Positions 1 through 38,924 of a DNA stretch of 38,924 nt are shown here, piece after piece; position 1 is the first letter of the stretch, and the number at the start of each line of letters is the position of its first letter. Below the pieces are notes generated by a model. That model made no database searches, was not told where the DNA came from, and saw only the letters and a list, made by a program, of their open reading frames with translations. The position numbers and the translations under genes are program-made. Where the stretch lies: positions 1 to 38,924 of the IMG/VR virus record IMGVR_UViG_3300034374_003578, one strand, 5' to 3'. The stretch is from a virus.

Positions 1-2
1 AA

Positions 3-80
3 AAGAAAGATAAAGCTATTAAAGAGCTTAGAAAACTCTGTAAAATAAGAAAAGAAAAACGCACATATATTGTAAATTAA
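3..80 (+). CDS. C-terminal remnant of a gene entering from the left edge
   Basis: Only the last 25 codons of an open frame that enters from the left edge are present, ending in TAA at 78-80. The encoded tail is rich in Lys and Arg (for example KELRKLCKIRKEKR), as in a basic C-terminus. It is the only one of the three forward frames that stays open to base 77; the other two stop by base 48. No start, domain or function can be read, and because the segment is short and A-rich the open frame could be chance. Confidence 0.35.
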   Translation, partial: KKDKAIKELRKLCKIRKEKRTYIVN

Positions 81-82
81 AT

Positions 83-112
83 TTTAAGTAACTATGGTAG
101 TGTTTATGTTTG
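83..112 (+). promoter_or_regulatory. candidate Bacteroidota-type promoter
   Basis: TATGTTTG at 105-112 matches the Bacteroidota -7 box TAnnTTTG. TTTA at 83-86 lies 18 bases upstream, where the -33 TTTG box is expected, with one mismatch. Transcription would begin near 119 and run through the long hairpin at 122-194 into the 215-490 gene. The -7 match is good but the -33 match is imperfect, and the sequence is AT-rich, so chance is possible. Confidence 0.35.
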
Positions 113-121
113 CTAACGGTT

Positions 122-194
122 TGGCTAAGAAGCGTAGCCACGTAATCACGCTTCATTAAAACACAAAAAGTCGCATGGCTATGCTTTTTAGCTG
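122..194 (+). other. long imperfect hairpin, attC-like
   Basis: Bases 124-140 pair with 176-192 in an uninterrupted 17-bp stem containing two G-T wobbles (at 129/187 and 134/182). Two more wobble pairs extend it outward to 122/194. The loop is 35 bases. Inside it, GAAGCGT (129-135) can alternatively pair with ACGCTTC (148-154). The hairpin sits immediately before the GTTGTGTGC box at 197-205. A long stem with a GTT-type box outside it is the general architecture of integron attC sites, but the strict consensus GTTRRRY is not met. It could instead be a structured leader RNA. Confidence 0.5.
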
Positions 195-195
195 T

Positions 196-210
196 TGTTG
201 TGTGCAGTAC
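196..210 (+). repeat. left arm of inverted repeat flanking the first small gene
   Basis: TGTTGTGTGCAGTAC. Its reverse complement occurs at 490-504 with a single mismatch (14 of 15). The two arms lie just outside the 215-490 coding region, like cassette boundaries. Confidence 0.75.
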
Positions 211-214
211 GGTT

Positions 215-490
215 ATGATATTAAAATGTTATTTAGTAAATGATAATGGAAATAAGTATGCAATATTTAATGAAATGATGGAGATAGAAGGGGAATTTTC
301 TCTTGCCTGTTTAAACGACTTTCTAAATTATTACGCTGAACCTGACTGTGATTCGCTTGATGAGATAGACATACCTAATGACGGGTGTAGTTATCATTAT
401 GAAATTGAAGCAGAATTACAGGAGTTTGGTACAGGTGTCGGGATGGATTCAAATATTGCATATGAAATTGTCGGCTATACTCGATTGTAG
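215..490 (+). CDS. small acidic protein of unknown function
   Basis: A 91-aa protein if started at the ATG at 215. A GTG at 200 would add five residues (MCSTV) but lies inside the inverted-repeat arm, so the ATG is preferred. The protein is acidic and rich in Asp, Glu, Asn and Tyr (for example AEPDCDSLDEIDIPND), with no membrane segment and no recognised domain. It stands alone between the arms of a 15-base inverted repeat (196-210 and 490-504), which would fit a single-gene cassette. No function is assigned. Confidence 0.6.
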   Translation: MILKCYLVNDNGNKYAIFNEMMEIEGEFSLACLNDFLNYYAEPDCDSLDEIDIPNDGCSYHYEIEAELQEFGTGVGMDSNIAYEIVGYTRL

Positions 491-504
491 TATTGCACAC
501 AACA
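490..504 (+). repeat. right arm of inverted repeat flanking the first small gene
   Basis: GTATTGCACACAACA, complementary to 196-210 at 14 of 15 positions. The arm starts on the last base of the stop codon of the enclosed gene. Its GCACACAAC end mirrors the GTTGTGTGC of the left arm. Confidence 0.75.
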
Positions 505-526
505 TAGGAATCAAATTAACTAAATC

Positions 527-775
527 ATGAAAAAGGAAACATGGGTGCTTAGACCCGAAACTAAAAAGGATGAAGTAAAGTACGTTAGAGGTGCATTGTA
601 TCAATTTGACGACGGTTTTTTTATCGGCTCAGACCAACACAGTAAATACATTTTGGTTTGCTTAAATAATGGAGTGCAATACGATGACCCAATGAATAAG
701 GCAGACCTTGAGAGAGCCATGAATGAAGACGGGGTAGTAATGGTATCAGAATCAATCAAAATCGAGATGCTATGA
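527..775 (+). CDS. small phage protein of unknown function
   Basis: An 82-aa protein beginning MKKETWVLRPET. The start follows an A-rich leader with no Shine-Dalgarno sequence, as usual for Bacteroidota. It looks like a compact mixed alpha/beta protein (alternating beta segments such as KYILVCLNN) with no cysteine cluster or membrane segment. Its stop overlaps the next start as ATGA (772-775), so the two genes are probably translationally coupled. Function unknown. Confidence 0.6.
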   Translation: MKKETWVLRPETKKDEVKYVRGALYQFDDGFFIGSDQHSKYILVCLNNGVQYDDPMNKADLERAMNEDGVVMVSESIKIEML

Positions 776-1056
776 GTGATAATGAATTAAAGAAACTGGC
801 TGTGTATATAGTAGAAGAACTAACTAAACCCAATGAAGATTTTATCGATGGACTGGGTTTTCATTTAGCTTTCTTTGATATTAATCAATTCAGTGAGTAC
901 GAGATACTACAGGTTAGCCACGAGATAAAACAGTTAAACAAGCTGTTGGAGAATAGTATCACTAATGAGAACTATGAGACATCGTCTATTCTTTTCAAGA
1001 AAATAAAGCAACTAGAAAAAGAGCGTGATATACTAGAGAAGAATAAAAAAAAATAG
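772..1056 (+). CDS. small coiled-coil protein of unknown function
   Basis: A 94-aa protein whose start overlaps the preceding stop by four bases. The second half is strongly helical and charged, with heptad-like spacing (HEIKQLNKLLEN, then KIKQLEKERDILEKNKKK), suggesting a coiled coil and oligomerisation. No catalytic motif is visible. It is probably in the same transcript as the gene at 527-775. Confidence 0.6.
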   Translation: MSDNELKKLAVYIVEELTKPNEDFIDGLGFHLAFFDINQFSEYEILQVSHEIKQLNKLLENSITNENYETSSILFKKIKQLEKERDILEKNKKK

Positions 1057-1099
1057 AAGAAAAAGGATTGTAAAAGCTGTCTAATCAAAACTAGAAACA

Positions 1100-1441
1100 A
1101 TGAGTAAAGAAAAAATGACGGCCGAGGAAATAGCACAATGGGCTGTTGATAACAGACACTCAAAGGGTGAGGGAAGAGATAAGTCAGACCATGAAATCTA
1201 CCATCATCTAAGAGATTCAATCGAAGCCTACGCTCAACAGCAACCTCGGTGGGTAAGTGATGAGGAGATTGATAATTTAGCTTGGGATGAAAAAGATGTT
1301 GTGGGAGCAATGAAAGCGGTGCGCGACCTCATCTTCAACGGTGAGAAACGGGATGAGGTTTGCGACCACCCGTTCTTTTATGTACGAAGTAAATGCGATG
1401 GCGAACTGAACCATTGTCTAAAATGTGGCGAGTATTTGTAG
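1100..1441 (+). CDS. small protein with C-terminal zinc-binding-like cysteines
   Basis: A 113-aa protein. The N-terminal two thirds is acidic and helical (EEIAQWAVDNRHSKGEG, then EEIDNLAWDEKDVVGAMKAV). The C-terminal 30 residues carry Cys and His spaced like a small zinc site: CDHPF, one internal Cys, then H-C-L-K-C-G. The final CxxC-G is typical of a zinc knuckle. Bases 1436-1443, which include the stop codon, form TTGTAGCA, repeated downstream in both orientations. Function unknown; DNA or protein binding is only an inference from the Cys pattern. Confidence 0.6.
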   Translation: MSKEKMTAEEIAQWAVDNRHSKGEGRDKSDHEIYHHLRDSIEAYAQQQPRWVSDEEIDNLAWDEKDVVGAMKAVRDLIFNGEKRDEVCDHPFFYVRSKCDGELNHCLKCGEYL

Positions 1442-1518
1442 CAAACCGTGGGTGAACGAACCGCTAAATGCGGCTGTGTGGCAACTATTGTTGTAGCATC
1501 GTTTTAATGTGCTACAAC
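1436..1518 (+). repeat. hairpin-rich spacer with repeated TTGTAGCA
   Basis: TTGTAGCA occurs at 1436-1443 and again at 1491-1498, with its reverse complement TGCTACAA at 1510-1517. Bases 1490-1498 and 1510-1518 form a perfect 9-bp stem (GTTGTAGCA with TGCTACAAC) with an 11-base loop. A second small hairpin, CCGC-TAAAT-GCGG, lies at 1461-1473. No T-run follows the stems, so these are not simple terminators. The GTTGTAGC/GCTACAAC boxes parallel the GTTGTGTGC/GCACACAAC boxes near base 200. Confidence 0.6.
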
Positions 1519-1544
1519 TTCATTTACTAAAAGAATATAATGAA

Positions 1545-1697
1545 ATGAAATACAAAGTATTATCATACAATAAAGAGAGAGCTGGTGTTAGGGTTGATTA
1601 TATAAATACAAGGTCTGAAGATGAGGCTTACATAGCGATGAAAGAACTTTATCCTAGTCGTCATATTTTTAATATTACATGCATCGACAATCTCTGA
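1545..1697 (+). CDS. 50-aa protein of unknown function
   Basis: The start at ATG 1545 gives MKYKVLSYNKERAG. The reading frame is open back to 1509, but that upstream part overlaps the hairpin arm and lacks protein character, so 1545 is chosen. The product appears to be a small alpha/beta protein with a DEAYIAMKELYP helix near the middle. Short A-rich leader, no Shine-Dalgarno. No family recognised. Confidence 0.5.
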   Translation: MKYKVLSYNKERAGVRVDYINTRSEDEAYIAMKELYPSRHIFNITCIDNL

Positions 1698-1702
1698 TTT
1701 TG

Positions 1703-1760
1703 AAAAGTGTAAAGTTAGGTAGATATAATAATACTATATATTAGCTATATTTACACTTTT
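1703..1760 (+). terminator. 11-bp inverted repeat, possible bidirectional terminator or operator
   Basis: AAAAGTGTAAA at 1703-1713 and TTTACACTTTT at 1750-1760 are perfect reverse complements separated by 36 AT-rich bases. Because one arm ends in TTTT and the other begins with AAAA, the structure could terminate transcription in either direction. It lies between the 50-aa gene and the 233-aa gene. An operator role is the alternative. Confidence 0.45.
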
Positions 1761-1777
1761 AAACCTTACTTAAACCA

Positions 1778-2479
1778 ATGATACCAAACAGAAAGATAAA
1801 ATGGTTGTGGGATAAAAGAATCGTTACCACACGATACCCCATAACAGATAAGCCAACCAAAACATTCAACTGGGGTTGGTTCTACGAACAGGGTACATAT
1901 GAGTACTACTCCCTGTTTCGATCTCCACACATGATTAAGACCCCTAACGGGTTTTCTTGGCATCTTCGAGTTCTTCATCACCTAAACGATTTTAGCTACG
2001 ATGAACTAGTCGAGGTGGCTAACTTCATTGCGTGTAAGAGAAATGGATTCACCGCATCACATATAAACAACAAAACAAGGGATGACATCATCACTAATTT
2101 ATGGAATGACAAAAGTGGTAACGCACCTGAGAATAGACTTAGAAAGGTTATATTTAAGGTTGGGTGTGGATTAGAGCAACACGAGAAAAGAAGTATCATA
2201 GGGCAACTAATAGGTCGCAGTAGTCGTATTACTACTGACGATGTTATTGATTGTGCGCATCTTATTAGTGAGTCAAATAAGAAGGTAACTATAAGTGGTA
2301 TAAGTCGTAGCCTTGGTTGTTCAAGGGTATTTCTTTACGACATAATGGATGAGGACATAAGAGAGCAGATACATCGTCTAAATGAAGATTTAAACGATGA
2401 AAAGCTACAGCGAAAAAAGCTATCTAAGATACAAGAAGGATGCACTGGAAAGTCAGCCAATATTCAAGCATTGGGATGA
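1778..2479 (+). CDS. phage protein with C-terminal HTH-like segment
   Basis: A 233-aa protein. The N-terminal half is rich in Trp and other aromatics (KIKWLWDKR, FNWGWFYEQG) and matches no family I can name. Around residues 168-190 the segment KVTISGISRSLGCSRVFLYDIM reads as a helix-turn-helix, with helix, turn (LGCS) and recognition helix, followed by a charged helical tail. The tail overlaps the downstream sigma-factor gene by 83 bases in another frame. Position directly before a sigma factor fits a DNA-binding regulatory role, but this is inference. Confidence 0.65.
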   Translation: MIPNRKIKWLWDKRIVTTRYPITDKPTKTFNWGWFYEQGTYEYYSLFRSPHMIKTPNGFSWHLRVLHHLNDFSYDELVEVANFIACKRNGFTASHINNKTRDDIITNLWNDKSGNAPENRLRKVIFKVGCGLEQHEKRSIIGQLIGRSSRITTDDVIDCAHLISESNKKVTISGISRSLGCSRVFLYDIMDEDIREQIHRLNEDLNDEKLQRKKLSKIQEGCTGKSANIQALG

Positions 2480-3137
2480 GTACACAAGGGATGAACTTAT
2501 AATCAAATTCCTACCACTAGTTGAGAGTATATCTAGGTCATTTAATTCAAGTGACATGTCCTCTGGGATTCTTGACATGATGGATCTGATCCAGTATGGT
2601 TCCATCGGTCTAGTGTCAGCCGTGGATAAGTTTGATGTGGAACTGTGCATGTCTAAGCCAGACCCTGAAAAAAGCATCAAGTCCTTCTTGGCTAAAAGAA
2701 TTAAGGGAGCAATAAGGAGGGCCATCGATAATAATCGTGGAACCATGAAGATTACCGAGTATAGACAGAACGAGATTAGAAGAACAAAGGAGGGTGTTGA
2801 GTTGATATTCAATAGTATATTCAAGAGCATAGATGCACACGACTCTAACGGTTCCAACCAGTTCTATAACATACCAGAGATTAACAAGACGTTCAACGTG
2901 GAGATACTTAATAGATACCTACTGTCTATCATGAAGAATGTTTTAGATACCGAAGAATACCACATCGTCAGAATGTTCTATGGTCTGGACTGTCGAAAAC
3001 GTAGCGCAAAAGAGATAGCTAGTGAGTTAGGTATTAGTGGGAACAACAGCAACGTGAAGGTATCCACGATAAAGAAAGCAGCTATAGATAAATTAATTAA
3101 TAAAATAAATCCTGAAATTGTTTTGGGGTTAATGTAA
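2397..3137 (+). CDS. sigma-70 family RNA polymerase sigma factor
   Basis: A 246-aa protein. Residues about 33-112 match sigma region 2: ELIIKFLPLVESIS, then DLIQYGSIGLVSAVDKFD, the core-binding signature equivalent to DLIQEGNIGLMKAVEKF, followed by a basic stretch KRIKGAIRRAI. Residues about 180-235 match region 4: LDTEEYHIVRMFYGLD, then the HTH SAKEIASELGIS and TIKKAAIDKL. The protein would recruit host core RNA polymerase to phage promoters. The ATG at 2397 lies 83 bases inside the upstream gene; no later Met precedes region 2, so the overlap seems real. A promoter lies near its 3' end (3122-3151). Confidence 0.85.
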   Translation: MKSYSEKSYLRYKKDALESQPIFKHWDEYTRDELIIKFLPLVESISRSFNSSDMSSGILDMMDLIQYGSIGLVSAVDKFDVELCMSKPDPEKSIKSFLAKRIKGAIRRAIDNNRGTMKITEYRQNEIRRTKEGVELIFNSIFKSIDAHDSNGSNQFYNIPEINKTFNVEILNRYLLSIMKNVLDTEEYHIVRMFYGLDCRKRSAKEIASELGISGNNSNVKVSTIKKAAIDKLINKINPEIVLGLM

Positions 3138-3151
3138 TTTGATTACATTTG
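3122..3151 (+). promoter_or_regulatory. Bacteroidota-type promoter for the replication operon
   Basis: TTTG at 3122-3125 and TACATTTG at 3144-3151 are separated by 18 bases, an exact match to the Bacteroidota housekeeping pattern TTTG...TAnnTTTG. The -33 box lies in the last codons of the sigma gene. Transcription would begin near 3157-3159, giving a leader of about 95 bases before the ERF gene at 3253. Confidence 0.7.
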
Positions 3152-3162
3152 TATTCATAAAG

Positions 3163-3239
3163 GTCGCAACCAAAATGAAATTTAGTATACTACAACTAAG
3201 CCTTGGTAGAGTTTGCGACTCTCTACTGGGGCTTTTTTT
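3163..3239 (+). terminator. leader terminator hairpin with possible antiterminator partner
   Basis: Hairpin arms AGCC (3199-3202) plus GTAGAG (3206-3211) pair with CTCTAC (3221-3226) plus GGCT (3230-3233), followed by a T-run to 3239: a rho-independent terminator reading rightward. Its loop contains TTGCGAC (3213-3219), exactly complementary to GTCGCAA at 3163-3169 just after the promoter, so an alternative fold or pseudoknot is possible. A 10-base palindrome TAGTATACTA lies at 3183-3192. It either ends the sigma transcript or attenuates the replication operon. Confidence 0.7.
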
Positions 3240-3252
3240 AAACCATTAAACC

Positions 3253-3798
3253 ATGAAAAAGCTAAACGAAAAGCTTAAGGAAATTCAAGTTAATTTCAAG
3301 AGCAAGAAGAGCCGATACAATAGTTTCGGTAAGTATAACTTCAGGAGCGCTGAGGATATACTTGAGGCAATCAAACCATTTTTAGTAGAGATGAACTGCA
3401 CGGTTCGTGTAAACGAGGAGTTTATACATTCTGATGTTCCAATCATTAAGTCTACGGCTATTATCACAGATGGTGAGGAATCAATCAGCGCAAGTGCTAT
3501 CGTTGGTGTTGACCTAAACCAAAAGGGTATGCAGACCCCACAACAATTTGGTTCCGCATCGTCTTATGGAAAGAAGTATGCGCTTGGTAATCTACTGTTA
3601 ATTGACGACACCCAAGACTCAGATGCCACCAATGACCACGGTAGGGGATCACAAAGCAAGCCTGAATTAAAGAAGGGTAGTAAGGCTTATGAAGCTGCGG
3701 TTAAGTATCTATCTGAGGGTAACAGCATTGAAACAATAAAGCTTAAGTACAGCCTCTCTGAGGACGTTGAGAAGCAGTTAATGACCGACCACCTATGA
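3253..3798 (+). CDS. ERF-family single-strand annealing protein
   Basis: A 181-aa protein with the ERF (essential recombination function) signature. The N-terminal GKYNFRSAEDILEAIKPFL (about residues 26-44) and the core GSASSYGKKYALGNLLLIDDTQDSDA pattern (about 100-125) match the family's G-S-x3-Y-x-K/R-Y-x-L...D-D hallmark. These proteins anneal complementary single strands and promote phage recombination and genome circularisation or concatemer formation. The next gene, which starts four bases before this stop (ATGA), encodes a RecE-like nuclease, and an SSB follows: the usual phage recombination set. First gene after the leader terminator. Confidence 0.85.
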   Translation: MKKLNEKLKEIQVNFKSKKSRYNSFGKYNFRSAEDILEAIKPFLVEMNCTVRVNEEFIHSDVPIIKSTAIITDGEESISASAIVGVDLNQKGMQTPQQFGSASSYGKKYALGNLLLIDDTQDSDATNDHGRGSQSKPELKKGSKAYEAAVKYLSEGNSIETIKLKYSLSEDVEKQLMTDHL

Positions 3799-4529
3799 AT
3801 AAAGATGAAGCCGTTGCTAGACTAAAGAACGATGAGGATTACTACGGTGATTTTGGTAGCCAATACCTATCCAATAGTAACATCGACAGTCTACTAAACA
3901 ATCCACTTGCGTTTAAAGACAAGCCTGAGCAGACGGCCTCTTTCTTAGTTGGTGGGTACCTACACACAGTCATACTAGAGCCTCATAAGCTGAATAAGTA
4001 TAAGATAATTGATTCATCATCAAGAAACACTAAAGCTTACAAGGAGATGTCAGGCGGTGAGTTGTGTCTACTACAGCATGAGGTGGACAAGATTGATTTG
4101 ATGAAGCAAAGGATTATAGACAACGAAGTATGCGCTCAGCTGATTAGAACTGGTGATGTGGAGTACGAGGTGCCGAACATCGCCAAGATTGGATCTAATA
4201 TTTGGAAGGGTAAGGCCGATGTGCTTAACCATGACGATAAGATGATTATTGATATCAAGTCTACGAGTAACATATCTGCGTTTAGATCATCTGCGTACAG
4301 ATATAACTACGACAGTCAGGCCTACATCTACAGTGAGTTATTCCCTGGCTATTCCTTTGTATTCATGGTGATTGACAAGAACACGTTGCAGTTGGGTCTT
4401 TATGACTGTAGTGAGTCGTTTTTACAAAGCGGAATGGACAAGGTGGAGAGGGCTAACCTTAATTACGATTTATTTTTTAAGCTAGGGGAGACCGACCCTA
4501 GTCAATTTCTAACAACAGAAACACTTTAA
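3795..4529 (+). CDS. RecE-like PD-(D/E)XK exonuclease
   Basis: A 244-aa protein resembling the C-terminal nuclease domain of exodeoxyribonuclease VIII. Visible motifs: GGYLHTVILEP with His57 and Glu62, GKAD with Asp142, IIDIKST with Asp153 and Lys155 (the D-x-K core), and YDSQAYIY with Gln175. The expected role is 5'-3' resection of duplex ends to give 3' single strands for the ERF protein encoded just upstream. Start overlaps the ERF stop by four bases, implying coupled translation. Catalytic residues look intact. Confidence 0.85.
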   Translation: MNKDEAVARLKNDEDYYGDFGSQYLSNSNIDSLLNNPLAFKDKPEQTASFLVGGYLHTVILEPHKLNKYKIIDSSSRNTKAYKEMSGGELCLLQHEVDKIDLMKQRIIDNEVCAQLIRTGDVEYEVPNIAKIGSNIWKGKADVLNHDDKMIIDIKSTSNISAFRSSAYRYNYDSQAYIYSELFPGYSFVFMVIDKNTLQLGLYDCSESFLQSGMDKVERANLNYDLFFKLGETDPSQFLTTETL

Positions 4530-4541
4530 ATTTTATATATT

Positions 4542-4853
4542 ATGGCAGGAATTATTAAAGGTACTATCAATCTATCAGATATCCCTAAGGATAAAATTAT
4601 TGATGGTAAAAAAGGTAAGCTTATACCTATTACAATCACAGTAAAAGATGAGCTTGACAACTTCGGCAACCAAGGTCCTATTATTGTATCACAATCAAAA
4701 GAAGAGCGTGCTGCAAAAGAAGCAAAGACATATCTTGGTAACGTAAAGGTTGTTTGGACAAACGGAGAGTTTCCACAACCAGCACCACGCGAAGATCAAC
4801 CTCAACCACAAGCTAAAAAGCAAGTAGTACAAGAAGACGATCTACCTTTCTGA
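4542..4853 (+). CDS. SSB-like single-stranded DNA-binding protein
   Basis: A 103-aa protein with a beta-rich N-terminal two thirds (KLIPITITVKDELDNFGNQGPIIVSQS), a Pro/Gln-rich linker, and the C-terminal tail VQEDDLPF. An acidic tail ending in D-x-P-F is the partner-binding tip of bacterial and phage SSBs. It is shorter than a canonical SSB (about 150-180 aa) and the OB fold is only inferred. Location between the exonuclease and the primase-helicase supports the call. The stop TGA shares its last base with the next ATG (TGATG). Confidence 0.75.
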   Translation: MAGIIKGTINLSDIPKDKIIDGKKGKLIPITITVKDELDNFGNQGPIIVSQSKEERAAKEAKTYLGNVKVVWTNGEFPQPAPREDQPQPQAKKQVVQEDDLPF

Positions 4854-6568
4854 TGAATAAAATAGAGTACACCGAAATTAATGGTTATACGATTGAAGAG
4901 TTTAATCGTTATGGCCTTGAAGTTGGTAAGACGCAGGGGATTTGCCCCCTGTGTTCTGCCGACAGAAAGCCTGAAAACCGAAAAGCCAAGTGTGCTTCCT
5001 ATGACTGGGAACGCGGTCTAGGAACATGCCATAACTGCAACACAACATTTCAATTACACACATTCCAAAGAAGGGGGGAGGTAACCAAGGTATACACAAG
5101 ACCAGAGCCTATCACTGAATTGAGCATAGGCACAAAGGTAGAGCAGTGGTTTGCTTCTCGTGGAATTAGCAAAAGAACCCTCAATGACTTAAAAGTTACT
5201 GAGGGTTTTGAGTATATGCCCCAACTTGGTAGGGAGGTTAATACCATACAATTCAACTACTACATTGGTGGGGAGTTGGTTAACGTCAAGTATCGGGATG
5301 GTCATAAAAACTTCAAGCTATACAAGGGCGCTGAAAAGGTGTTCTATAATACAGACTCATTAGTTGGTCACAACACGGCCATTATTGTTGAAGGTGAAAT
5401 GGATGTTTGTGCTTTGTATGAGTCAGGTATGAAGAATGCGGTTAGCGTTCCCAATGGGGCCACCCTAACAAATAACAATCTTGATTACCTTGACCACTGC
5501 ATTGAATACTTTGATGACAAGGATCGTATAATTCTAGCCTTAGATCAGGATGAGCCAGGCCAGGCCCTACAAGCTGAATTAATTAGGAGGCTTGGTGCTG
5601 AGGTTTGTTGGATTGCAGATTTTGATGACTGTAAGGACGCTAATGAATACCTGATTAAGTATGGCCGTGAAGAATTGGTGGCTAGAATTAATAAGTGTAA
5701 GCCAGTTCCTATGGAGCATGTGGTGACATTTAAAGACATAGAGGAAGAACTGAGGGACTTTGTCCTGAATGGGTTTAAGCCAGGCTATCAGATTGGTATT
5801 GAAAGTTTTGACAAGATATTCAGTACATACACTAGTCAGTTTATTACAGTTACTGGTATACCAAGTAGTGGCAAGAGCGACTTTGTGGACATGATGTGTG
5901 TCGGATATAATCAGAACTATGGTTGGAAGATTGCGTTTGCGTCCCCTGAAAATCATCCTACGTTTCTTCACGCCCATAAGCTAATGCGTAAGCTGTGGGG
6001 TGATATGCCATCGTCTAGAGACTTTGACAATGAGAAATGGGTTGAGGTATCTGAACGGTTGAACGATGACTTCTTCTTTATTGACATGGATAAGTATACC
6101 CTAGAGTCTGTATTAGCTAAGGGAGCTGAATTGGTGAGGCGTAAGGGTATTAAGTGCTTAGTCATTGATCCATTTAATAAAGTAAGGAGCCAAGAGTCTC
6201 AGTCAGACGTAAATGTCTACACTATGGATTACCTATCAAAGATTGAGGTCTTTGCTAAAAAGTACGATGTGTTAGTCATTGTTGTAGCACACCCAACCAA
6301 GATGTACAAAACACCTGATGGTCAGATGGAGGAGCCAACAATGTACAACATTAAAGGTGGTGGCGAGTGGTATGATGCTAGCTATCATGGCATACTGGTG
6401 CATCGTGATTACCAAGCGAAAACAGTGAAGGCTAAGGTGCTGAAGGTTAAGTTTCAAAACCTTGGTGAGAATGGTGCTGAAGCGCACTTTAATTGGGACT
6501 GGAGAAGCGGAAGATTTGATCCCATCAGGGAAATTGATACTACAATGCCATGGGAAATAGATGCCTAA
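4853..6568 (+). CDS. bifunctional DNA primase-helicase, T7 gp4 type
   Basis: A 571-aa protein with three parts. (1) A zinc ribbon with Cys31, Cys34, Cys59 and Cys62 (CPLC...CHNC). (2) A TOPRIM primase domain with IIVEGEMD (Glu180) and ILALDQDEPG (Asp231, Asp233). (3) A RecA-like replicative helicase with Walker A GIPSSGKSD (335-343) and Walker B CLVIDPFN (Asp439), plus a C-terminal VVAHPTK segment resembling helicase motif H3. The length matches T7 gp4 (566 aa). It unwinds the fork and lays down primers. A DNA polymerase partner is not in the window. Confidence 0.93.
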   Translation: MNKIEYTEINGYTIEEFNRYGLEVGKTQGICPLCSADRKPENRKAKCASYDWERGLGTCHNCNTTFQLHTFQRRGEVTKVYTRPEPITELSIGTKVEQWFASRGISKRTLNDLKVTEGFEYMPQLGREVNTIQFNYYIGGELVNVKYRDGHKNFKLYKGAEKVFYNTDSLVGHNTAIIVEGEMDVCALYESGMKNAVSVPNGATLTNNNLDYLDHCIEYFDDKDRIILALDQDEPGQALQAELIRRLGAEVCWIADFDDCKDANEYLIKYGREELVARINKCKPVPMEHVVTFKDIEEELRDFVLNGFKPGYQIGIESFDKIFSTYTSQFITVTGIPSSGKSDFVDMMCVGYNQNYGWKIAFASPENHPTFLHAHKLMRKLWGDMPSSRDFDNEKWVEVSERLNDDFFFIDMDKYTLESVLAKGAELVRRKGIKCLVIDPFNKVRSQESQSDVNVYTMDYLSKIEVFAKKYDVLVIVVAHPTKMYKTPDGQMEEPTMYNIKGGGEWYDASYHGILVHRDYQAKTVKAKVLKVKFQNLGENGAEAHFNWDWRSGRFDPIREIDTTMPWEIDA

Positions 6569-6833
6569 ATTAAAGAAGGGTTCTATAATGGGTAAGTATT
6601 ACCCGACTGATGACGAAATGGATGCCGCGATGTGGTGTGTTAAAAACAAAATCAAGATATCACCACTAAAGAAGTCTTTTGCAGAAGACATGTGGTATAT
6701 TGAAATAACACTAAACGGAAAGACGCATAGGTCCCCAGAGTCGTATGGAAAAACTGTTGTATGGGAAAAAATGTATGAGTTCTATCTCTACTACTATAAT
6801 CGATACATAAAAACTATAAATCATGAAGAGTAA
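6561..6833 (+). CDS. small aromatic-rich protein of unknown function
   Basis: A 90-aa protein overlapping the primase-helicase stop by eight bases. An alternative ATG at 6588 would give MGKYYPTDDEMDAAM and avoid the overlap. It is rich in Tyr, Trp and Lys (EDMWYIEITLNGKTHRSPESY, FYLYYYNRY). The ITLNGK...YGKTVVWEKMYEFY pattern suggests a small beta-sheet followed by a helix, vaguely like phage DNA-binding folds, but no family is recognised. It overlaps the start of the following phosphoesterase gene. Confidence 0.6.
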   Translation: MPKLKKGSIMGKYYPTDDEMDAAMWCVKNKIKISPLKKSFAEDMWYIEITLNGKTHRSPESYGKTVVWEKMYEFYLYYYNRYIKTINHEE

Positions 6834-7995
6834 ATATAAGAAGTACATAAAGGAGATACAGCAAATCAGAAAGGACACTGGTTATGGGTCTGATAAGATA
6901 GCTGAGTTAATTGCCTCCTCACATCCAGAGGATAATATTTCAATATCCTCACTGGGTAGGGCTATTAGGAGATTCCAAATGATTGAGCCGTCCATTGTTG
7001 ATGAGTCGATGCATAGGAACAATCTAAACCCAAGCGACAATTGGAAGTTATCTTGGATCAAGGACAAGGTGACTGGCACATCAACACTAGTGGTCAACCC
7101 TGACTACAAGAATGCCGAAGCCATTAACTACGATCAAATCCGAAAGGACATGATTAATGAGATGAAGGATCTTGCCCCACATGTAGACAGGTATAAGCGT
7201 AAAAAGATAACCGATCCTCACTGTTTAGTGTTAGATATAGCCGACCTACACATTGGTAAGCTTGCAACAATGGATGGGTCAAATGATAAGTACGATGTGA
7301 GCCTGGCCATTGATAGGGCAATTAAAGGTAGCTTAGACCTTATAGATAAATCAAAACCATACAACATAGATAAGGTATTTTTTATCATAGGTAATGATGT
7401 TCTTCATATCGATACACCAAAAAGAACTACCACATCAGGCACACCGCAAGACACTGATGGTATGTGGTACGATAACTTTAAGATTGCTAGGGGTGTTTAC
7501 TGCCACATAATTAATGTGTTATCTACCATATCTGACGTACACGTTATCCACTGCCCATCAAACCATGACTACATGACTGGGTTTATGTTAGCTGACGCAG
7601 TGAACTGTTACTTCTACAATAACAAGAACATAACCTTTGACGTTAGTAACGTGCATCGTAAGTACACAAAGTATGGTAGCAATCTATTAATGTTCAGTCA
7701 TGGTGACGGATGTAAGATTGATCAGATACCTTATCTAGCAGCACATGAGGAGCCAGCGATATGGGCAGGAACAAAGTACAGATACAGCTATCTTCACCAC
7801 ATACACCATAAGGACTACTTCAAGTTCAGAAGCGGTAAGGACTATATCGGAATGACGGTGGAGTATATGCGCTCCCCAAGTGGAACAGACAGGTGGCATA
7901 ACGATAATGGATACACAGGGTCCAAGGTATCTATCGAAGCGTTTATACATCACCCTGACAATGGACAGGTTTGTCGATTGACGCATAACTTCTAG
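6823..7995 (+). CDS. calcineurin-like metallophosphoesterase with N-terminal HTH-like region
   Basis: A 390-aa protein. Metal-binding motifs in order: DLH (Asp141, His143), GND (190-192), NHD (247-249), SHGD (His293) and HHIHH (325-329), the full Mre11/SbcD-type phosphoesterase signature. The first 55 residues (SDKIAELI...SISSLGRAIRRFQM) look like a small helix-turn-helix, suggesting DNA targeting. A nuclease or DNA-end-processing role is likely from its place after the primase-helicase; phosphatase activity on another substrate is the alternative. No capping or ATPase partner (SbcC) is nearby. Confidence 0.85.
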   Translation: MKSKYKKYIKEIQQIRKDTGYGSDKIAELIASSHPEDNISISSLGRAIRRFQMIEPSIVDESMHRNNLNPSDNWKLSWIKDKVTGTSTLVVNPDYKNAEAINYDQIRKDMINEMKDLAPHVDRYKRKKITDPHCLVLDIADLHIGKLATMDGSNDKYDVSLAIDRAIKGSLDLIDKSKPYNIDKVFFIIGNDVLHIDTPKRTTTSGTPQDTDGMWYDNFKIARGVYCHIINVLSTISDVHVIHCPSNHDYMTGFMLADAVNCYFYNNKNITFDVSNVHRKYTKYGSNLLMFSHGDGCKIDQIPYLAAHEEPAIWAGTKYRYSYLHHIHHKDYFKFRSGKDYIGMTVEYMRSPSGTDRWHNDNGYTGSKVSIEAFIHHPDNGQVCRLTHNF

Positions 7996-8001
7996 TTGAT
8001 A

Positions 8002-8142
8002 ATGAATAAATGCTTACTTTGCGGAAATAAAATATCCATCGGGCTGAAAACCAGCAAGGTGTGTTATGAGTGTTTATCGGGGCATAAAAAAACAAATAAA
8101 GCAAGTAATTATGATACTCACCGCAATAAAAAAAATCCTTGA
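8002..8142 (+). CDS. 46-aa zinc-ribbon protein
   Basis: A short gene starting MNKCLLCGNK. Cys4-x2-Cys7 and Cys21-x2-Cys24 (VCYECLSGH) form a treble-clef or zinc-ribbon pair. The rest is Lys/Asn-rich, suggesting nucleic-acid contact. It lies between the phosphoesterase stop and the next gene, overlapping the latter by 32 bases. Supported by the paired CxxC motifs and by filling what would otherwise be a gap. Similar mini zinc proteins are common in phages; the target is unknown. Confidence 0.65.
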   Translation: MNKCLLCGNKISIGLKTSKVCYECLSGHKKTNKASNYDTHRNKKNP

Positions 8143-8311
8143 CAACCAACAGGAAAAGGGTCTGAAAAAATACGGTAAAACCGTTGACCAAGCAGATTTA
8201 TCCACTGAAGAATGGTTGGTACATACGCAAGAGGAATTAGCGGATGCGCTGATATATCTTGAGTGCATCAAGAGAAAAATCCAAGATGATAAGACGAAAA
8301 AAGAGAAGTAA
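8111..8311 (+). CDS. small MazG-like / nucleotide pyrophosphohydrolase-like protein
   Basis: A 66-aa protein from ATG 8111. An ATG at 8066 would add 15 residues inside the zinc-ribbon gene and is less likely. The pattern KGLKKYGKTVDQADLSTEEWLVHTQEELADALIYLE matches a short phage family related to MazG-type all-alpha pyrophosphatases: a helix with E-E-L-x-D-A-L-x-Y that could hold one metal-binding pair. A complete MazG active site needs a second acidic pair, which is not obvious here. Neighbouring nucleotide-metabolism genes support the role. Confidence 0.6.
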   Translation: MILTAIKKILDNQQEKGLKKYGKTVDQADLSTEEWLVHTQEELADALIYLECIKRKIQDDKTKKEK

Positions 8312-8750
8312 AAAGAAAGGGCCAGTAAGGGCGAGACAGGTTGTTCACGATGGTATTAAGTTTGCATCTGGGCTGGAGAGGCATATGTATATAGCCTTAA
8401 AGAAGGCAAAGATTAAGGCTCTTTATGAGGGTGAGACGTTTACCCTTGTTGATGGGTTTATGTTTGACTCTTCATCGTATGAACGTCAATCTAATGGTAA
8501 GGGAGACATGATAGATAGAGGCAATAAAAATATTCTCCCTATAAAATATACGCCCGACTTTATTGGTGACGGATTTATAATTGAGTGTAAGGGTAGAGCA
8601 AATGAAAGCTTCCCAATGAGATGGAAGATGTTTAAAAAATATGTCAATGATAATTTAACTGGTGTCACACTATATAAACCACAGAATCAAAAAGAGTGTG
8701 ATGCTGTTGTAGAACTAATAAAACAAAAAAGAAATGAATTGGGAGATTAG
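8286..8750 (+). CDS. DUF1064-type PD-(D/E)XK endonuclease
   Basis: A 154-aa protein from ATG 8286; a TTG at 8259 in frame is less likely. The very basic N-terminus (MIRRKKRSKKKG) precedes a nuclease fold with SGLE (Glu31), YTPDF (Asp91) and IIECKGR (Glu100, Lys102): the D-x(8)-E-x-K core of the PD-(D/E)XK superfamily. The closest family I recall is the phage DUF1064 group, thought to act as structure-specific endonucleases, for example on branched DNA. It overlaps the previous gene by 26 bases. Confidence 0.8.
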   Translation: MIRRKKRSKKKGPVRARQVVHDGIKFASGLERHMYIALKKAKIKALYEGETFTLVDGFMFDSSSYERQSNGKGDMIDRGNKNILPIKYTPDFIGDGFIIECKGRANESFPMRWKMFKKYVNDNLTGVTLYKPQNQKECDAVVELIKQKRNELGD

Positions 8751-8868
8751 CTTTGGATTGTATCCTGGAATATTAATAGGATTTAGATCATATAATGAAG
8801 AAGATCATTCAACACATGTATTATATCTTCCATTTATAGATATTGCACTTACATTATTTAACGACTAA
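8734..8868 (+). CDS. 44-aa protein before the ribonucleotide reductase small subunit
   Basis: A short gene starting MNWEISFGLYPGILIGFRSY and ending in TAA at 8866-8868. The stop shares its last base with the next ATG (TAATG), the coupling style seen elsewhere in this genome. It overlaps the nuclease gene by 17 bases. The product is hydrophobic and beta-prone (HVLYLPFIDIALTLF) but has no clear membrane helix. It exactly fills the gap before the reductase gene. Function unknown. Confidence 0.65.
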   Translation: MNWEISFGLYPGILIGFRSYNEEDHSTHVLYLPFIDIALTLFND

Positions 8869-9827
8869 TGGGATTATTTACACCTAGAATAGAATATAAA
8901 CCTTTTGAGTATCCTGAGTATTACACGGAAGGTTGGCTGAAGCAGGCGCAAGCGTTTTGGCTACATACAGAAATATCAATGTCTGGTGACGTTAAAGACT
9001 GGCATGAGAACTTAACATTGTCAGAGAAAAATTTAGTAGGTAATATCTTACTTGGCTTTGCGCAGACTGAATGCGCTGTATCTGATTACTGGACACAGAA
9101 AGTTGTGTCATGGTTCCCAAAGCACGAGATACAGCAAATGGCTATGATGTTTGGTTCGCAAGAAACAATACATGCAGTGGCATACTCTTATTTAAATGAA
9201 ACACTTGGATTAAACGACTTTAAAGCATTTTTACATGAAGAGGCAACGGCAGATCGCTTTAACAATCTTGTGGCTTATGACGGCAATGATACTGTGGGCA
9301 TCGCTAGATCGCTGGCAATATTTAGCGCATTCGCAGAAGGTGTATCACTGTATAGTGCTTTCGCTGTTCTTTATAGTTTCCAGCTCCGCAACCTTCTCAA
9401 AGGAATAGGTCAGCAAATGAAGTGGAGTGTTCGAGATGAGTCTCTTCATAGTCGCATGGGTTGTAAACTGTTTAATCACATGTGTTCTGAAGATGAAACT
9501 TTAAGATCAAAGGTTATGGACGATGTTATTGCCGCGGCTGAAACAATGATTGAGCTTGAGCATAAATATATTGATAAGATGTTTGAGATGGGTGATCTTG
9601 AAAATCTAAAAGCTGAAGATCTTAAAAACTTTATTATCAAGCGAACAAATGAAAAGCTACATGAACTTAACTATGATTATGGTTTTGATTATGACGCTGA
9701 GTCAGCTAAACAGCTTGACTGGTTCTACCATTTAACTGGTGGACATACGCATACAGATTTCTTTGCTATTAGACCGACTGATTACAGTAAGGCTAATGAA
9801 GGGGAAGACTTTAACGATATCTGGTAA
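8868..9827 (+). CDS. nrdB: class I ribonucleotide reductase, small (beta) subunit
   Basis: A 319-aa R2 protein that holds the metal cofactor and generates the radical for NDP reduction. Ligands seen: GSQETIH (Glu99, His102), AFAEGVS (Glu157), RDESLH (Glu191, His194). The radical Tyr position is occupied by Tyr106, four residues after the ETIH histidine. At the first ligand position the motif appears to be QTE (Glu68) rather than the classical Asp. The C-terminus is acidic (NEGEDFNDIW), as expected for the tail that docks on the large subunit. It shares one base with the next gene (TAATG). Confidence 0.93.
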   Translation: MGLFTPRIEYKPFEYPEYYTEGWLKQAQAFWLHTEISMSGDVKDWHENLTLSEKNLVGNILLGFAQTECAVSDYWTQKVVSWFPKHEIQQMAMMFGSQETIHAVAYSYLNETLGLNDFKAFLHEEATADRFNNLVAYDGNDTVGIARSLAIFSAFAEGVSLYSAFAVLYSFQLRNLLKGIGQQMKWSVRDESLHSRMGCKLFNHMCSEDETLRSKVMDDVIAAAETMIELEHKYIDKMFEMGDLENLKAEDLKNFIIKRTNEKLHELNYDYGFDYDAESAKQLDWFYHLTGGHTHTDFFAIRPTDYSKANEGEDFNDIW

Positions 9828-10147
9828 TGCCACTTAAGTTTAAATGTACCGAGTGTGGCGCATGCTGTAGGTTGGTAGGTATGTCAACAATAGAACATAA
9901 CCTGCCAGTAAGAGATGATGGTTCGTGTGGATATCTTGTAGATAATAAGTGTTCTATATATGATGACAGACCAGATTATTGCAGGGTAGATAAAATGGGA
10001 TTTAATTATGCTGGATTAGATAGGATTGAATACTATAAAGAATCAAACAAGGCTTGTAATAAATTAATAGACTATCTTGGTCTTGATGAAAAGTTTAAAA
10101 TAGATTATGAAAGAGAGTACACTAATAGAGATGCAGAAGAAGATTGA
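9827..10147 (+). CDS. YkgJ-family cysteine-cluster protein
   Basis: A 106-aa protein with the family hallmark CxxCxxCC near the N-terminus (Cys7, Cys10, Cys13, Cys14) and further Cys34, Cys42 and Cys52 (the CSIYDDRPDYC stretch). YkgJ/UPF0153-type proteins are predicted to bind zinc or iron or an Fe-S cluster. Placement between the two reductase subunits suggests a role in metal supply or maturation of the reductase, but that is inference. Start shares one base with the R2 stop. Confidence 0.85.
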   Translation: MPLKFKCTECGACCRLVGMSTIEHNLPVRDDGSCGYLVDNKCSIYDDRPDYCRVDKMGFNYAGLDRIEYYKESNKACNKLIDYLGLDEKFKIDYEREYTNRDAEED

Positions 10148-10337
10148 GTCACTGACTCGATTGATGCAGCACATTCTTAATGAACAGCAAAGATTAACCG
10201 AAATGTCAGTGGGTACACTTGAGCTGATCAAGCTTATGCCTGATTATGATAAAGCCTTGGAGGATCTGAAAGAAAAAAACTTAGAAGAACTAAAAAATAA
10301 TAAGGAGAATGTCGAGTCACAAGTGGGTGAAGGGTGA
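10131..10337 (+). CDS. small coiled-coil protein between reductase genes
   Basis: A 68-aa protein from ATG 10131 (MQKKIESLTRLMQHILNEQ). An upstream in-frame ATG at 10107 would extend it by eight residues into the cysteine-cluster gene. It is almost wholly helical with heptad spacing (SLTRLMQHILNEQQRL; ALEDLKEKNLEELKNN), indicating a coiled coil. It overlaps both neighbours (17 and 29 bases). Function unknown; possibly an adaptor in the nucleotide-metabolism cluster. Confidence 0.6.
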   Translation: MQKKIESLTRLMQHILNEQQRLTEMSVGTLELIKLMPDYDKALEDLKEKNLEELKNNKENVESQVGEG

Positions 10338-12030
10338 GGACTACCCTAAATGGGCAGACTCAGATGTATACAAGAAAACTATAGGTGGAGGGTATCTACT
10401 CAACGGTGAGACACCAAGGGATGCTTATTGGAGGGTTGCTAAAACAGTGGCTTCTCATCTTGAGCGACCCGAAATGGCTGACAGGTTCTTTGAGTATATA
10501 TGGAATGGATGGCTTTGTCTAGCCTCACCAGTGCTATCAAATACGGGGACCACAAGGGGTCTACCTATTAGTTGTTTTGGTATTGATGTGGCAGACTCGA
10601 TTGCAGACATAGGCGGTAAGAACCTAGAAATGATGTTGTTAGCTAAACATGGTGGTGGTGTTGGTGTAGGTATCAACCAGATTAGACCATCAGGATCTAA
10701 CATAAAGGGTAATGGAACGTCTGACGGAGTTGTTCCGTTCTGTAAGATTTATGACTCAGCAATACTAGCCACCAACCAGGGTTCGGTTCGAAGAGGAGCT
10801 GCATCCGTTAATTTAAACATCGAACACGATGACTTTGAGGATTGGTTGGAGATCAGGGAGCCAAGGGGTGATGTGAATCGACAGTCACTTAATCTTCACC
10901 AGTGTGCTGTTGTGGGTGATAAGTTTATGCGTAAGCTACAAGATGGTGACGAAACAGCTAGGCGTAAGTGGAGTAAGCTACTGCAAAAGCGCAAGTCTAC
11001 TGGTGAGCCGTACATTATGTATAAGGGTAATGTCAATAAGCAGAATCCAGACATGTACCGACATAATGGTTTGAAGGTACACATGACAAATATCTGTTCT
11101 GAGATTGTTCTACACACCGATGAAAATCATAGCTTTGTGTGTTGCCTGTCTTCCTTGAATCTAGCTAAGTATGACGAGTGGAAGGGTACCAACCTGATAC
11201 ACGACTCCATTTGGTTTTTAGATGGAGTCCTTGAGGAGTTTATCCAAAGAGCAAAGGGTAAGATAGGATTTGAAAATTCAGTTAGGTCAGCTGAGAAGGG
11301 TAGAGCATTAGGTCTTGGTGTTCTTGGATGGCACACTTATTTACAAGACAAAGGAATACCCTTTGAAGGATTATTAGCACAATATGAAACTAGAAAAATA
11401 TTTTCTCAAATTAAAATCGAAACTGAACGAGCGTCTATGGCGCTTGCTGAGAGCTTTGGGGAGCCACTTTGGTGTTCTGGATCAGGCCTTAGAAATACTC
11501 ATCTACGGGCCATTGCTCCTACTGTTAGTAATAGTAAACTTAGTGGGAATGTTTCTCCTGGTATTGAGCCTTGGGCTGCTAATGTATTTACGGAACAAAG
11601 TGCGAAAGGTACGTTCATTCGTAAAAATCCTTCTTTAGAAAAAGTACTAAAGCTTCATAAGCTTAACACCGATGAGATCTGGGACAAGATACTCAGGGAT
11701 GGTGGTTCAGTTCAAGGTATTGACGAGTTGAATGACATCACTATTGGTAAGTATAAAATACCACTCAAGGAGGTGTTTCAAACATTCAAGGAGATTAATC
11801 AGCTGGAGATAGTCAATCAGGCTGGGATACGACAACAGTACATAGATCAAAGCGTTAGCCTCAATCTAGCGTTTCCCTCAACCGCAACGCCTAAGTTTAT
11901 CAATAAGGTTCACCTAGAAGCGTGGAAGAAGGGTATAAAGACGCTGTACTATGTTCGTACTGAATCTGTTCTCAGGGGAGATATTGCCGATAAGGCTACA
12001 GATGAGAACTGTTTAAGTTGTGATGGATAA
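10309..12030 (+). CDS. nrdA: class I ribonucleotide reductase, large (alpha) subunit
   Basis: A 573-aa catalytic subunit reducing ribonucleotides to deoxyribonucleotides. Motifs: PISC with redox Cys89, NxCxE at Asn261, Cys263 and Glu265 (thiyl-radical site), redox Cys at 278/279 in FVCCLS, radical-path Tyr547-Tyr548 (TLYYVRTES), and a C-terminal CLSC (Cys568, Cys571) for re-reduction by thioredoxin or glutaredoxin. It begins directly in the catalytic region, so it lacks the N-terminal ATP-cone that allosterically limits activity in typical cellular enzymes (750-850 aa). An AAGGAG lies only one base before the ATG, too close to be a normal Shine-Dalgarno site. Confidence 0.93.
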   Translation: MSSHKWVKGEDYPKWADSDVYKKTIGGGYLLNGETPRDAYWRVAKTVASHLERPEMADRFFEYIWNGWLCLASPVLSNTGTTRGLPISCFGIDVADSIADIGGKNLEMMLLAKHGGGVGVGINQIRPSGSNIKGNGTSDGVVPFCKIYDSAILATNQGSVRRGAASVNLNIEHDDFEDWLEIREPRGDVNRQSLNLHQCAVVGDKFMRKLQDGDETARRKWSKLLQKRKSTGEPYIMYKGNVNKQNPDMYRHNGLKVHMTNICSEIVLHTDENHSFVCCLSSLNLAKYDEWKGTNLIHDSIWFLDGVLEEFIQRAKGKIGFENSVRSAEKGRALGLGVLGWHTYLQDKGIPFEGLLAQYETRKIFSQIKIETERASMALAESFGEPLWCSGSGLRNTHLRAIAPTVSNSKLSGNVSPGIEPWAANVFTEQSAKGTFIRKNPSLEKVLKLHKLNTDEIWDKILRDGGSVQGIDELNDITIGKYKIPLKEVFQTFKEINQLEIVNQAGIRQQYIDQSVSLNLAFPSTATPKFINKVHLEAWKKGIKTLYYVRTESVLRGDIADKATDENCLSCDG

Positions 12031-12210
12031 TTAGCGCTTAGAGTAGTAGACGATGGTAACTTTACTGTCGTCTTCTCTAATGTGCTTCACAACTTTACCG
12101 TTATAGTCCCTGTATACAGTTACTTTACTACCAAGCGGATCAATACCGCTTTGACTTGAAAGACAACTGGTTAGAGAGATTGTTAGTATGAAAAAAATTA
12201 ACTTACGCAT
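12031..12210 (-). CDS. 59-aa lipoprotein
   Basis: A short minus-strand gene whose stop abuts the reductase stop (12030/12031). The N-terminus MRKLIFFILTISLTSC is a lipoprotein signal peptide: basic n-region, hydrophobic core, lipobox LTSC with Cys16 followed by LSSQ. The mature part is about 44 residues, charged and beta-prone (VTVYRDYNGKVVKHIRED). It would be lipid-anchored in the host envelope. Phage lipoproteins of this size can serve superinfection exclusion or act as outer-membrane spanins; neither can be chosen from sequence. Last gene of the leftward block, after a gap of about 200 bases. Confidence 0.8.
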   Translation of the reverse strand: MRKLIFFILTISLTSCLSSQSGIDPLGSKVTVYRDYNGKVVKHIREDDSKVTIVYYSKR

Positions 12211-12391
12211 GCTTTATGTTTTGGTAAAAATAAGTAAATGTTATTAAAACATTAACTACTTATATTAATAATTACACGCGTAAGCCGATTCTTATGTTAA
12301 GTTTTTTTTGAAATTATGCTATACACATATGCATTGTGTAGTATATATATGTATATTTGTGTTCTGTTTTGTTTGTTTGGTTATGGTTTAG
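12211..12391. other. AT-rich intergenic stretch with antisense -7 box
   Basis: No protein-coding gene is supported here. It holds an inverted repeat AATGTT-ATTAA-AACATT around 12238-12254, a T-run at 12302-12309, and on the plus strand TATATTTG at 12352-12359, a perfect TAnnTTTG box with only a partial TTG element 15 bases upstream. If active, that promoter would make a transcript of roughly 50-60 bases ending at the terminator at 12392-12418. Confidence 0.4.
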
Positions 12392-12418
12392 GGGTGGTCT
12401 TGATTGGCCACCCTTTTT
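12392..12418 (+). terminator. rho-independent terminator of the rightward block
   Basis: GGGTGGTC (12392-12399) pairs with GGCCACCC (12406-12413) in an 8-bp stem with one G-T wobble and a 6-base loop, followed by TTTTT. It reads rightward and would end the reductase transcript before it runs into the opposing giant gene, whose stop codon begins at 12417. The reverse orientation has no T-run. Confidence 0.8.
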
Positions 12419-15400
12419 ATTTCCTAACTCGATCTAGCTTTACATCAATCTTACCCCTTGCTATTTGGCTTCGCATCGCTGAACTTATCCCATTGTCCTT
12501 CATTGTAGCCCTAATATCTCTTGGCTTTACACCCAGGGATATTAATGAGTTATATAGGTTTACCGCCACTTGGTAGTCATCGTTCATTGCTTTTTGGGTG
12601 GCTCTAATTACCCTATCAACATCTGCCTGGGTTTCATAGTCATCTAGATTATTCTTCATTGAGTTGTAAGCCCTCTTTGACTCCTGAGCTTCGTCTTGTA
12701 TATCTCTAAACTTAAAGCCAGCCTGCTCTAGTGATTTTACTTCATGCACCTTAAATCCAGTAAGCTGACCAATCGCCTCGTTTAATTTTTTCTCTGATTG
12801 AACAATCTTTCTCATTGATGTAAGGGACCCTGGCTCAATTGTCTTATATAATTGAAGTGCTATTTTTCCAGATACCTCAAATGGAGTGTCTGTTTTTCTC
12901 CAGATCTTACCTCCGTAATCATTTTCATTGTTTGATACATTCCTGAGTGTATTAAGTAGTATATCCTCCGAAACAAATGGCCCTGCTAGCTCTCCTAATA
13001 TTTCAGAAAAATCTTCCCCAGTTTTAGCGTAGTTTGTTGTAGCGTTAACAACCTTAAATATACTTCCGTATGGGTCGGATGCCGATATACTTACATATGT
13101 GAAATTACCATTTGGTTTTACTTCTTGAATTGCTATGTCTGAATTTGTATCCCAGAACGGTAGAAGCATTCTTATCTTTTCTGACAGGCCATCTTCATCA
13201 TCGTCTCCTGGGACTAGTGGTATACCAAAAAGTGATATCATACCATACTTAAACGCCTGGAACCCTATAATACTAGCCAGCCTCATAGCTCCCCTCTTTT
13301 GCGCTAATTTTTTCCCAGCCTCAGAGGCGCCAGGTATGTCCCCCTTAATTTCTTTAATAGCCAATGCTACGGTGTTATAAGCGGTTCTATAGGCCTCTAT
13401 CTGGAATGAAATAAACGTACCAGCGACAGGGAATGCCTTGAATAATTTACCAGCAGCACCAATTCTACCGTAGTTTGGTAGTATGTTTTTGATTATTTCA
13501 GCAACATAGTCATTAACCGCTGATTGCTGAGACGCGTCTAACTGGTTGTATGACTTGCCATCGAAAAGAATCTTACTATAGTTTAGTTTTTCCTTTTCGT
13601 AGGCCACGATCTTAAACATGTCATCCTCATACTGGTATGCCTCCTGTGACTTTTCACCGAATTTTTTAATACCCCTTCCAGTTTTGCTCAGTATGTTATT
13701 GGTCTTTTCGTCAATCCTCTTAGCTAAGGCTTTCTCGAAAGACTCTTCACCTTCAAATATTGCTTTTATTTCACCAATAGTAGCTCCCTGACCTATTATA
13801 CCAGCCCTGATCCACTCATCCATCTTGGCCTCTTGCTCTGCTGTTAATTCTTTTCCAACAAATAGCTTGGCTAATACCATAAATGGTTGTTGATATTCTC
13901 TTGGGTCTAGATACCCATTCTGAGCCATGAAGTACATGTTACCTATTACGTTCTTAGCGTGTGTGCCAAAAGATAGAATTGTTTTACTGTACTTAACGGC
14001 ACCAACACCCTTTAACCAATAACCATACACTTTCCCAATGTCGGGTACTTCAGCAAAGTATTTAGCTATGTCCTTTTGCTTAAACGCTTTTACCACAGCA
14101 GATGGCGCATACAACCCATCTAGTGGATTCATACTAGCGTCACCCTCAAATGATATCTTTTCGTATCCCTCTGGTACTTTTTTCCCAGCCTCTTTTTCAA
14201 ACAACCATACACCCAATCCAGCATCCCTTATCTTGGTTAGATATTTTTGAGACTCAACTAAATTGGCGATTTTGAAAACACTCATGGCGTAGTTATACCC
14301 AGGGTCTGTGTACTCACCCATTAAAGCTCTAATGGCAGGCGGTATATCCTTTCTCCTCTTAAGCGAACGAAGATCTTTTCTACCAATCTTAGGCTGTGCA
14401 AATAAGATGTACTCATTCACATCATTTTTCGATAAAATACTGTCTATAATGTCATCTACATGCATGGTTAGCGCCTCATCCTCAGTCACACCGTCTCGGT
14501 CCATTATTTCCTTTACAGAGGCCTTGTTTGATAATATCCTATTCTTGCGTCTGTTATAATCAGCCTCTGTTATACTACCGTCCTTTAGTTGTTGGTCTAG
14601 CTCCTTTATACCGTTTAGACTATTGTAGTAAGCATCCCTTAAGTGGTTTTGTGCGGCTGTTATGACTTGATCACTGACCTCGTTCTTCCAGTTCTTGTTA
14701 TCAAAAATCTCATATGATCGATTCATGTACACACCGATATTATCTAGTATGTTCTGAGCGCTACGGTCAGCCTTTATCACACCTAGGTCGATAAGCTTAA
14801 GACTAAGGGAGTCAATGTGGTCCCTCATAGCTTGAGCCATCTGAGCAATATCTTCTGGAAGTTCATCCCTCCAGAAATTCCTCTCTTCTGCGTCCCTCAT
14901 AAATTCATTTACAGCGTCTAGCAGCTCATCTCTTTTATCTTGAGACTTGTATCTATTTATGGCACTATTTAAGGCTTCTGCCATCATTTTAGCTTGCCTC
15001 AACTCAGCTGAGATAGCTGACTCCATAGCCTCATGAGCCAAGAACATACTTTGTGTTCTAAAGCCACGGGCAGATAGGGCACCTCTTCTAGCGTACTCGA
15101 ACCAATTCTTAACCTTTTTCCCGTCTTTATTCCAAACTCTTTCAGCATCGTAAGCTCCAGACTCAATCTCTTGTTCGGTGTACCCAAGCTTAATCAAGTG
15201 ATTCTTGATATCTATACCTGGTATACCCCTTTGGATACCCCACTCAAACGCATCTTTAATTTTAGCGCTTGGCTTTTTCTTTTTTCGTTTTCTTATTGCA
15301 GGTTCTTCAGCTCCAGATACACCAGTGTATAGAGATAGAGCTATCGAAGTATATGGATTAACAATTAAATTAGAGTATCCATTTTCTTTGAGCCATTTAG

Positions 15401-18400
15401 AAATCATTCCCTTATCTACTATTGTAGCTCTAACAAGTCCTAATGGGTTTCTTTTTGGTGCTTCTTTTACAAACTTTGTGTTGTTAGCCTCATTATAAAT
15501 ATCTATACCCTTTTGCTCTGGATAACCCATGAGTGGGAATAGTTTGTTGACATCATATGCGGAATCGAGTAAAAAATTTCCTTTAGATTTAAAACTTGAA
15601 TTAAACTGAGCATGGTCAACACCTAGTTTAGCGTGGTTTATTTGACTCTCCAAAGATTCTGATGGGTCATAAAAAAATCCTGAAAAAGTTTTCTTTGCTA
15701 CAGTTTTTCCTTTTTCGTTTTGAAGACGTTCCTGTTGTATTCCTTTTAAAAATCTTTCGTCAATAAATTTATTCCAAAAATCATTTAAAAAATAACCAGA
15801 TTCAGCTAGACTTTTCTTGAAATTTACGTTCTTTCCTGTTTTCGATGCTGATTCTTTGTTGGATAATAAATCTTTATTTAAGTTAACTCTAAAACCAAAA
15901 GAAAAATCTTTAGATGCTAGTTTTTTCGCAATATCTAACCTGCCTTCATGGGTTTTAAACTTACCGTCTTCAACCATTTTTAATAAAGCATCCTTAGATT
16001 TTTTATCCCGTAAGCCGTCTTCTGTTTTCCCGACTTTAGCAGATTTAATTGCTTCTACAAAATCTTTTTCTGCTTGCTTTAATCCTCCATTGTACTTTTT
16101 ATTTACTATCGATGCATCTAGACCCTCCATAATATATTCAGCAGCATACCATTCACCTAGCATTGTCTCACCATTTTGAGATGCCACAAAAACAGCTATT
16201 GGTTTTCCTTTATGCTCTGGATTCTTTCTATCTCTTTCAGCAACTAAATCAGATGCCGCTGTTTTTAGCTGAGATATTTTTTTGTCTTCACTTGCCGCAA
16301 AACCTATATCATCTTTTACATTTTGTTCTATAAATGTATAATCTATACCGCCTTGCAAGATCAATTCCCTACCATTAACCACAACCTTACCAACCTTAGT
16401 TCCATCACTATTTATAAAAATAGCCGCCCCACCAGACTTTTCTAAAACATCATCAATTGATGTCTTTTCTGGGTAAATCATTTTAACCCCATCTACTTTA
16501 GGGGGTGTGGTGTCAAAGTCCTTTACCTTTGCTTGTTTGCTTTTCCTTATATCTGTACCACCAAGTATTTGAGAGCCTGGAGTAGATATTTCCTCCTCCA
16601 TTATTAATGATGTTGCAACCTCCTCTCCTGGTTGAGTTAAACGAGTTAAATCTTGCTCGGTTAATACACCTCCCTCACTCATCTTTTGAGCAACAAAATT
16701 CAATGTGTCTACAATCGCAGCATCTGTTTTACCCAAACCAACGGAAGACAACGGGGCGCCCTTTGGTTTTAATCCAAGTATCTCAGCTAGTTTTTCTAAC
16801 CATCTTCTGATTAAGCTTTTGGTTTCATTGTTTTGCTCGTTGTAGTTATTGGCTAGAATACCAATCAACTCAGCTATGTACTCCTCGTTCTGTTGAGGGG
16901 TTTCATACATTTCTGTAAACTCTTCAAGCTCCCTTTGTAGTTTCTTAGTTGCAGTCTTCTTAACCGCATCAATCATTCTACCAGTTACAGCTTTAGCTTG
17001 AGCATTTGACAACCCAGCAGCCCTCAACACAGCGTGTAGACCCTCGTGGAATACTGTGACAACATCAGCAGAATCTGGGTTAAGCACAATAACGTACTCT
17101 TCTTCAAATGTTTTACTATCTGGGACTGGCATTTTTCGGAATATGCCCTTAGACATATCCTCTCTTTTGTATCCCTCTTCTTCAGCGAATAATGCGAACT
17201 GCTCTGCACTCTCAGCCATAGCAATAACTATGTTTGGCATTACACTACTTAATGATTGATCAAGCAGGTCTATAGCTCTTTCAACCTTATCTAGTCTCTC
17301 ATTATCCCTTCTGGTTCTACCCTCTCTTGACGCTTTTCTTTGAGACTTATCAAGACCCAGTATCTTTTCTAATTCAGACGCAACCTCTTCACTTAATTCT
17401 GGAACAGCCTTAAGTCCCTCTGTCACAGCCTCAGCTTCCACTTGTTCGGTAGTTGGGGCAACTTCCTCAACAGGAACAGCTTCTTCTACTGGTTTTATTA
17501 TTTCTGACTTACCATCAATACCTGATGGCGGTATGATTTTGACGGGTACTTGATATTTATTAGCTAACTCTTGTGCTTTTTGTTTTGTTTTCTCAAATTC
17601 TTTATTATGCTCTTCCTGCATGAATTTCTTAACATAAGAAGATTCATCAAGACCTGCTTTTTCAGCCTCATCAAAAAAATCAACACTCGAAATTACAGAA
17701 TCATAGGACTGAGGTGATGTAGGTAACTCAATACCTATTAATCCTCCCTCTTTTGATAAATCAACATTTTCATCAGATAGTAATTCTTTTTCTTCTTTAT
17801 ACCTTTTTCCTTTTCTTAGTAAAGGTTTTATACCATCCTTATTGAATATTAATTTTGCGTAACGCATACCCCTACCATCCCAGTCAGGTTCTTCTGTAAA
17901 AAACACAGCGTCATCATCTTGTTCTATTCTTGCGGTTTTGCTTACAGATGGTAACAATAACACACCTTGTTCTAACGCTTTCGTTGTCAAGGAATTGTGA
18001 TATATTTTATTAGGAGTATCTTCAAATACTTCTTCTACAGCCTCAGCTTCCACTGGTTGGGTAGTTGGGGCGGCCTCTCTTGGTTTAGGGGCGGCTTCTT
18101 TTCTTTCCTTAATATAATTTATTTCCTCAGTGATAAACTGATCAACAACCTCCGTAGGCACAGCAGCCATCTCCGCTATAATATTATTCATAGCTAGCGG
18201 TATACCTACCTCTGGGTCATTGATAATAATTTCGTTACCCTCAGCATCCTCAATGGCAAGGGCTGTAAAATCACCCTCTTCATTTGTGTATAAGAAGTTT
18301 TCTGGGTATGTGAATGTTGTAACTCTTGCGTCTTGACCCCTCTGACCTTCTGGCGTTATTGATATGGTGTTTCCACCAGTAAATGTCACAGTTACATTTC

Positions 18401-21400
18401 CGACTCCTGTGACTTTTGCGTTTGAGGTTGACTTTTTGGGTATTTCTCTTTTAGCTTCTGCACGACCCTCAGCTGATTCTTCAGGGGTAACTTTGCGAGT
18501 TTCAGTCTTTGTTCTAAATTCATAGTTATCCAGTATTTCTGCTACGCCATATAGCTGTTGTTTGATTGACTCTTTTGCATTGTCTGATATATCCAGTCCG
18601 TCTACACGATCAATCTCAGTAAAGATCTGATCGATGCCAGCGTCAATCTCATTATCGTTAATATAATCAGCGTTGTTTATTTTAGTAAGTGTATTATCAA
18701 CGCCTGATAACCTACCATCTTCTTTTTGTTGTTTACTGTAATCGTCTATAGACTTGAGGTCTGCTAATCCAGCCTCAGCTCCCTGAACCATCTCACCAAA
18801 CACTCTAGTAAACTCATCTACATTTCTGCCCTGAATGGTTACGCCAGCCTCTGGGAATGCCACATATGGATTGCTTTCAACAAACTCAATAGCTTGCTGT
18901 TCATTCATAATTAATGCTGGACCCTTACCGATCTGAACCGAAACAAAGGAACCACCAGTCTCTGGATTATTTAAGAAATCTTGTGCGTTCTTTTTAAGTG
19001 TGTTTGCCTGTTCGGTCAGTGTGGCTCTCGTAACCTTATCGTCCGTAATAGACTCAGCTTGGTTGTATAGTTCATTTGCCCTATGCGATAATGCAAAGTA
19101 TGTGTTCTTCTGTTCCTCTGTTAGATTTAGGCCACTTACATTTCTTAAGAATCCCTCAGCCGTCTTTGAGTATGTGTATAGTCTATTAAGATCCTCCTCT
19201 GTTATAACACCATTTTTTTGTAGCGTACTTAACCAAGAGTTTGTAAAGTTCTTTCCAAACTGGTTCATGGAAGCAAAAATCTTTTGACGTATAAAGGACT
19301 CGTTGTCATCAACCAATCCAGCCCTTGTTTTTGCAACCATCTCTTTTACAAGCTTGTCTGCCTGTCTATCCATCATAAACTCAGTGAAAGCTCTAACGCC
19401 ACCACCTAAGGCAAACGAACCTGGCGCTACTTCTAGAAATGTTTCCTTTACTAATTCCTGATTGATTCTATCGGAAAATCCTCTGGCTGTAATCTCCGTT
19501 TCATCAAAAACAGTCTGCATAATCTGCTGTTCTTGAGCTGTTTGGAATGTTTCCTGAGGTGTTTCCGTTAAAACGGATTCAGCACCTGCAATGCCAATAC
19601 GAGCGGCCCTAGATGGAATAGCTCTTAACGCTTTACCAACGTATGGAAGCCCATCAAATATATATGTCCACCAGTTACCAAGCTGTGCCTCCCACATAGC
19701 TCCAGCGGCCTGTTCACCTTTAAGCAAACTACCCGTCTCTCTGATAACATCTCTCTTTATGTTACCTCCCATATCAATGCTCTCCGTCATCCATGAAGCT
19801 AAAGCGACCAACCCCATGGCAGGTACGGTTCCTAATCCACCAGTACCAGCAGAAACAGCTGCACCAACAAGAATTGAAGGTAATGCTGAGCCAGCCAATC
19901 TACCAATACTCTTGGTTACGGCTGGAATATTGGCTAAATCAGACCAGTCTTCAACCCTCTCATCGGCAACAGAAAATGCGGTGTTCATCTCATCGCCAAA
20001 TTCCACCATCCATGGAACATCAAAATAGGTGCCAGCACCAGATACATACCTAGATAGTGTTGAATTTATAGATTTCCCAAGTAATGGGATCAATGCGGCA
20101 CCTCCGTATTTGTATACGGACATCATTTCCTGGCTCTTTAGCTTACCAAATCTCTCTTTATTAACCTCTTCACTAACTCTTTTTACAGCATCATTTAGCT
20201 TCTGTAAATCATCTGGATTCATTGGGTTGTCTTGGAGAAACCGCTTAAAACCACCCTCAATTTTCTTGTAGTACTCAGTTGTAAGCTCCTCTAAATCCTG
20301 CTTGTTGTTTTGAATGATTAAATTTTCAGCGTTTTGTAGATCAGAGTATAGCTGTTTGTTATAGTCTGAAAGCTGTTTGTTTGCGTCTTCAGGGGTTATG
20401 ATGCCCTGGTTAACTTGAGATTGAAGCTCTTGTTTGTATGAGTTTACATCTGAATTATAGTCAGCGGATAGTTTATTCAGCTTAAACTCAGCGCCACTGT
20501 TGATTGCTTTTACGGCGGAGGCGAACTCAGCCTTATATCTTATACCGTCTTTATTTGTAGACTCAAACTCGTCTAGTCCTTCAGACCTGTATCGAGAGAA
20601 TATATCCTGAATCTCTGAATCAGATTTAATCTTTTCCTCAGTCATTCTAATTTCCTCGTCCTTCTCAGCTCTATCGAATATTCTTTCGTAGGCCACCTGT
20701 CTAACTCCACGATTTCCTTCAGCAATTGATTCGGCTATCTCGTCCGCTAAATCAGCCACCTTCTCTGCATCGGCCCTCCTGACCCCGTTAAAATCCTCCT
20801 CAGTTAGATCGTAAAAATCCACACCTCTAGACTCCACCTCCTTAAGAACATCTTCTGCTATTCTGCTTTCGAGCTTGTATACCTCTGGTCTTAACTTTTT
20901 ACCAAGTGGACTGCTAGGCCCTATATCTATAACCGCCCTTCTAGCATCGTCAGATAGGTCATAGTCATTTGTTCTTTCTGCTTTGTATACGATTGCAGCA
21001 GCTCTTTCTTGATTAAGTTTATCCTTCTCTTCTTTATAAAACTTTCTTTCTGGCTGTGTTAATCCACGGGTACCTAAATAAAAGTTCGTTTGTTCTAGTC
21101 TGTTGTCAATATCATTGAGGGCGCTATCAAGCTGTATGGGATCATAGGCGCTGTACATACTCACAAGCCTTGAGGATGGGGAATCCTCCTCACTTATAAG
21201 CCCAGACACTGATTTTAAATACTCCTCCTGCTTCTTTCTTGCTCCAGCTAAGTAATCATCGGTTTTAGATACGCCAAATAAATCTACATCAACGATAGGC
21301 TTCTTTAAAGGCTCTGAAGGCTGCTTTGGTTGCTCTCCAGAGCCTTCGATAAAACCCTCGTCAGTCCCTCCAGAACTTAGTCTTTTTTCATAGTCATTGT

Positions 21401-21557
21401 AGTCTCCAAGAGAAAATCCTTTAGCAGAAACAGCTTCAAAAAAGTTTTTTCTATCGTCTTCGGTCTGCATTTTAGAAACAAATGTGTCGTAGTCCCCAAT
21501 GTTGAATTTGGCACTTACAGCCTCATGTAGTTTTCTGTACTCTTCGTTCATTACCAT
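12417..21557 (-). CDS. giant polyvalent virion/cargo protein with HEGLH metallopeptidase motif
   Basis: A 3046-aa protein, about 340 kDa. The N-terminus has a tandem motif EAVSAK...GDY (residues 12-30 and 41-60). About 557-590 is Gly/Ala-rich and hydrophobic (SILVGAAVSAGTGG). About 1180-1350 is a KIYHN-led module, possibly ART-like, framed by repeated linkers. HEGLH at 1504-1508 with an acidic EEYIAEL at 1558-1564 suggests a zinc metallopeptidase. Near 1707 is GGAAIFINSDGTKVG. About 2517-2555 (SFGTHAKNVIGN) resembles the LPD38-type large polyvalent protein domain. It is the last large gene of the late block, where crAss-like phages encode ejected cargo. No RNA polymerase motif was found. The start may instead be the ATG at 21551, which overlaps the upstream stop as TAATG. 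Confidence 0.8.
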   Translation of the reverse strand: MVMNEEYRKLHEAVSAKFNIGDYDTFVSKMQTEDDRKNFFEAVSAKGFSLGDYNDYEKRLSSGGTDEGFIEGSGEQPKQPSEPLKKPIVDVDLFGVSKTDDYLAGARKKQEEYLKSVSGLISEEDSPSSRLVSMYSAYDPIQLDSALNDIDNRLEQTNFYLGTRGLTQPERKFYKEEKDKLNQERAAAIVYKAERTNDYDLSDDARRAVIDIGPSSPLGKKLRPEVYKLESRIAEDVLKEVESRGVDFYDLTEEDFNGVRRADAEKVADLADEIAESIAEGNRGVRQVAYERIFDRAEKDEEIRMTEEKIKSDSEIQDIFSRYRSEGLDEFESTNKDGIRYKAEFASAVKAINSGAEFKLNKLSADYNSDVNSYKQELQSQVNQGIITPEDANKQLSDYNKQLYSDLQNAENLIIQNNKQDLEELTTEYYKKIEGGFKRFLQDNPMNPDDLQKLNDAVKRVSEEVNKERFGKLKSQEMMSVYKYGGAALIPLLGKSINSTLSRYVSGAGTYFDVPWMVEFGDEMNTAFSVADERVEDWSDLANIPAVTKSIGRLAGSALPSILVGAAVSAGTGGLGTVPAMGLVALASWMTESIDMGGNIKRDVIRETGSLLKGEQAAGAMWEAQLGNWWTYIFDGLPYVGKALRAIPSRAARIGIAGAESVLTETPQETFQTAQEQQIMQTVFDETEITARGFSDRINQELVKETFLEVAPGSFALGGGVRAFTEFMMDRQADKLVKEMVAKTRAGLVDDNESFIRQKIFASMNQFGKNFTNSWLSTLQKNGVITEEDLNRLYTYSKTAEGFLRNVSGLNLTEEQKNTYFALSHRANELYNQAESITDDKVTRATLTEQANTLKKNAQDFLNNPETGGSFVSVQIGKGPALIMNEQQAIEFVESNPYVAFPEAGVTIQGRNVDEFTRVFGEMVQGAEAGLADLKSIDDYSKQQKEDGRLSGVDNTLTKINNADYINDNEIDAGIDQIFTEIDRVDGLDISDNAKESIKQQLYGVAEILDNYEFRTKTETRKVTPEESAEGRAEAKREIPKKSTSNAKVTGVGNVTVTFTGGNTISITPEGQRGQDARVTTFTYPENFLYTNEEGDFTALAIEDAEGNEIIINDPEVGIPLAMNNIIAEMAAVPTEVVDQFITEEINYIKERKEAAPKPREAAPTTQPVEAEAVEEVFEDTPNKIYHNSLTTKALEQGVLLLPSVSKTARIEQDDDAVFFTEEPDWDGRGMRYAKLIFNKDGIKPLLRKGKRYKEEKELLSDENVDLSKEGGLIGIELPTSPQSYDSVISSVDFFDEAEKAGLDESSYVKKFMQEEHNKEFEKTKQKAQELANKYQVPVKIIPPSGIDGKSEIIKPVEEAVPVEEVAPTTEQVEAEAVTEGLKAVPELSEEVASELEKILGLDKSQRKASREGRTRRDNERLDKVERAIDLLDQSLSSVMPNIVIAMAESAEQFALFAEEEGYKREDMSKGIFRKMPVPDSKTFEEEYVIVLNPDSADVVTVFHEGLHAVLRAAGLSNAQAKAVTGRMIDAVKKTATKKLQRELEEFTEMYETPQQNEEYIAELIGILANNYNEQNNETKSLIRRWLEKLAEILGLKPKGAPLSSVGLGKTDAAIVDTLNFVAQKMSEGGVLTEQDLTRLTQPGEEVATSLIMEEEISTPGSQILGGTDIRKSKQAKVKDFDTTPPKVDGVKMIYPEKTSIDDVLEKSGGAAIFINSDGTKVGKVVVNGRELILQGGIDYTFIEQNVKDDIGFAASEDKKISQLKTAASDLVAERDRKNPEHKGKPIAVFVASQNGETMLGEWYAAEYIMEGLDASIVNKKYNGGLKQAEKDFVEAIKSAKVGKTEDGLRDKKSKDALLKMVEDGKFKTHEGRLDIAKKLASKDFSFGFRVNLNKDLLSNKESASKTGKNVNFKKSLAESGYFLNDFWNKFIDERFLKGIQQERLQNEKGKTVAKKTFSGFFYDPSESLESQINHAKLGVDHAQFNSSFKSKGNFLLDSAYDVNKLFPLMGYPEQKGIDIYNEANNTKFVKEAPKRNPLGLVRATIVDKGMISKWLKENGYSNLIVNPYTSIALSLYTGVSGAEEPAIRKRKKKKPSAKIKDAFEWGIQRGIPGIDIKNHLIKLGYTEQEIESGAYDAERVWNKDGKKVKNWFEYARRGALSARGFRTQSMFLAHEAMESAISAELRQAKMMAEALNSAINRYKSQDKRDELLDAVNEFMRDAEERNFWRDELPEDIAQMAQAMRDHIDSLSLKLIDLGVIKADRSAQNILDNIGVYMNRSYEIFDNKNWKNEVSDQVITAAQNHLRDAYYNSLNGIKELDQQLKDGSITEADYNRRKNRILSNKASVKEIMDRDGVTEDEALTMHVDDIIDSILSKNDVNEYILFAQPKIGRKDLRSLKRRKDIPPAIRALMGEYTDPGYNYAMSVFKIANLVESQKYLTKIRDAGLGVWLFEKEAGKKVPEGYEKISFEGDASMNPLDGLYAPSAVVKAFKQKDIAKYFAEVPDIGKVYGYWLKGVGAVKYSKTILSFGTHAKNVIGNMYFMAQNGYLDPREYQQPFMVLAKLFVGKELTAEQEAKMDEWIRAGIIGQGATIGEIKAIFEGEESFEKALAKRIDEKTNNILSKTGRGIKKFGEKSQEAYQYEDDMFKIVAYEKEKLNYSKILFDGKSYNQLDASQQSAVNDYVAEIIKNILPNYGRIGAAGKLFKAFPVAGTFISFQIEAYRTAYNTVALAIKEIKGDIPGASEAGKKLAQKRGAMRLASIIGFQAFKYGMISLFGIPLVPGDDDEDGLSEKIRMLLPFWDTNSDIAIQEVKPNGNFTYVSISASDPYGSIFKVVNATTNYAKTGEDFSEILGELAGPFVSEDILLNTLRNVSNNENDYGGKIWRKTDTPFEVSGKIALQLYKTIEPGSLTSMRKIVQSEKKLNEAIGQLTGFKVHEVKSLEQAGFKFRDIQDEAQESKRAYNSMKNNLDDYETQADVDRVIRATQKAMNDDYQVAVNLYNSLISLGVKPRDIRATMKDNGISSAMRSQIARGKIDVKLDRVRK
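17425..17459 (-). repeat. direct repeat, downstream copy, inside the giant gene
   Basis: 35 bases identical at 33 positions to 18037-18071. It encodes a PTTEQVEAEAV-type linker at about residues 1367-1378. The two copies are 612 bases (204 codons) apart, so they are in frame and bracket one domain. Confidence 0.85.
18037..18071 (-). repeat. direct repeat, upstream copy, inside the giant gene
   Basis: Partner of 17425-17459. It encodes PTTQPVEAEAV at about residues 1163-1174, just before the KIYHN-led module. Confidence 0.85.
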
Positions 21558-23539
21558 TCAATTTTTTCTAGGTTAGGGTCTTCGTTTGTTTTGTTTTGAT
21601 CCCCAGTCGAACTTGATTCTGCTCCAGCCGCTAATCTTTTAGCCTTTTTTCTAGCAACATCTTTGTTATAGTCATTCCCAAAGATTTTATCCGTGATGTA
21701 TGTCCTCATTTCTTCCTCATCATCAAAGTCTACACGCCTTAAATCATCTTCGTTAATTGATTTAAAGCCTTCTTTTTCTAAATACAATTTAAATTCCGTC
21801 TCATCATCACCCTTAAATCCTAATGCCCCACCTTCTTCGGTTTGATATTTATTTGTTTTAGCCTCGTTAACAATATCGTCTACAACGCTCTTGATGTTAA
21901 CGCTTCCTGATGGGGTCATCTTTTCTAACTCATCAAACCTAGCCAATAGAGACGGCTTTTCATTCTTATCTGCACTCTCTATGAGGGCGTTCGTATAGAA
22001 GTTATATTTCTCCTCAGCCCTATCCTTTTCGTTGTCTGCGGATACAACATAGAGTCCCTCTGCGTCTTTACCTATTCCCGTGAAAGTCTCACCATCCCGT
22101 GTTATACTCTTAACCTCCAGAACCTTATCCTCTCCACCCAACATAAATTCTTCTGGTTTATCATCAACTGGTTTGCTTAGAATCTTGAATAGACTTGTAT
22201 CCACGTCATCGCCTCCATCCTTATCAGGCTTATCAATGGTGTACGCATTACCAATCGGTATGTTTCTAATCTTATCGTATGCCCCAAGCTCACCAAGTTG
22301 ATATTGGCTATACATTTCCGTTAGGTTGTCCTTTAATTCTGCTTGGTCAACAACGAGCTGACCGTCTTTAATTAAAACAGACCTATCGTCATTCATTATA
22401 ACCTCACCCTTGTCGTTGTACTGTAAAAGTCCATCTTCACCTACCTTTGGCGTGTTATAATAATACTCCTTTGTTTTTTCATCATACTTCGTGTAGGCCT
22501 TTATATCAGTGAGGACTTGCTGTGGATTATTGCCACGCATGCTTGACCCCACGGCTGCTACACTTGTACCATTAAGGGCGCTGTGAACTTCGTTATACTT
22601 CAACATTTTTTGATCAACTAACTGCCTCCTGTTGCCACCAAGGCTGATTGTTTTTTCCCCAGCTGGTGTATAGAAATTATCCCTCAATAAACCATCTGCT
22701 GTAATTTGGGTCGCCTGTTTACCGAACAGATTATCTGCACCAGTAAAGTTGTTTGATGATACATAGGCGTACATGTTTGCTGGGTTTCGCTCTGGATCGT
22801 TTAGTATACCAGCAAGTGATTTAGCGTTGATGACAAACTCATCACCAGAAACACCAAGTGCCTTATTAGCTTCAGCGATACCATCACCCTTATATACAAT
22901 ACTGGTCATGTACCCCTTTTCTGGGTCGTAATCCACCTTGTACGTCTCTGTAAATTTAATCCCCTTTGCTGGGTCATCACCCAGTGCAATAGCAAGCACT
23001 CTAGGATCAACCGTACTCATGTCAACGGCTCCTGGATGATCACCGATATTATTCATTGCCAGTTGCTCTTGAAGTTTACCAATCAAAGCCTCGTTCGCCT
23101 CAATGTCACTTCCGATGTTGTTAACAAAATTGTTTGCTTGTGATATCGTCCTTAAATCATCCTGTCTAGTTCTTTCCTCTCCAGTTAATGGGTCTGTGTA
23201 TCTGTAGGTGCCAGTTGACTGATTTAGTCTTAGTTGGGCATCAGCCAGGTCCTTAACTACAGCGGAAGAAGTCTCCTCAAGCGCAGCTCTGTTAACAGCA
23301 TTCTCCTGAGTAGCAAGCGCACCTATGTTGGTCATTAACTCAGCCTTTTTAGCCTCAGACTGAAGCATCAGCGCATTATTTATTTGCTTTCTTTCTGAGT
23401 TTCTTTTACCCAAAGAAATAAGTTCACTACCTAGAAATGCAGTGGCGGCAGCAGTTAGCTCTCGCGCATATGAGGTGTCCTCCTTATCTGGAGATACATC
23501 CCTGTATTGACTTCTGGTCGATTGAGTTCTATAAGCCAT
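21551..23539 (-). CDS. 662-aa internal virion / cargo-type protein
   Basis: It starts MAYRTQSTRSQYRD. Residues about 25-110 are Ala-rich and helical (ARELTAAATAFLGSEL, SEAKKAELMTNIGALATQENAV), like ejection proteins. The middle is mixed alpha/beta with several acidic linkers, and the C-terminus is charged (KDVARKKAKRLAAGAESS). No enzyme motif is visible. Position between the coiled-coil protein and the giant protein suggests a virion component packaged or ejected with DNA. The stop overlaps the giant gene's start region by up to seven bases. Confidence 0.65.
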   Translation of the reverse strand: MAYRTQSTRSQYRDVSPDKEDTSYARELTAAATAFLGSELISLGKRNSERKQINNALMLQSEAKKAELMTNIGALATQENAVNRAALEETSSAVVKDLADAQLRLNQSTGTYRYTDPLTGEERTRQDDLRTISQANNFVNNIGSDIEANEALIGKLQEQLAMNNIGDHPGAVDMSTVDPRVLAIALGDDPAKGIKFTETYKVDYDPEKGYMTSIVYKGDGIAEANKALGVSGDEFVINAKSLAGILNDPERNPANMYAYVSSNNFTGADNLFGKQATQITADGLLRDNFYTPAGEKTISLGGNRRQLVDQKMLKYNEVHSALNGTSVAAVGSSMRGNNPQQVLTDIKAYTKYDEKTKEYYYNTPKVGEDGLLQYNDKGEVIMNDDRSVLIKDGQLVVDQAELKDNLTEMYSQYQLGELGAYDKIRNIPIGNAYTIDKPDKDGGDDVDTSLFKILSKPVDDKPEEFMLGGEDKVLEVKSITRDGETFTGIGKDAEGLYVVSADNEKDRAEEKYNFYTNALIESADKNEKPSLLARFDELEKMTPSGSVNIKSVVDDIVNEAKTNKYQTEEGGALGFKGDDETEFKLYLEKEGFKSINEDDLRRVDFDDEEEMRTYITDKIFGNDYNKDVARKKAKRLAAGAESSSTGDQNKTNEDPNLEKIEW

Positions 23540-23562
23540 CTCTTGTTTTTTTCTAGTATAAT

Positions 23563-24246
23563 TTATGGTATATCGTAGATACTAGCCTCTCTTCTATCCG
23601 TCCAATTCTTGTCTGGGTCCGCACCACCAAACAGGCTTCTTACGGCCTTACCTATTCTTCCGAACGAATTGAGAGTAGCCTCCACATCGCCCTCGGCCTG
23701 GTACGCTCTTTCATCAGCAAGCTGCATCTGGTTGGCATAGAAGTCGAGATCTGCATTTGTTCTAGCCTCTTGTGCGCTAAACATGAACTCCATGCCAGCT
23801 GCTTTAGCTGCCTGAACTCTCTGCTGCTCACTAGCCTTCATCTGTTGCAATTGAGCGTCTCCCTGAGCCTTTAATTTAGCGTTATCGGCCTCCTGTTGCT
23901 GTATACTTGCAGATACCTCTCTCTTACTCTGCAATGCAGCCTGAGCGAGTGCGGTTGCGCCACCAGCTCCAGAGCCAGTTGCCCGAAGTGTATCCAATGT
24001 ATTTGCTAATGCAATATCCGTCTGCTCTATCTGCATTTCAGCAGCCTTAGTGGCCACACCAAGATTTGCGTATGGATTATAAAAATCTCCACTTAGGTCC
24101 CTGACAGCAGACGATGGGTCAATAATAGCTTGACGTGAGTCACGAACAGCATTGAGCTGGTCTGTAGCTTGCCTCTGTTGCTCCTCATAGTAAAAGCTTC
24201 TTTCTAGCGCTCGATATAATTCTGCGTATTTTCTTCTTTGTCCCAT
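23563..24246 (-). CDS. coiled-coil internal virion protein (T7 gp14-like in character)
   Basis: A 227-aa protein rich in Ala, Gln and Glu. Long helices (TKAAEMQIEQTDIALANTL; SIQQQEADNAKLKAQGDAQ) flank a Gly/Ala turn ATGSGAGGATALAQAAL, a pattern common in podovirus ejection proteins that form the periplasmic channel, such as T7 gp14. The C-terminal NSFGRIGKAVRSLFGG is amphipathic and could touch membrane. Placed directly after the muzzle genes. Assignment rests on composition and context, not on a catalytic motif. Confidence 0.6.
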   Translation of the reverse strand: MGQRRKYAELYRALERSFYYEEQQRQATDQLNAVRDSRQAIIDPSSAVRDLSGDFYNPYANLGVATKAAEMQIEQTDIALANTLDTLRATGSGAGGATALAQAALQSKREVSASIQQQEADNAKLKAQGDAQLQQMKASEQQRVQAAKAAGMEFMFSAQEARTNADLDFYANQMQLADERAYQAEGDVEATLNSFGRIGKAVRSLFGGADPDKNWTDRREASIYDIP

Positions 24247-24257
24247 CCTCTATGTAC

Positions 24258-25910
24258 TTAATTAGACGACATAATGTTATTTGTAGATGCCGCAAATATC
24301 TGTTTGTTACCACCCACATCTGTCGTGGCATCTGTTTTAATTTTTACCGTGGCGTAGTATCCTTTAATTCCAGACATGTCTACACCGTATACCACCTCAT
24401 CAATTCTAGCTGTGCTATTATTAACTAGGTTAGACATGTATTTACCTTCCTTTCTATCAAATCCAGCTCGATACGTCACGCCACCCTCAGTATATGATCC
24501 CTCATCGTAGCTATAGACGCTAGCGCTAACGTCTTGGTAGTCATTTAAACTTGGTGGCCCTGAATAATTATTCAAGTCTACACCCTGTACATCTGACTTA
24601 AAGCTTTCAACCTCCCATCCGTTTGTACCCTCGTATGATATGGTCTTAAACACCTTAGATGTACTAACCTCTGGGTTAAACACAAAGGTAACACTAGTAT
24701 CAACAGTATTACCATAAAAACTACCTCTATTCTTAGCTACAGTATTGTCGTAATGCTTCCAAATAGCTGCATCTTTACATGTGTAGAAATTAGCGTTTAA
24801 TGTATCGGCAAATGCTGGCTTATAATCCCAGAAGCTACTCCAGCCATTATTTGAGTCACTAAATGATATAGTATCATAATCCCCATCTCCAGCTGACAAA
24901 TCAGGTACAACTGGCTGTATCGAGGCTACAAACGAGTCTGAGTAATTATCGTATCCACCTACAATCTTATCCCTCTGTAGCTTGTATAGGTTTATAGTAG
25001 CTGGTATAGAGCTAAATGACTGGCTAAATGTCACATCAGCAACAGAGCCTGGTGTTGTGATATTTATGTCGGTGACATAGGCACCAGATACTCCGCTATA
25101 GTTACCATAAATAGACATCCCGATTTGGATTAAATCTACATCACCAGTAAGTGTTATTGTAGACCCCGTTCCAGATGCGGTAAAACTCAGTAGTTGACTA
25201 TTCTTATAATTACTCGTTATTGGCGCAAGTTTATCTCTAAAATAATCGTGCATACCATAGTCACTAATCTCAGTGATACCGTCCCTAGATAATCTCAATA
25301 CAGCACCCCTAGACTGATCGGTCCAATATACCCTGTACCCCTTCTTAGCGAATGACTCTGGGTTCTTACTCATTCCGTATTCACCAGCATACGGTGTTAC
25401 CTGCCCAATAACCAAGTCGCTTGATGTCACTGTTGCGTCTCCCTGGGCTGAGTATATGGCTGACTTATCAATCAATGCTGTACTTACCTTATCCTCTTGG
25501 AACACCATTAAGTTTCCATTGTTGGTGTATAGTTTCTGAATGCTTCCGTATGTTGGGTCAACACTCTTAGTTATACTCTCCCCAACTGAAAACACGTTTG
25601 TTTCATTGAAGTTTGTTAGAGCGTTGTATAAACCAGAGTAAATAAGGGAGTTGGATGAGACGATCTCATCATCCCTCTCTTCTGTAATGTAAGCCCTAAC
25701 TCCATAACCCGTTTCCGTGTTATTGTATCCACCCCTAATTCTGGACTCCTCCACATACCATTGCTTGGTGTCGGTCACAGAAAGCAGTGGGTACTGTGGG
25801 TATCCGTCTGGGTTCCATGGAAGTGATGGCCATGTAGCAACACCACCGCTAGTGAGAACCTTCTTTACTATAAAAGAATTAAAGTATTTTATTTCAATTG
25901 TAGCTGCCAT
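24258..25910 (-). CDS. muzzle/tail-tubular protein, C-terminal part
   Basis: A 550-aa protein that matches the second half of the crAss-like muzzle (stabilisation) protein as I recall it. Markers: ESRIRGGYNN, NALTNFNETNVFSVGE, YGSIQKLYTNNGNLMVFQEDKV, then GEYGMSKNPESFA and RGAVLRLSRDGITEISDYGM. In relatives these motifs are usually in the same polypeptide as the MNKDLDPRLI N-terminus, which here lies in the separate gene directly upstream. Start ATG at 25910 follows the upstream stop after one base, so the two products are likely made together. The muzzle closes the DNA exit channel. Confidence 0.7.
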   Translation of the reverse strand: MAATIEIKYFNSFIVKKVLTSGGVATWPSLPWNPDGYPQYPLLSVTDTKQWYVEESRIRGGYNNTETGYGVRAYITEERDDEIVSSNSLIYSGLYNALTNFNETNVFSVGESITKSVDPTYGSIQKLYTNNGNLMVFQEDKVSTALIDKSAIYSAQGDATVTSSDLVIGQVTPYAGEYGMSKNPESFAKKGYRVYWTDQSRGAVLRLSRDGITEISDYGMHDYFRDKLAPITSNYKNSQLLSFTASGTGSTITLTGDVDLIQIGMSIYGNYSGVSGAYVTDINITTPGSVADVTFSQSFSSIPATINLYKLQRDKIVGGYDNYSDSFVASIQPVVPDLSAGDGDYDTISFSDSNNGWSSFWDYKPAFADTLNANFYTCKDAAIWKHYDNTVAKNRGSFYGNTVDTSVTFVFNPEVSTSKVFKTISYEGTNGWEVESFKSDVQGVDLNNYSGPPSLNDYQDVSASVYSYDEGSYTEGGVTYRAGFDRKEGKYMSNLVNNSTARIDEVVYGVDMSGIKGYYATVKIKTDATTDVGGNKQIFAASTNNIMSSN

Positions 25911-25911
25911 A

Positions 25912-28900
25912 TCAATTAGTTCTAGTTAGCGTTGTTGTCTCAACTGTTTCGTAACTCAATCCAGAACCACTAGCGTCAGTCAGCTTCAACGTAACCCTTA
26001 CATCTGTATCTACCCTATTACTATAGTTGTATAAGTTTGCCTCATTGGTTGCGTTTACATCAAGGCAAATTAACTGGTTGTTATACTGAAGCGTCTCTGG
26101 AATGGATTGGCCACTACCTTTTACTACTCTAAACATATCCGATACTGGGGTATTGTATTGTGTCCAAGCCCCACCATTTCCTGTCCACTGAAACTCAACC
26201 TTTGTAACCTCCCAAATCAAGCCGTTCTTTTGATCAGAAACTTGAGCTGCGCCATTATCCCCATCCATTACAGTAAATGTAGCCCATGTAGATGGCGGTA
26301 TAATCTCTGGAAGTGATGCGCTACCAGTGGCAGTTGCTGTTGGCGCTACATTTGCTAGGTAATTACCAAATCCAGTAGAGATTAAAGAGGCTGGCCCAGA
26401 GTTGTTTGTGGCGCTTATCGTAAATGAATAATTGTCAAATATCCTGCTGTTCTCTGTATATACAAAGTATGTACCTGGTGACGGTGTAATATAGAATTGG
26501 TTAAGAGAATTGTCCCTATTCAGTGTAAACTTGTTTGTGACAATCCCTCCATTACCATTCCTTACTTCTACTAGCATAGCTGTGGTGGTGGTGTTGCTAA
26601 TTACCTCACCATTGGCGGCAGCTAAATCAAATCGAGCTATCTCTGGAACTGCAATAAAACCACTAGGGGGTATGGCGTCCTCTGAAAGATTCCATTCTAA
26701 GTTAGCTATAGACACTGGAAGCTCAGAAAAGTCTTGCTTTACATATGAGTTAAGTGCAGATATAAGCCCCGAAGATGTACTTTCCCAGAATATCTCTAGA
26801 TTTGAGATAAATGGAGCAGTCTCATAGACATTTAGGCGTGTATTTAAATTTGTTACCTCTGGTGGATCAAAACCAGAAGGTGTAGTTAAATCCCCACCAC
26901 CAACAGCACCAATTAGATTCACGGTAGAAACTCTTCCTATGTATGGGTTCGCCCCTCTCAAATCAGCTCCATCCCCAGGAACAGTACCAACATTGTTGGT
27001 GGGTATGCTATAAAACGGTGAGCTGTAATACTCATCACCCTCAGACGTAGTGTCTAATCCAATTTCATTTCTGTCACCAATCAACGTGACCTCATCACCT
27101 GATATCGTAGGGAAATACTGCCTGTTGGTTGGATTTGATGAACTAAATCCAGTATTGTAAACCCTTCCAAAAACCCTGACAGAACTTGAAAACTGAAGGT
27201 CTTGCGGCCCAACCTCCTGAAGGTCCCTTGGTATTTTATTAATATTATCTGAAAACAGTGTTATATAGGCTTCGTCTTGAACTGTACTATAACTAGTTGG
27301 ATGAGGTGCTGATGAACTAACATCTTGAGGGTATCCATTTAGTATAGTTGGTAGGTATACATTGTAGTAGCTCTGCTCTTGCTGCTTCACAACAAACTTG
27401 TAACTGTACCACCCAAGTGGATTTGTGGTGGCATCATAGAGTCCTATATACCCAATGGTAGACGACACAGACGGTATTGGAGCATTAAATGTGGCCTGAA
27501 GTGAATCACCAAGAAAATTCAAATTCATAACATCATCCTTATATGGATGGTATATTGTAGATGTGTCTGATGTGATTACATCTGACTGCCTTCCATATTT
27601 GTCAGCGAGAACAATACCAACCTGGTATGTCCTGTTCTGCTTTAGTGAGTGGTTTGGGTACTCCTCTTTAGACCCAGGTCCACCAAACCCATAATCTAAT
27701 TTATCCCCAGCAGTAACGCTGTAGTTAAGGCTTTTTAACGATGCACTCCTTAGTGTGAGATTGCCGTAAATTACTCTATTACCAGCTACGGCTTGCGCTC
27801 TTGCTCTTAATGGAACCTGGTCGCTAACCCTTACAGTTTCCTTTGATGGCAGGGTTCTAATCGGTTTCGATGAGTTGTATGTATACACATACTCACTACC
27901 AGTGGACGAGGCTAAATCATCGAAATCAATTGTATCCACAACCTTTATCGCGTTACCTTCAGAATCCTTGAATAGTACGTCAATTTCTTTTACTTTATAC
28001 TTATTGTATATGCTGTCTTTGTTGAATGCTAATGATTGAAGTGTTATAATTAGGTCTCCAGTAACGCTACCCAAAATAGCCCCTAAAACTGTAACGGTGT
28101 CTCCAACCATGTAACCAGATCCGCTAGACACAACGCTAACATCAATCACCGAACCACCTACGACACTGATATTAATTTCTAATCCAATGCCGCTTCCAGA
28201 GGATGAATACCCAGCCGTCACACCCACTGTTCCAGAATAGAGTCCATCCGCAAAATCAATCTGGTTGGTTGTTATGCTTGACGTCAAAACACCACTCCCC
28301 TCAGCTAACGTATTAGACACGAATGCGTCATCAGGCATTGGTATGGCAATATCTATTTTATTTACCTTGTTTTCAAAGAAGTCAATTATGGTGCTTTTAA
28401 TGGTGTTGTTCTCATCACTATCTGCTGCATCGTCTAAGATACTCGTAGGAATAGATTCCTCTAAGAAGTACCCATCCTGCTTCGGTATAAACGCAGCCTG
28501 AGAGAACGGGGCTATTAGGGAGTATTCGTTATCCTCAAACTTGTATCTGTAGCTGAATCGAGCAAACTTGTCAGATAAGAAATTCTTATCACCCGTGAAG
28601 TTTGGGTCGTAGTATGGGTTCGCCCCAATTGTTACCTTATTTGTAGCGCTAAATGTACCGCCAGATGTGGTTACTACAGAGCCAGCTACGTTAGTAACCG
28701 TAATACCGTCCGAAACAGTAATTACTGGGCTGCCTCCAGATGTTGTCGATGTAACTATGGCACCAATATAATTTATGTTTGGTGCAGTACCAGTGACTGT
28801 AAACGACCCAGTACCCCCAGCCGCCGCAGTTGTGGTATATGGTAGAGGAAGGTTTTCACTAACTACATCCCACATGGATGGGGTTCTAGCAAAGTCCTGT

Positions 28901-29817
28901 CTACTGATGGTAAAGGTGGCATTTTTACTCGCAGGGCCACCAAAAAATGACGCTAAAGTTGCCGCTGTAATTGTTATCTTATCACCAACTACATAGTTGT
29001 TATTCGCATCAGTTGGTGCAACATTAACAAATATTGATCCCACATATAGTGTATTTGGGGTTCCACTTGCAAATGTTGTGACATTACAAGTTAGCGTACC
29101 CCCAGCTCCATCGGTGGTAACACCAGATGTAACACCAACAGTAAAAATAGCAGAGCTTGGAGATGCAACACCAGTAATAATTACTGGGCTATCTATCGGT
29201 ATAATTGTTCCGTTAGCTATGCTACCATCACCCTTCAACGTGCTTAAGGATGGTGCCTGATACGGGTAGTATTTAGCGACTGATATATGCTCTTCGGATG
29301 TGTAGTATGGGTTTGCTGAACCGTATGGGTTGGCTATAGCTAGGTCAACATTAATTTTTCTTGGCTGATTTCTGTTGTCTGTAAAGAACAGTAGATTCTC
29401 TATAAGATCTATACCAAGTACCTCGTGTGTATCTGAAAAGTTAAGGAAGCTGCCACCAACTAAAATTGTGTATTCACCGCTTATGGTGTTATACATGGCT
29501 ATATAGTGTGCGGATCCGCTTGGTGCGTAGTTATCTAAAGCCGTAGCAGATGAGTCTGTGTAGTTTGTTAAAAAAGCAAATAACCTATCGTTGGCAGTGT
29601 CTACATAGAAGCCAATAATTTTAAGGTGGCTATCTGTAAGACCAAAGGTTGTCAGCTCACTGTTACCAAAAACATTCTCCAATACCCCTGAGTCTCCACC
29701 AGCTGAATCAGTGACGGACGCATTTCTAGCCTCAATATATTCTCTATTGGATATTAATCTTGGATCAAGATCTTTATTCATCTTAGCCCCAAGAAAAACA
29801 TTTTTAGTTTCTGCCAT
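25912..29817 (-). CDS. muzzle/tail-tubular protein, N-terminal part with inserted domains
   Basis: A 1301-aa protein. The start FLGAKMNKDLDPRLISNREYIEARNASV and later VKEIDVLFKDSEGN, AQAVAGNRVIYGN and RTYQVGIVLADKYGRQSDV are typical of the first part of crAss-like and marine Bacteroidota phage muzzle proteins. Two Gly/Ser/Thr-rich beta modules are inserted: about 222-304 (YVVGDKITIT) and about 505-600 (GSGYMVGDTVTV), the latter similar to a module in the ring protein at 31036-32133. The last 200 residues look like Ig-like folds. About 400 aa larger than I would expect, owing to insertions. Confidence 0.7.
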   Translation of the reverse strand: MAETKNVFLGAKMNKDLDPRLISNREYIEARNASVTDSAGGDSGVLENVFGNSELTTFGLTDSHLKIIGFYVDTANDRLFAFLTNYTDSSATALDNYAPSGSAHYIAMYNTISGEYTILVGGSFLNFSDTHEVLGIDLIENLLFFTDNRNQPRKINVDLAIANPYGSANPYYTSEEHISVAKYYPYQAPSLSTLKGDGSIANGTIIPIDSPVIITGVASPSSAIFTVGVTSGVTTDGAGGTLTCNVTTFASGTPNTLYVGSIFVNVAPTDANNNYVVGDKITITAATLASFFGGPASKNATFTISRQDFARTPSMWDVVSENLPLPYTTTAAAGGTGSFTVTGTAPNINYIGAIVTSTTSGGSPVITVSDGITVTNVAGSVVTTSGGTFSATNKVTIGANPYYDPNFTGDKNFLSDKFARFSYRYKFEDNEYSLIAPFSQAAFIPKQDGYFLEESIPTSILDDAADSDENNTIKSTIIDFFENKVNKIDIAIPMPDDAFVSNTLAEGSGVLTSSITTNQIDFADGLYSGTVGVTAGYSSSGSGIGLEINISVVGGSVIDVSVVSSGSGYMVGDTVTVLGAILGSVTGDLIITLQSLAFNKDSIYNKYKVKEIDVLFKDSEGNAIKVVDTIDFDDLASSTGSEYVYTYNSSKPIRTLPSKETVRVSDQVPLRARAQAVAGNRVIYGNLTLRSASLKSLNYSVTAGDKLDYGFGGPGSKEEYPNHSLKQNRTYQVGIVLADKYGRQSDVITSDTSTIYHPYKDDVMNLNFLGDSLQATFNAPIPSVSSTIGYIGLYDATTNPLGWYSYKFVVKQQEQSYYNVYLPTILNGYPQDVSSSAPHPTSYSTVQDEAYITLFSDNINKIPRDLQEVGPQDLQFSSSVRVFGRVYNTGFSSSNPTNRQYFPTISGDEVTLIGDRNEIGLDTTSEGDEYYSSPFYSIPTNNVGTVPGDGADLRGANPYIGRVSTVNLIGAVGGGDLTTPSGFDPPEVTNLNTRLNVYETAPFISNLEIFWESTSSGLISALNSYVKQDFSELPVSIANLEWNLSEDAIPPSGFIAVPEIARFDLAAANGEVISNTTTTAMLVEVRNGNGGIVTNKFTLNRDNSLNQFYITPSPGTYFVYTENSRIFDNYSFTISATNNSGPASLISTGFGNYLANVAPTATATGSASLPEIIPPSTWATFTVMDGDNGAAQVSDQKNGLIWEVTKVEFQWTGNGGAWTQYNTPVSDMFRVVKGSGQSIPETLQYNNQLICLDVNATNEANLYNYSNRVDTDVRVTLKLTDASGSGLSYETVETTTLTRTN

Positions 29818-29823
29818 TTAATT

Positions 29824-31029
29824 CTAGTTTTTAATCATCTTAGACTTACCCCTCATGACCTGAATGAGTTCGCCTAATTTCAGATTGGAAAGCCTAATCT
29901 TGGCATTTCTCAGTTTAGCACTTCTTTCCTGCTTCCATCGTCTTACAGCATACTCTGGCTGGTTTGCCCTTGTACTCATAATTGAGTACACTAGGTGTGC
30001 GTACATAGCGTCTTCTGCAAGCTTTGGTACCCGTGAGTTTTCTCCATAAGCCAACCCATCAGATATATACTCTATGACAACTAATTGGTTTGCTAAGTTG
30101 CTAGAAAACCCAAATGAGTTTGTTCTTTCACTAATAGTAAACCATCCATTCCCTTGAGTTAGTGTTGGATCTAGGCCGTATCTCTGTCCAAAATATCCAC
30201 CGTAACCCCAAGCATACCCTAATCCATAACCCCACCAATCGTAGCCTTGATTGACTTGGTTACTGTTAAATATTCCTGTAATTTCGTTAGTGTCATTGGT
30301 GTTCCATCTAGTCTCTGTTTGAGATGATAGCTGTATGTTTGTGCCGTCACCATCCTGAATTAAACCACCAGCAGAGTCTTGTTCTGGACTTTGTACTGGA
30401 TTGATTGTCAGATTATTAGCTGGGTATACGATATGCTTTACACCAAGTTGATCAATCCATGACACCCTAACGTAGTTTACATAGTCTTGTGGGATTGGTA
30501 AACTCAGGCTGTCTGGAATCGTAAGTTCAATTGAGTTAATACTTTTTAATGTATCATAGCTAAACTCCTGTAAACCTCTCTTGGCGTGGAATATTACATC
30601 TGTTCTTTTTACGCTTGGGATGAGCTTACCAGCACCAACGTAGGCCACCAAAAAGTTATTGACAATGTCAGATATGGTGATGTACTGATACCCACCATAA
30701 TTATTCTGCGCTGCTGTAATAAACAGTACAACCCTTACCATAATGCTTGGACCAAGAGGCACTGGAACCGCATTTGTACCACTAATAACTTGATTTGTAG
30801 TAGCTGTAGCAACCTCAGATGGTACGGTAACCCATGTTACGCCACCATCATTACTTGTTTGAAGATAATAGTTCCTTGGATACTCACCAGATACACCGTC
30901 TGTTAGTTCGGTATTAAATGTCGTGGGAAAGCTTGATTGCGTTTCGGCCGCACCAAGGTCATACACTCTTTGGCCTACATAATACTCCTCGTTTGTTTCG
31001 GTAATTAAACCTCCATTTGGTACTGCCAT
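29824..31029 (-). CDS. neck ring/adaptor protein, crAss-like
   Basis: A 401-aa protein. The N-terminal 110 residues form a beta-rich, probably exposed domain (YYLQTSNDGGVTWVTV). From about 115 on it follows crAss-like ring proteins: ITISDIVNNFLVAYVGAGKL, IPSVKRTDVIFHAKRGLQEFSYDT, LPIPQDYVNYVRVSW, a Gly/Tyr/Trp loop (WGYGLGYAWGYGGYFGQRYGLDP), and a C-terminal VIEYISDGL...AYAHLVYSIMSTRANQPEY-type segment. It sits between the portal side and the muzzle, building the neck. The start follows the upstream gene after six bases. Confidence 0.75.
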   Translation of the reverse strand: MAVPNGGLITETNEEYYVGQRVYDLGAAETQSSFPTTFNTELTDGVSGEYPRNYYLQTSNDGGVTWVTVPSEVATATTNQVISGTNAVPVPLGPSIMVRVVLFITAAQNNYGGYQYITISDIVNNFLVAYVGAGKLIPSVKRTDVIFHAKRGLQEFSYDTLKSINSIELTIPDSLSLPIPQDYVNYVRVSWIDQLGVKHIVYPANNLTINPVQSPEQDSAGGLIQDGDGTNIQLSSQTETRWNTNDTNEITGIFNSNQVNQGYDWWGYGLGYAWGYGGYFGQRYGLDPTLTQGNGWFTISERTNSFGFSSNLANQLVVIEYISDGLAYGENSRVPKLAEDAMYAHLVYSIMSTRANQPEYAVRRWKQERSAKLRNAKIRLSNLKLGELIQVMRGKSKMIKN

Positions 31030-31035
31030 TTCTTA

Positions 31036-32133
31036 TTAGCTTTTTTCGTTTATCTCCTCAGATCTAGCTTCTTGAACAGCGGCCTGAATTATATTTGGAT
31101 CATTTATAACTACACCAAAATAGAACAGGAGCTTAATTATAAAGTCGGTTTGCTCTGACACATGAAGTTCGATGTCTGTAGATCCGTATGTGCTATTTGC
31201 ATTAAAGTTCGCATCAGTGAGTGTGATGATCATATCGCCACCAACACCGCCACCGAAGCTTGCCCCAGAAAATGTAATGGTGTCACCAGAGGCATAACCA
31301 GAACCTGCGTTAGTAACTGTCACACTTGTTACGGTTGCTGAACCAGCACCACCAGTAGTTGTTATTGTCACCTCGATACCAGTACCAGACCCAGATGTAG
31401 CAGATGGGTTTACACCAGTAGTAACCGCAGCGTCCTTATTTGTTGGGTTGGTGCTTATGCTAGATGTTAATGTCCCAGTTCCTGTATTGATTAATGCATC
31501 GCCGTATGTGGTTGCATCGTAGATGTACTGACCCAGAGAGCCAACACTATAACCCCATCGTGGGTTTTTTGGTTTGCGTAGATAGCTTACGGATATATTA
31601 TTGTAAACTGGACTCGCATCGTACTGTCCATTAATTGTCGATGGACTGATATAAATTTTATTGTCCTCGTATAGATACGTTGGAAAGCTTGTTGTTGATG
31701 CTGTAAGTGGTGAGTTTTGAATGTTATAAAAATCAAACCTCTGAAGCCTTTGTGCCTCTACTTGCTTTCCGTTCAGGCCATTATACACAATAGAACCTAG
31801 TCGGTAGAATGTATCAGTATTGCCAGTGGGTGATGTCCCAGTGGCTGGGTCAATCCATCCAGGAAGCTCGTAGTGATCTGTATTGTAGTATGGTTTATCA
31901 ATCTCTTTAAATACAGAAAGCTTCTCATCCGTATTCATGACCCTGTCAGAGTAGTCTGCATCGGCCTGTGGGATTCGAAGCTGCTGGTTTAGTTCTTCCG
32001 CATAGTTTTCAAACATTTGCAGCTGAACTTGAGTGGCTATTTTATTAAACTCATTGGGAGTAACATAACCCCTTTGTTCCTTATTCAGGATCAACAAAGC
32101 AGTTTTATATACTTCATTAACATTTATAGCCAT
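31036..32133 (-). CDS. neck ring/adaptor protein with inserted GSGY module
   Basis: A 365-aa protein. The N-terminus AINVNEVYKTALLILNKEQRGYVTPNEFNKIATQVQLQ and the C-terminus ELHVSEQTDFIIKLLFYFGVVINDPNIIQAAVQEA are typical of a crAss-like ring protein. Between them, residues about 215-311 hold a Gly/Ser/Thr-rich beta module (SGSGTGIEVTITT, NAGSGYASGDTITFSG, GDMIITL) like one in the 1301-aa muzzle protein. The module probably projects outward and was gained by insertion. Preceded by a short noncoding hairpin region. Confidence 0.75.
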   Translation of the reverse strand: MAINVNEVYKTALLILNKEQRGYVTPNEFNKIATQVQLQMFENYAEELNQQLRIPQADADYSDRVMNTDEKLSVFKEIDKPYYNTDHYELPGWIDPATGTSPTGNTDTFYRLGSIVYNGLNGKQVEAQRLQRFDFYNIQNSPLTASTTSFPTYLYEDNKIYISPSTINGQYDASPVYNNISVSYLRKPKNPRWGYSVGSLGQYIYDATTYGDALINTGTGTLTSSISTNPTNKDAAVTTGVNPSATSGSGTGIEVTITTTGGAGSATVTSVTVTNAGSGYASGDTITFSGASFGGGVGGDMIITLTDANFNANSTYGSTDIELHVSEQTDFIIKLLFYFGVVINDPNIIQAAVQEARSEEINEKS

Positions 32134-32157
32134 AGTTTTTTTATTATTTATAGAAGC

Positions 32158-32180
32158 TAGGCCAGGATAAACCTGACCTA
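32158..32180 (-). other. intercistronic hairpin without T-run
   Basis: On the minus-strand RNA, UAGGUCAGG pairs with CCUGGCCUA (9 bp, one G-U) with a UUUAU loop. The stem is better on this strand than on the other, where the same position is a C-A mismatch. No U-run follows, so it is more likely a processing or stability element between the 297-aa gene and the ring protein gene than a terminator. Confidence 0.5.
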
Positions 32181-32204
32181 ACCACTATAATATATATTAC
32201 GTTG

Positions 32205-33098
32205 TTACATTAATTTTTTCTCAATAGATGAGAATATTTCCATACCCTCGTCTGTCTTGAAAAATGATGCCATAGCTGAATATGGGTGTTCATCAAATGG
32301 AACCGTCATTAGTTTTCTACCAGTAGATGCCCAGGTGAATGTCCTTTGATCTTGTGATAGTTTAATGATGCCCTGTTCAGCGGCTTTAATTGCAAAGTTT
32401 CTAAGTTGAATATTCTCATCCATTGCCAAACTAATAAATAGTCTTGGGTTTGTCTTGGCAAGAACCATCAAGTCTCTTCGTATCTCCTTGGTTGTCATTG
32501 TAGAAACGCTAGAACCTTTTTCTGCACGAAGGATTGCCTCAGCGTGATCGATATCAATCTCTCTAGCGGCAGTCATAGCCTCCAACTCAGTCTCCAAATC
32601 CTCCAAGCCATACTCCGCTTCTTGCACTGGATCAAACTCTCTATACAACTTATCCTTGTGAGGATGATAGATAGACAACAACCTCTGTAGGCTTTGCTTT
32701 TCTTTTGGTACATGAAGCACACCATTTTTAAACACAATGTGTTCAAGCGTTACAGATCCAGTCTGTTCATCGACAAAGCAACTTTTTTGATTGGTTGCAT
32801 ATCGAATCTCTCTCTGCATATTTTTTTCTGGATCAAACCAAAGAAGCGGATGCCTCTCACTGTGCTTACTGGCCAATGTAAAGGTCAGTGGCTCCTTGTT
32901 TCCAGTAAGGAAGTATTGGCGAGCCTTAATCTCCCAATCATCCTTATTTTTAGTTTCCTCAACCTTCACCTGCTTTTTAATCGGTTTTGGTGTCGGCTCT
33001 TCGTATGTTTCTTCTACTGTTTCTTCAACCGTAGTTTCTTCTTGATCTACTACCACTTCTTCTTTTGCGGTAGTTGTTGTTTTTCTTGGACGTGCCAT
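32205..33098 (-). CDS. virion-associated protein of unknown function
   Basis: A 297-aa protein directly downstream of the capsid gene terminator. The first 55 residues are a low-complexity acidic tract with Thr and Glu runs (EETTVEETVEETYEE), probably disordered. The rest is a globular alpha-rich domain with conserved-looking pieces (HPLLWFDPEKNMQREIRYATNQKSC, RRDLMVLAKTNPRLFISLAMDEN). The position suggests a head-completion or decoration role, but no motif proves it. Confidence 0.6.
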   Translation of the reverse strand: MARPRKTTTTAKEEVVVDQEETTVEETVEETYEEPTPKPIKKQVKVEETKNKDDWEIKARQYFLTGNKEPLTFTLASKHSERHPLLWFDPEKNMQREIRYATNQKSCFVDEQTGSVTLEHIVFKNGVLHVPKEKQSLQRLLSIYHPHKDKLYREFDPVQEAEYGLEDLETELEAMTAAREIDIDHAEAILRAEKGSSVSTMTTKEIRRDLMVLAKTNPRLFISLAMDENIQLRNFAIKAAEQGIIKLSQDQRTFTWASTGRKLMTVPFDEHPYSAMASFFKTDEGMEIFSSIEKKLM

Positions 33099-33120
33099 AA
33101 TATGATATAATTAAATAATT

Positions 33121-33163
33121 AAAAAAAAAGAAAACTTGAGGCCACAAATTGCAGCCCCAAGTT
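33121..33163 (-). terminator. strong rho-independent terminator after the capsid gene
   Basis: On the minus strand, AACTTGGGGC (33163-33154) pairs with GCCTCAAGTT (33042-33033 in the 33,1xx numbering: 33142-33133) with one G-T wobble and a loop of about 11 bases, followed by TTCTTTTTTTTT down to 33121. It lies 14 bases after the major capsid stop, so most late transcripts would stop here, raising capsid dosage over the downstream neck genes. Confidence 0.85.
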
Positions 33164-33176
33164 TATCAAGTTATAA

Positions 33177-34691
33177 TTAGGCAGATACGCTCTTGAACAA
33201 CACAAAGTTGTTAGCCGCCTGAGTAACTAAGCAACGCTCAGAAAGGAAGTGAACCTTCATTACGTCTTCTCCTGAAGTAGCAGCACCACCTACAGAACCA
33301 GTAATCCAAGACTTCATTCTTCGATCATCAGCCTCAGATGCACGGTAACGTACATGCAAGAATGGACGACGAATGTTAGTACCTAGCATTTGGTCGTAAA
33401 CAGTAGTTGTTCCAGCAGGAACCAAGACTCCATCTACGTCTTCAGTAAGACCACGAGTAGAAGCATCGTTAAGATATTTCCAGTCAGTCTTATAGAAATC
33501 GTAAGAACCTCTTCGGAATCCAGAGAATCCAAGATTCAAAGCCATCTCAGCGCTGTTTTCAAATACTCCGTAAGAAGTACCACCAGCACCGTAAGAGTTC
33601 TGAGCAGCAAGCATGTCATCCATATCAAGCGAAGTAGCTCGATTCAAGAACAGCATGTTCTCCTCAATAGCGCCCTGCTTGTCAAGGTTAGCAAGGATCT
33701 TGTCGAAGTCAGCCAATCCAGTTGCAGCAGAGAAGTTGTTGTAAACATTTCCTCGTGCCTCAACAGCAGCAAACAAACCTTCAGTACCCTTTACGTTTGC
33801 GCTAGAGCTACCTCCAGCAAGTTGTCCGATAGCGGCTGAACCAGCAGCAGCAAGCTCACCTTCAACAGAAACCATCTCAAGATAGTCTTGGAATCGTAGA
33901 CGAGTCTCGCCTTCAGCCTTCAAGTACCAAAGGTATCCAGAAAGACCAGCCTCATCAGTTACTTCAACCCAACCAATTTGAGCAGAATCAGATCCTGAAA
34001 CCTCGTACTGATCCTTGATGATTACTGGGCTGTTGCTGTACTGAGTGAATGATGGTGTGACAGAACCAACCATAGAGTCAGTTCCCTTACCAAACTCAGA
34101 ACCGTAAACGAAGATTTTAACATCTCCACCCTCACCTGGCTGTCCAACAGCAGTAGAAACTGCGTTTAGGTTGGCAGCATCGTATGGGAAAGCGTTAACA
34201 TCCCAGTTAGTAGCTCCAGCAGCAGGCTCTGCGTCAACAAAACACTTAACAGAAGCAAAACTCACTGTGTTGTAAACAACAATAGTAGAACCAGCTCGGA
34301 TGATTGGCTGGATTGATTCTCCAGCAGCATTCTCGCCAGCTACGTTTGTAATTACTGTAGCGCCAGCTGCAATAGCAGGAGCAGAAACAGTGGTTGCTCC
34401 ACCACCGCCCATACCAGGTACGAATGACAAGTGAAGACGGTTTTGCTCAGACCAAACAACTTGGTCAGATGTCATTGGCATTTCAGCGCCAACCATGCGA
34501 AGGAAGCCAGAGATTGTACGGTTACCGTAACGCTCTACTTCAGCTTCGTAGATTTCAGGTAGATACTGCTGTGCGAAGTCGTTTCCGCTACCATCAGTAA
34601 AGTTTAAATAAGAACCTTGGGTTACACTCTTAAACGGAGTAGGTACCAAGGAAAACGAACCCAACGGGTCGTTAGTTGCAAATGATCCCAT
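33177..34691 (-). CDS. major capsid protein
   Basis: A 504-aa protein. The segment TPFKSVTQGSYLNFTD near the N-terminus and YLPEIYEAEVERYGNRTISGFLRMVGAEMPM followed by SEQNRLHLSF at about 42-90 are recognisable as the capsid protein of crAss-like and marine Bacteroidota podoviruses (HK97 fold expected). Codons are enriched in preferred C/G third positions relative to neighbours, as in a highly expressed gene. Lies after the scaffold gene with a five-base gap and is followed by a strong terminator. Confidence 0.88.
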   Translation of the reverse strand: MGSFATNDPLGSFSLVPTPFKSVTQGSYLNFTDGSGNDFAQQYLPEIYEAEVERYGNRTISGFLRMVGAEMPMTSDQVVWSEQNRLHLSFVPGMGGGGATTVSAPAIAAGATVITNVAGENAAGESIQPIIRAGSTIVVYNTVSFASVKCFVDAEPAAGATNWDVNAFPYDAANLNAVSTAVGQPGEGGDVKIFVYGSEFGKGTDSMVGSVTPSFTQYSNSPVIIKDQYEVSGSDSAQIGWVEVTDEAGLSGYLWYLKAEGETRLRFQDYLEMVSVEGELAAAGSAAIGQLAGGSSSANVKGTEGLFAAVEARGNVYNNFSAATGLADFDKILANLDKQGAIEENMLFLNRATSLDMDDMLAAQNSYGAGGTSYGVFENSAEMALNLGFSGFRRGSYDFYKTDWKYLNDASTRGLTEDVDGVLVPAGTTTVYDQMLGTNIRRPFLHVRYRASEADDRRMKSWITGSVGGAATSGEDVMKVHFLSERCLVTQAANNFVLFKSVSA

Positions 34692-34696
34692 TTTTT

Positions 34697-35854
34697 TTAA
34701 TTTTTAGGTTTTTTATTAATTTTAAGTCGTGAAGTATCAACCCCGTTGACAGCCTTGACCTTCAAACCATTAATAAACAGAGTTTCGTTGGCGGTTTGTC
34801 TTGGAGCTTCATCAGTAATATTTTTAGAATTACTAGCTACCTCCTTAATACCGTCAGCTCTACCCTGATCATAAAAGTGAGAGACAATTTTGTCAACATT
34901 CTGGGCTGCGTACATCGCCTTGTGATACTCGTTAAAATTCTTAATATTGCCTTTTTCATCGAGAAACTTTCCCAATATATTGTCAATACTAGATTGAGTA
35001 TCAGCGATAGAGTCAGTGTTGTTTAATGCGTACCTGAACTTCTTTTCCCCAAGATTGAAATCAAAACCTTTGAAATCGTTTTGGAAAAACTTTTTTGTTC
35101 TGGACTGAAACAACTTACTGGCCTCCTCAGCCTCCTGTTGATTCTTCTGGTATCGATTAAAAAAGTCCATTGCTTTTCTCTGTTCGTTGGATAACGTGGG
35201 CCTCGACTTGATTTCCTCGTAATATTTATCCTTCAAATTATTAAGAAAAGAACGTGCCTTTGAAATCTCTTCCTTTTTAGCGAGTTTTTTTCTTTTGATG
35301 TCTCGCTCGTCATCAATATCTTCATCGTAATAGAAGCTTTCTTCCATTACAAAATCTACTTCTTCTTTATCTAGATGTGGTTTTGACTGCCTGTAATATT
35401 CTCTCAGCAGCGTGTCTTCATCCACATTAGAGTAATCAGCATTCAATCGAACATAATCCTCTACCGTGCCTCCAGTATCATTTATAAACTGAACCAATTT
35501 GTCAACACCTTCTGGTAGATGTGATGTATTTTCTACATTCTCTTGTACATCCTCCTGTACAGGATCCTCAGTAACCTCTTCGATTACTACAGCTTCTTCT
35601 TTGTCACCCCCATCATCTCCACTGGAGACTTCTTTGGTAGCTTCGACAGATCCTGATTCGGATGCTCCTGCCTCCACCTCTTGTACATTTGCGGCTTGTT
35701 GATTCTCATCCACACCGCTTGGTTCTTGCTCTTGAATGGCATTCTCTTCTGTTTTTACTTCTTCTTCTTTTTTCTTAGACAGGTCCAACTTGGTTACCGT
35801 CTCCTTAGCCTTTTTAGGCTTTACTTTAGATAAATCTAATTTAGTTTCCGACAT
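34697..35854 (-). CDS. scaffolding-type protein
   Basis: A 385-aa protein between portal and capsid genes, the canonical scaffold position. The N-terminal 110 residues are very acidic, low-complexity and repetitive (TKLDLSK twice in the first 26 residues; EEAVVIEEVTEDPVQEDVQENVE). The middle is a long charged helical region (RDIKRKKLAKKEEISKARSF; KNQQEAEEASKLFQSRTKKF), likely coiled coil, and the C-terminus is short and basic (RLKINKKPKN), as needed to bind capsid subunits. No protease is evident nearby. Confidence 0.75.
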   Translation of the reverse strand: MSETKLDLSKVKPKKAKETVTKLDLSKKKEEEVKTEENAIQEQEPSGVDENQQAANVQEVEAGASESGSVEATKEVSSGDDGGDKEEAVVIEEVTEDPVQEDVQENVENTSHLPEGVDKLVQFINDTGGTVEDYVRLNADYSNVDEDTLLREYYRQSKPHLDKEEVDFVMEESFYYDEDIDDERDIKRKKLAKKEEISKARSFLNNLKDKYYEEIKSRPTLSNEQRKAMDFFNRYQKNQQEAEEASKLFQSRTKKFFQNDFKGFDFNLGEKKFRYALNNTDSIADTQSSIDNILGKFLDEKGNIKNFNEYHKAMYAAQNVDKIVSHFYDQGRADGIKEVASNSKNITDEAPRQTANETLFINGLKVKAVNGVDTSRLKINKKPKN

Positions 35855-35885
35855 AATAATATAATATATAATTGTTTAAACACGA

Positions 35886-38291
35886 TTACCGTGGCTCAAA
35901 CTGCTCTAGTCCTATGCCACCCAAGACATCATTCCCAGATGATTCAAAATCCATTGGGAGTAGATTGTTTTTTCTTTGGTTAATCAGCTCACTCTGCTGA
36001 GTCCCCTGCATTTTAATTCTCTTGTCTTTTCTGTCCTCGATTTCCATCTCCTTTTGAGACTCTGCATTGGCTCGTATTTGAGCTAGTTGCATGTTGAAAT
36101 CAAACTCTAACTGCATGAGTTCTCTCTTAATCTGAGCCTCAGTTTGTAGTTTTTGAATCTCGAATTGAGATTTAGCTTGCTCGATGCTAATCTTTTCCTG
36201 CGTCAACACCTGCTGCTTTTGAGCCTCTGAAAGAGCTATTTGTTCTGCCGACTGTGCATTCGCTTGAGCCTGCATTTGAACCATCTGCTGCTTTTGCTGC
36301 TGCTCCATCTCCATCCTTTTAGCTCTCTTCTGCTTGAGGATTTCATTAGCAAGCTTGATGTTGTTTATTTGACGTATATCAATAGCGTCTTCAATGTCGA
36401 TGCCACCAGTTTTAAGTGCCACCTGGATGTTCTGCTCTAATTGTGCTTTTTCCTCTTCCTCTGGCTCAAGCTCTAAGTAAATACCAAAGTCATGAAGAGG
36501 TAAGTTTCTAATCTCCTCTAGCGTACCCACATTAAATGAACTGATAGAGTTTTGCAGTGAATTTTTAGTCAAAGCAAACTCAATAGAGTCAGCAATCCTT
36601 AGAGAGACGTTTTCGCATGCTCTAGCGATGAGATAAAGGCTTGCCTGTAGGATATGTCTAGTCGCTACATTTGATGCGTTAGCGGCCAGCTTTTGAAGTC
36701 CTACAAGAGTATCCTCCATTGGTACACTACCGTCCCTAGCCTCATTTAGACCCGTCACGTCACGAATCATTTGCAGGTAATACTGGTATGTATTAATTAA
36801 AGCTCCAAGCTTTGCCTGTCCATTGGATGAGTTTAACTCCTGGATAGGTACCTTACCCCTGTTCATATCACCTTCCTGGGTGAGTGATCTACCAAGGATG
36901 CTACCAGTTTGGAAGTACATGTTCAGTGCTTCCTGTGGGTTGTAGTTGGTTCCGTTACCAAGATCAACCTCCGCTAGTCCATCTATATCCAAGTACACAC
37001 CATCAGGAACAAGCTTAGATATAACCTGCTGTATCTTGAGGTTTGTAATATTAATCATGTCAGCAAACCCAGTAATCTTGCTAACCACAGACTCTATTCT
37101 GCCCTTATACATTCTTGGGGCAGTGATGGCGTAATTCATTTTAACACGAGTGGTGTCTGACTTAGGTCGAGTCATGTTTTCACACAATCTCCAGTCAAGC
37201 ATTTCATCGTACCCAAGAATCTTAGCCCCTTGAAACAATACCTCTATTGTTCTAGATACCTTATCAAACGAGTCTGATGGTGGAGGATTAAATGAATCTG
37301 TTTTCTGGATAGCCTTCTCAAGGCCATTTGCTGTTCTCTTTAGCTTGAATACCTGGTTCATGTATGTCTTATACTCAAAGTACAAAACCTGAACCGTATT
37401 CTCGTCATAGTCGTTCCATCCTACCACATAGTCACTTCGGTTGCCAAGCTTAGAAATTCTGTCTAGCTCCTCCTCGGAGATTTGTGGGTATTGCTTTTTA
37501 AGCTCAGGGATGGTGATTGACTTAACCTCACCAACATAGTATATATCCTCAAAGTTTGGATCCTCTGTATATGACCAAACCATTTTAGCTGGGTCACAGT
37601 AATCTAAAACTATACCATTAGCCTTATTCCAATTAGTCTTTACCGCACCAATACCGAGTACAACAAGATCCTGATTAAATCTTCGCCTTGTTAATTCAAA
37701 TTTGTTTTTAGCCAGTGTATTATTAATTGCCTCCTCCTCAGCTATTTCAATAGAGGGCTTGTACTTAAGCTGCATGTACAAAGCAACCTCATCTGGGTTT
37801 TCAGGTAAATCGGTTTTACCAGGGAAGTTAGATACATCAATTCCGATGTCCTGCTTTAGTTTAGCAATCTGTTCTTTGGCTATTATCTCTCTAAGTAGGT
37901 TACTAGCATAGTTAGTCCTTTCCTTTAATGAGTCTGGATCCTGAGCATACGCATTAACGCTATACTTTTTCTCAGACATTCCGTTGACTACGATGTCAAC
38001 AAACTTAGATATGACTGGAACTGGCTTCCAATCTAGATTAAGATAAGACAAATCACCGTTAATAGAAAGCTCGTCCTTATACTTCTGTATAGGCTGCTCT
38101 CCTCTCGCATAAAGTCTAAGGTTGTGGTATTTATTCCAGTTTGTGGCAAATCTATTGCCATGTCTGCCCCCATAAAACCACTCACCCTCTATAGCCCTAC
38201 CAACCTGTTTGCCGTAGTCATAACTCTTTTTCTCCTCGTCACTAACGACCTGACTAGGGAAAGAACTATTTGGATTTGTGCTTATATTCAT
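35886..38291 (-). CDS. portal protein
   Basis: An 801-aa protein. The N-terminal KQVGRAIEGEWFYGG...WNKYHNLRLYARGEQ and DWKPVPVISKFVDIVVNGM match crAss-like / P22-type portal proteins. Central residues about 370-560 carry the clip and stem region (RDVTGLNEARDGS). About 650-770 is a Gln/Ala/Glu-rich coiled coil (QQQKQQMVQMQAQANAQ) that would form the barrel inside the capsid. Start overlaps the terminase stop by four bases (ATGA), supporting the packaging operon order. Confidence 0.88.
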   Translation of the reverse strand: MNISTNPNSSFPSQVVSDEEKKSYDYGKQVGRAIEGEWFYGGRHGNRFATNWNKYHNLRLYARGEQPIQKYKDELSINGDLSYLNLDWKPVPVISKFVDIVVNGMSEKKYSVNAYAQDPDSLKERTNYASNLLREIIAKEQIAKLKQDIGIDVSNFPGKTDLPENPDEVALYMQLKYKPSIEIAEEEAINNTLAKNKFELTRRRFNQDLVVLGIGAVKTNWNKANGIVLDYCDPAKMVWSYTEDPNFEDIYYVGEVKSITIPELKKQYPQISEEELDRISKLGNRSDYVVGWNDYDENTVQVLYFEYKTYMNQVFKLKRTANGLEKAIQKTDSFNPPPSDSFDKVSRTIEVLFQGAKILGYDEMLDWRLCENMTRPKSDTTRVKMNYAITAPRMYKGRIESVVSKITGFADMINITNLKIQQVISKLVPDGVYLDIDGLAEVDLGNGTNYNPQEALNMYFQTGSILGRSLTQEGDMNRGKVPIQELNSSNGQAKLGALINTYQYYLQMIRDVTGLNEARDGSVPMEDTLVGLQKLAANASNVATRHILQASLYLIARACENVSLRIADSIEFALTKNSLQNSISSFNVGTLEEIRNLPLHDFGIYLELEPEEEEKAQLEQNIQVALKTGGIDIEDAIDIRQINNIKLANEILKQKRAKRMEMEQQQKQQMVQMQAQANAQSAEQIALSEAQKQQVLTQEKISIEQAKSQFEIQKLQTEAQIKRELMQLEFDFNMQLAQIRANAESQKEMEIEDRKDKRIKMQGTQQSELINQRKNNLLPMDFESSGNDVLGGIGLEQFEPR

Positions 38292-38924
38292 TTATCTATC
38301 AATTTAGAAACACTACCAGTGTTATCATATTTTTTAAACGCAAGAGCTATATTTTTTCTAACAACTTTATTTATGGGTGCGTATCTGTTTTTATTACATG
38401 CCATTATTGCTAATCCTGAACTTATAGACGCATCAAATTTTGTTCTGTTGTTTATATCAAATCTGGCCCAATCATTAAGTGTCCTATCGAAATACATATC
38501 ACCGTACTCACCATCCCCGATTATACCAACACACTCGTCTATGTATGTCTCTATAGCCGCTGCGTGAGCCTGTTTAATATCCTCGCTTGAGTTGGGTATT
38601 CCACCGATTTCTTTTTCTGTCTGAGAAAGATTATTCCAAACCCTATCTGGCCTGTTCATTGAATAACCTCTATACCCCCTCCTCTTTATATGGTACAGCA
38701 ACCTGGGCTTATTATTTTCACAAAGTATTGGCATTCCGTAAAATACAATCGCCATCAAAATATCTTCAAAGAATATCTCAGCCGTCTGTGGTCTAGATAT
38801 ATACTCCAAAAAGAAATGATTCGCTGGAGCCTCCTCCATTGAAAACTTTGTTAATCCATGCAGAGATCCATTTGATCCTGTGCCAGTTACGGTACCTGAT
38901 ATATCGTAACTATCGCACCCAAAC
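38288..38924 (-). CDS. terL: large terminase subunit, C-terminal nuclease part (truncated at window edge)
   Basis: The frame is open to the right edge, giving at least 211 residues; the first Met in view (38839) is internal. The upstream residues FGCDSYDISGTVTGTGSNGSL look like an RNase H-fold nuclease strand with a catalytic Asp, as in crAss-like terminases. Then come EEAPANHFFLEYISRPQTAEIFFEDILMA and PRLLYHIKRRGYRGYSMNRPDR, followed by an EIGGIP-type stretch, all typical of this terminase C-terminus. The ATPase domain lies outside the window. It cleaves and packages concatemeric DNA through the portal encoded next. Confidence 0.85.
   Translation of the reverse strand, partial: FGCDSYDISGTVTGTGSNGSLHGLTKFSMEEAPANHFFLEYISRPQTAEIFFEDILMAIVFYGMPILCENNKPRLLYHIKRRGYRGYSMNRPDRVWNNLSQTEKEIGGIPNSSEDIKQAHAAAIETYIDECVGIIGDGEYGDMYFDRTLNDWARFDINNRTKFDASISSGLAIMACNKNRYAPINKVVRKNIALAFKKYDNTGSVSKLIDK

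Follow-up and report, generated by a model that had tools for sequence, protein, structure and literature searches.

The window, meaning the whole stretch of DNA analysed here, comprises 38,924 nt (positions 1–38,924 of the IMG/VR record IMGVR_UViG_3300034374_003578) and is a fragment of the genome of a marine phage, probably one with flavobacteria as hosts. Its early block carries recombination and replication genes:

2397–3137, plus strand: sigma-70 family factor, encoded just ahead of the recombination module (TIGR02937 60.9 bits, cut-off 42.9; Pfam Sigma70_r2 8.3e-07)
3253–3798, plus strand: ERF single-strand annealing protein (Pfam PF04404 E 2.1e-29; PHROG 155 2.4e-35)
3795–4529, plus strand: RecE-like PD-(D/E)XK exonuclease, DUF3799/ExoVIII type (PF12684 E 1.6e-21; PHROG 412 6.5e-29)
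4542–4853, plus strand: 103-aa candidate ssDNA-binding protein (SSB), C-terminal tip EDDLPF (PHROG 24909, unknown function, 9.8e-07)
4853–6568, plus strand: primase-helicase with zinc ribbon, TOPRIM and RecA-type helicase (Toprim_2 6.3e-13; DnaB_C 1.8e-07; PHROG 239 4.9e-88)
6561–6833, plus strand: 90-aa protein, overlapping the primase-helicase gene (PHROG 5945, unknown function, 0.0011)
6823–7995, plus strand: exonuclease, assigned to PHROG 704 'DNA repair exonuclease' (1.8e-64; counterpart in the related contig G002, 80%)
8259–8750, plus strand: Holliday junction resolvase-like protein (PHROG 190 1.1e-15)
8868–9827, plus strand: ribonucleotide reductase small subunit (PHROG 86 6.6e-67)
10309–12030, plus strand: ribonucleotide reductase large subunit (PHROG 84 2e-151)

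The initial annotation had read positions 3253–6568 as a four-gene module of ERF, RecE-like exonuclease, SSB and primase-helicase. Three of these identities were confirmed by Pfam and PHROG, as was the close packing of the genes: the ERF and exonuclease genes overlap by 4 bases, a gap of 12 bases separates the latter from the 103-aa gene, and this overlaps the primase-helicase gene by 1 base. The ERF protein is 40% identical to P22 Erf and 51% to that of Maribacter phage Panino. In the exonuclease, D142, D153-x-K155, Q175 and Y179 are invariant in all eight aligned sequences, and the two genes form an adjacent annealing-exonuclease pair with intact active-site residues and predicted activity. 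The SSB remains a candidate, suggested by its acidic C-terminal tip. EDDLPF fits the acidic C-terminal pattern ending in PF, which is found in 12 of 923 ORFs, including those annotated as SSB in phi10:1 and Panino, and the final LPF is present in 11 of 11 homologues. No SSB family model in Pfam, PHROG or NCBIfam matched the protein, its PDB sequence search gave no meaningful match (the best, ribosomal eL22 at E 0.006–0.02, was regarded as chance), and against four annotated phage SSBs hhalign aligned the C-terminal region alone. The fold model, which might have shown an OB fold, failed (pLDDT 45.5).

The T7 gp4-type layout of the primase-helicase, also claimed initially, was borne out, with zinc ribbon, TOPRIM and RecA-type helicase on one chain (Pfam Toprim/DnaB_C; cysteines by alignment). 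In the alignment, CPLC...CHNC marks the zinc ribbon, EGEMD and DQDE are TOPRIM motifs, and GIPSSGKS is the Walker A motif. The order sigma factor, ERF, exonuclease, SSB candidate, primase-helicase is kept in all three other contigs found with both blocks (G002, G018 and G011); these and the window, all four of them fragments, are referred to below as the window clade. The family search found a sigma factor in four of 11 records, all four of the window's lineage. DNA polymerase families were not found in these four contigs, a weak negative, given that the polymerases annotated in Panino and phi14:2 escaped this search too.

Exchange of the primase-helicase in Elemovirus

Elemovirus E and C are 99.6% identical up to base 6215 and 92–99.7% identical again past the cassette, and their primase-helicases differ, that of elemoC being of the Toprim type and that of elemoE a BT4734-like AEP. 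One flank is shared at 99% by 68 Elemovirus records; the TOPRIM type occurs in 63 of these and the unrelated AEP type in five. No published account of this swap was found in the literature searched, which did not cover the original Elemovirus description. Since the type is swapped between near-identical genomes, it cannot mark a lineage, and its use as lineage evidence in the initial annotation has to be abandoned.

Among the marker trees whose comparison had been proposed there, that of the primase-helicase gave a divided result. It rejects the union of all podoviral TOPRIM copies in a single clade (p-AU 1e-42) and groups the elemoC protein with that of siphovirus Nekkels (100/100), but places the window clade near phi10:1 and JQ without resolution, with T7 as one long branch. 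All four contigs of the window clade carry the same primase type, and the swapping was seen in Elemovirus, not in the window clade, for which we infer it. In G011, stop-codon recoding of the primase was considered and rejected: the in-frame TAG lies outside the ORF, which translates without a stop.

The TOPRIM type might alternatively be ancestral to the Elemovirus–Pervagoviridae neighbourhood, lost or replaced by AEP elsewhere and inherited vertically in the window clade. This would suit its presence in four of four contigs and the identities to the window, which fall in the order G002, G018, G011 alike for primase-helicase, portal and TerL. Nevertheless, the nearest named homologue is siphoviral (phi10:1, 42%) and stands above the Elemovirus TOPRIM copy (32%); together with the Nekkels grouping and the rejected single clade, this renders vertical descent from such an ancestor unlikely.

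Late block and its relation to Crassvirales

The initial annotation had spoken of crAss-like neck genes within 3253–6568. The neck and structural genes lie instead at about 24.2–38.9 kb on the minus strand, and beyond them, on the same strand, a giant virion protein gene is found:

12417–21557, minus strand: giant 3046-aa virion protein (PHROG 22602 virion structural 3e-22)
24258–25910, minus strand: F, split muzzle protein, C-terminal part (matches crAss001 gp44 residues 1050–1280; hhalign E 7.1e-08, top of 83)
25912–29817, minus strand: E, split muzzle protein, N-terminal part (matches gp44 residues 12–393; hhalign E 5.3e-08, ranked first among 23 crAss001 targets)
29824–31029, minus strand: D, virion protein adjoining the ring protein (PHROG 13977)
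31036–32133, minus strand: C, tail ring (neck) protein, crAss001 gp34 homologue (hhalign E 2.2e-4, top of 83)
32205–33098, minus strand: B, crAss001 gp33 homologue (hhalign E 1.2e-6, top of 83)
33177–34691, minus strand: likely major capsid protein (PHROG 13704 virion structural 1.6e-92; its match in Calle is noted as the major capsid protein)
34697–35854, minus strand: A, structural gene lying between those for portal and capsid (relatives have homologues in the same position)
35886–38291, minus strand: portal protein (PHROG 6547 6.9e-150; hhalign with crAss001 gp20 E 9.1e-12 over 633 columns)
38288–38923, minus strand: terminase large subunit (TerL), C-terminal 211 aa, cut by the record end (PHROG 6681 5.2e-52; family profile with crAss001 gp19 E 2e-11)

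Direct comparison of the window with Crassvirales by tblastn and megablast gave no match. Profile-profile comparison (hhalign) was made with 83 Crassvirales proteins as targets, and for E with 23 crAss001 targets. The best-ranked target was the crAss001 counterpart for the portal protein, for TerL and for B, C and F, and in the smaller set for E as well, with conserved gene order. The capsid protein, A and D had no profile match among the 83 proteins, and therefore the designation crAss-like is not established for the entire late block. For C, a PDB profile search with the ring-protein alignment returned one chance match alone (E 0.6); the fold search then succeeded. The model of C (pLDDT 76.5) has as its best PDB match 7qoj_E, the crAss001 ring protein 4/5 gp34, with Z 12.4 (next best 9.8), in a fold that is widespread, as the tails of Pa223, A4 and SU10 give Z 8.1–9.8. 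This gp34-like protein is the one ring protein recognised in the window, itself a fragment, D being unmatched by the Crassvirales profiles. We read the late block as a divergent crAss-type set of head and tail genes: terminase, portal, capsid, gp33-like protein, a single recognised gp34-like ring and a gp44-like muzzle split over two genes.

The placement outside the well-known crAss-like groups, proposed initially, was upheld by the portal and TerL trees, in which a 100/100 branch parts the window clade from crAss001, phi14:2 and crAss002, the three Crassvirales genomes sampled. The window clade (support 86/81) neighbours the named flavobacterial phages without nesting among them and stands apart from the pair of Calle and phi18:3 (95/94), so that its portal falls outside Pervagoviridae and Pachyviridae. 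Genus-level DNA similarity to Elemovirus was likewise not seen: the megablast search, which covered window positions 1–25000, matched no phage record, and portal identity is 41.5% at the protein level. Portal matches were obtained in 87 of 50,697 phage records, all of them flavobacterial phages or the unplaced MW202828 and none of Crassvirales; the capsid protein matched 85 records of the same circle. The contig G001, with 92% portal identity, was included in both trees. It was considered as a module swap and set aside, as it contains an additional portal and terminase that differ in kind and is probably chimeric.

A true member of Crassvirales that had lost or replaced its replication block would explain the collinear remote homologues of gp19, gp20, gp33, gp34 and gp44, as well as class I reductase genes about 51–52% identical to those of phi14:2. 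We regard such membership as very improbable in view of the 100/100 branch in both trees, the capsid protein without a profile match and, within this fragment, the giant protein, which was examined as a possible RNA polymerase with negative results by hhalign and by a scan for the DxDxD motif shown by the phi14:2 and crAss001 polymerases. That the contig is an assembly chimera of the early block of one phage and the late block of another, a thought prompted by the chimeric look of G001, can practically be dismissed, as the blocks are joined alike in G002 and G018 with convergent genes for the reductase large subunit and the giant protein, both blocks occur in G011, and composition shows no break beyond strand skew.

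Placement and proposed working

We consider it rather likely that the window represents a lineage, so far unclassified, that stands next to Elemovirus, MW202828, Panino, Pervagoviridae and Pachyviridae, with a divergent crAss-type late block and an early block whose replication and recombination genes form an exchangeable cassette. That this neighbourhood is an outgroup of Crassvirales is already known: the relation of Pachyviridae and Pervagoviridae to that order is described in PMC9855967, and PMC10172136 treats phi13:2, which has one ring protein, as an outgroup of the order. The combination of crAss-related head and tail genes with this replication set is real, but lies within an already known phage neighbourhood. 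The initial annotation took the gene mix as a pointer to a separate lineage; the annotation of Panino lists Erf, exonuclease VIII, SSB and primase/helicase, that of Elemovirus lists Erf, 5'-3' exonuclease and primase/helicase, and hence the mix is not unusual there. A further-reaching reading, which we put forward tentatively and would not bet on, is that the window clade is a family not yet described, within an order sister to Crassvirales. Its tail would be a reduced version of the crAss type, with one ring and a two-gene muzzle, a sigma factor would stand in for the crAss virion RNA polymerase, and the primase-helicase would be an exchangeable cassette that it has in common with siphoviruses of the same hosts.

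The phage would be a podovirus of lytic appearance, as far as its genes suggest. Its sigma factor may help to redirect the host RNA polymerase, and the TOPRIM primase-helicase would unwind and prime DNA for a polymerase, probably that of the host, while the SSB candidate may coat single strands. The RecE-like exonuclease would resect DNA ends for annealing by ERF, leading to concatemers and fork repair, and the resolvase and reductases would supply the remaining functions. The primase-helicase part is probably exchanged among host-sharing phages via recombination in flanking homology, which disqualifies it as a lineage marker.

At least 598 confirmed portal relatives in IMG/VR make this a numerous phage group tied to the crAss virion plan, in whose neighbourhood replication genes are poor lineage markers. 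The Elemovirus isolates, from one host strain and near-identical around a TOPRIM or an AEP cassette, offer a natural experiment on the gain from a change of primase type.

Comparison with known systems

MW202828 (Podoviridae sp. ctfjg026, Manatee Spring) shares the late block order with the window (portal 50%, capsid 49–50%) and the RecE-like exonuclease (39%), but its primase is AEP (BT4734-like), not TOPRIM, and its muzzle is one long gene; no sigma factor was found in it by family search. The Flavobacterium phages elemoA–F (Elemovirus) also share the late block order (portal 41–42%), together with Erf, an exonuclease and a homologue of the 103-aa protein, the last at 37–38% identity. Their primase-helicase is TOPRIM in 63 of 68 records and AEP in five, but the TOPRIM copy is only 32% identical and sits on another tree branch; the family search found no sigma factor here either. 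Panino resembles the window in Erf (51%), exonuclease VIII, SSB, primase/helicase, reductase and portal (42%), and differs by an AEP-type primase-helicase, an annotated DNA polymerase and a tRNA set. Most of the window's late block has homologues in Pervagoviridae (Callevirus) and Pachyviridae (Baltivirus), with portal identities of 34% and 30%, and Calle carries PolA and a primase of the Prim-Pol type. The nearest named primase-helicase (42%) belongs to Cellulophaga phage phi10:1 (Assiduviridae), a siphovirus in whose record no match to the window-type capsid was found. To Crassvirales (crAss001, phi14:2) the window is linked by remote homologues of gp19, gp20, gp33, gp34 and gp44 collinear with its own genes, and it is set apart by its separate branch in the portal and TerL trees; where Crassvirales have DnaG, DnaB and a virion RNA polymerase, according to PMC7886860, the fragment analysed here shows a fused TOPRIM primase-helicase instead.

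Early replication module

The IMG/VR virus record, which the window covers entirely (38,924 bases), is classed as linear and is therefore probably a fragment. The window's genes are encoded on the plus strand as far as 12,030 and, starting at 12,417, on the minus strand for the remainder, and the strand skew changes in step with the gene direction. Searches of the window for tRNAs and Rfam families found none. The ERF/RecE set and the zinc ribbon-TOPRIM-RecA primase-helicase described in the initial annotation are present as successive genes:

2397-3137, plus strand: sigma-70 family gene, just upstream of the replication module
3253-6568, plus strand: four successive genes for ERF, a RecE-like exonuclease, a 103-aa protein and the primase-helicase

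The expected residues of the RecE-like exonuclease are kept in 8/8 aligned homologues, and domain matches and alignment revealed zinc ribbon, TOPRIM and RecA-type helicase parts in the primase-helicase. Downstream of the module come genes for another exonuclease, a resolvase and ribonucleotide reductase. The order sigma, ERF, exonuclease, 103-aa protein, primase-helicase is repeated in the related contigs G002, G018 and G011, the only ones among 22 IMG/VR contigs tested in which a window-type capsid gene and this primase-helicase gene occur together.

The SSB of the initial annotation is retained as a candidate, because the C-terminus of the 103-aa protein is EDDLPF, and bacterial SSBs end in such a tip. 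The tip pattern fits 12 of 923 ORFs (17 genomes or stretches), annotated SSBs among them, but fold prediction, family models and a PDB sequence search gave no support for an SSB. The candidate (4542-4853) is 83% identical to its counterpart in G018 and 38% to that in G002, and nrdB (8868-9827) shares 98% identity with G018 and 85% with G002. The capsid is 94% identical to G002 and 63% to G018, and the late genes are nearer G002. The closeness of nrdB and the SSB candidate to G018 despite the capsid identity argues for exchange between lineages.

Judging from the protein families, the RecE-like exonuclease would resect ends and ERF would anneal them, the SSB candidate would protect DNA and the primase-helicase would drive the fork; the products would be concatemers, packaged via terminase and portal. 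Searches of the window, G002, G018 and G011 detected no DNA polymerase family, which suggests use of the host DNA polymerase, though the same test missed the annotated polymerases of Panino and phi14:2. Of 11 records searched, the four with a sigma-70 factor are exactly those of the window clade; the named relatives and two Crassvirales among the 11 gave none. The presence of this factor, together with a giant protein in which an RNA polymerase motif was not found, suggests that the host RNA polymerase is used. The giant proteins of the window (12417-21557) and G018 (17633-26773) are both 3046 aa long, with no BLAST match at 1e-5.

Late block and placement

Among named phages, the late block has relatives in MW202828, Panino, Elemovirus, Callevirus and Baltivirus, and direct sequence searches with the block gave no Crassvirales match. 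Profiles were built without any Crassvirales rows and compared with 83 Crassvirales proteins. The Crassvirales counterpart ranked top for portal (E 9e-12) and TerL (E 2e-11), as did gp44 for late protein F (E 7e-8), gp33 for B (E 1e-6) and gp34 for C (E 2e-4); the capsid, A, D, G and H profiles had no match. With 23 targets, the E profile matched gp44 residues 12-393 (E 5e-8). The structural model predicted for C (pLDDT 76.5) had crAss001 ring proteins as its top Foldseek matches, matched several crAss-like phage proteins in BFVD, and aligned to gp34 with Z 12.4 in VIA-align (rivals 9.8 and below). In the crAss001 structural atlas (PMC10172136), gp34 makes rings 4 and 5, the muzzle is gp44, and phi13:2 serves as the outgroup with only one ring homologue; PMC9855967 used capsid and terminase models to group Pachyviridae and Pervagoviridae with Crassvirales. 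Taken together, these profile and fold matches and reports show a genuine, distant resemblance to crAss-like phages, one that had already been recognised for the neighbours. The crAss-like structural block of the initial annotation is supported by profile matches for portal, TerL, B, C, E and F, with no profile match for capsid, A and D.

As both match gp44, E and F look like the halves of a single muzzle protein. MW202828, Elemovirus, Calle and phi18:3 encode it in one gene, the window in two:

24258-25910 and 25912-29817, minus strand: split muzzle, two genes

A two-gene muzzle also occurs in G002, G018, G011 and the related contig G010; that of Panino is in two pieces, and other named relatives have one. 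G010 carries the ring protein (C) and D a second time in tandem (L034:8870-12208), which might produce a two-ring tail.

Both the portal tree (16 rows) and the TerL tree (14 rows, the window being represented by the C-terminal 211 aa only) grouped the window with IMG/VR contigs, beside named phages, and separated it from crAss001, phi14:2 and crAss002 by a 100/100 branch. Support for the window clade against the named phages in the portal tree is moderate (86/81, 90/81), with several long end branches. The initial annotation, which had proposed a lineage outside the well-known crAss-like groups, was mostly right in its parts and partly in its conclusion: the trees do separate the window, but its gene combination is ordinary for its neighbourhood, and the phage is a fresh lineage member within a known kind of phage. 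Another contig, G001 (L103-L105), has a pair of portal genes and a pair of terminase genes, the members of each pair differing in kind, and is probably a chimeric assembly.

Primase-helicase types and the Elemovirus cassette

The nearest named copy of the window primase-helicase is that of siphovirus phi10:1 (42%), followed by JQ (38%) and Elemovirus (32%). In the primase-helicase tree, the window clade is one group (81/100), its branching to neighbours lacking resolution, and Elemovirus C pairs with Nekkels (100/100), which is of the same family as phi10:1. A constraint joining the podoviral copies was rejected (p-AU 1e-42). BT4734-like domains, an AEP family (PMC5862659), were found in the primases of MW202828, Panino and Elemovirus E, and a Prim-Pol domain in that of Calle. 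The Elemovirus E primase/helicase (L086:6219-8078) is annotated with a TOPRIM domain in the public record, but Pfam gave a BT4734-like AEP domain and no Toprim.

Elemovirus E and C are near-identical phages of the same host strain with unlike primase-helicase cassettes:

L086:6211-9183, Elemovirus E: cassette with AEP primase-helicase
L125:6786-9566, Elemovirus C: cassette with TOPRIM primase-helicase

Identity between the two is 99.6% across bases 1-6215 and 92-99.7% over most of the sequence past the cassette. The primase-helicase genes have about 93 bases in common at the 3′ end, and the remainder and the neighbouring replication gene are unlike; a second unlike stretch takes in an extra endonuclease gene and part of Erf. 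The upstream flank was found at at least 99% in 68/68 Elemovirus records, 63 with the TOPRIM and 5 with the AEP cassette, a count which includes RefSeq duplicates and in which the five AEP records represent three isolates. This pair is the clearest case of a changed primase-helicase, and the cassette swap is a more useful find than the gene combination of the window. In crAss-like phages, DNA polymerases are reported to be displaced in place (PMC7886860), and PMC11348598 describes one clade in which the polymerase is displaced together with the primase-helicase.

Follow-up and report, generated by a model that had tools for sequence, protein, structure and literature searches.

The question raised by this locus is whether the short interval between two convergent genes of a 38.9-kb virus fragment, hereafter the window (i.e., the whole stretch of DNA analysed), holds a gene of its own and, if so, what its product does. 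The plus-strand neighbour is nrdA (10309-12030), identified by family search as encoding the large subunit of a class I ribonucleotide reductase. The minus-strand neighbour (12417-21557) encodes a giant protein of 3046 aa with a weak PHROG virion-structural match. The 386-bp gap between them holds a lipoprotein gene alone, on the same strand as the giant gene and downstream of it (12031-12210, minus strand; coding 12034-12210, stop codon TAA at 12031-12033). Its 59-aa product, MRKLIFFILTISLTSCLSSQSGIDPLGSKVTVYRDYNGKVVKHIREDDSKVTIVYYSKR, consists of MRKLIFFILTISLTSC followed by a 44-residue mature part in which the lipid cysteine is counted.

The N-terminus has the anatomy of a type II signal peptide (residues 1-15; 12166-12210, minus strand): an n-region with R2 and K3, an uncharged hydrophobic h-region (LIFFILTIS) and a lipobox, LTS followed by Cys16, the predicted lipid cysteine and the sole cysteine of the protein. 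The sequence LTSC agrees with the lipobox consensus [LVI][ASTVI][GAS]C (PMC6139136). These are the marks of an Lgt/LspA substrate (a K/R n-region, an uncharged hydrophobic h-region and a lipobox ending in Cys within ~15-30 residues), and the homologue described below carries them as well. Under an explicit lipoprotein-signal filter, only 12031-12210 passed among the 184 window ORFs of at least 40 aa. The chance expectation is 0.13 passes per composition-matched random window (second-order Markov) and ~0.001 for the 386-bp gap. The first-pass annotation had described exactly this ORF, with n-region, hydrophobic core and lipobox complete and with a stop abutting the reductase stop, and each of these points was recovered: the stop at 12031-12033 directly adjoins that of nrdA at 12028-12030. 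Its description of the plus strand as noncoding requires some qualification, given the frame continuous with nrdA remains open for ~42 codons past the nrdA stop; this frame is unused, and the substitutions among relatives fit the minus-strand frame.

A homologue of 58 aa, 78% identical, was found in two IMG/VR contigs (L001 and L002) at the same spot, convergent with nrdA and again abutting it. Loss of the frame in related phages had been named beforehand as grounds for rejecting the gene; in both contigs the frame is conserved, as are the start codon, the stop, the lipobox and the C-terminus EDDSKVTIVYYSKR. In comparison with L001, the lipoprotein gene of the window presents a dN of 0.128, a dS of 0.82 and a dN/dS of ~0.16, and the 35 changes are distributed among codon positions 1, 2 and 3 as 8, 4 and 23, a third-position excess with a binomial P of 9e-5. 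The rival explanation is that 12031-12210 is not a gene, being instead a chance ORF, the nrdA 3' UTR or an RNA structure. Short ORFs are indeed common, as the count of 184 indicates, and L001 and L002 are nearly one and the same sequence, which makes the selection estimate effectively one independent comparison, i.e., one pair of 58 codons. Against this stand the ~0.001 lipoprotein signals expected in the gap, the values just given, the retention of start, stop and lipobox, and an Rfam search that returned no match at 12031-12210. A chance ORF or RNA feature was thus ruled out on signal statistics, codon-position pattern and the absent Rfam match; we consider this reading largely refuted and extremely improbable. 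The conserved position and frame in two contigs, together with the dN/dS ratio and the third-position excess, show on sequence grounds that 12031-12210 is a real gene kept by purifying selection.

The neighbouring nrdA presented a pattern of its own. Between ~11200 and ~11540, synonymous divergence from L007 falls from saturated to 0.1-0.3, with no dip over 81 nrdA sequences, which looks like recent recombination. A second gene embedded in nrdA (ORF 11384-11638, plus strand, with a hydrophobic-hairpin-like product) was considered and rejected, given the synonymous variability over the 81 sequences shows no dip there; the dip in dS against L007 over this ORF was read as a local recombination tract.

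The window ends inside terL, and relatives of this phage reach ~60-70 kb. It encodes the C-terminus of TerL, a portal, virion structural proteins and a crAss-type muzzle C-terminal domain. Because the muzzle-like protein has low-identity matches to Flavobacterium elemo phages and Cellulophaga phages, and a capsid-region protein (33177-34691) is common to relatives (55-67% identical), we infer that the host is a flavobacterium or close kin, the phage being a marine one of the Flavobacteria type. The giant protein has one detectable relative among the fetched phages, in L085 (~33%), found by a scan with the C-terminus of the giant gene, although the capsid, primase-helicase and nrdA are common to many of them. 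L085 carries another very small lipoprotein (9869-10117, minus strand; 82 aa, MRKFILILILITSCSS...) amid small genes, on the strand opposite its giant gene. Between nrdB and nrdA, the window encodes a CxxCxxCC putative zinc/iron-chelating protein (9827-10147, plus strand; PF03692).

Presence of the lipoprotein gene varies among these phages. In L005, whose NrdA is 95% identical to that of the window in protein and 88% in DNA, the 35-base tail after the nrdA stop aligns to window positions 12314-12351 and leaves out 12031-12313, a segment of 283 bp between nrdA and the downstream hairpin. The alignment scores 46, and the best of 2000 shuffled tails reached 45; L005 being a 4.6-kb fragment, the absence covers the nrdA site alone. 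Presence and absence at one site between otherwise closely similar phages is the pattern by which morons are recognised, and as L005 lacks exactly this segment, the gene fits an optional, dispensable accessory trait. A profile search of 50 records gave a real match only in those of L001 and L002, and the distant giant-gene relative L085 is without the gene.

Two elements lie upstream of the gene on the minus strand. The palindrome AATGTT-N5-AACATT (12237-12253) is kept in L001 and L002 with an altered loop; nowhere else in the window does an exact copy occur. Nearer the start is a promoter -7-like box, TATTTTTA (12225-12232), whose equivalent in L002, TATCTTTG, is of the TAnnTTTG type and sits in the same place, 17 nt before its ATG. 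TAnnTTTG is a Bacteroidota promoter type; since it is not enriched in the window, single matches are weak, and no clear -33 box is seen upstream of the gene. The conserved palindrome and the -7-like box fit a transcription unit of its own. As a phage-wide motif the upstream element was rejected: its only other match in the collection, in a further IMG/VR contig (L182), sits within a long coding gene. On the plus strand, an intrinsic-terminator-like hairpin computed at 12390-12415 (10 pairs, T-rich tail) likely ends the nrdA transcript after an antisense run through the lipoprotein gene. The whole plus-strand stretch past nrdA (12313-12417) folds strongly, as an AT-rich hairpin plus terminator (z -4.2), and L005 has a similar folding stretch directly after nrdA. 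No minus-strand terminator was found for the lipoprotein gene, and a scan of that strand between the giant gene and the lipoprotein gene showed no terminator-like site, so that late read-through from the giant gene is possible. The window also encodes a sigma-70-like protein with regions 2 and 4 (2397-3137, plus strand), which could serve phage-specific promoters.

As for the product, the AlphaFold2 model, built from a three-sequence alignment and of moderate confidence (mean pLDDT 77), predicts a helix over residues 3-14 of the signal peptide and four beta strands in the mature part (Cys16-Arg59; 12034-12165, minus strand), at residues 18-23, 29-34, 40-46 and 51-55, with a block pLDDT of ~77-86. 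Bacteroidota lipoproteins destined for the cell surface carry an acidic export signal after the lipid cysteine, of the K-(D/E)2, SDDDD or SDDFE type (PMC5080379). The mature N-termini, CLSSQSG in the window and CLTTHKG in the homologue, have no D/E at +2 to +6; as this signal is missing, the mature part probably faces the periplasm from the outer membrane. The most hydrophobic 19-residue stretch begins at residue 5, within the signal peptide; with a lipobox and no C-terminal transmembrane segment, the protein is not a u-spanin.

Searches for relatives yielded little. With the 59-aa protein as tblastn query, 50,697 phage records, characterised phages included, gave no hit even at E 10. Pfam gave no match above any curated cut-off, NCBIfam and PADLOC gave no match, and PHROG scores were marginal only. 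Weak matches alone were obtained from a PDB sequence search, the best (E 0.026) being to potassium channels. Foldseek found no match to the model at E <= 0.001 in PDB or BFVD, and the best VIA-align Z, 5.0 to the OspA sheet, is in the range the tool terms common. Capture from a host was also considered: a scan of genome contigs gave no relative, and when 299 genomes from the family to which G051, a MAG titled Flavobacteriaceae, belongs were searched with the profile, nine matches came back, all weak (the best at E 3.2e-4) and almost all on the signal-peptide end. Without a convincing host homologue, capture was rejected, this being weak evidence of absence. Small proteins diverge beyond detection, and judged by its sequence this one is an orphan family of the ordinary kind, small phage lipoproteins. 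The orphan sequence, the optional presence and the conserved mature domain are also what would be expected of an accessory lipoprotein of the envelope with a different role, such as altering outer-membrane stress, vesicles or nutrient uptake or countering a host envelope-sensing defence; given PADLOC has no match and no positive evidence points to any particular role of this kind, we regard this explanation as rather doubtful.

In 44 relatives, nrdA and a giant minus-strand gene converge across a gap of 0.57-3.4 kb, which holds an endolysin-family gene in 36, a small membrane protein in 17 and a lipoprotein in 9. Representative junction endolysins belong to Pfam Amidase_2 or Peptidase_M15_3 and to the PHROG lysis category. 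With 36 of 44 relatives carrying an endolysin there, the junction is lysis-associated and, by its gene content, a lysis/accessory locus. The junctions of L008-L081 change fast: the endolysin family switches between amidase and M15 peptidase, and small membrane proteins, lipoproteins and basic proteins are gained or lost.

These counts are the main ground for the rival reading in which the protein is an o-spanin-like lysis lipoprotein, what is left here of the lysis cassette found at this junction in relatives, and would take part in outer-membrane disruption during lysis, jointly with an inner-membrane partner whose gene lies elsewhere. The protein resembles o-spanins, both lambda Rz1 and those of the separated-gene class, in size, lipobox and a genomic position that relatives use for a lysis cassette, and separated o-spanins are often beta in character (PMC6139136). 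The lipoprotein gene of L002 is immediately preceded by a gene for a small basic protein of a type seen in the junction cassettes (cf. L008 and L019), and the possible read-through from the giant gene, like the lysis-locus position, favours such a role. The window gap (12031-12416), however, contains no endolysin, holin or i-spanin, and no ORF there that is adjacent to, overlapping or embedding the lipoprotein gene as the i-spanin of a two-component system would be. The high-hydropathy small ORFs of the window are all antisense to predicted genes, the lipid cysteine is the only one, and the gene is missing at this site in a near-identical phage, an optional presence that sets it apart from o-spanins. 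The junction lipoproteins of relatives (L009, L022, L030, L031, L033, L039 and L069), 92-228 aa long and next to lysis genes, share locus, strand and lipobox with the 59-aa protein but have no detectable sequence similarity to it. We therefore hold an o-spanin-like role to be possible, though unlikely.

The lysis role proposed in the first-pass annotation thus stands as regards the site and falls short as regards the gene, whose support as a lysis gene is positional only: it has no lysis partner beside it, no C-terminal membrane segment, and is absent from the near-identical phage. Little weight attaches to the further argument, that the lack of any other visible lysis gene in the window adds interest, because the window is a fragment ending inside terL and an annotated D-Ala-D-Ala carboxypeptidase of Elemovirus lies upstream of terL, a region beyond the window here; inspection by eye of L093, a close relative, showed no endolysin in the 2.3 kb that precede its terL. 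That the lineage lost its junction endolysin cassette, and that the lipoprotein is a new stand-alone lysis factor acting on the outer membrane, seems very improbable.

The size, the optional presence and the conserved upstream element favour instead an accessory envelope function such as superinfection exclusion. The T5 protein Llp, a small lipoprotein, closes FhuA from the periplasmic side and has a Cys11-Cys58 disulphide (PMC9586334). As in the T5 Llp/T1 Cor family, the 59-aa protein is a very small phage lipoprotein whose mature domain is short and whose predicted place is on the periplasmic side of the outer membrane; unlike Llp, it has the lipid cysteine as the only one of its mature part. 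No sequence similarity to Llp or Cor was found, the phage and the host phylum are different, and receptor blocking by the 59-aa protein is putative. Cys16 would be lipidated by the host Lgt/LspA pathway, and the mature part of 44 residues, a predicted small beta-sheet, would be tethered at the periplasmic face of the outer membrane, altering the infected-cell envelope from that side. There it might bind and close an outer-membrane receptor, so that further phages could not adsorb or inject.

In favour of the exclusion reading we count the lipoprotein anatomy, the conserved frame, the four-stranded model, the presence/absence difference with L005, the upstream elements and the T5 Llp precedent. 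Against it count the lack of a sequence match in the phage records, of a family match and of a convincing structural match, the lack of a clear -33 box, carriers limited to two nearly identical relatives, and a lysis-associated site, where read-through from the giant gene upstream could make it a late gene, in contrast to exclusion genes, which as a rule are early. Our best guess is that this accessory outer-membrane lipoprotein more probably acts in Llp-like exclusion than as an o-spanin; that it closes a receptor against further phages in the manner of T5 Llp is a tentative proposal, with somewhat less than an even chance of being correct.

Small genes on the convergent strand are easily missed in phage annotation, and 12031-12210 is one that selection demonstrably maintains. 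With it, uncultured flavobacteriophages gain an orphan lipoprotein family, and the interval from nrdA to a giant virion gene emerges as a variable lysis/accessory locus with turnover of genes that act on the envelope. Should the exclusion reading be true, the gene would offer a testable Llp-like case in Bacteroidota phages.
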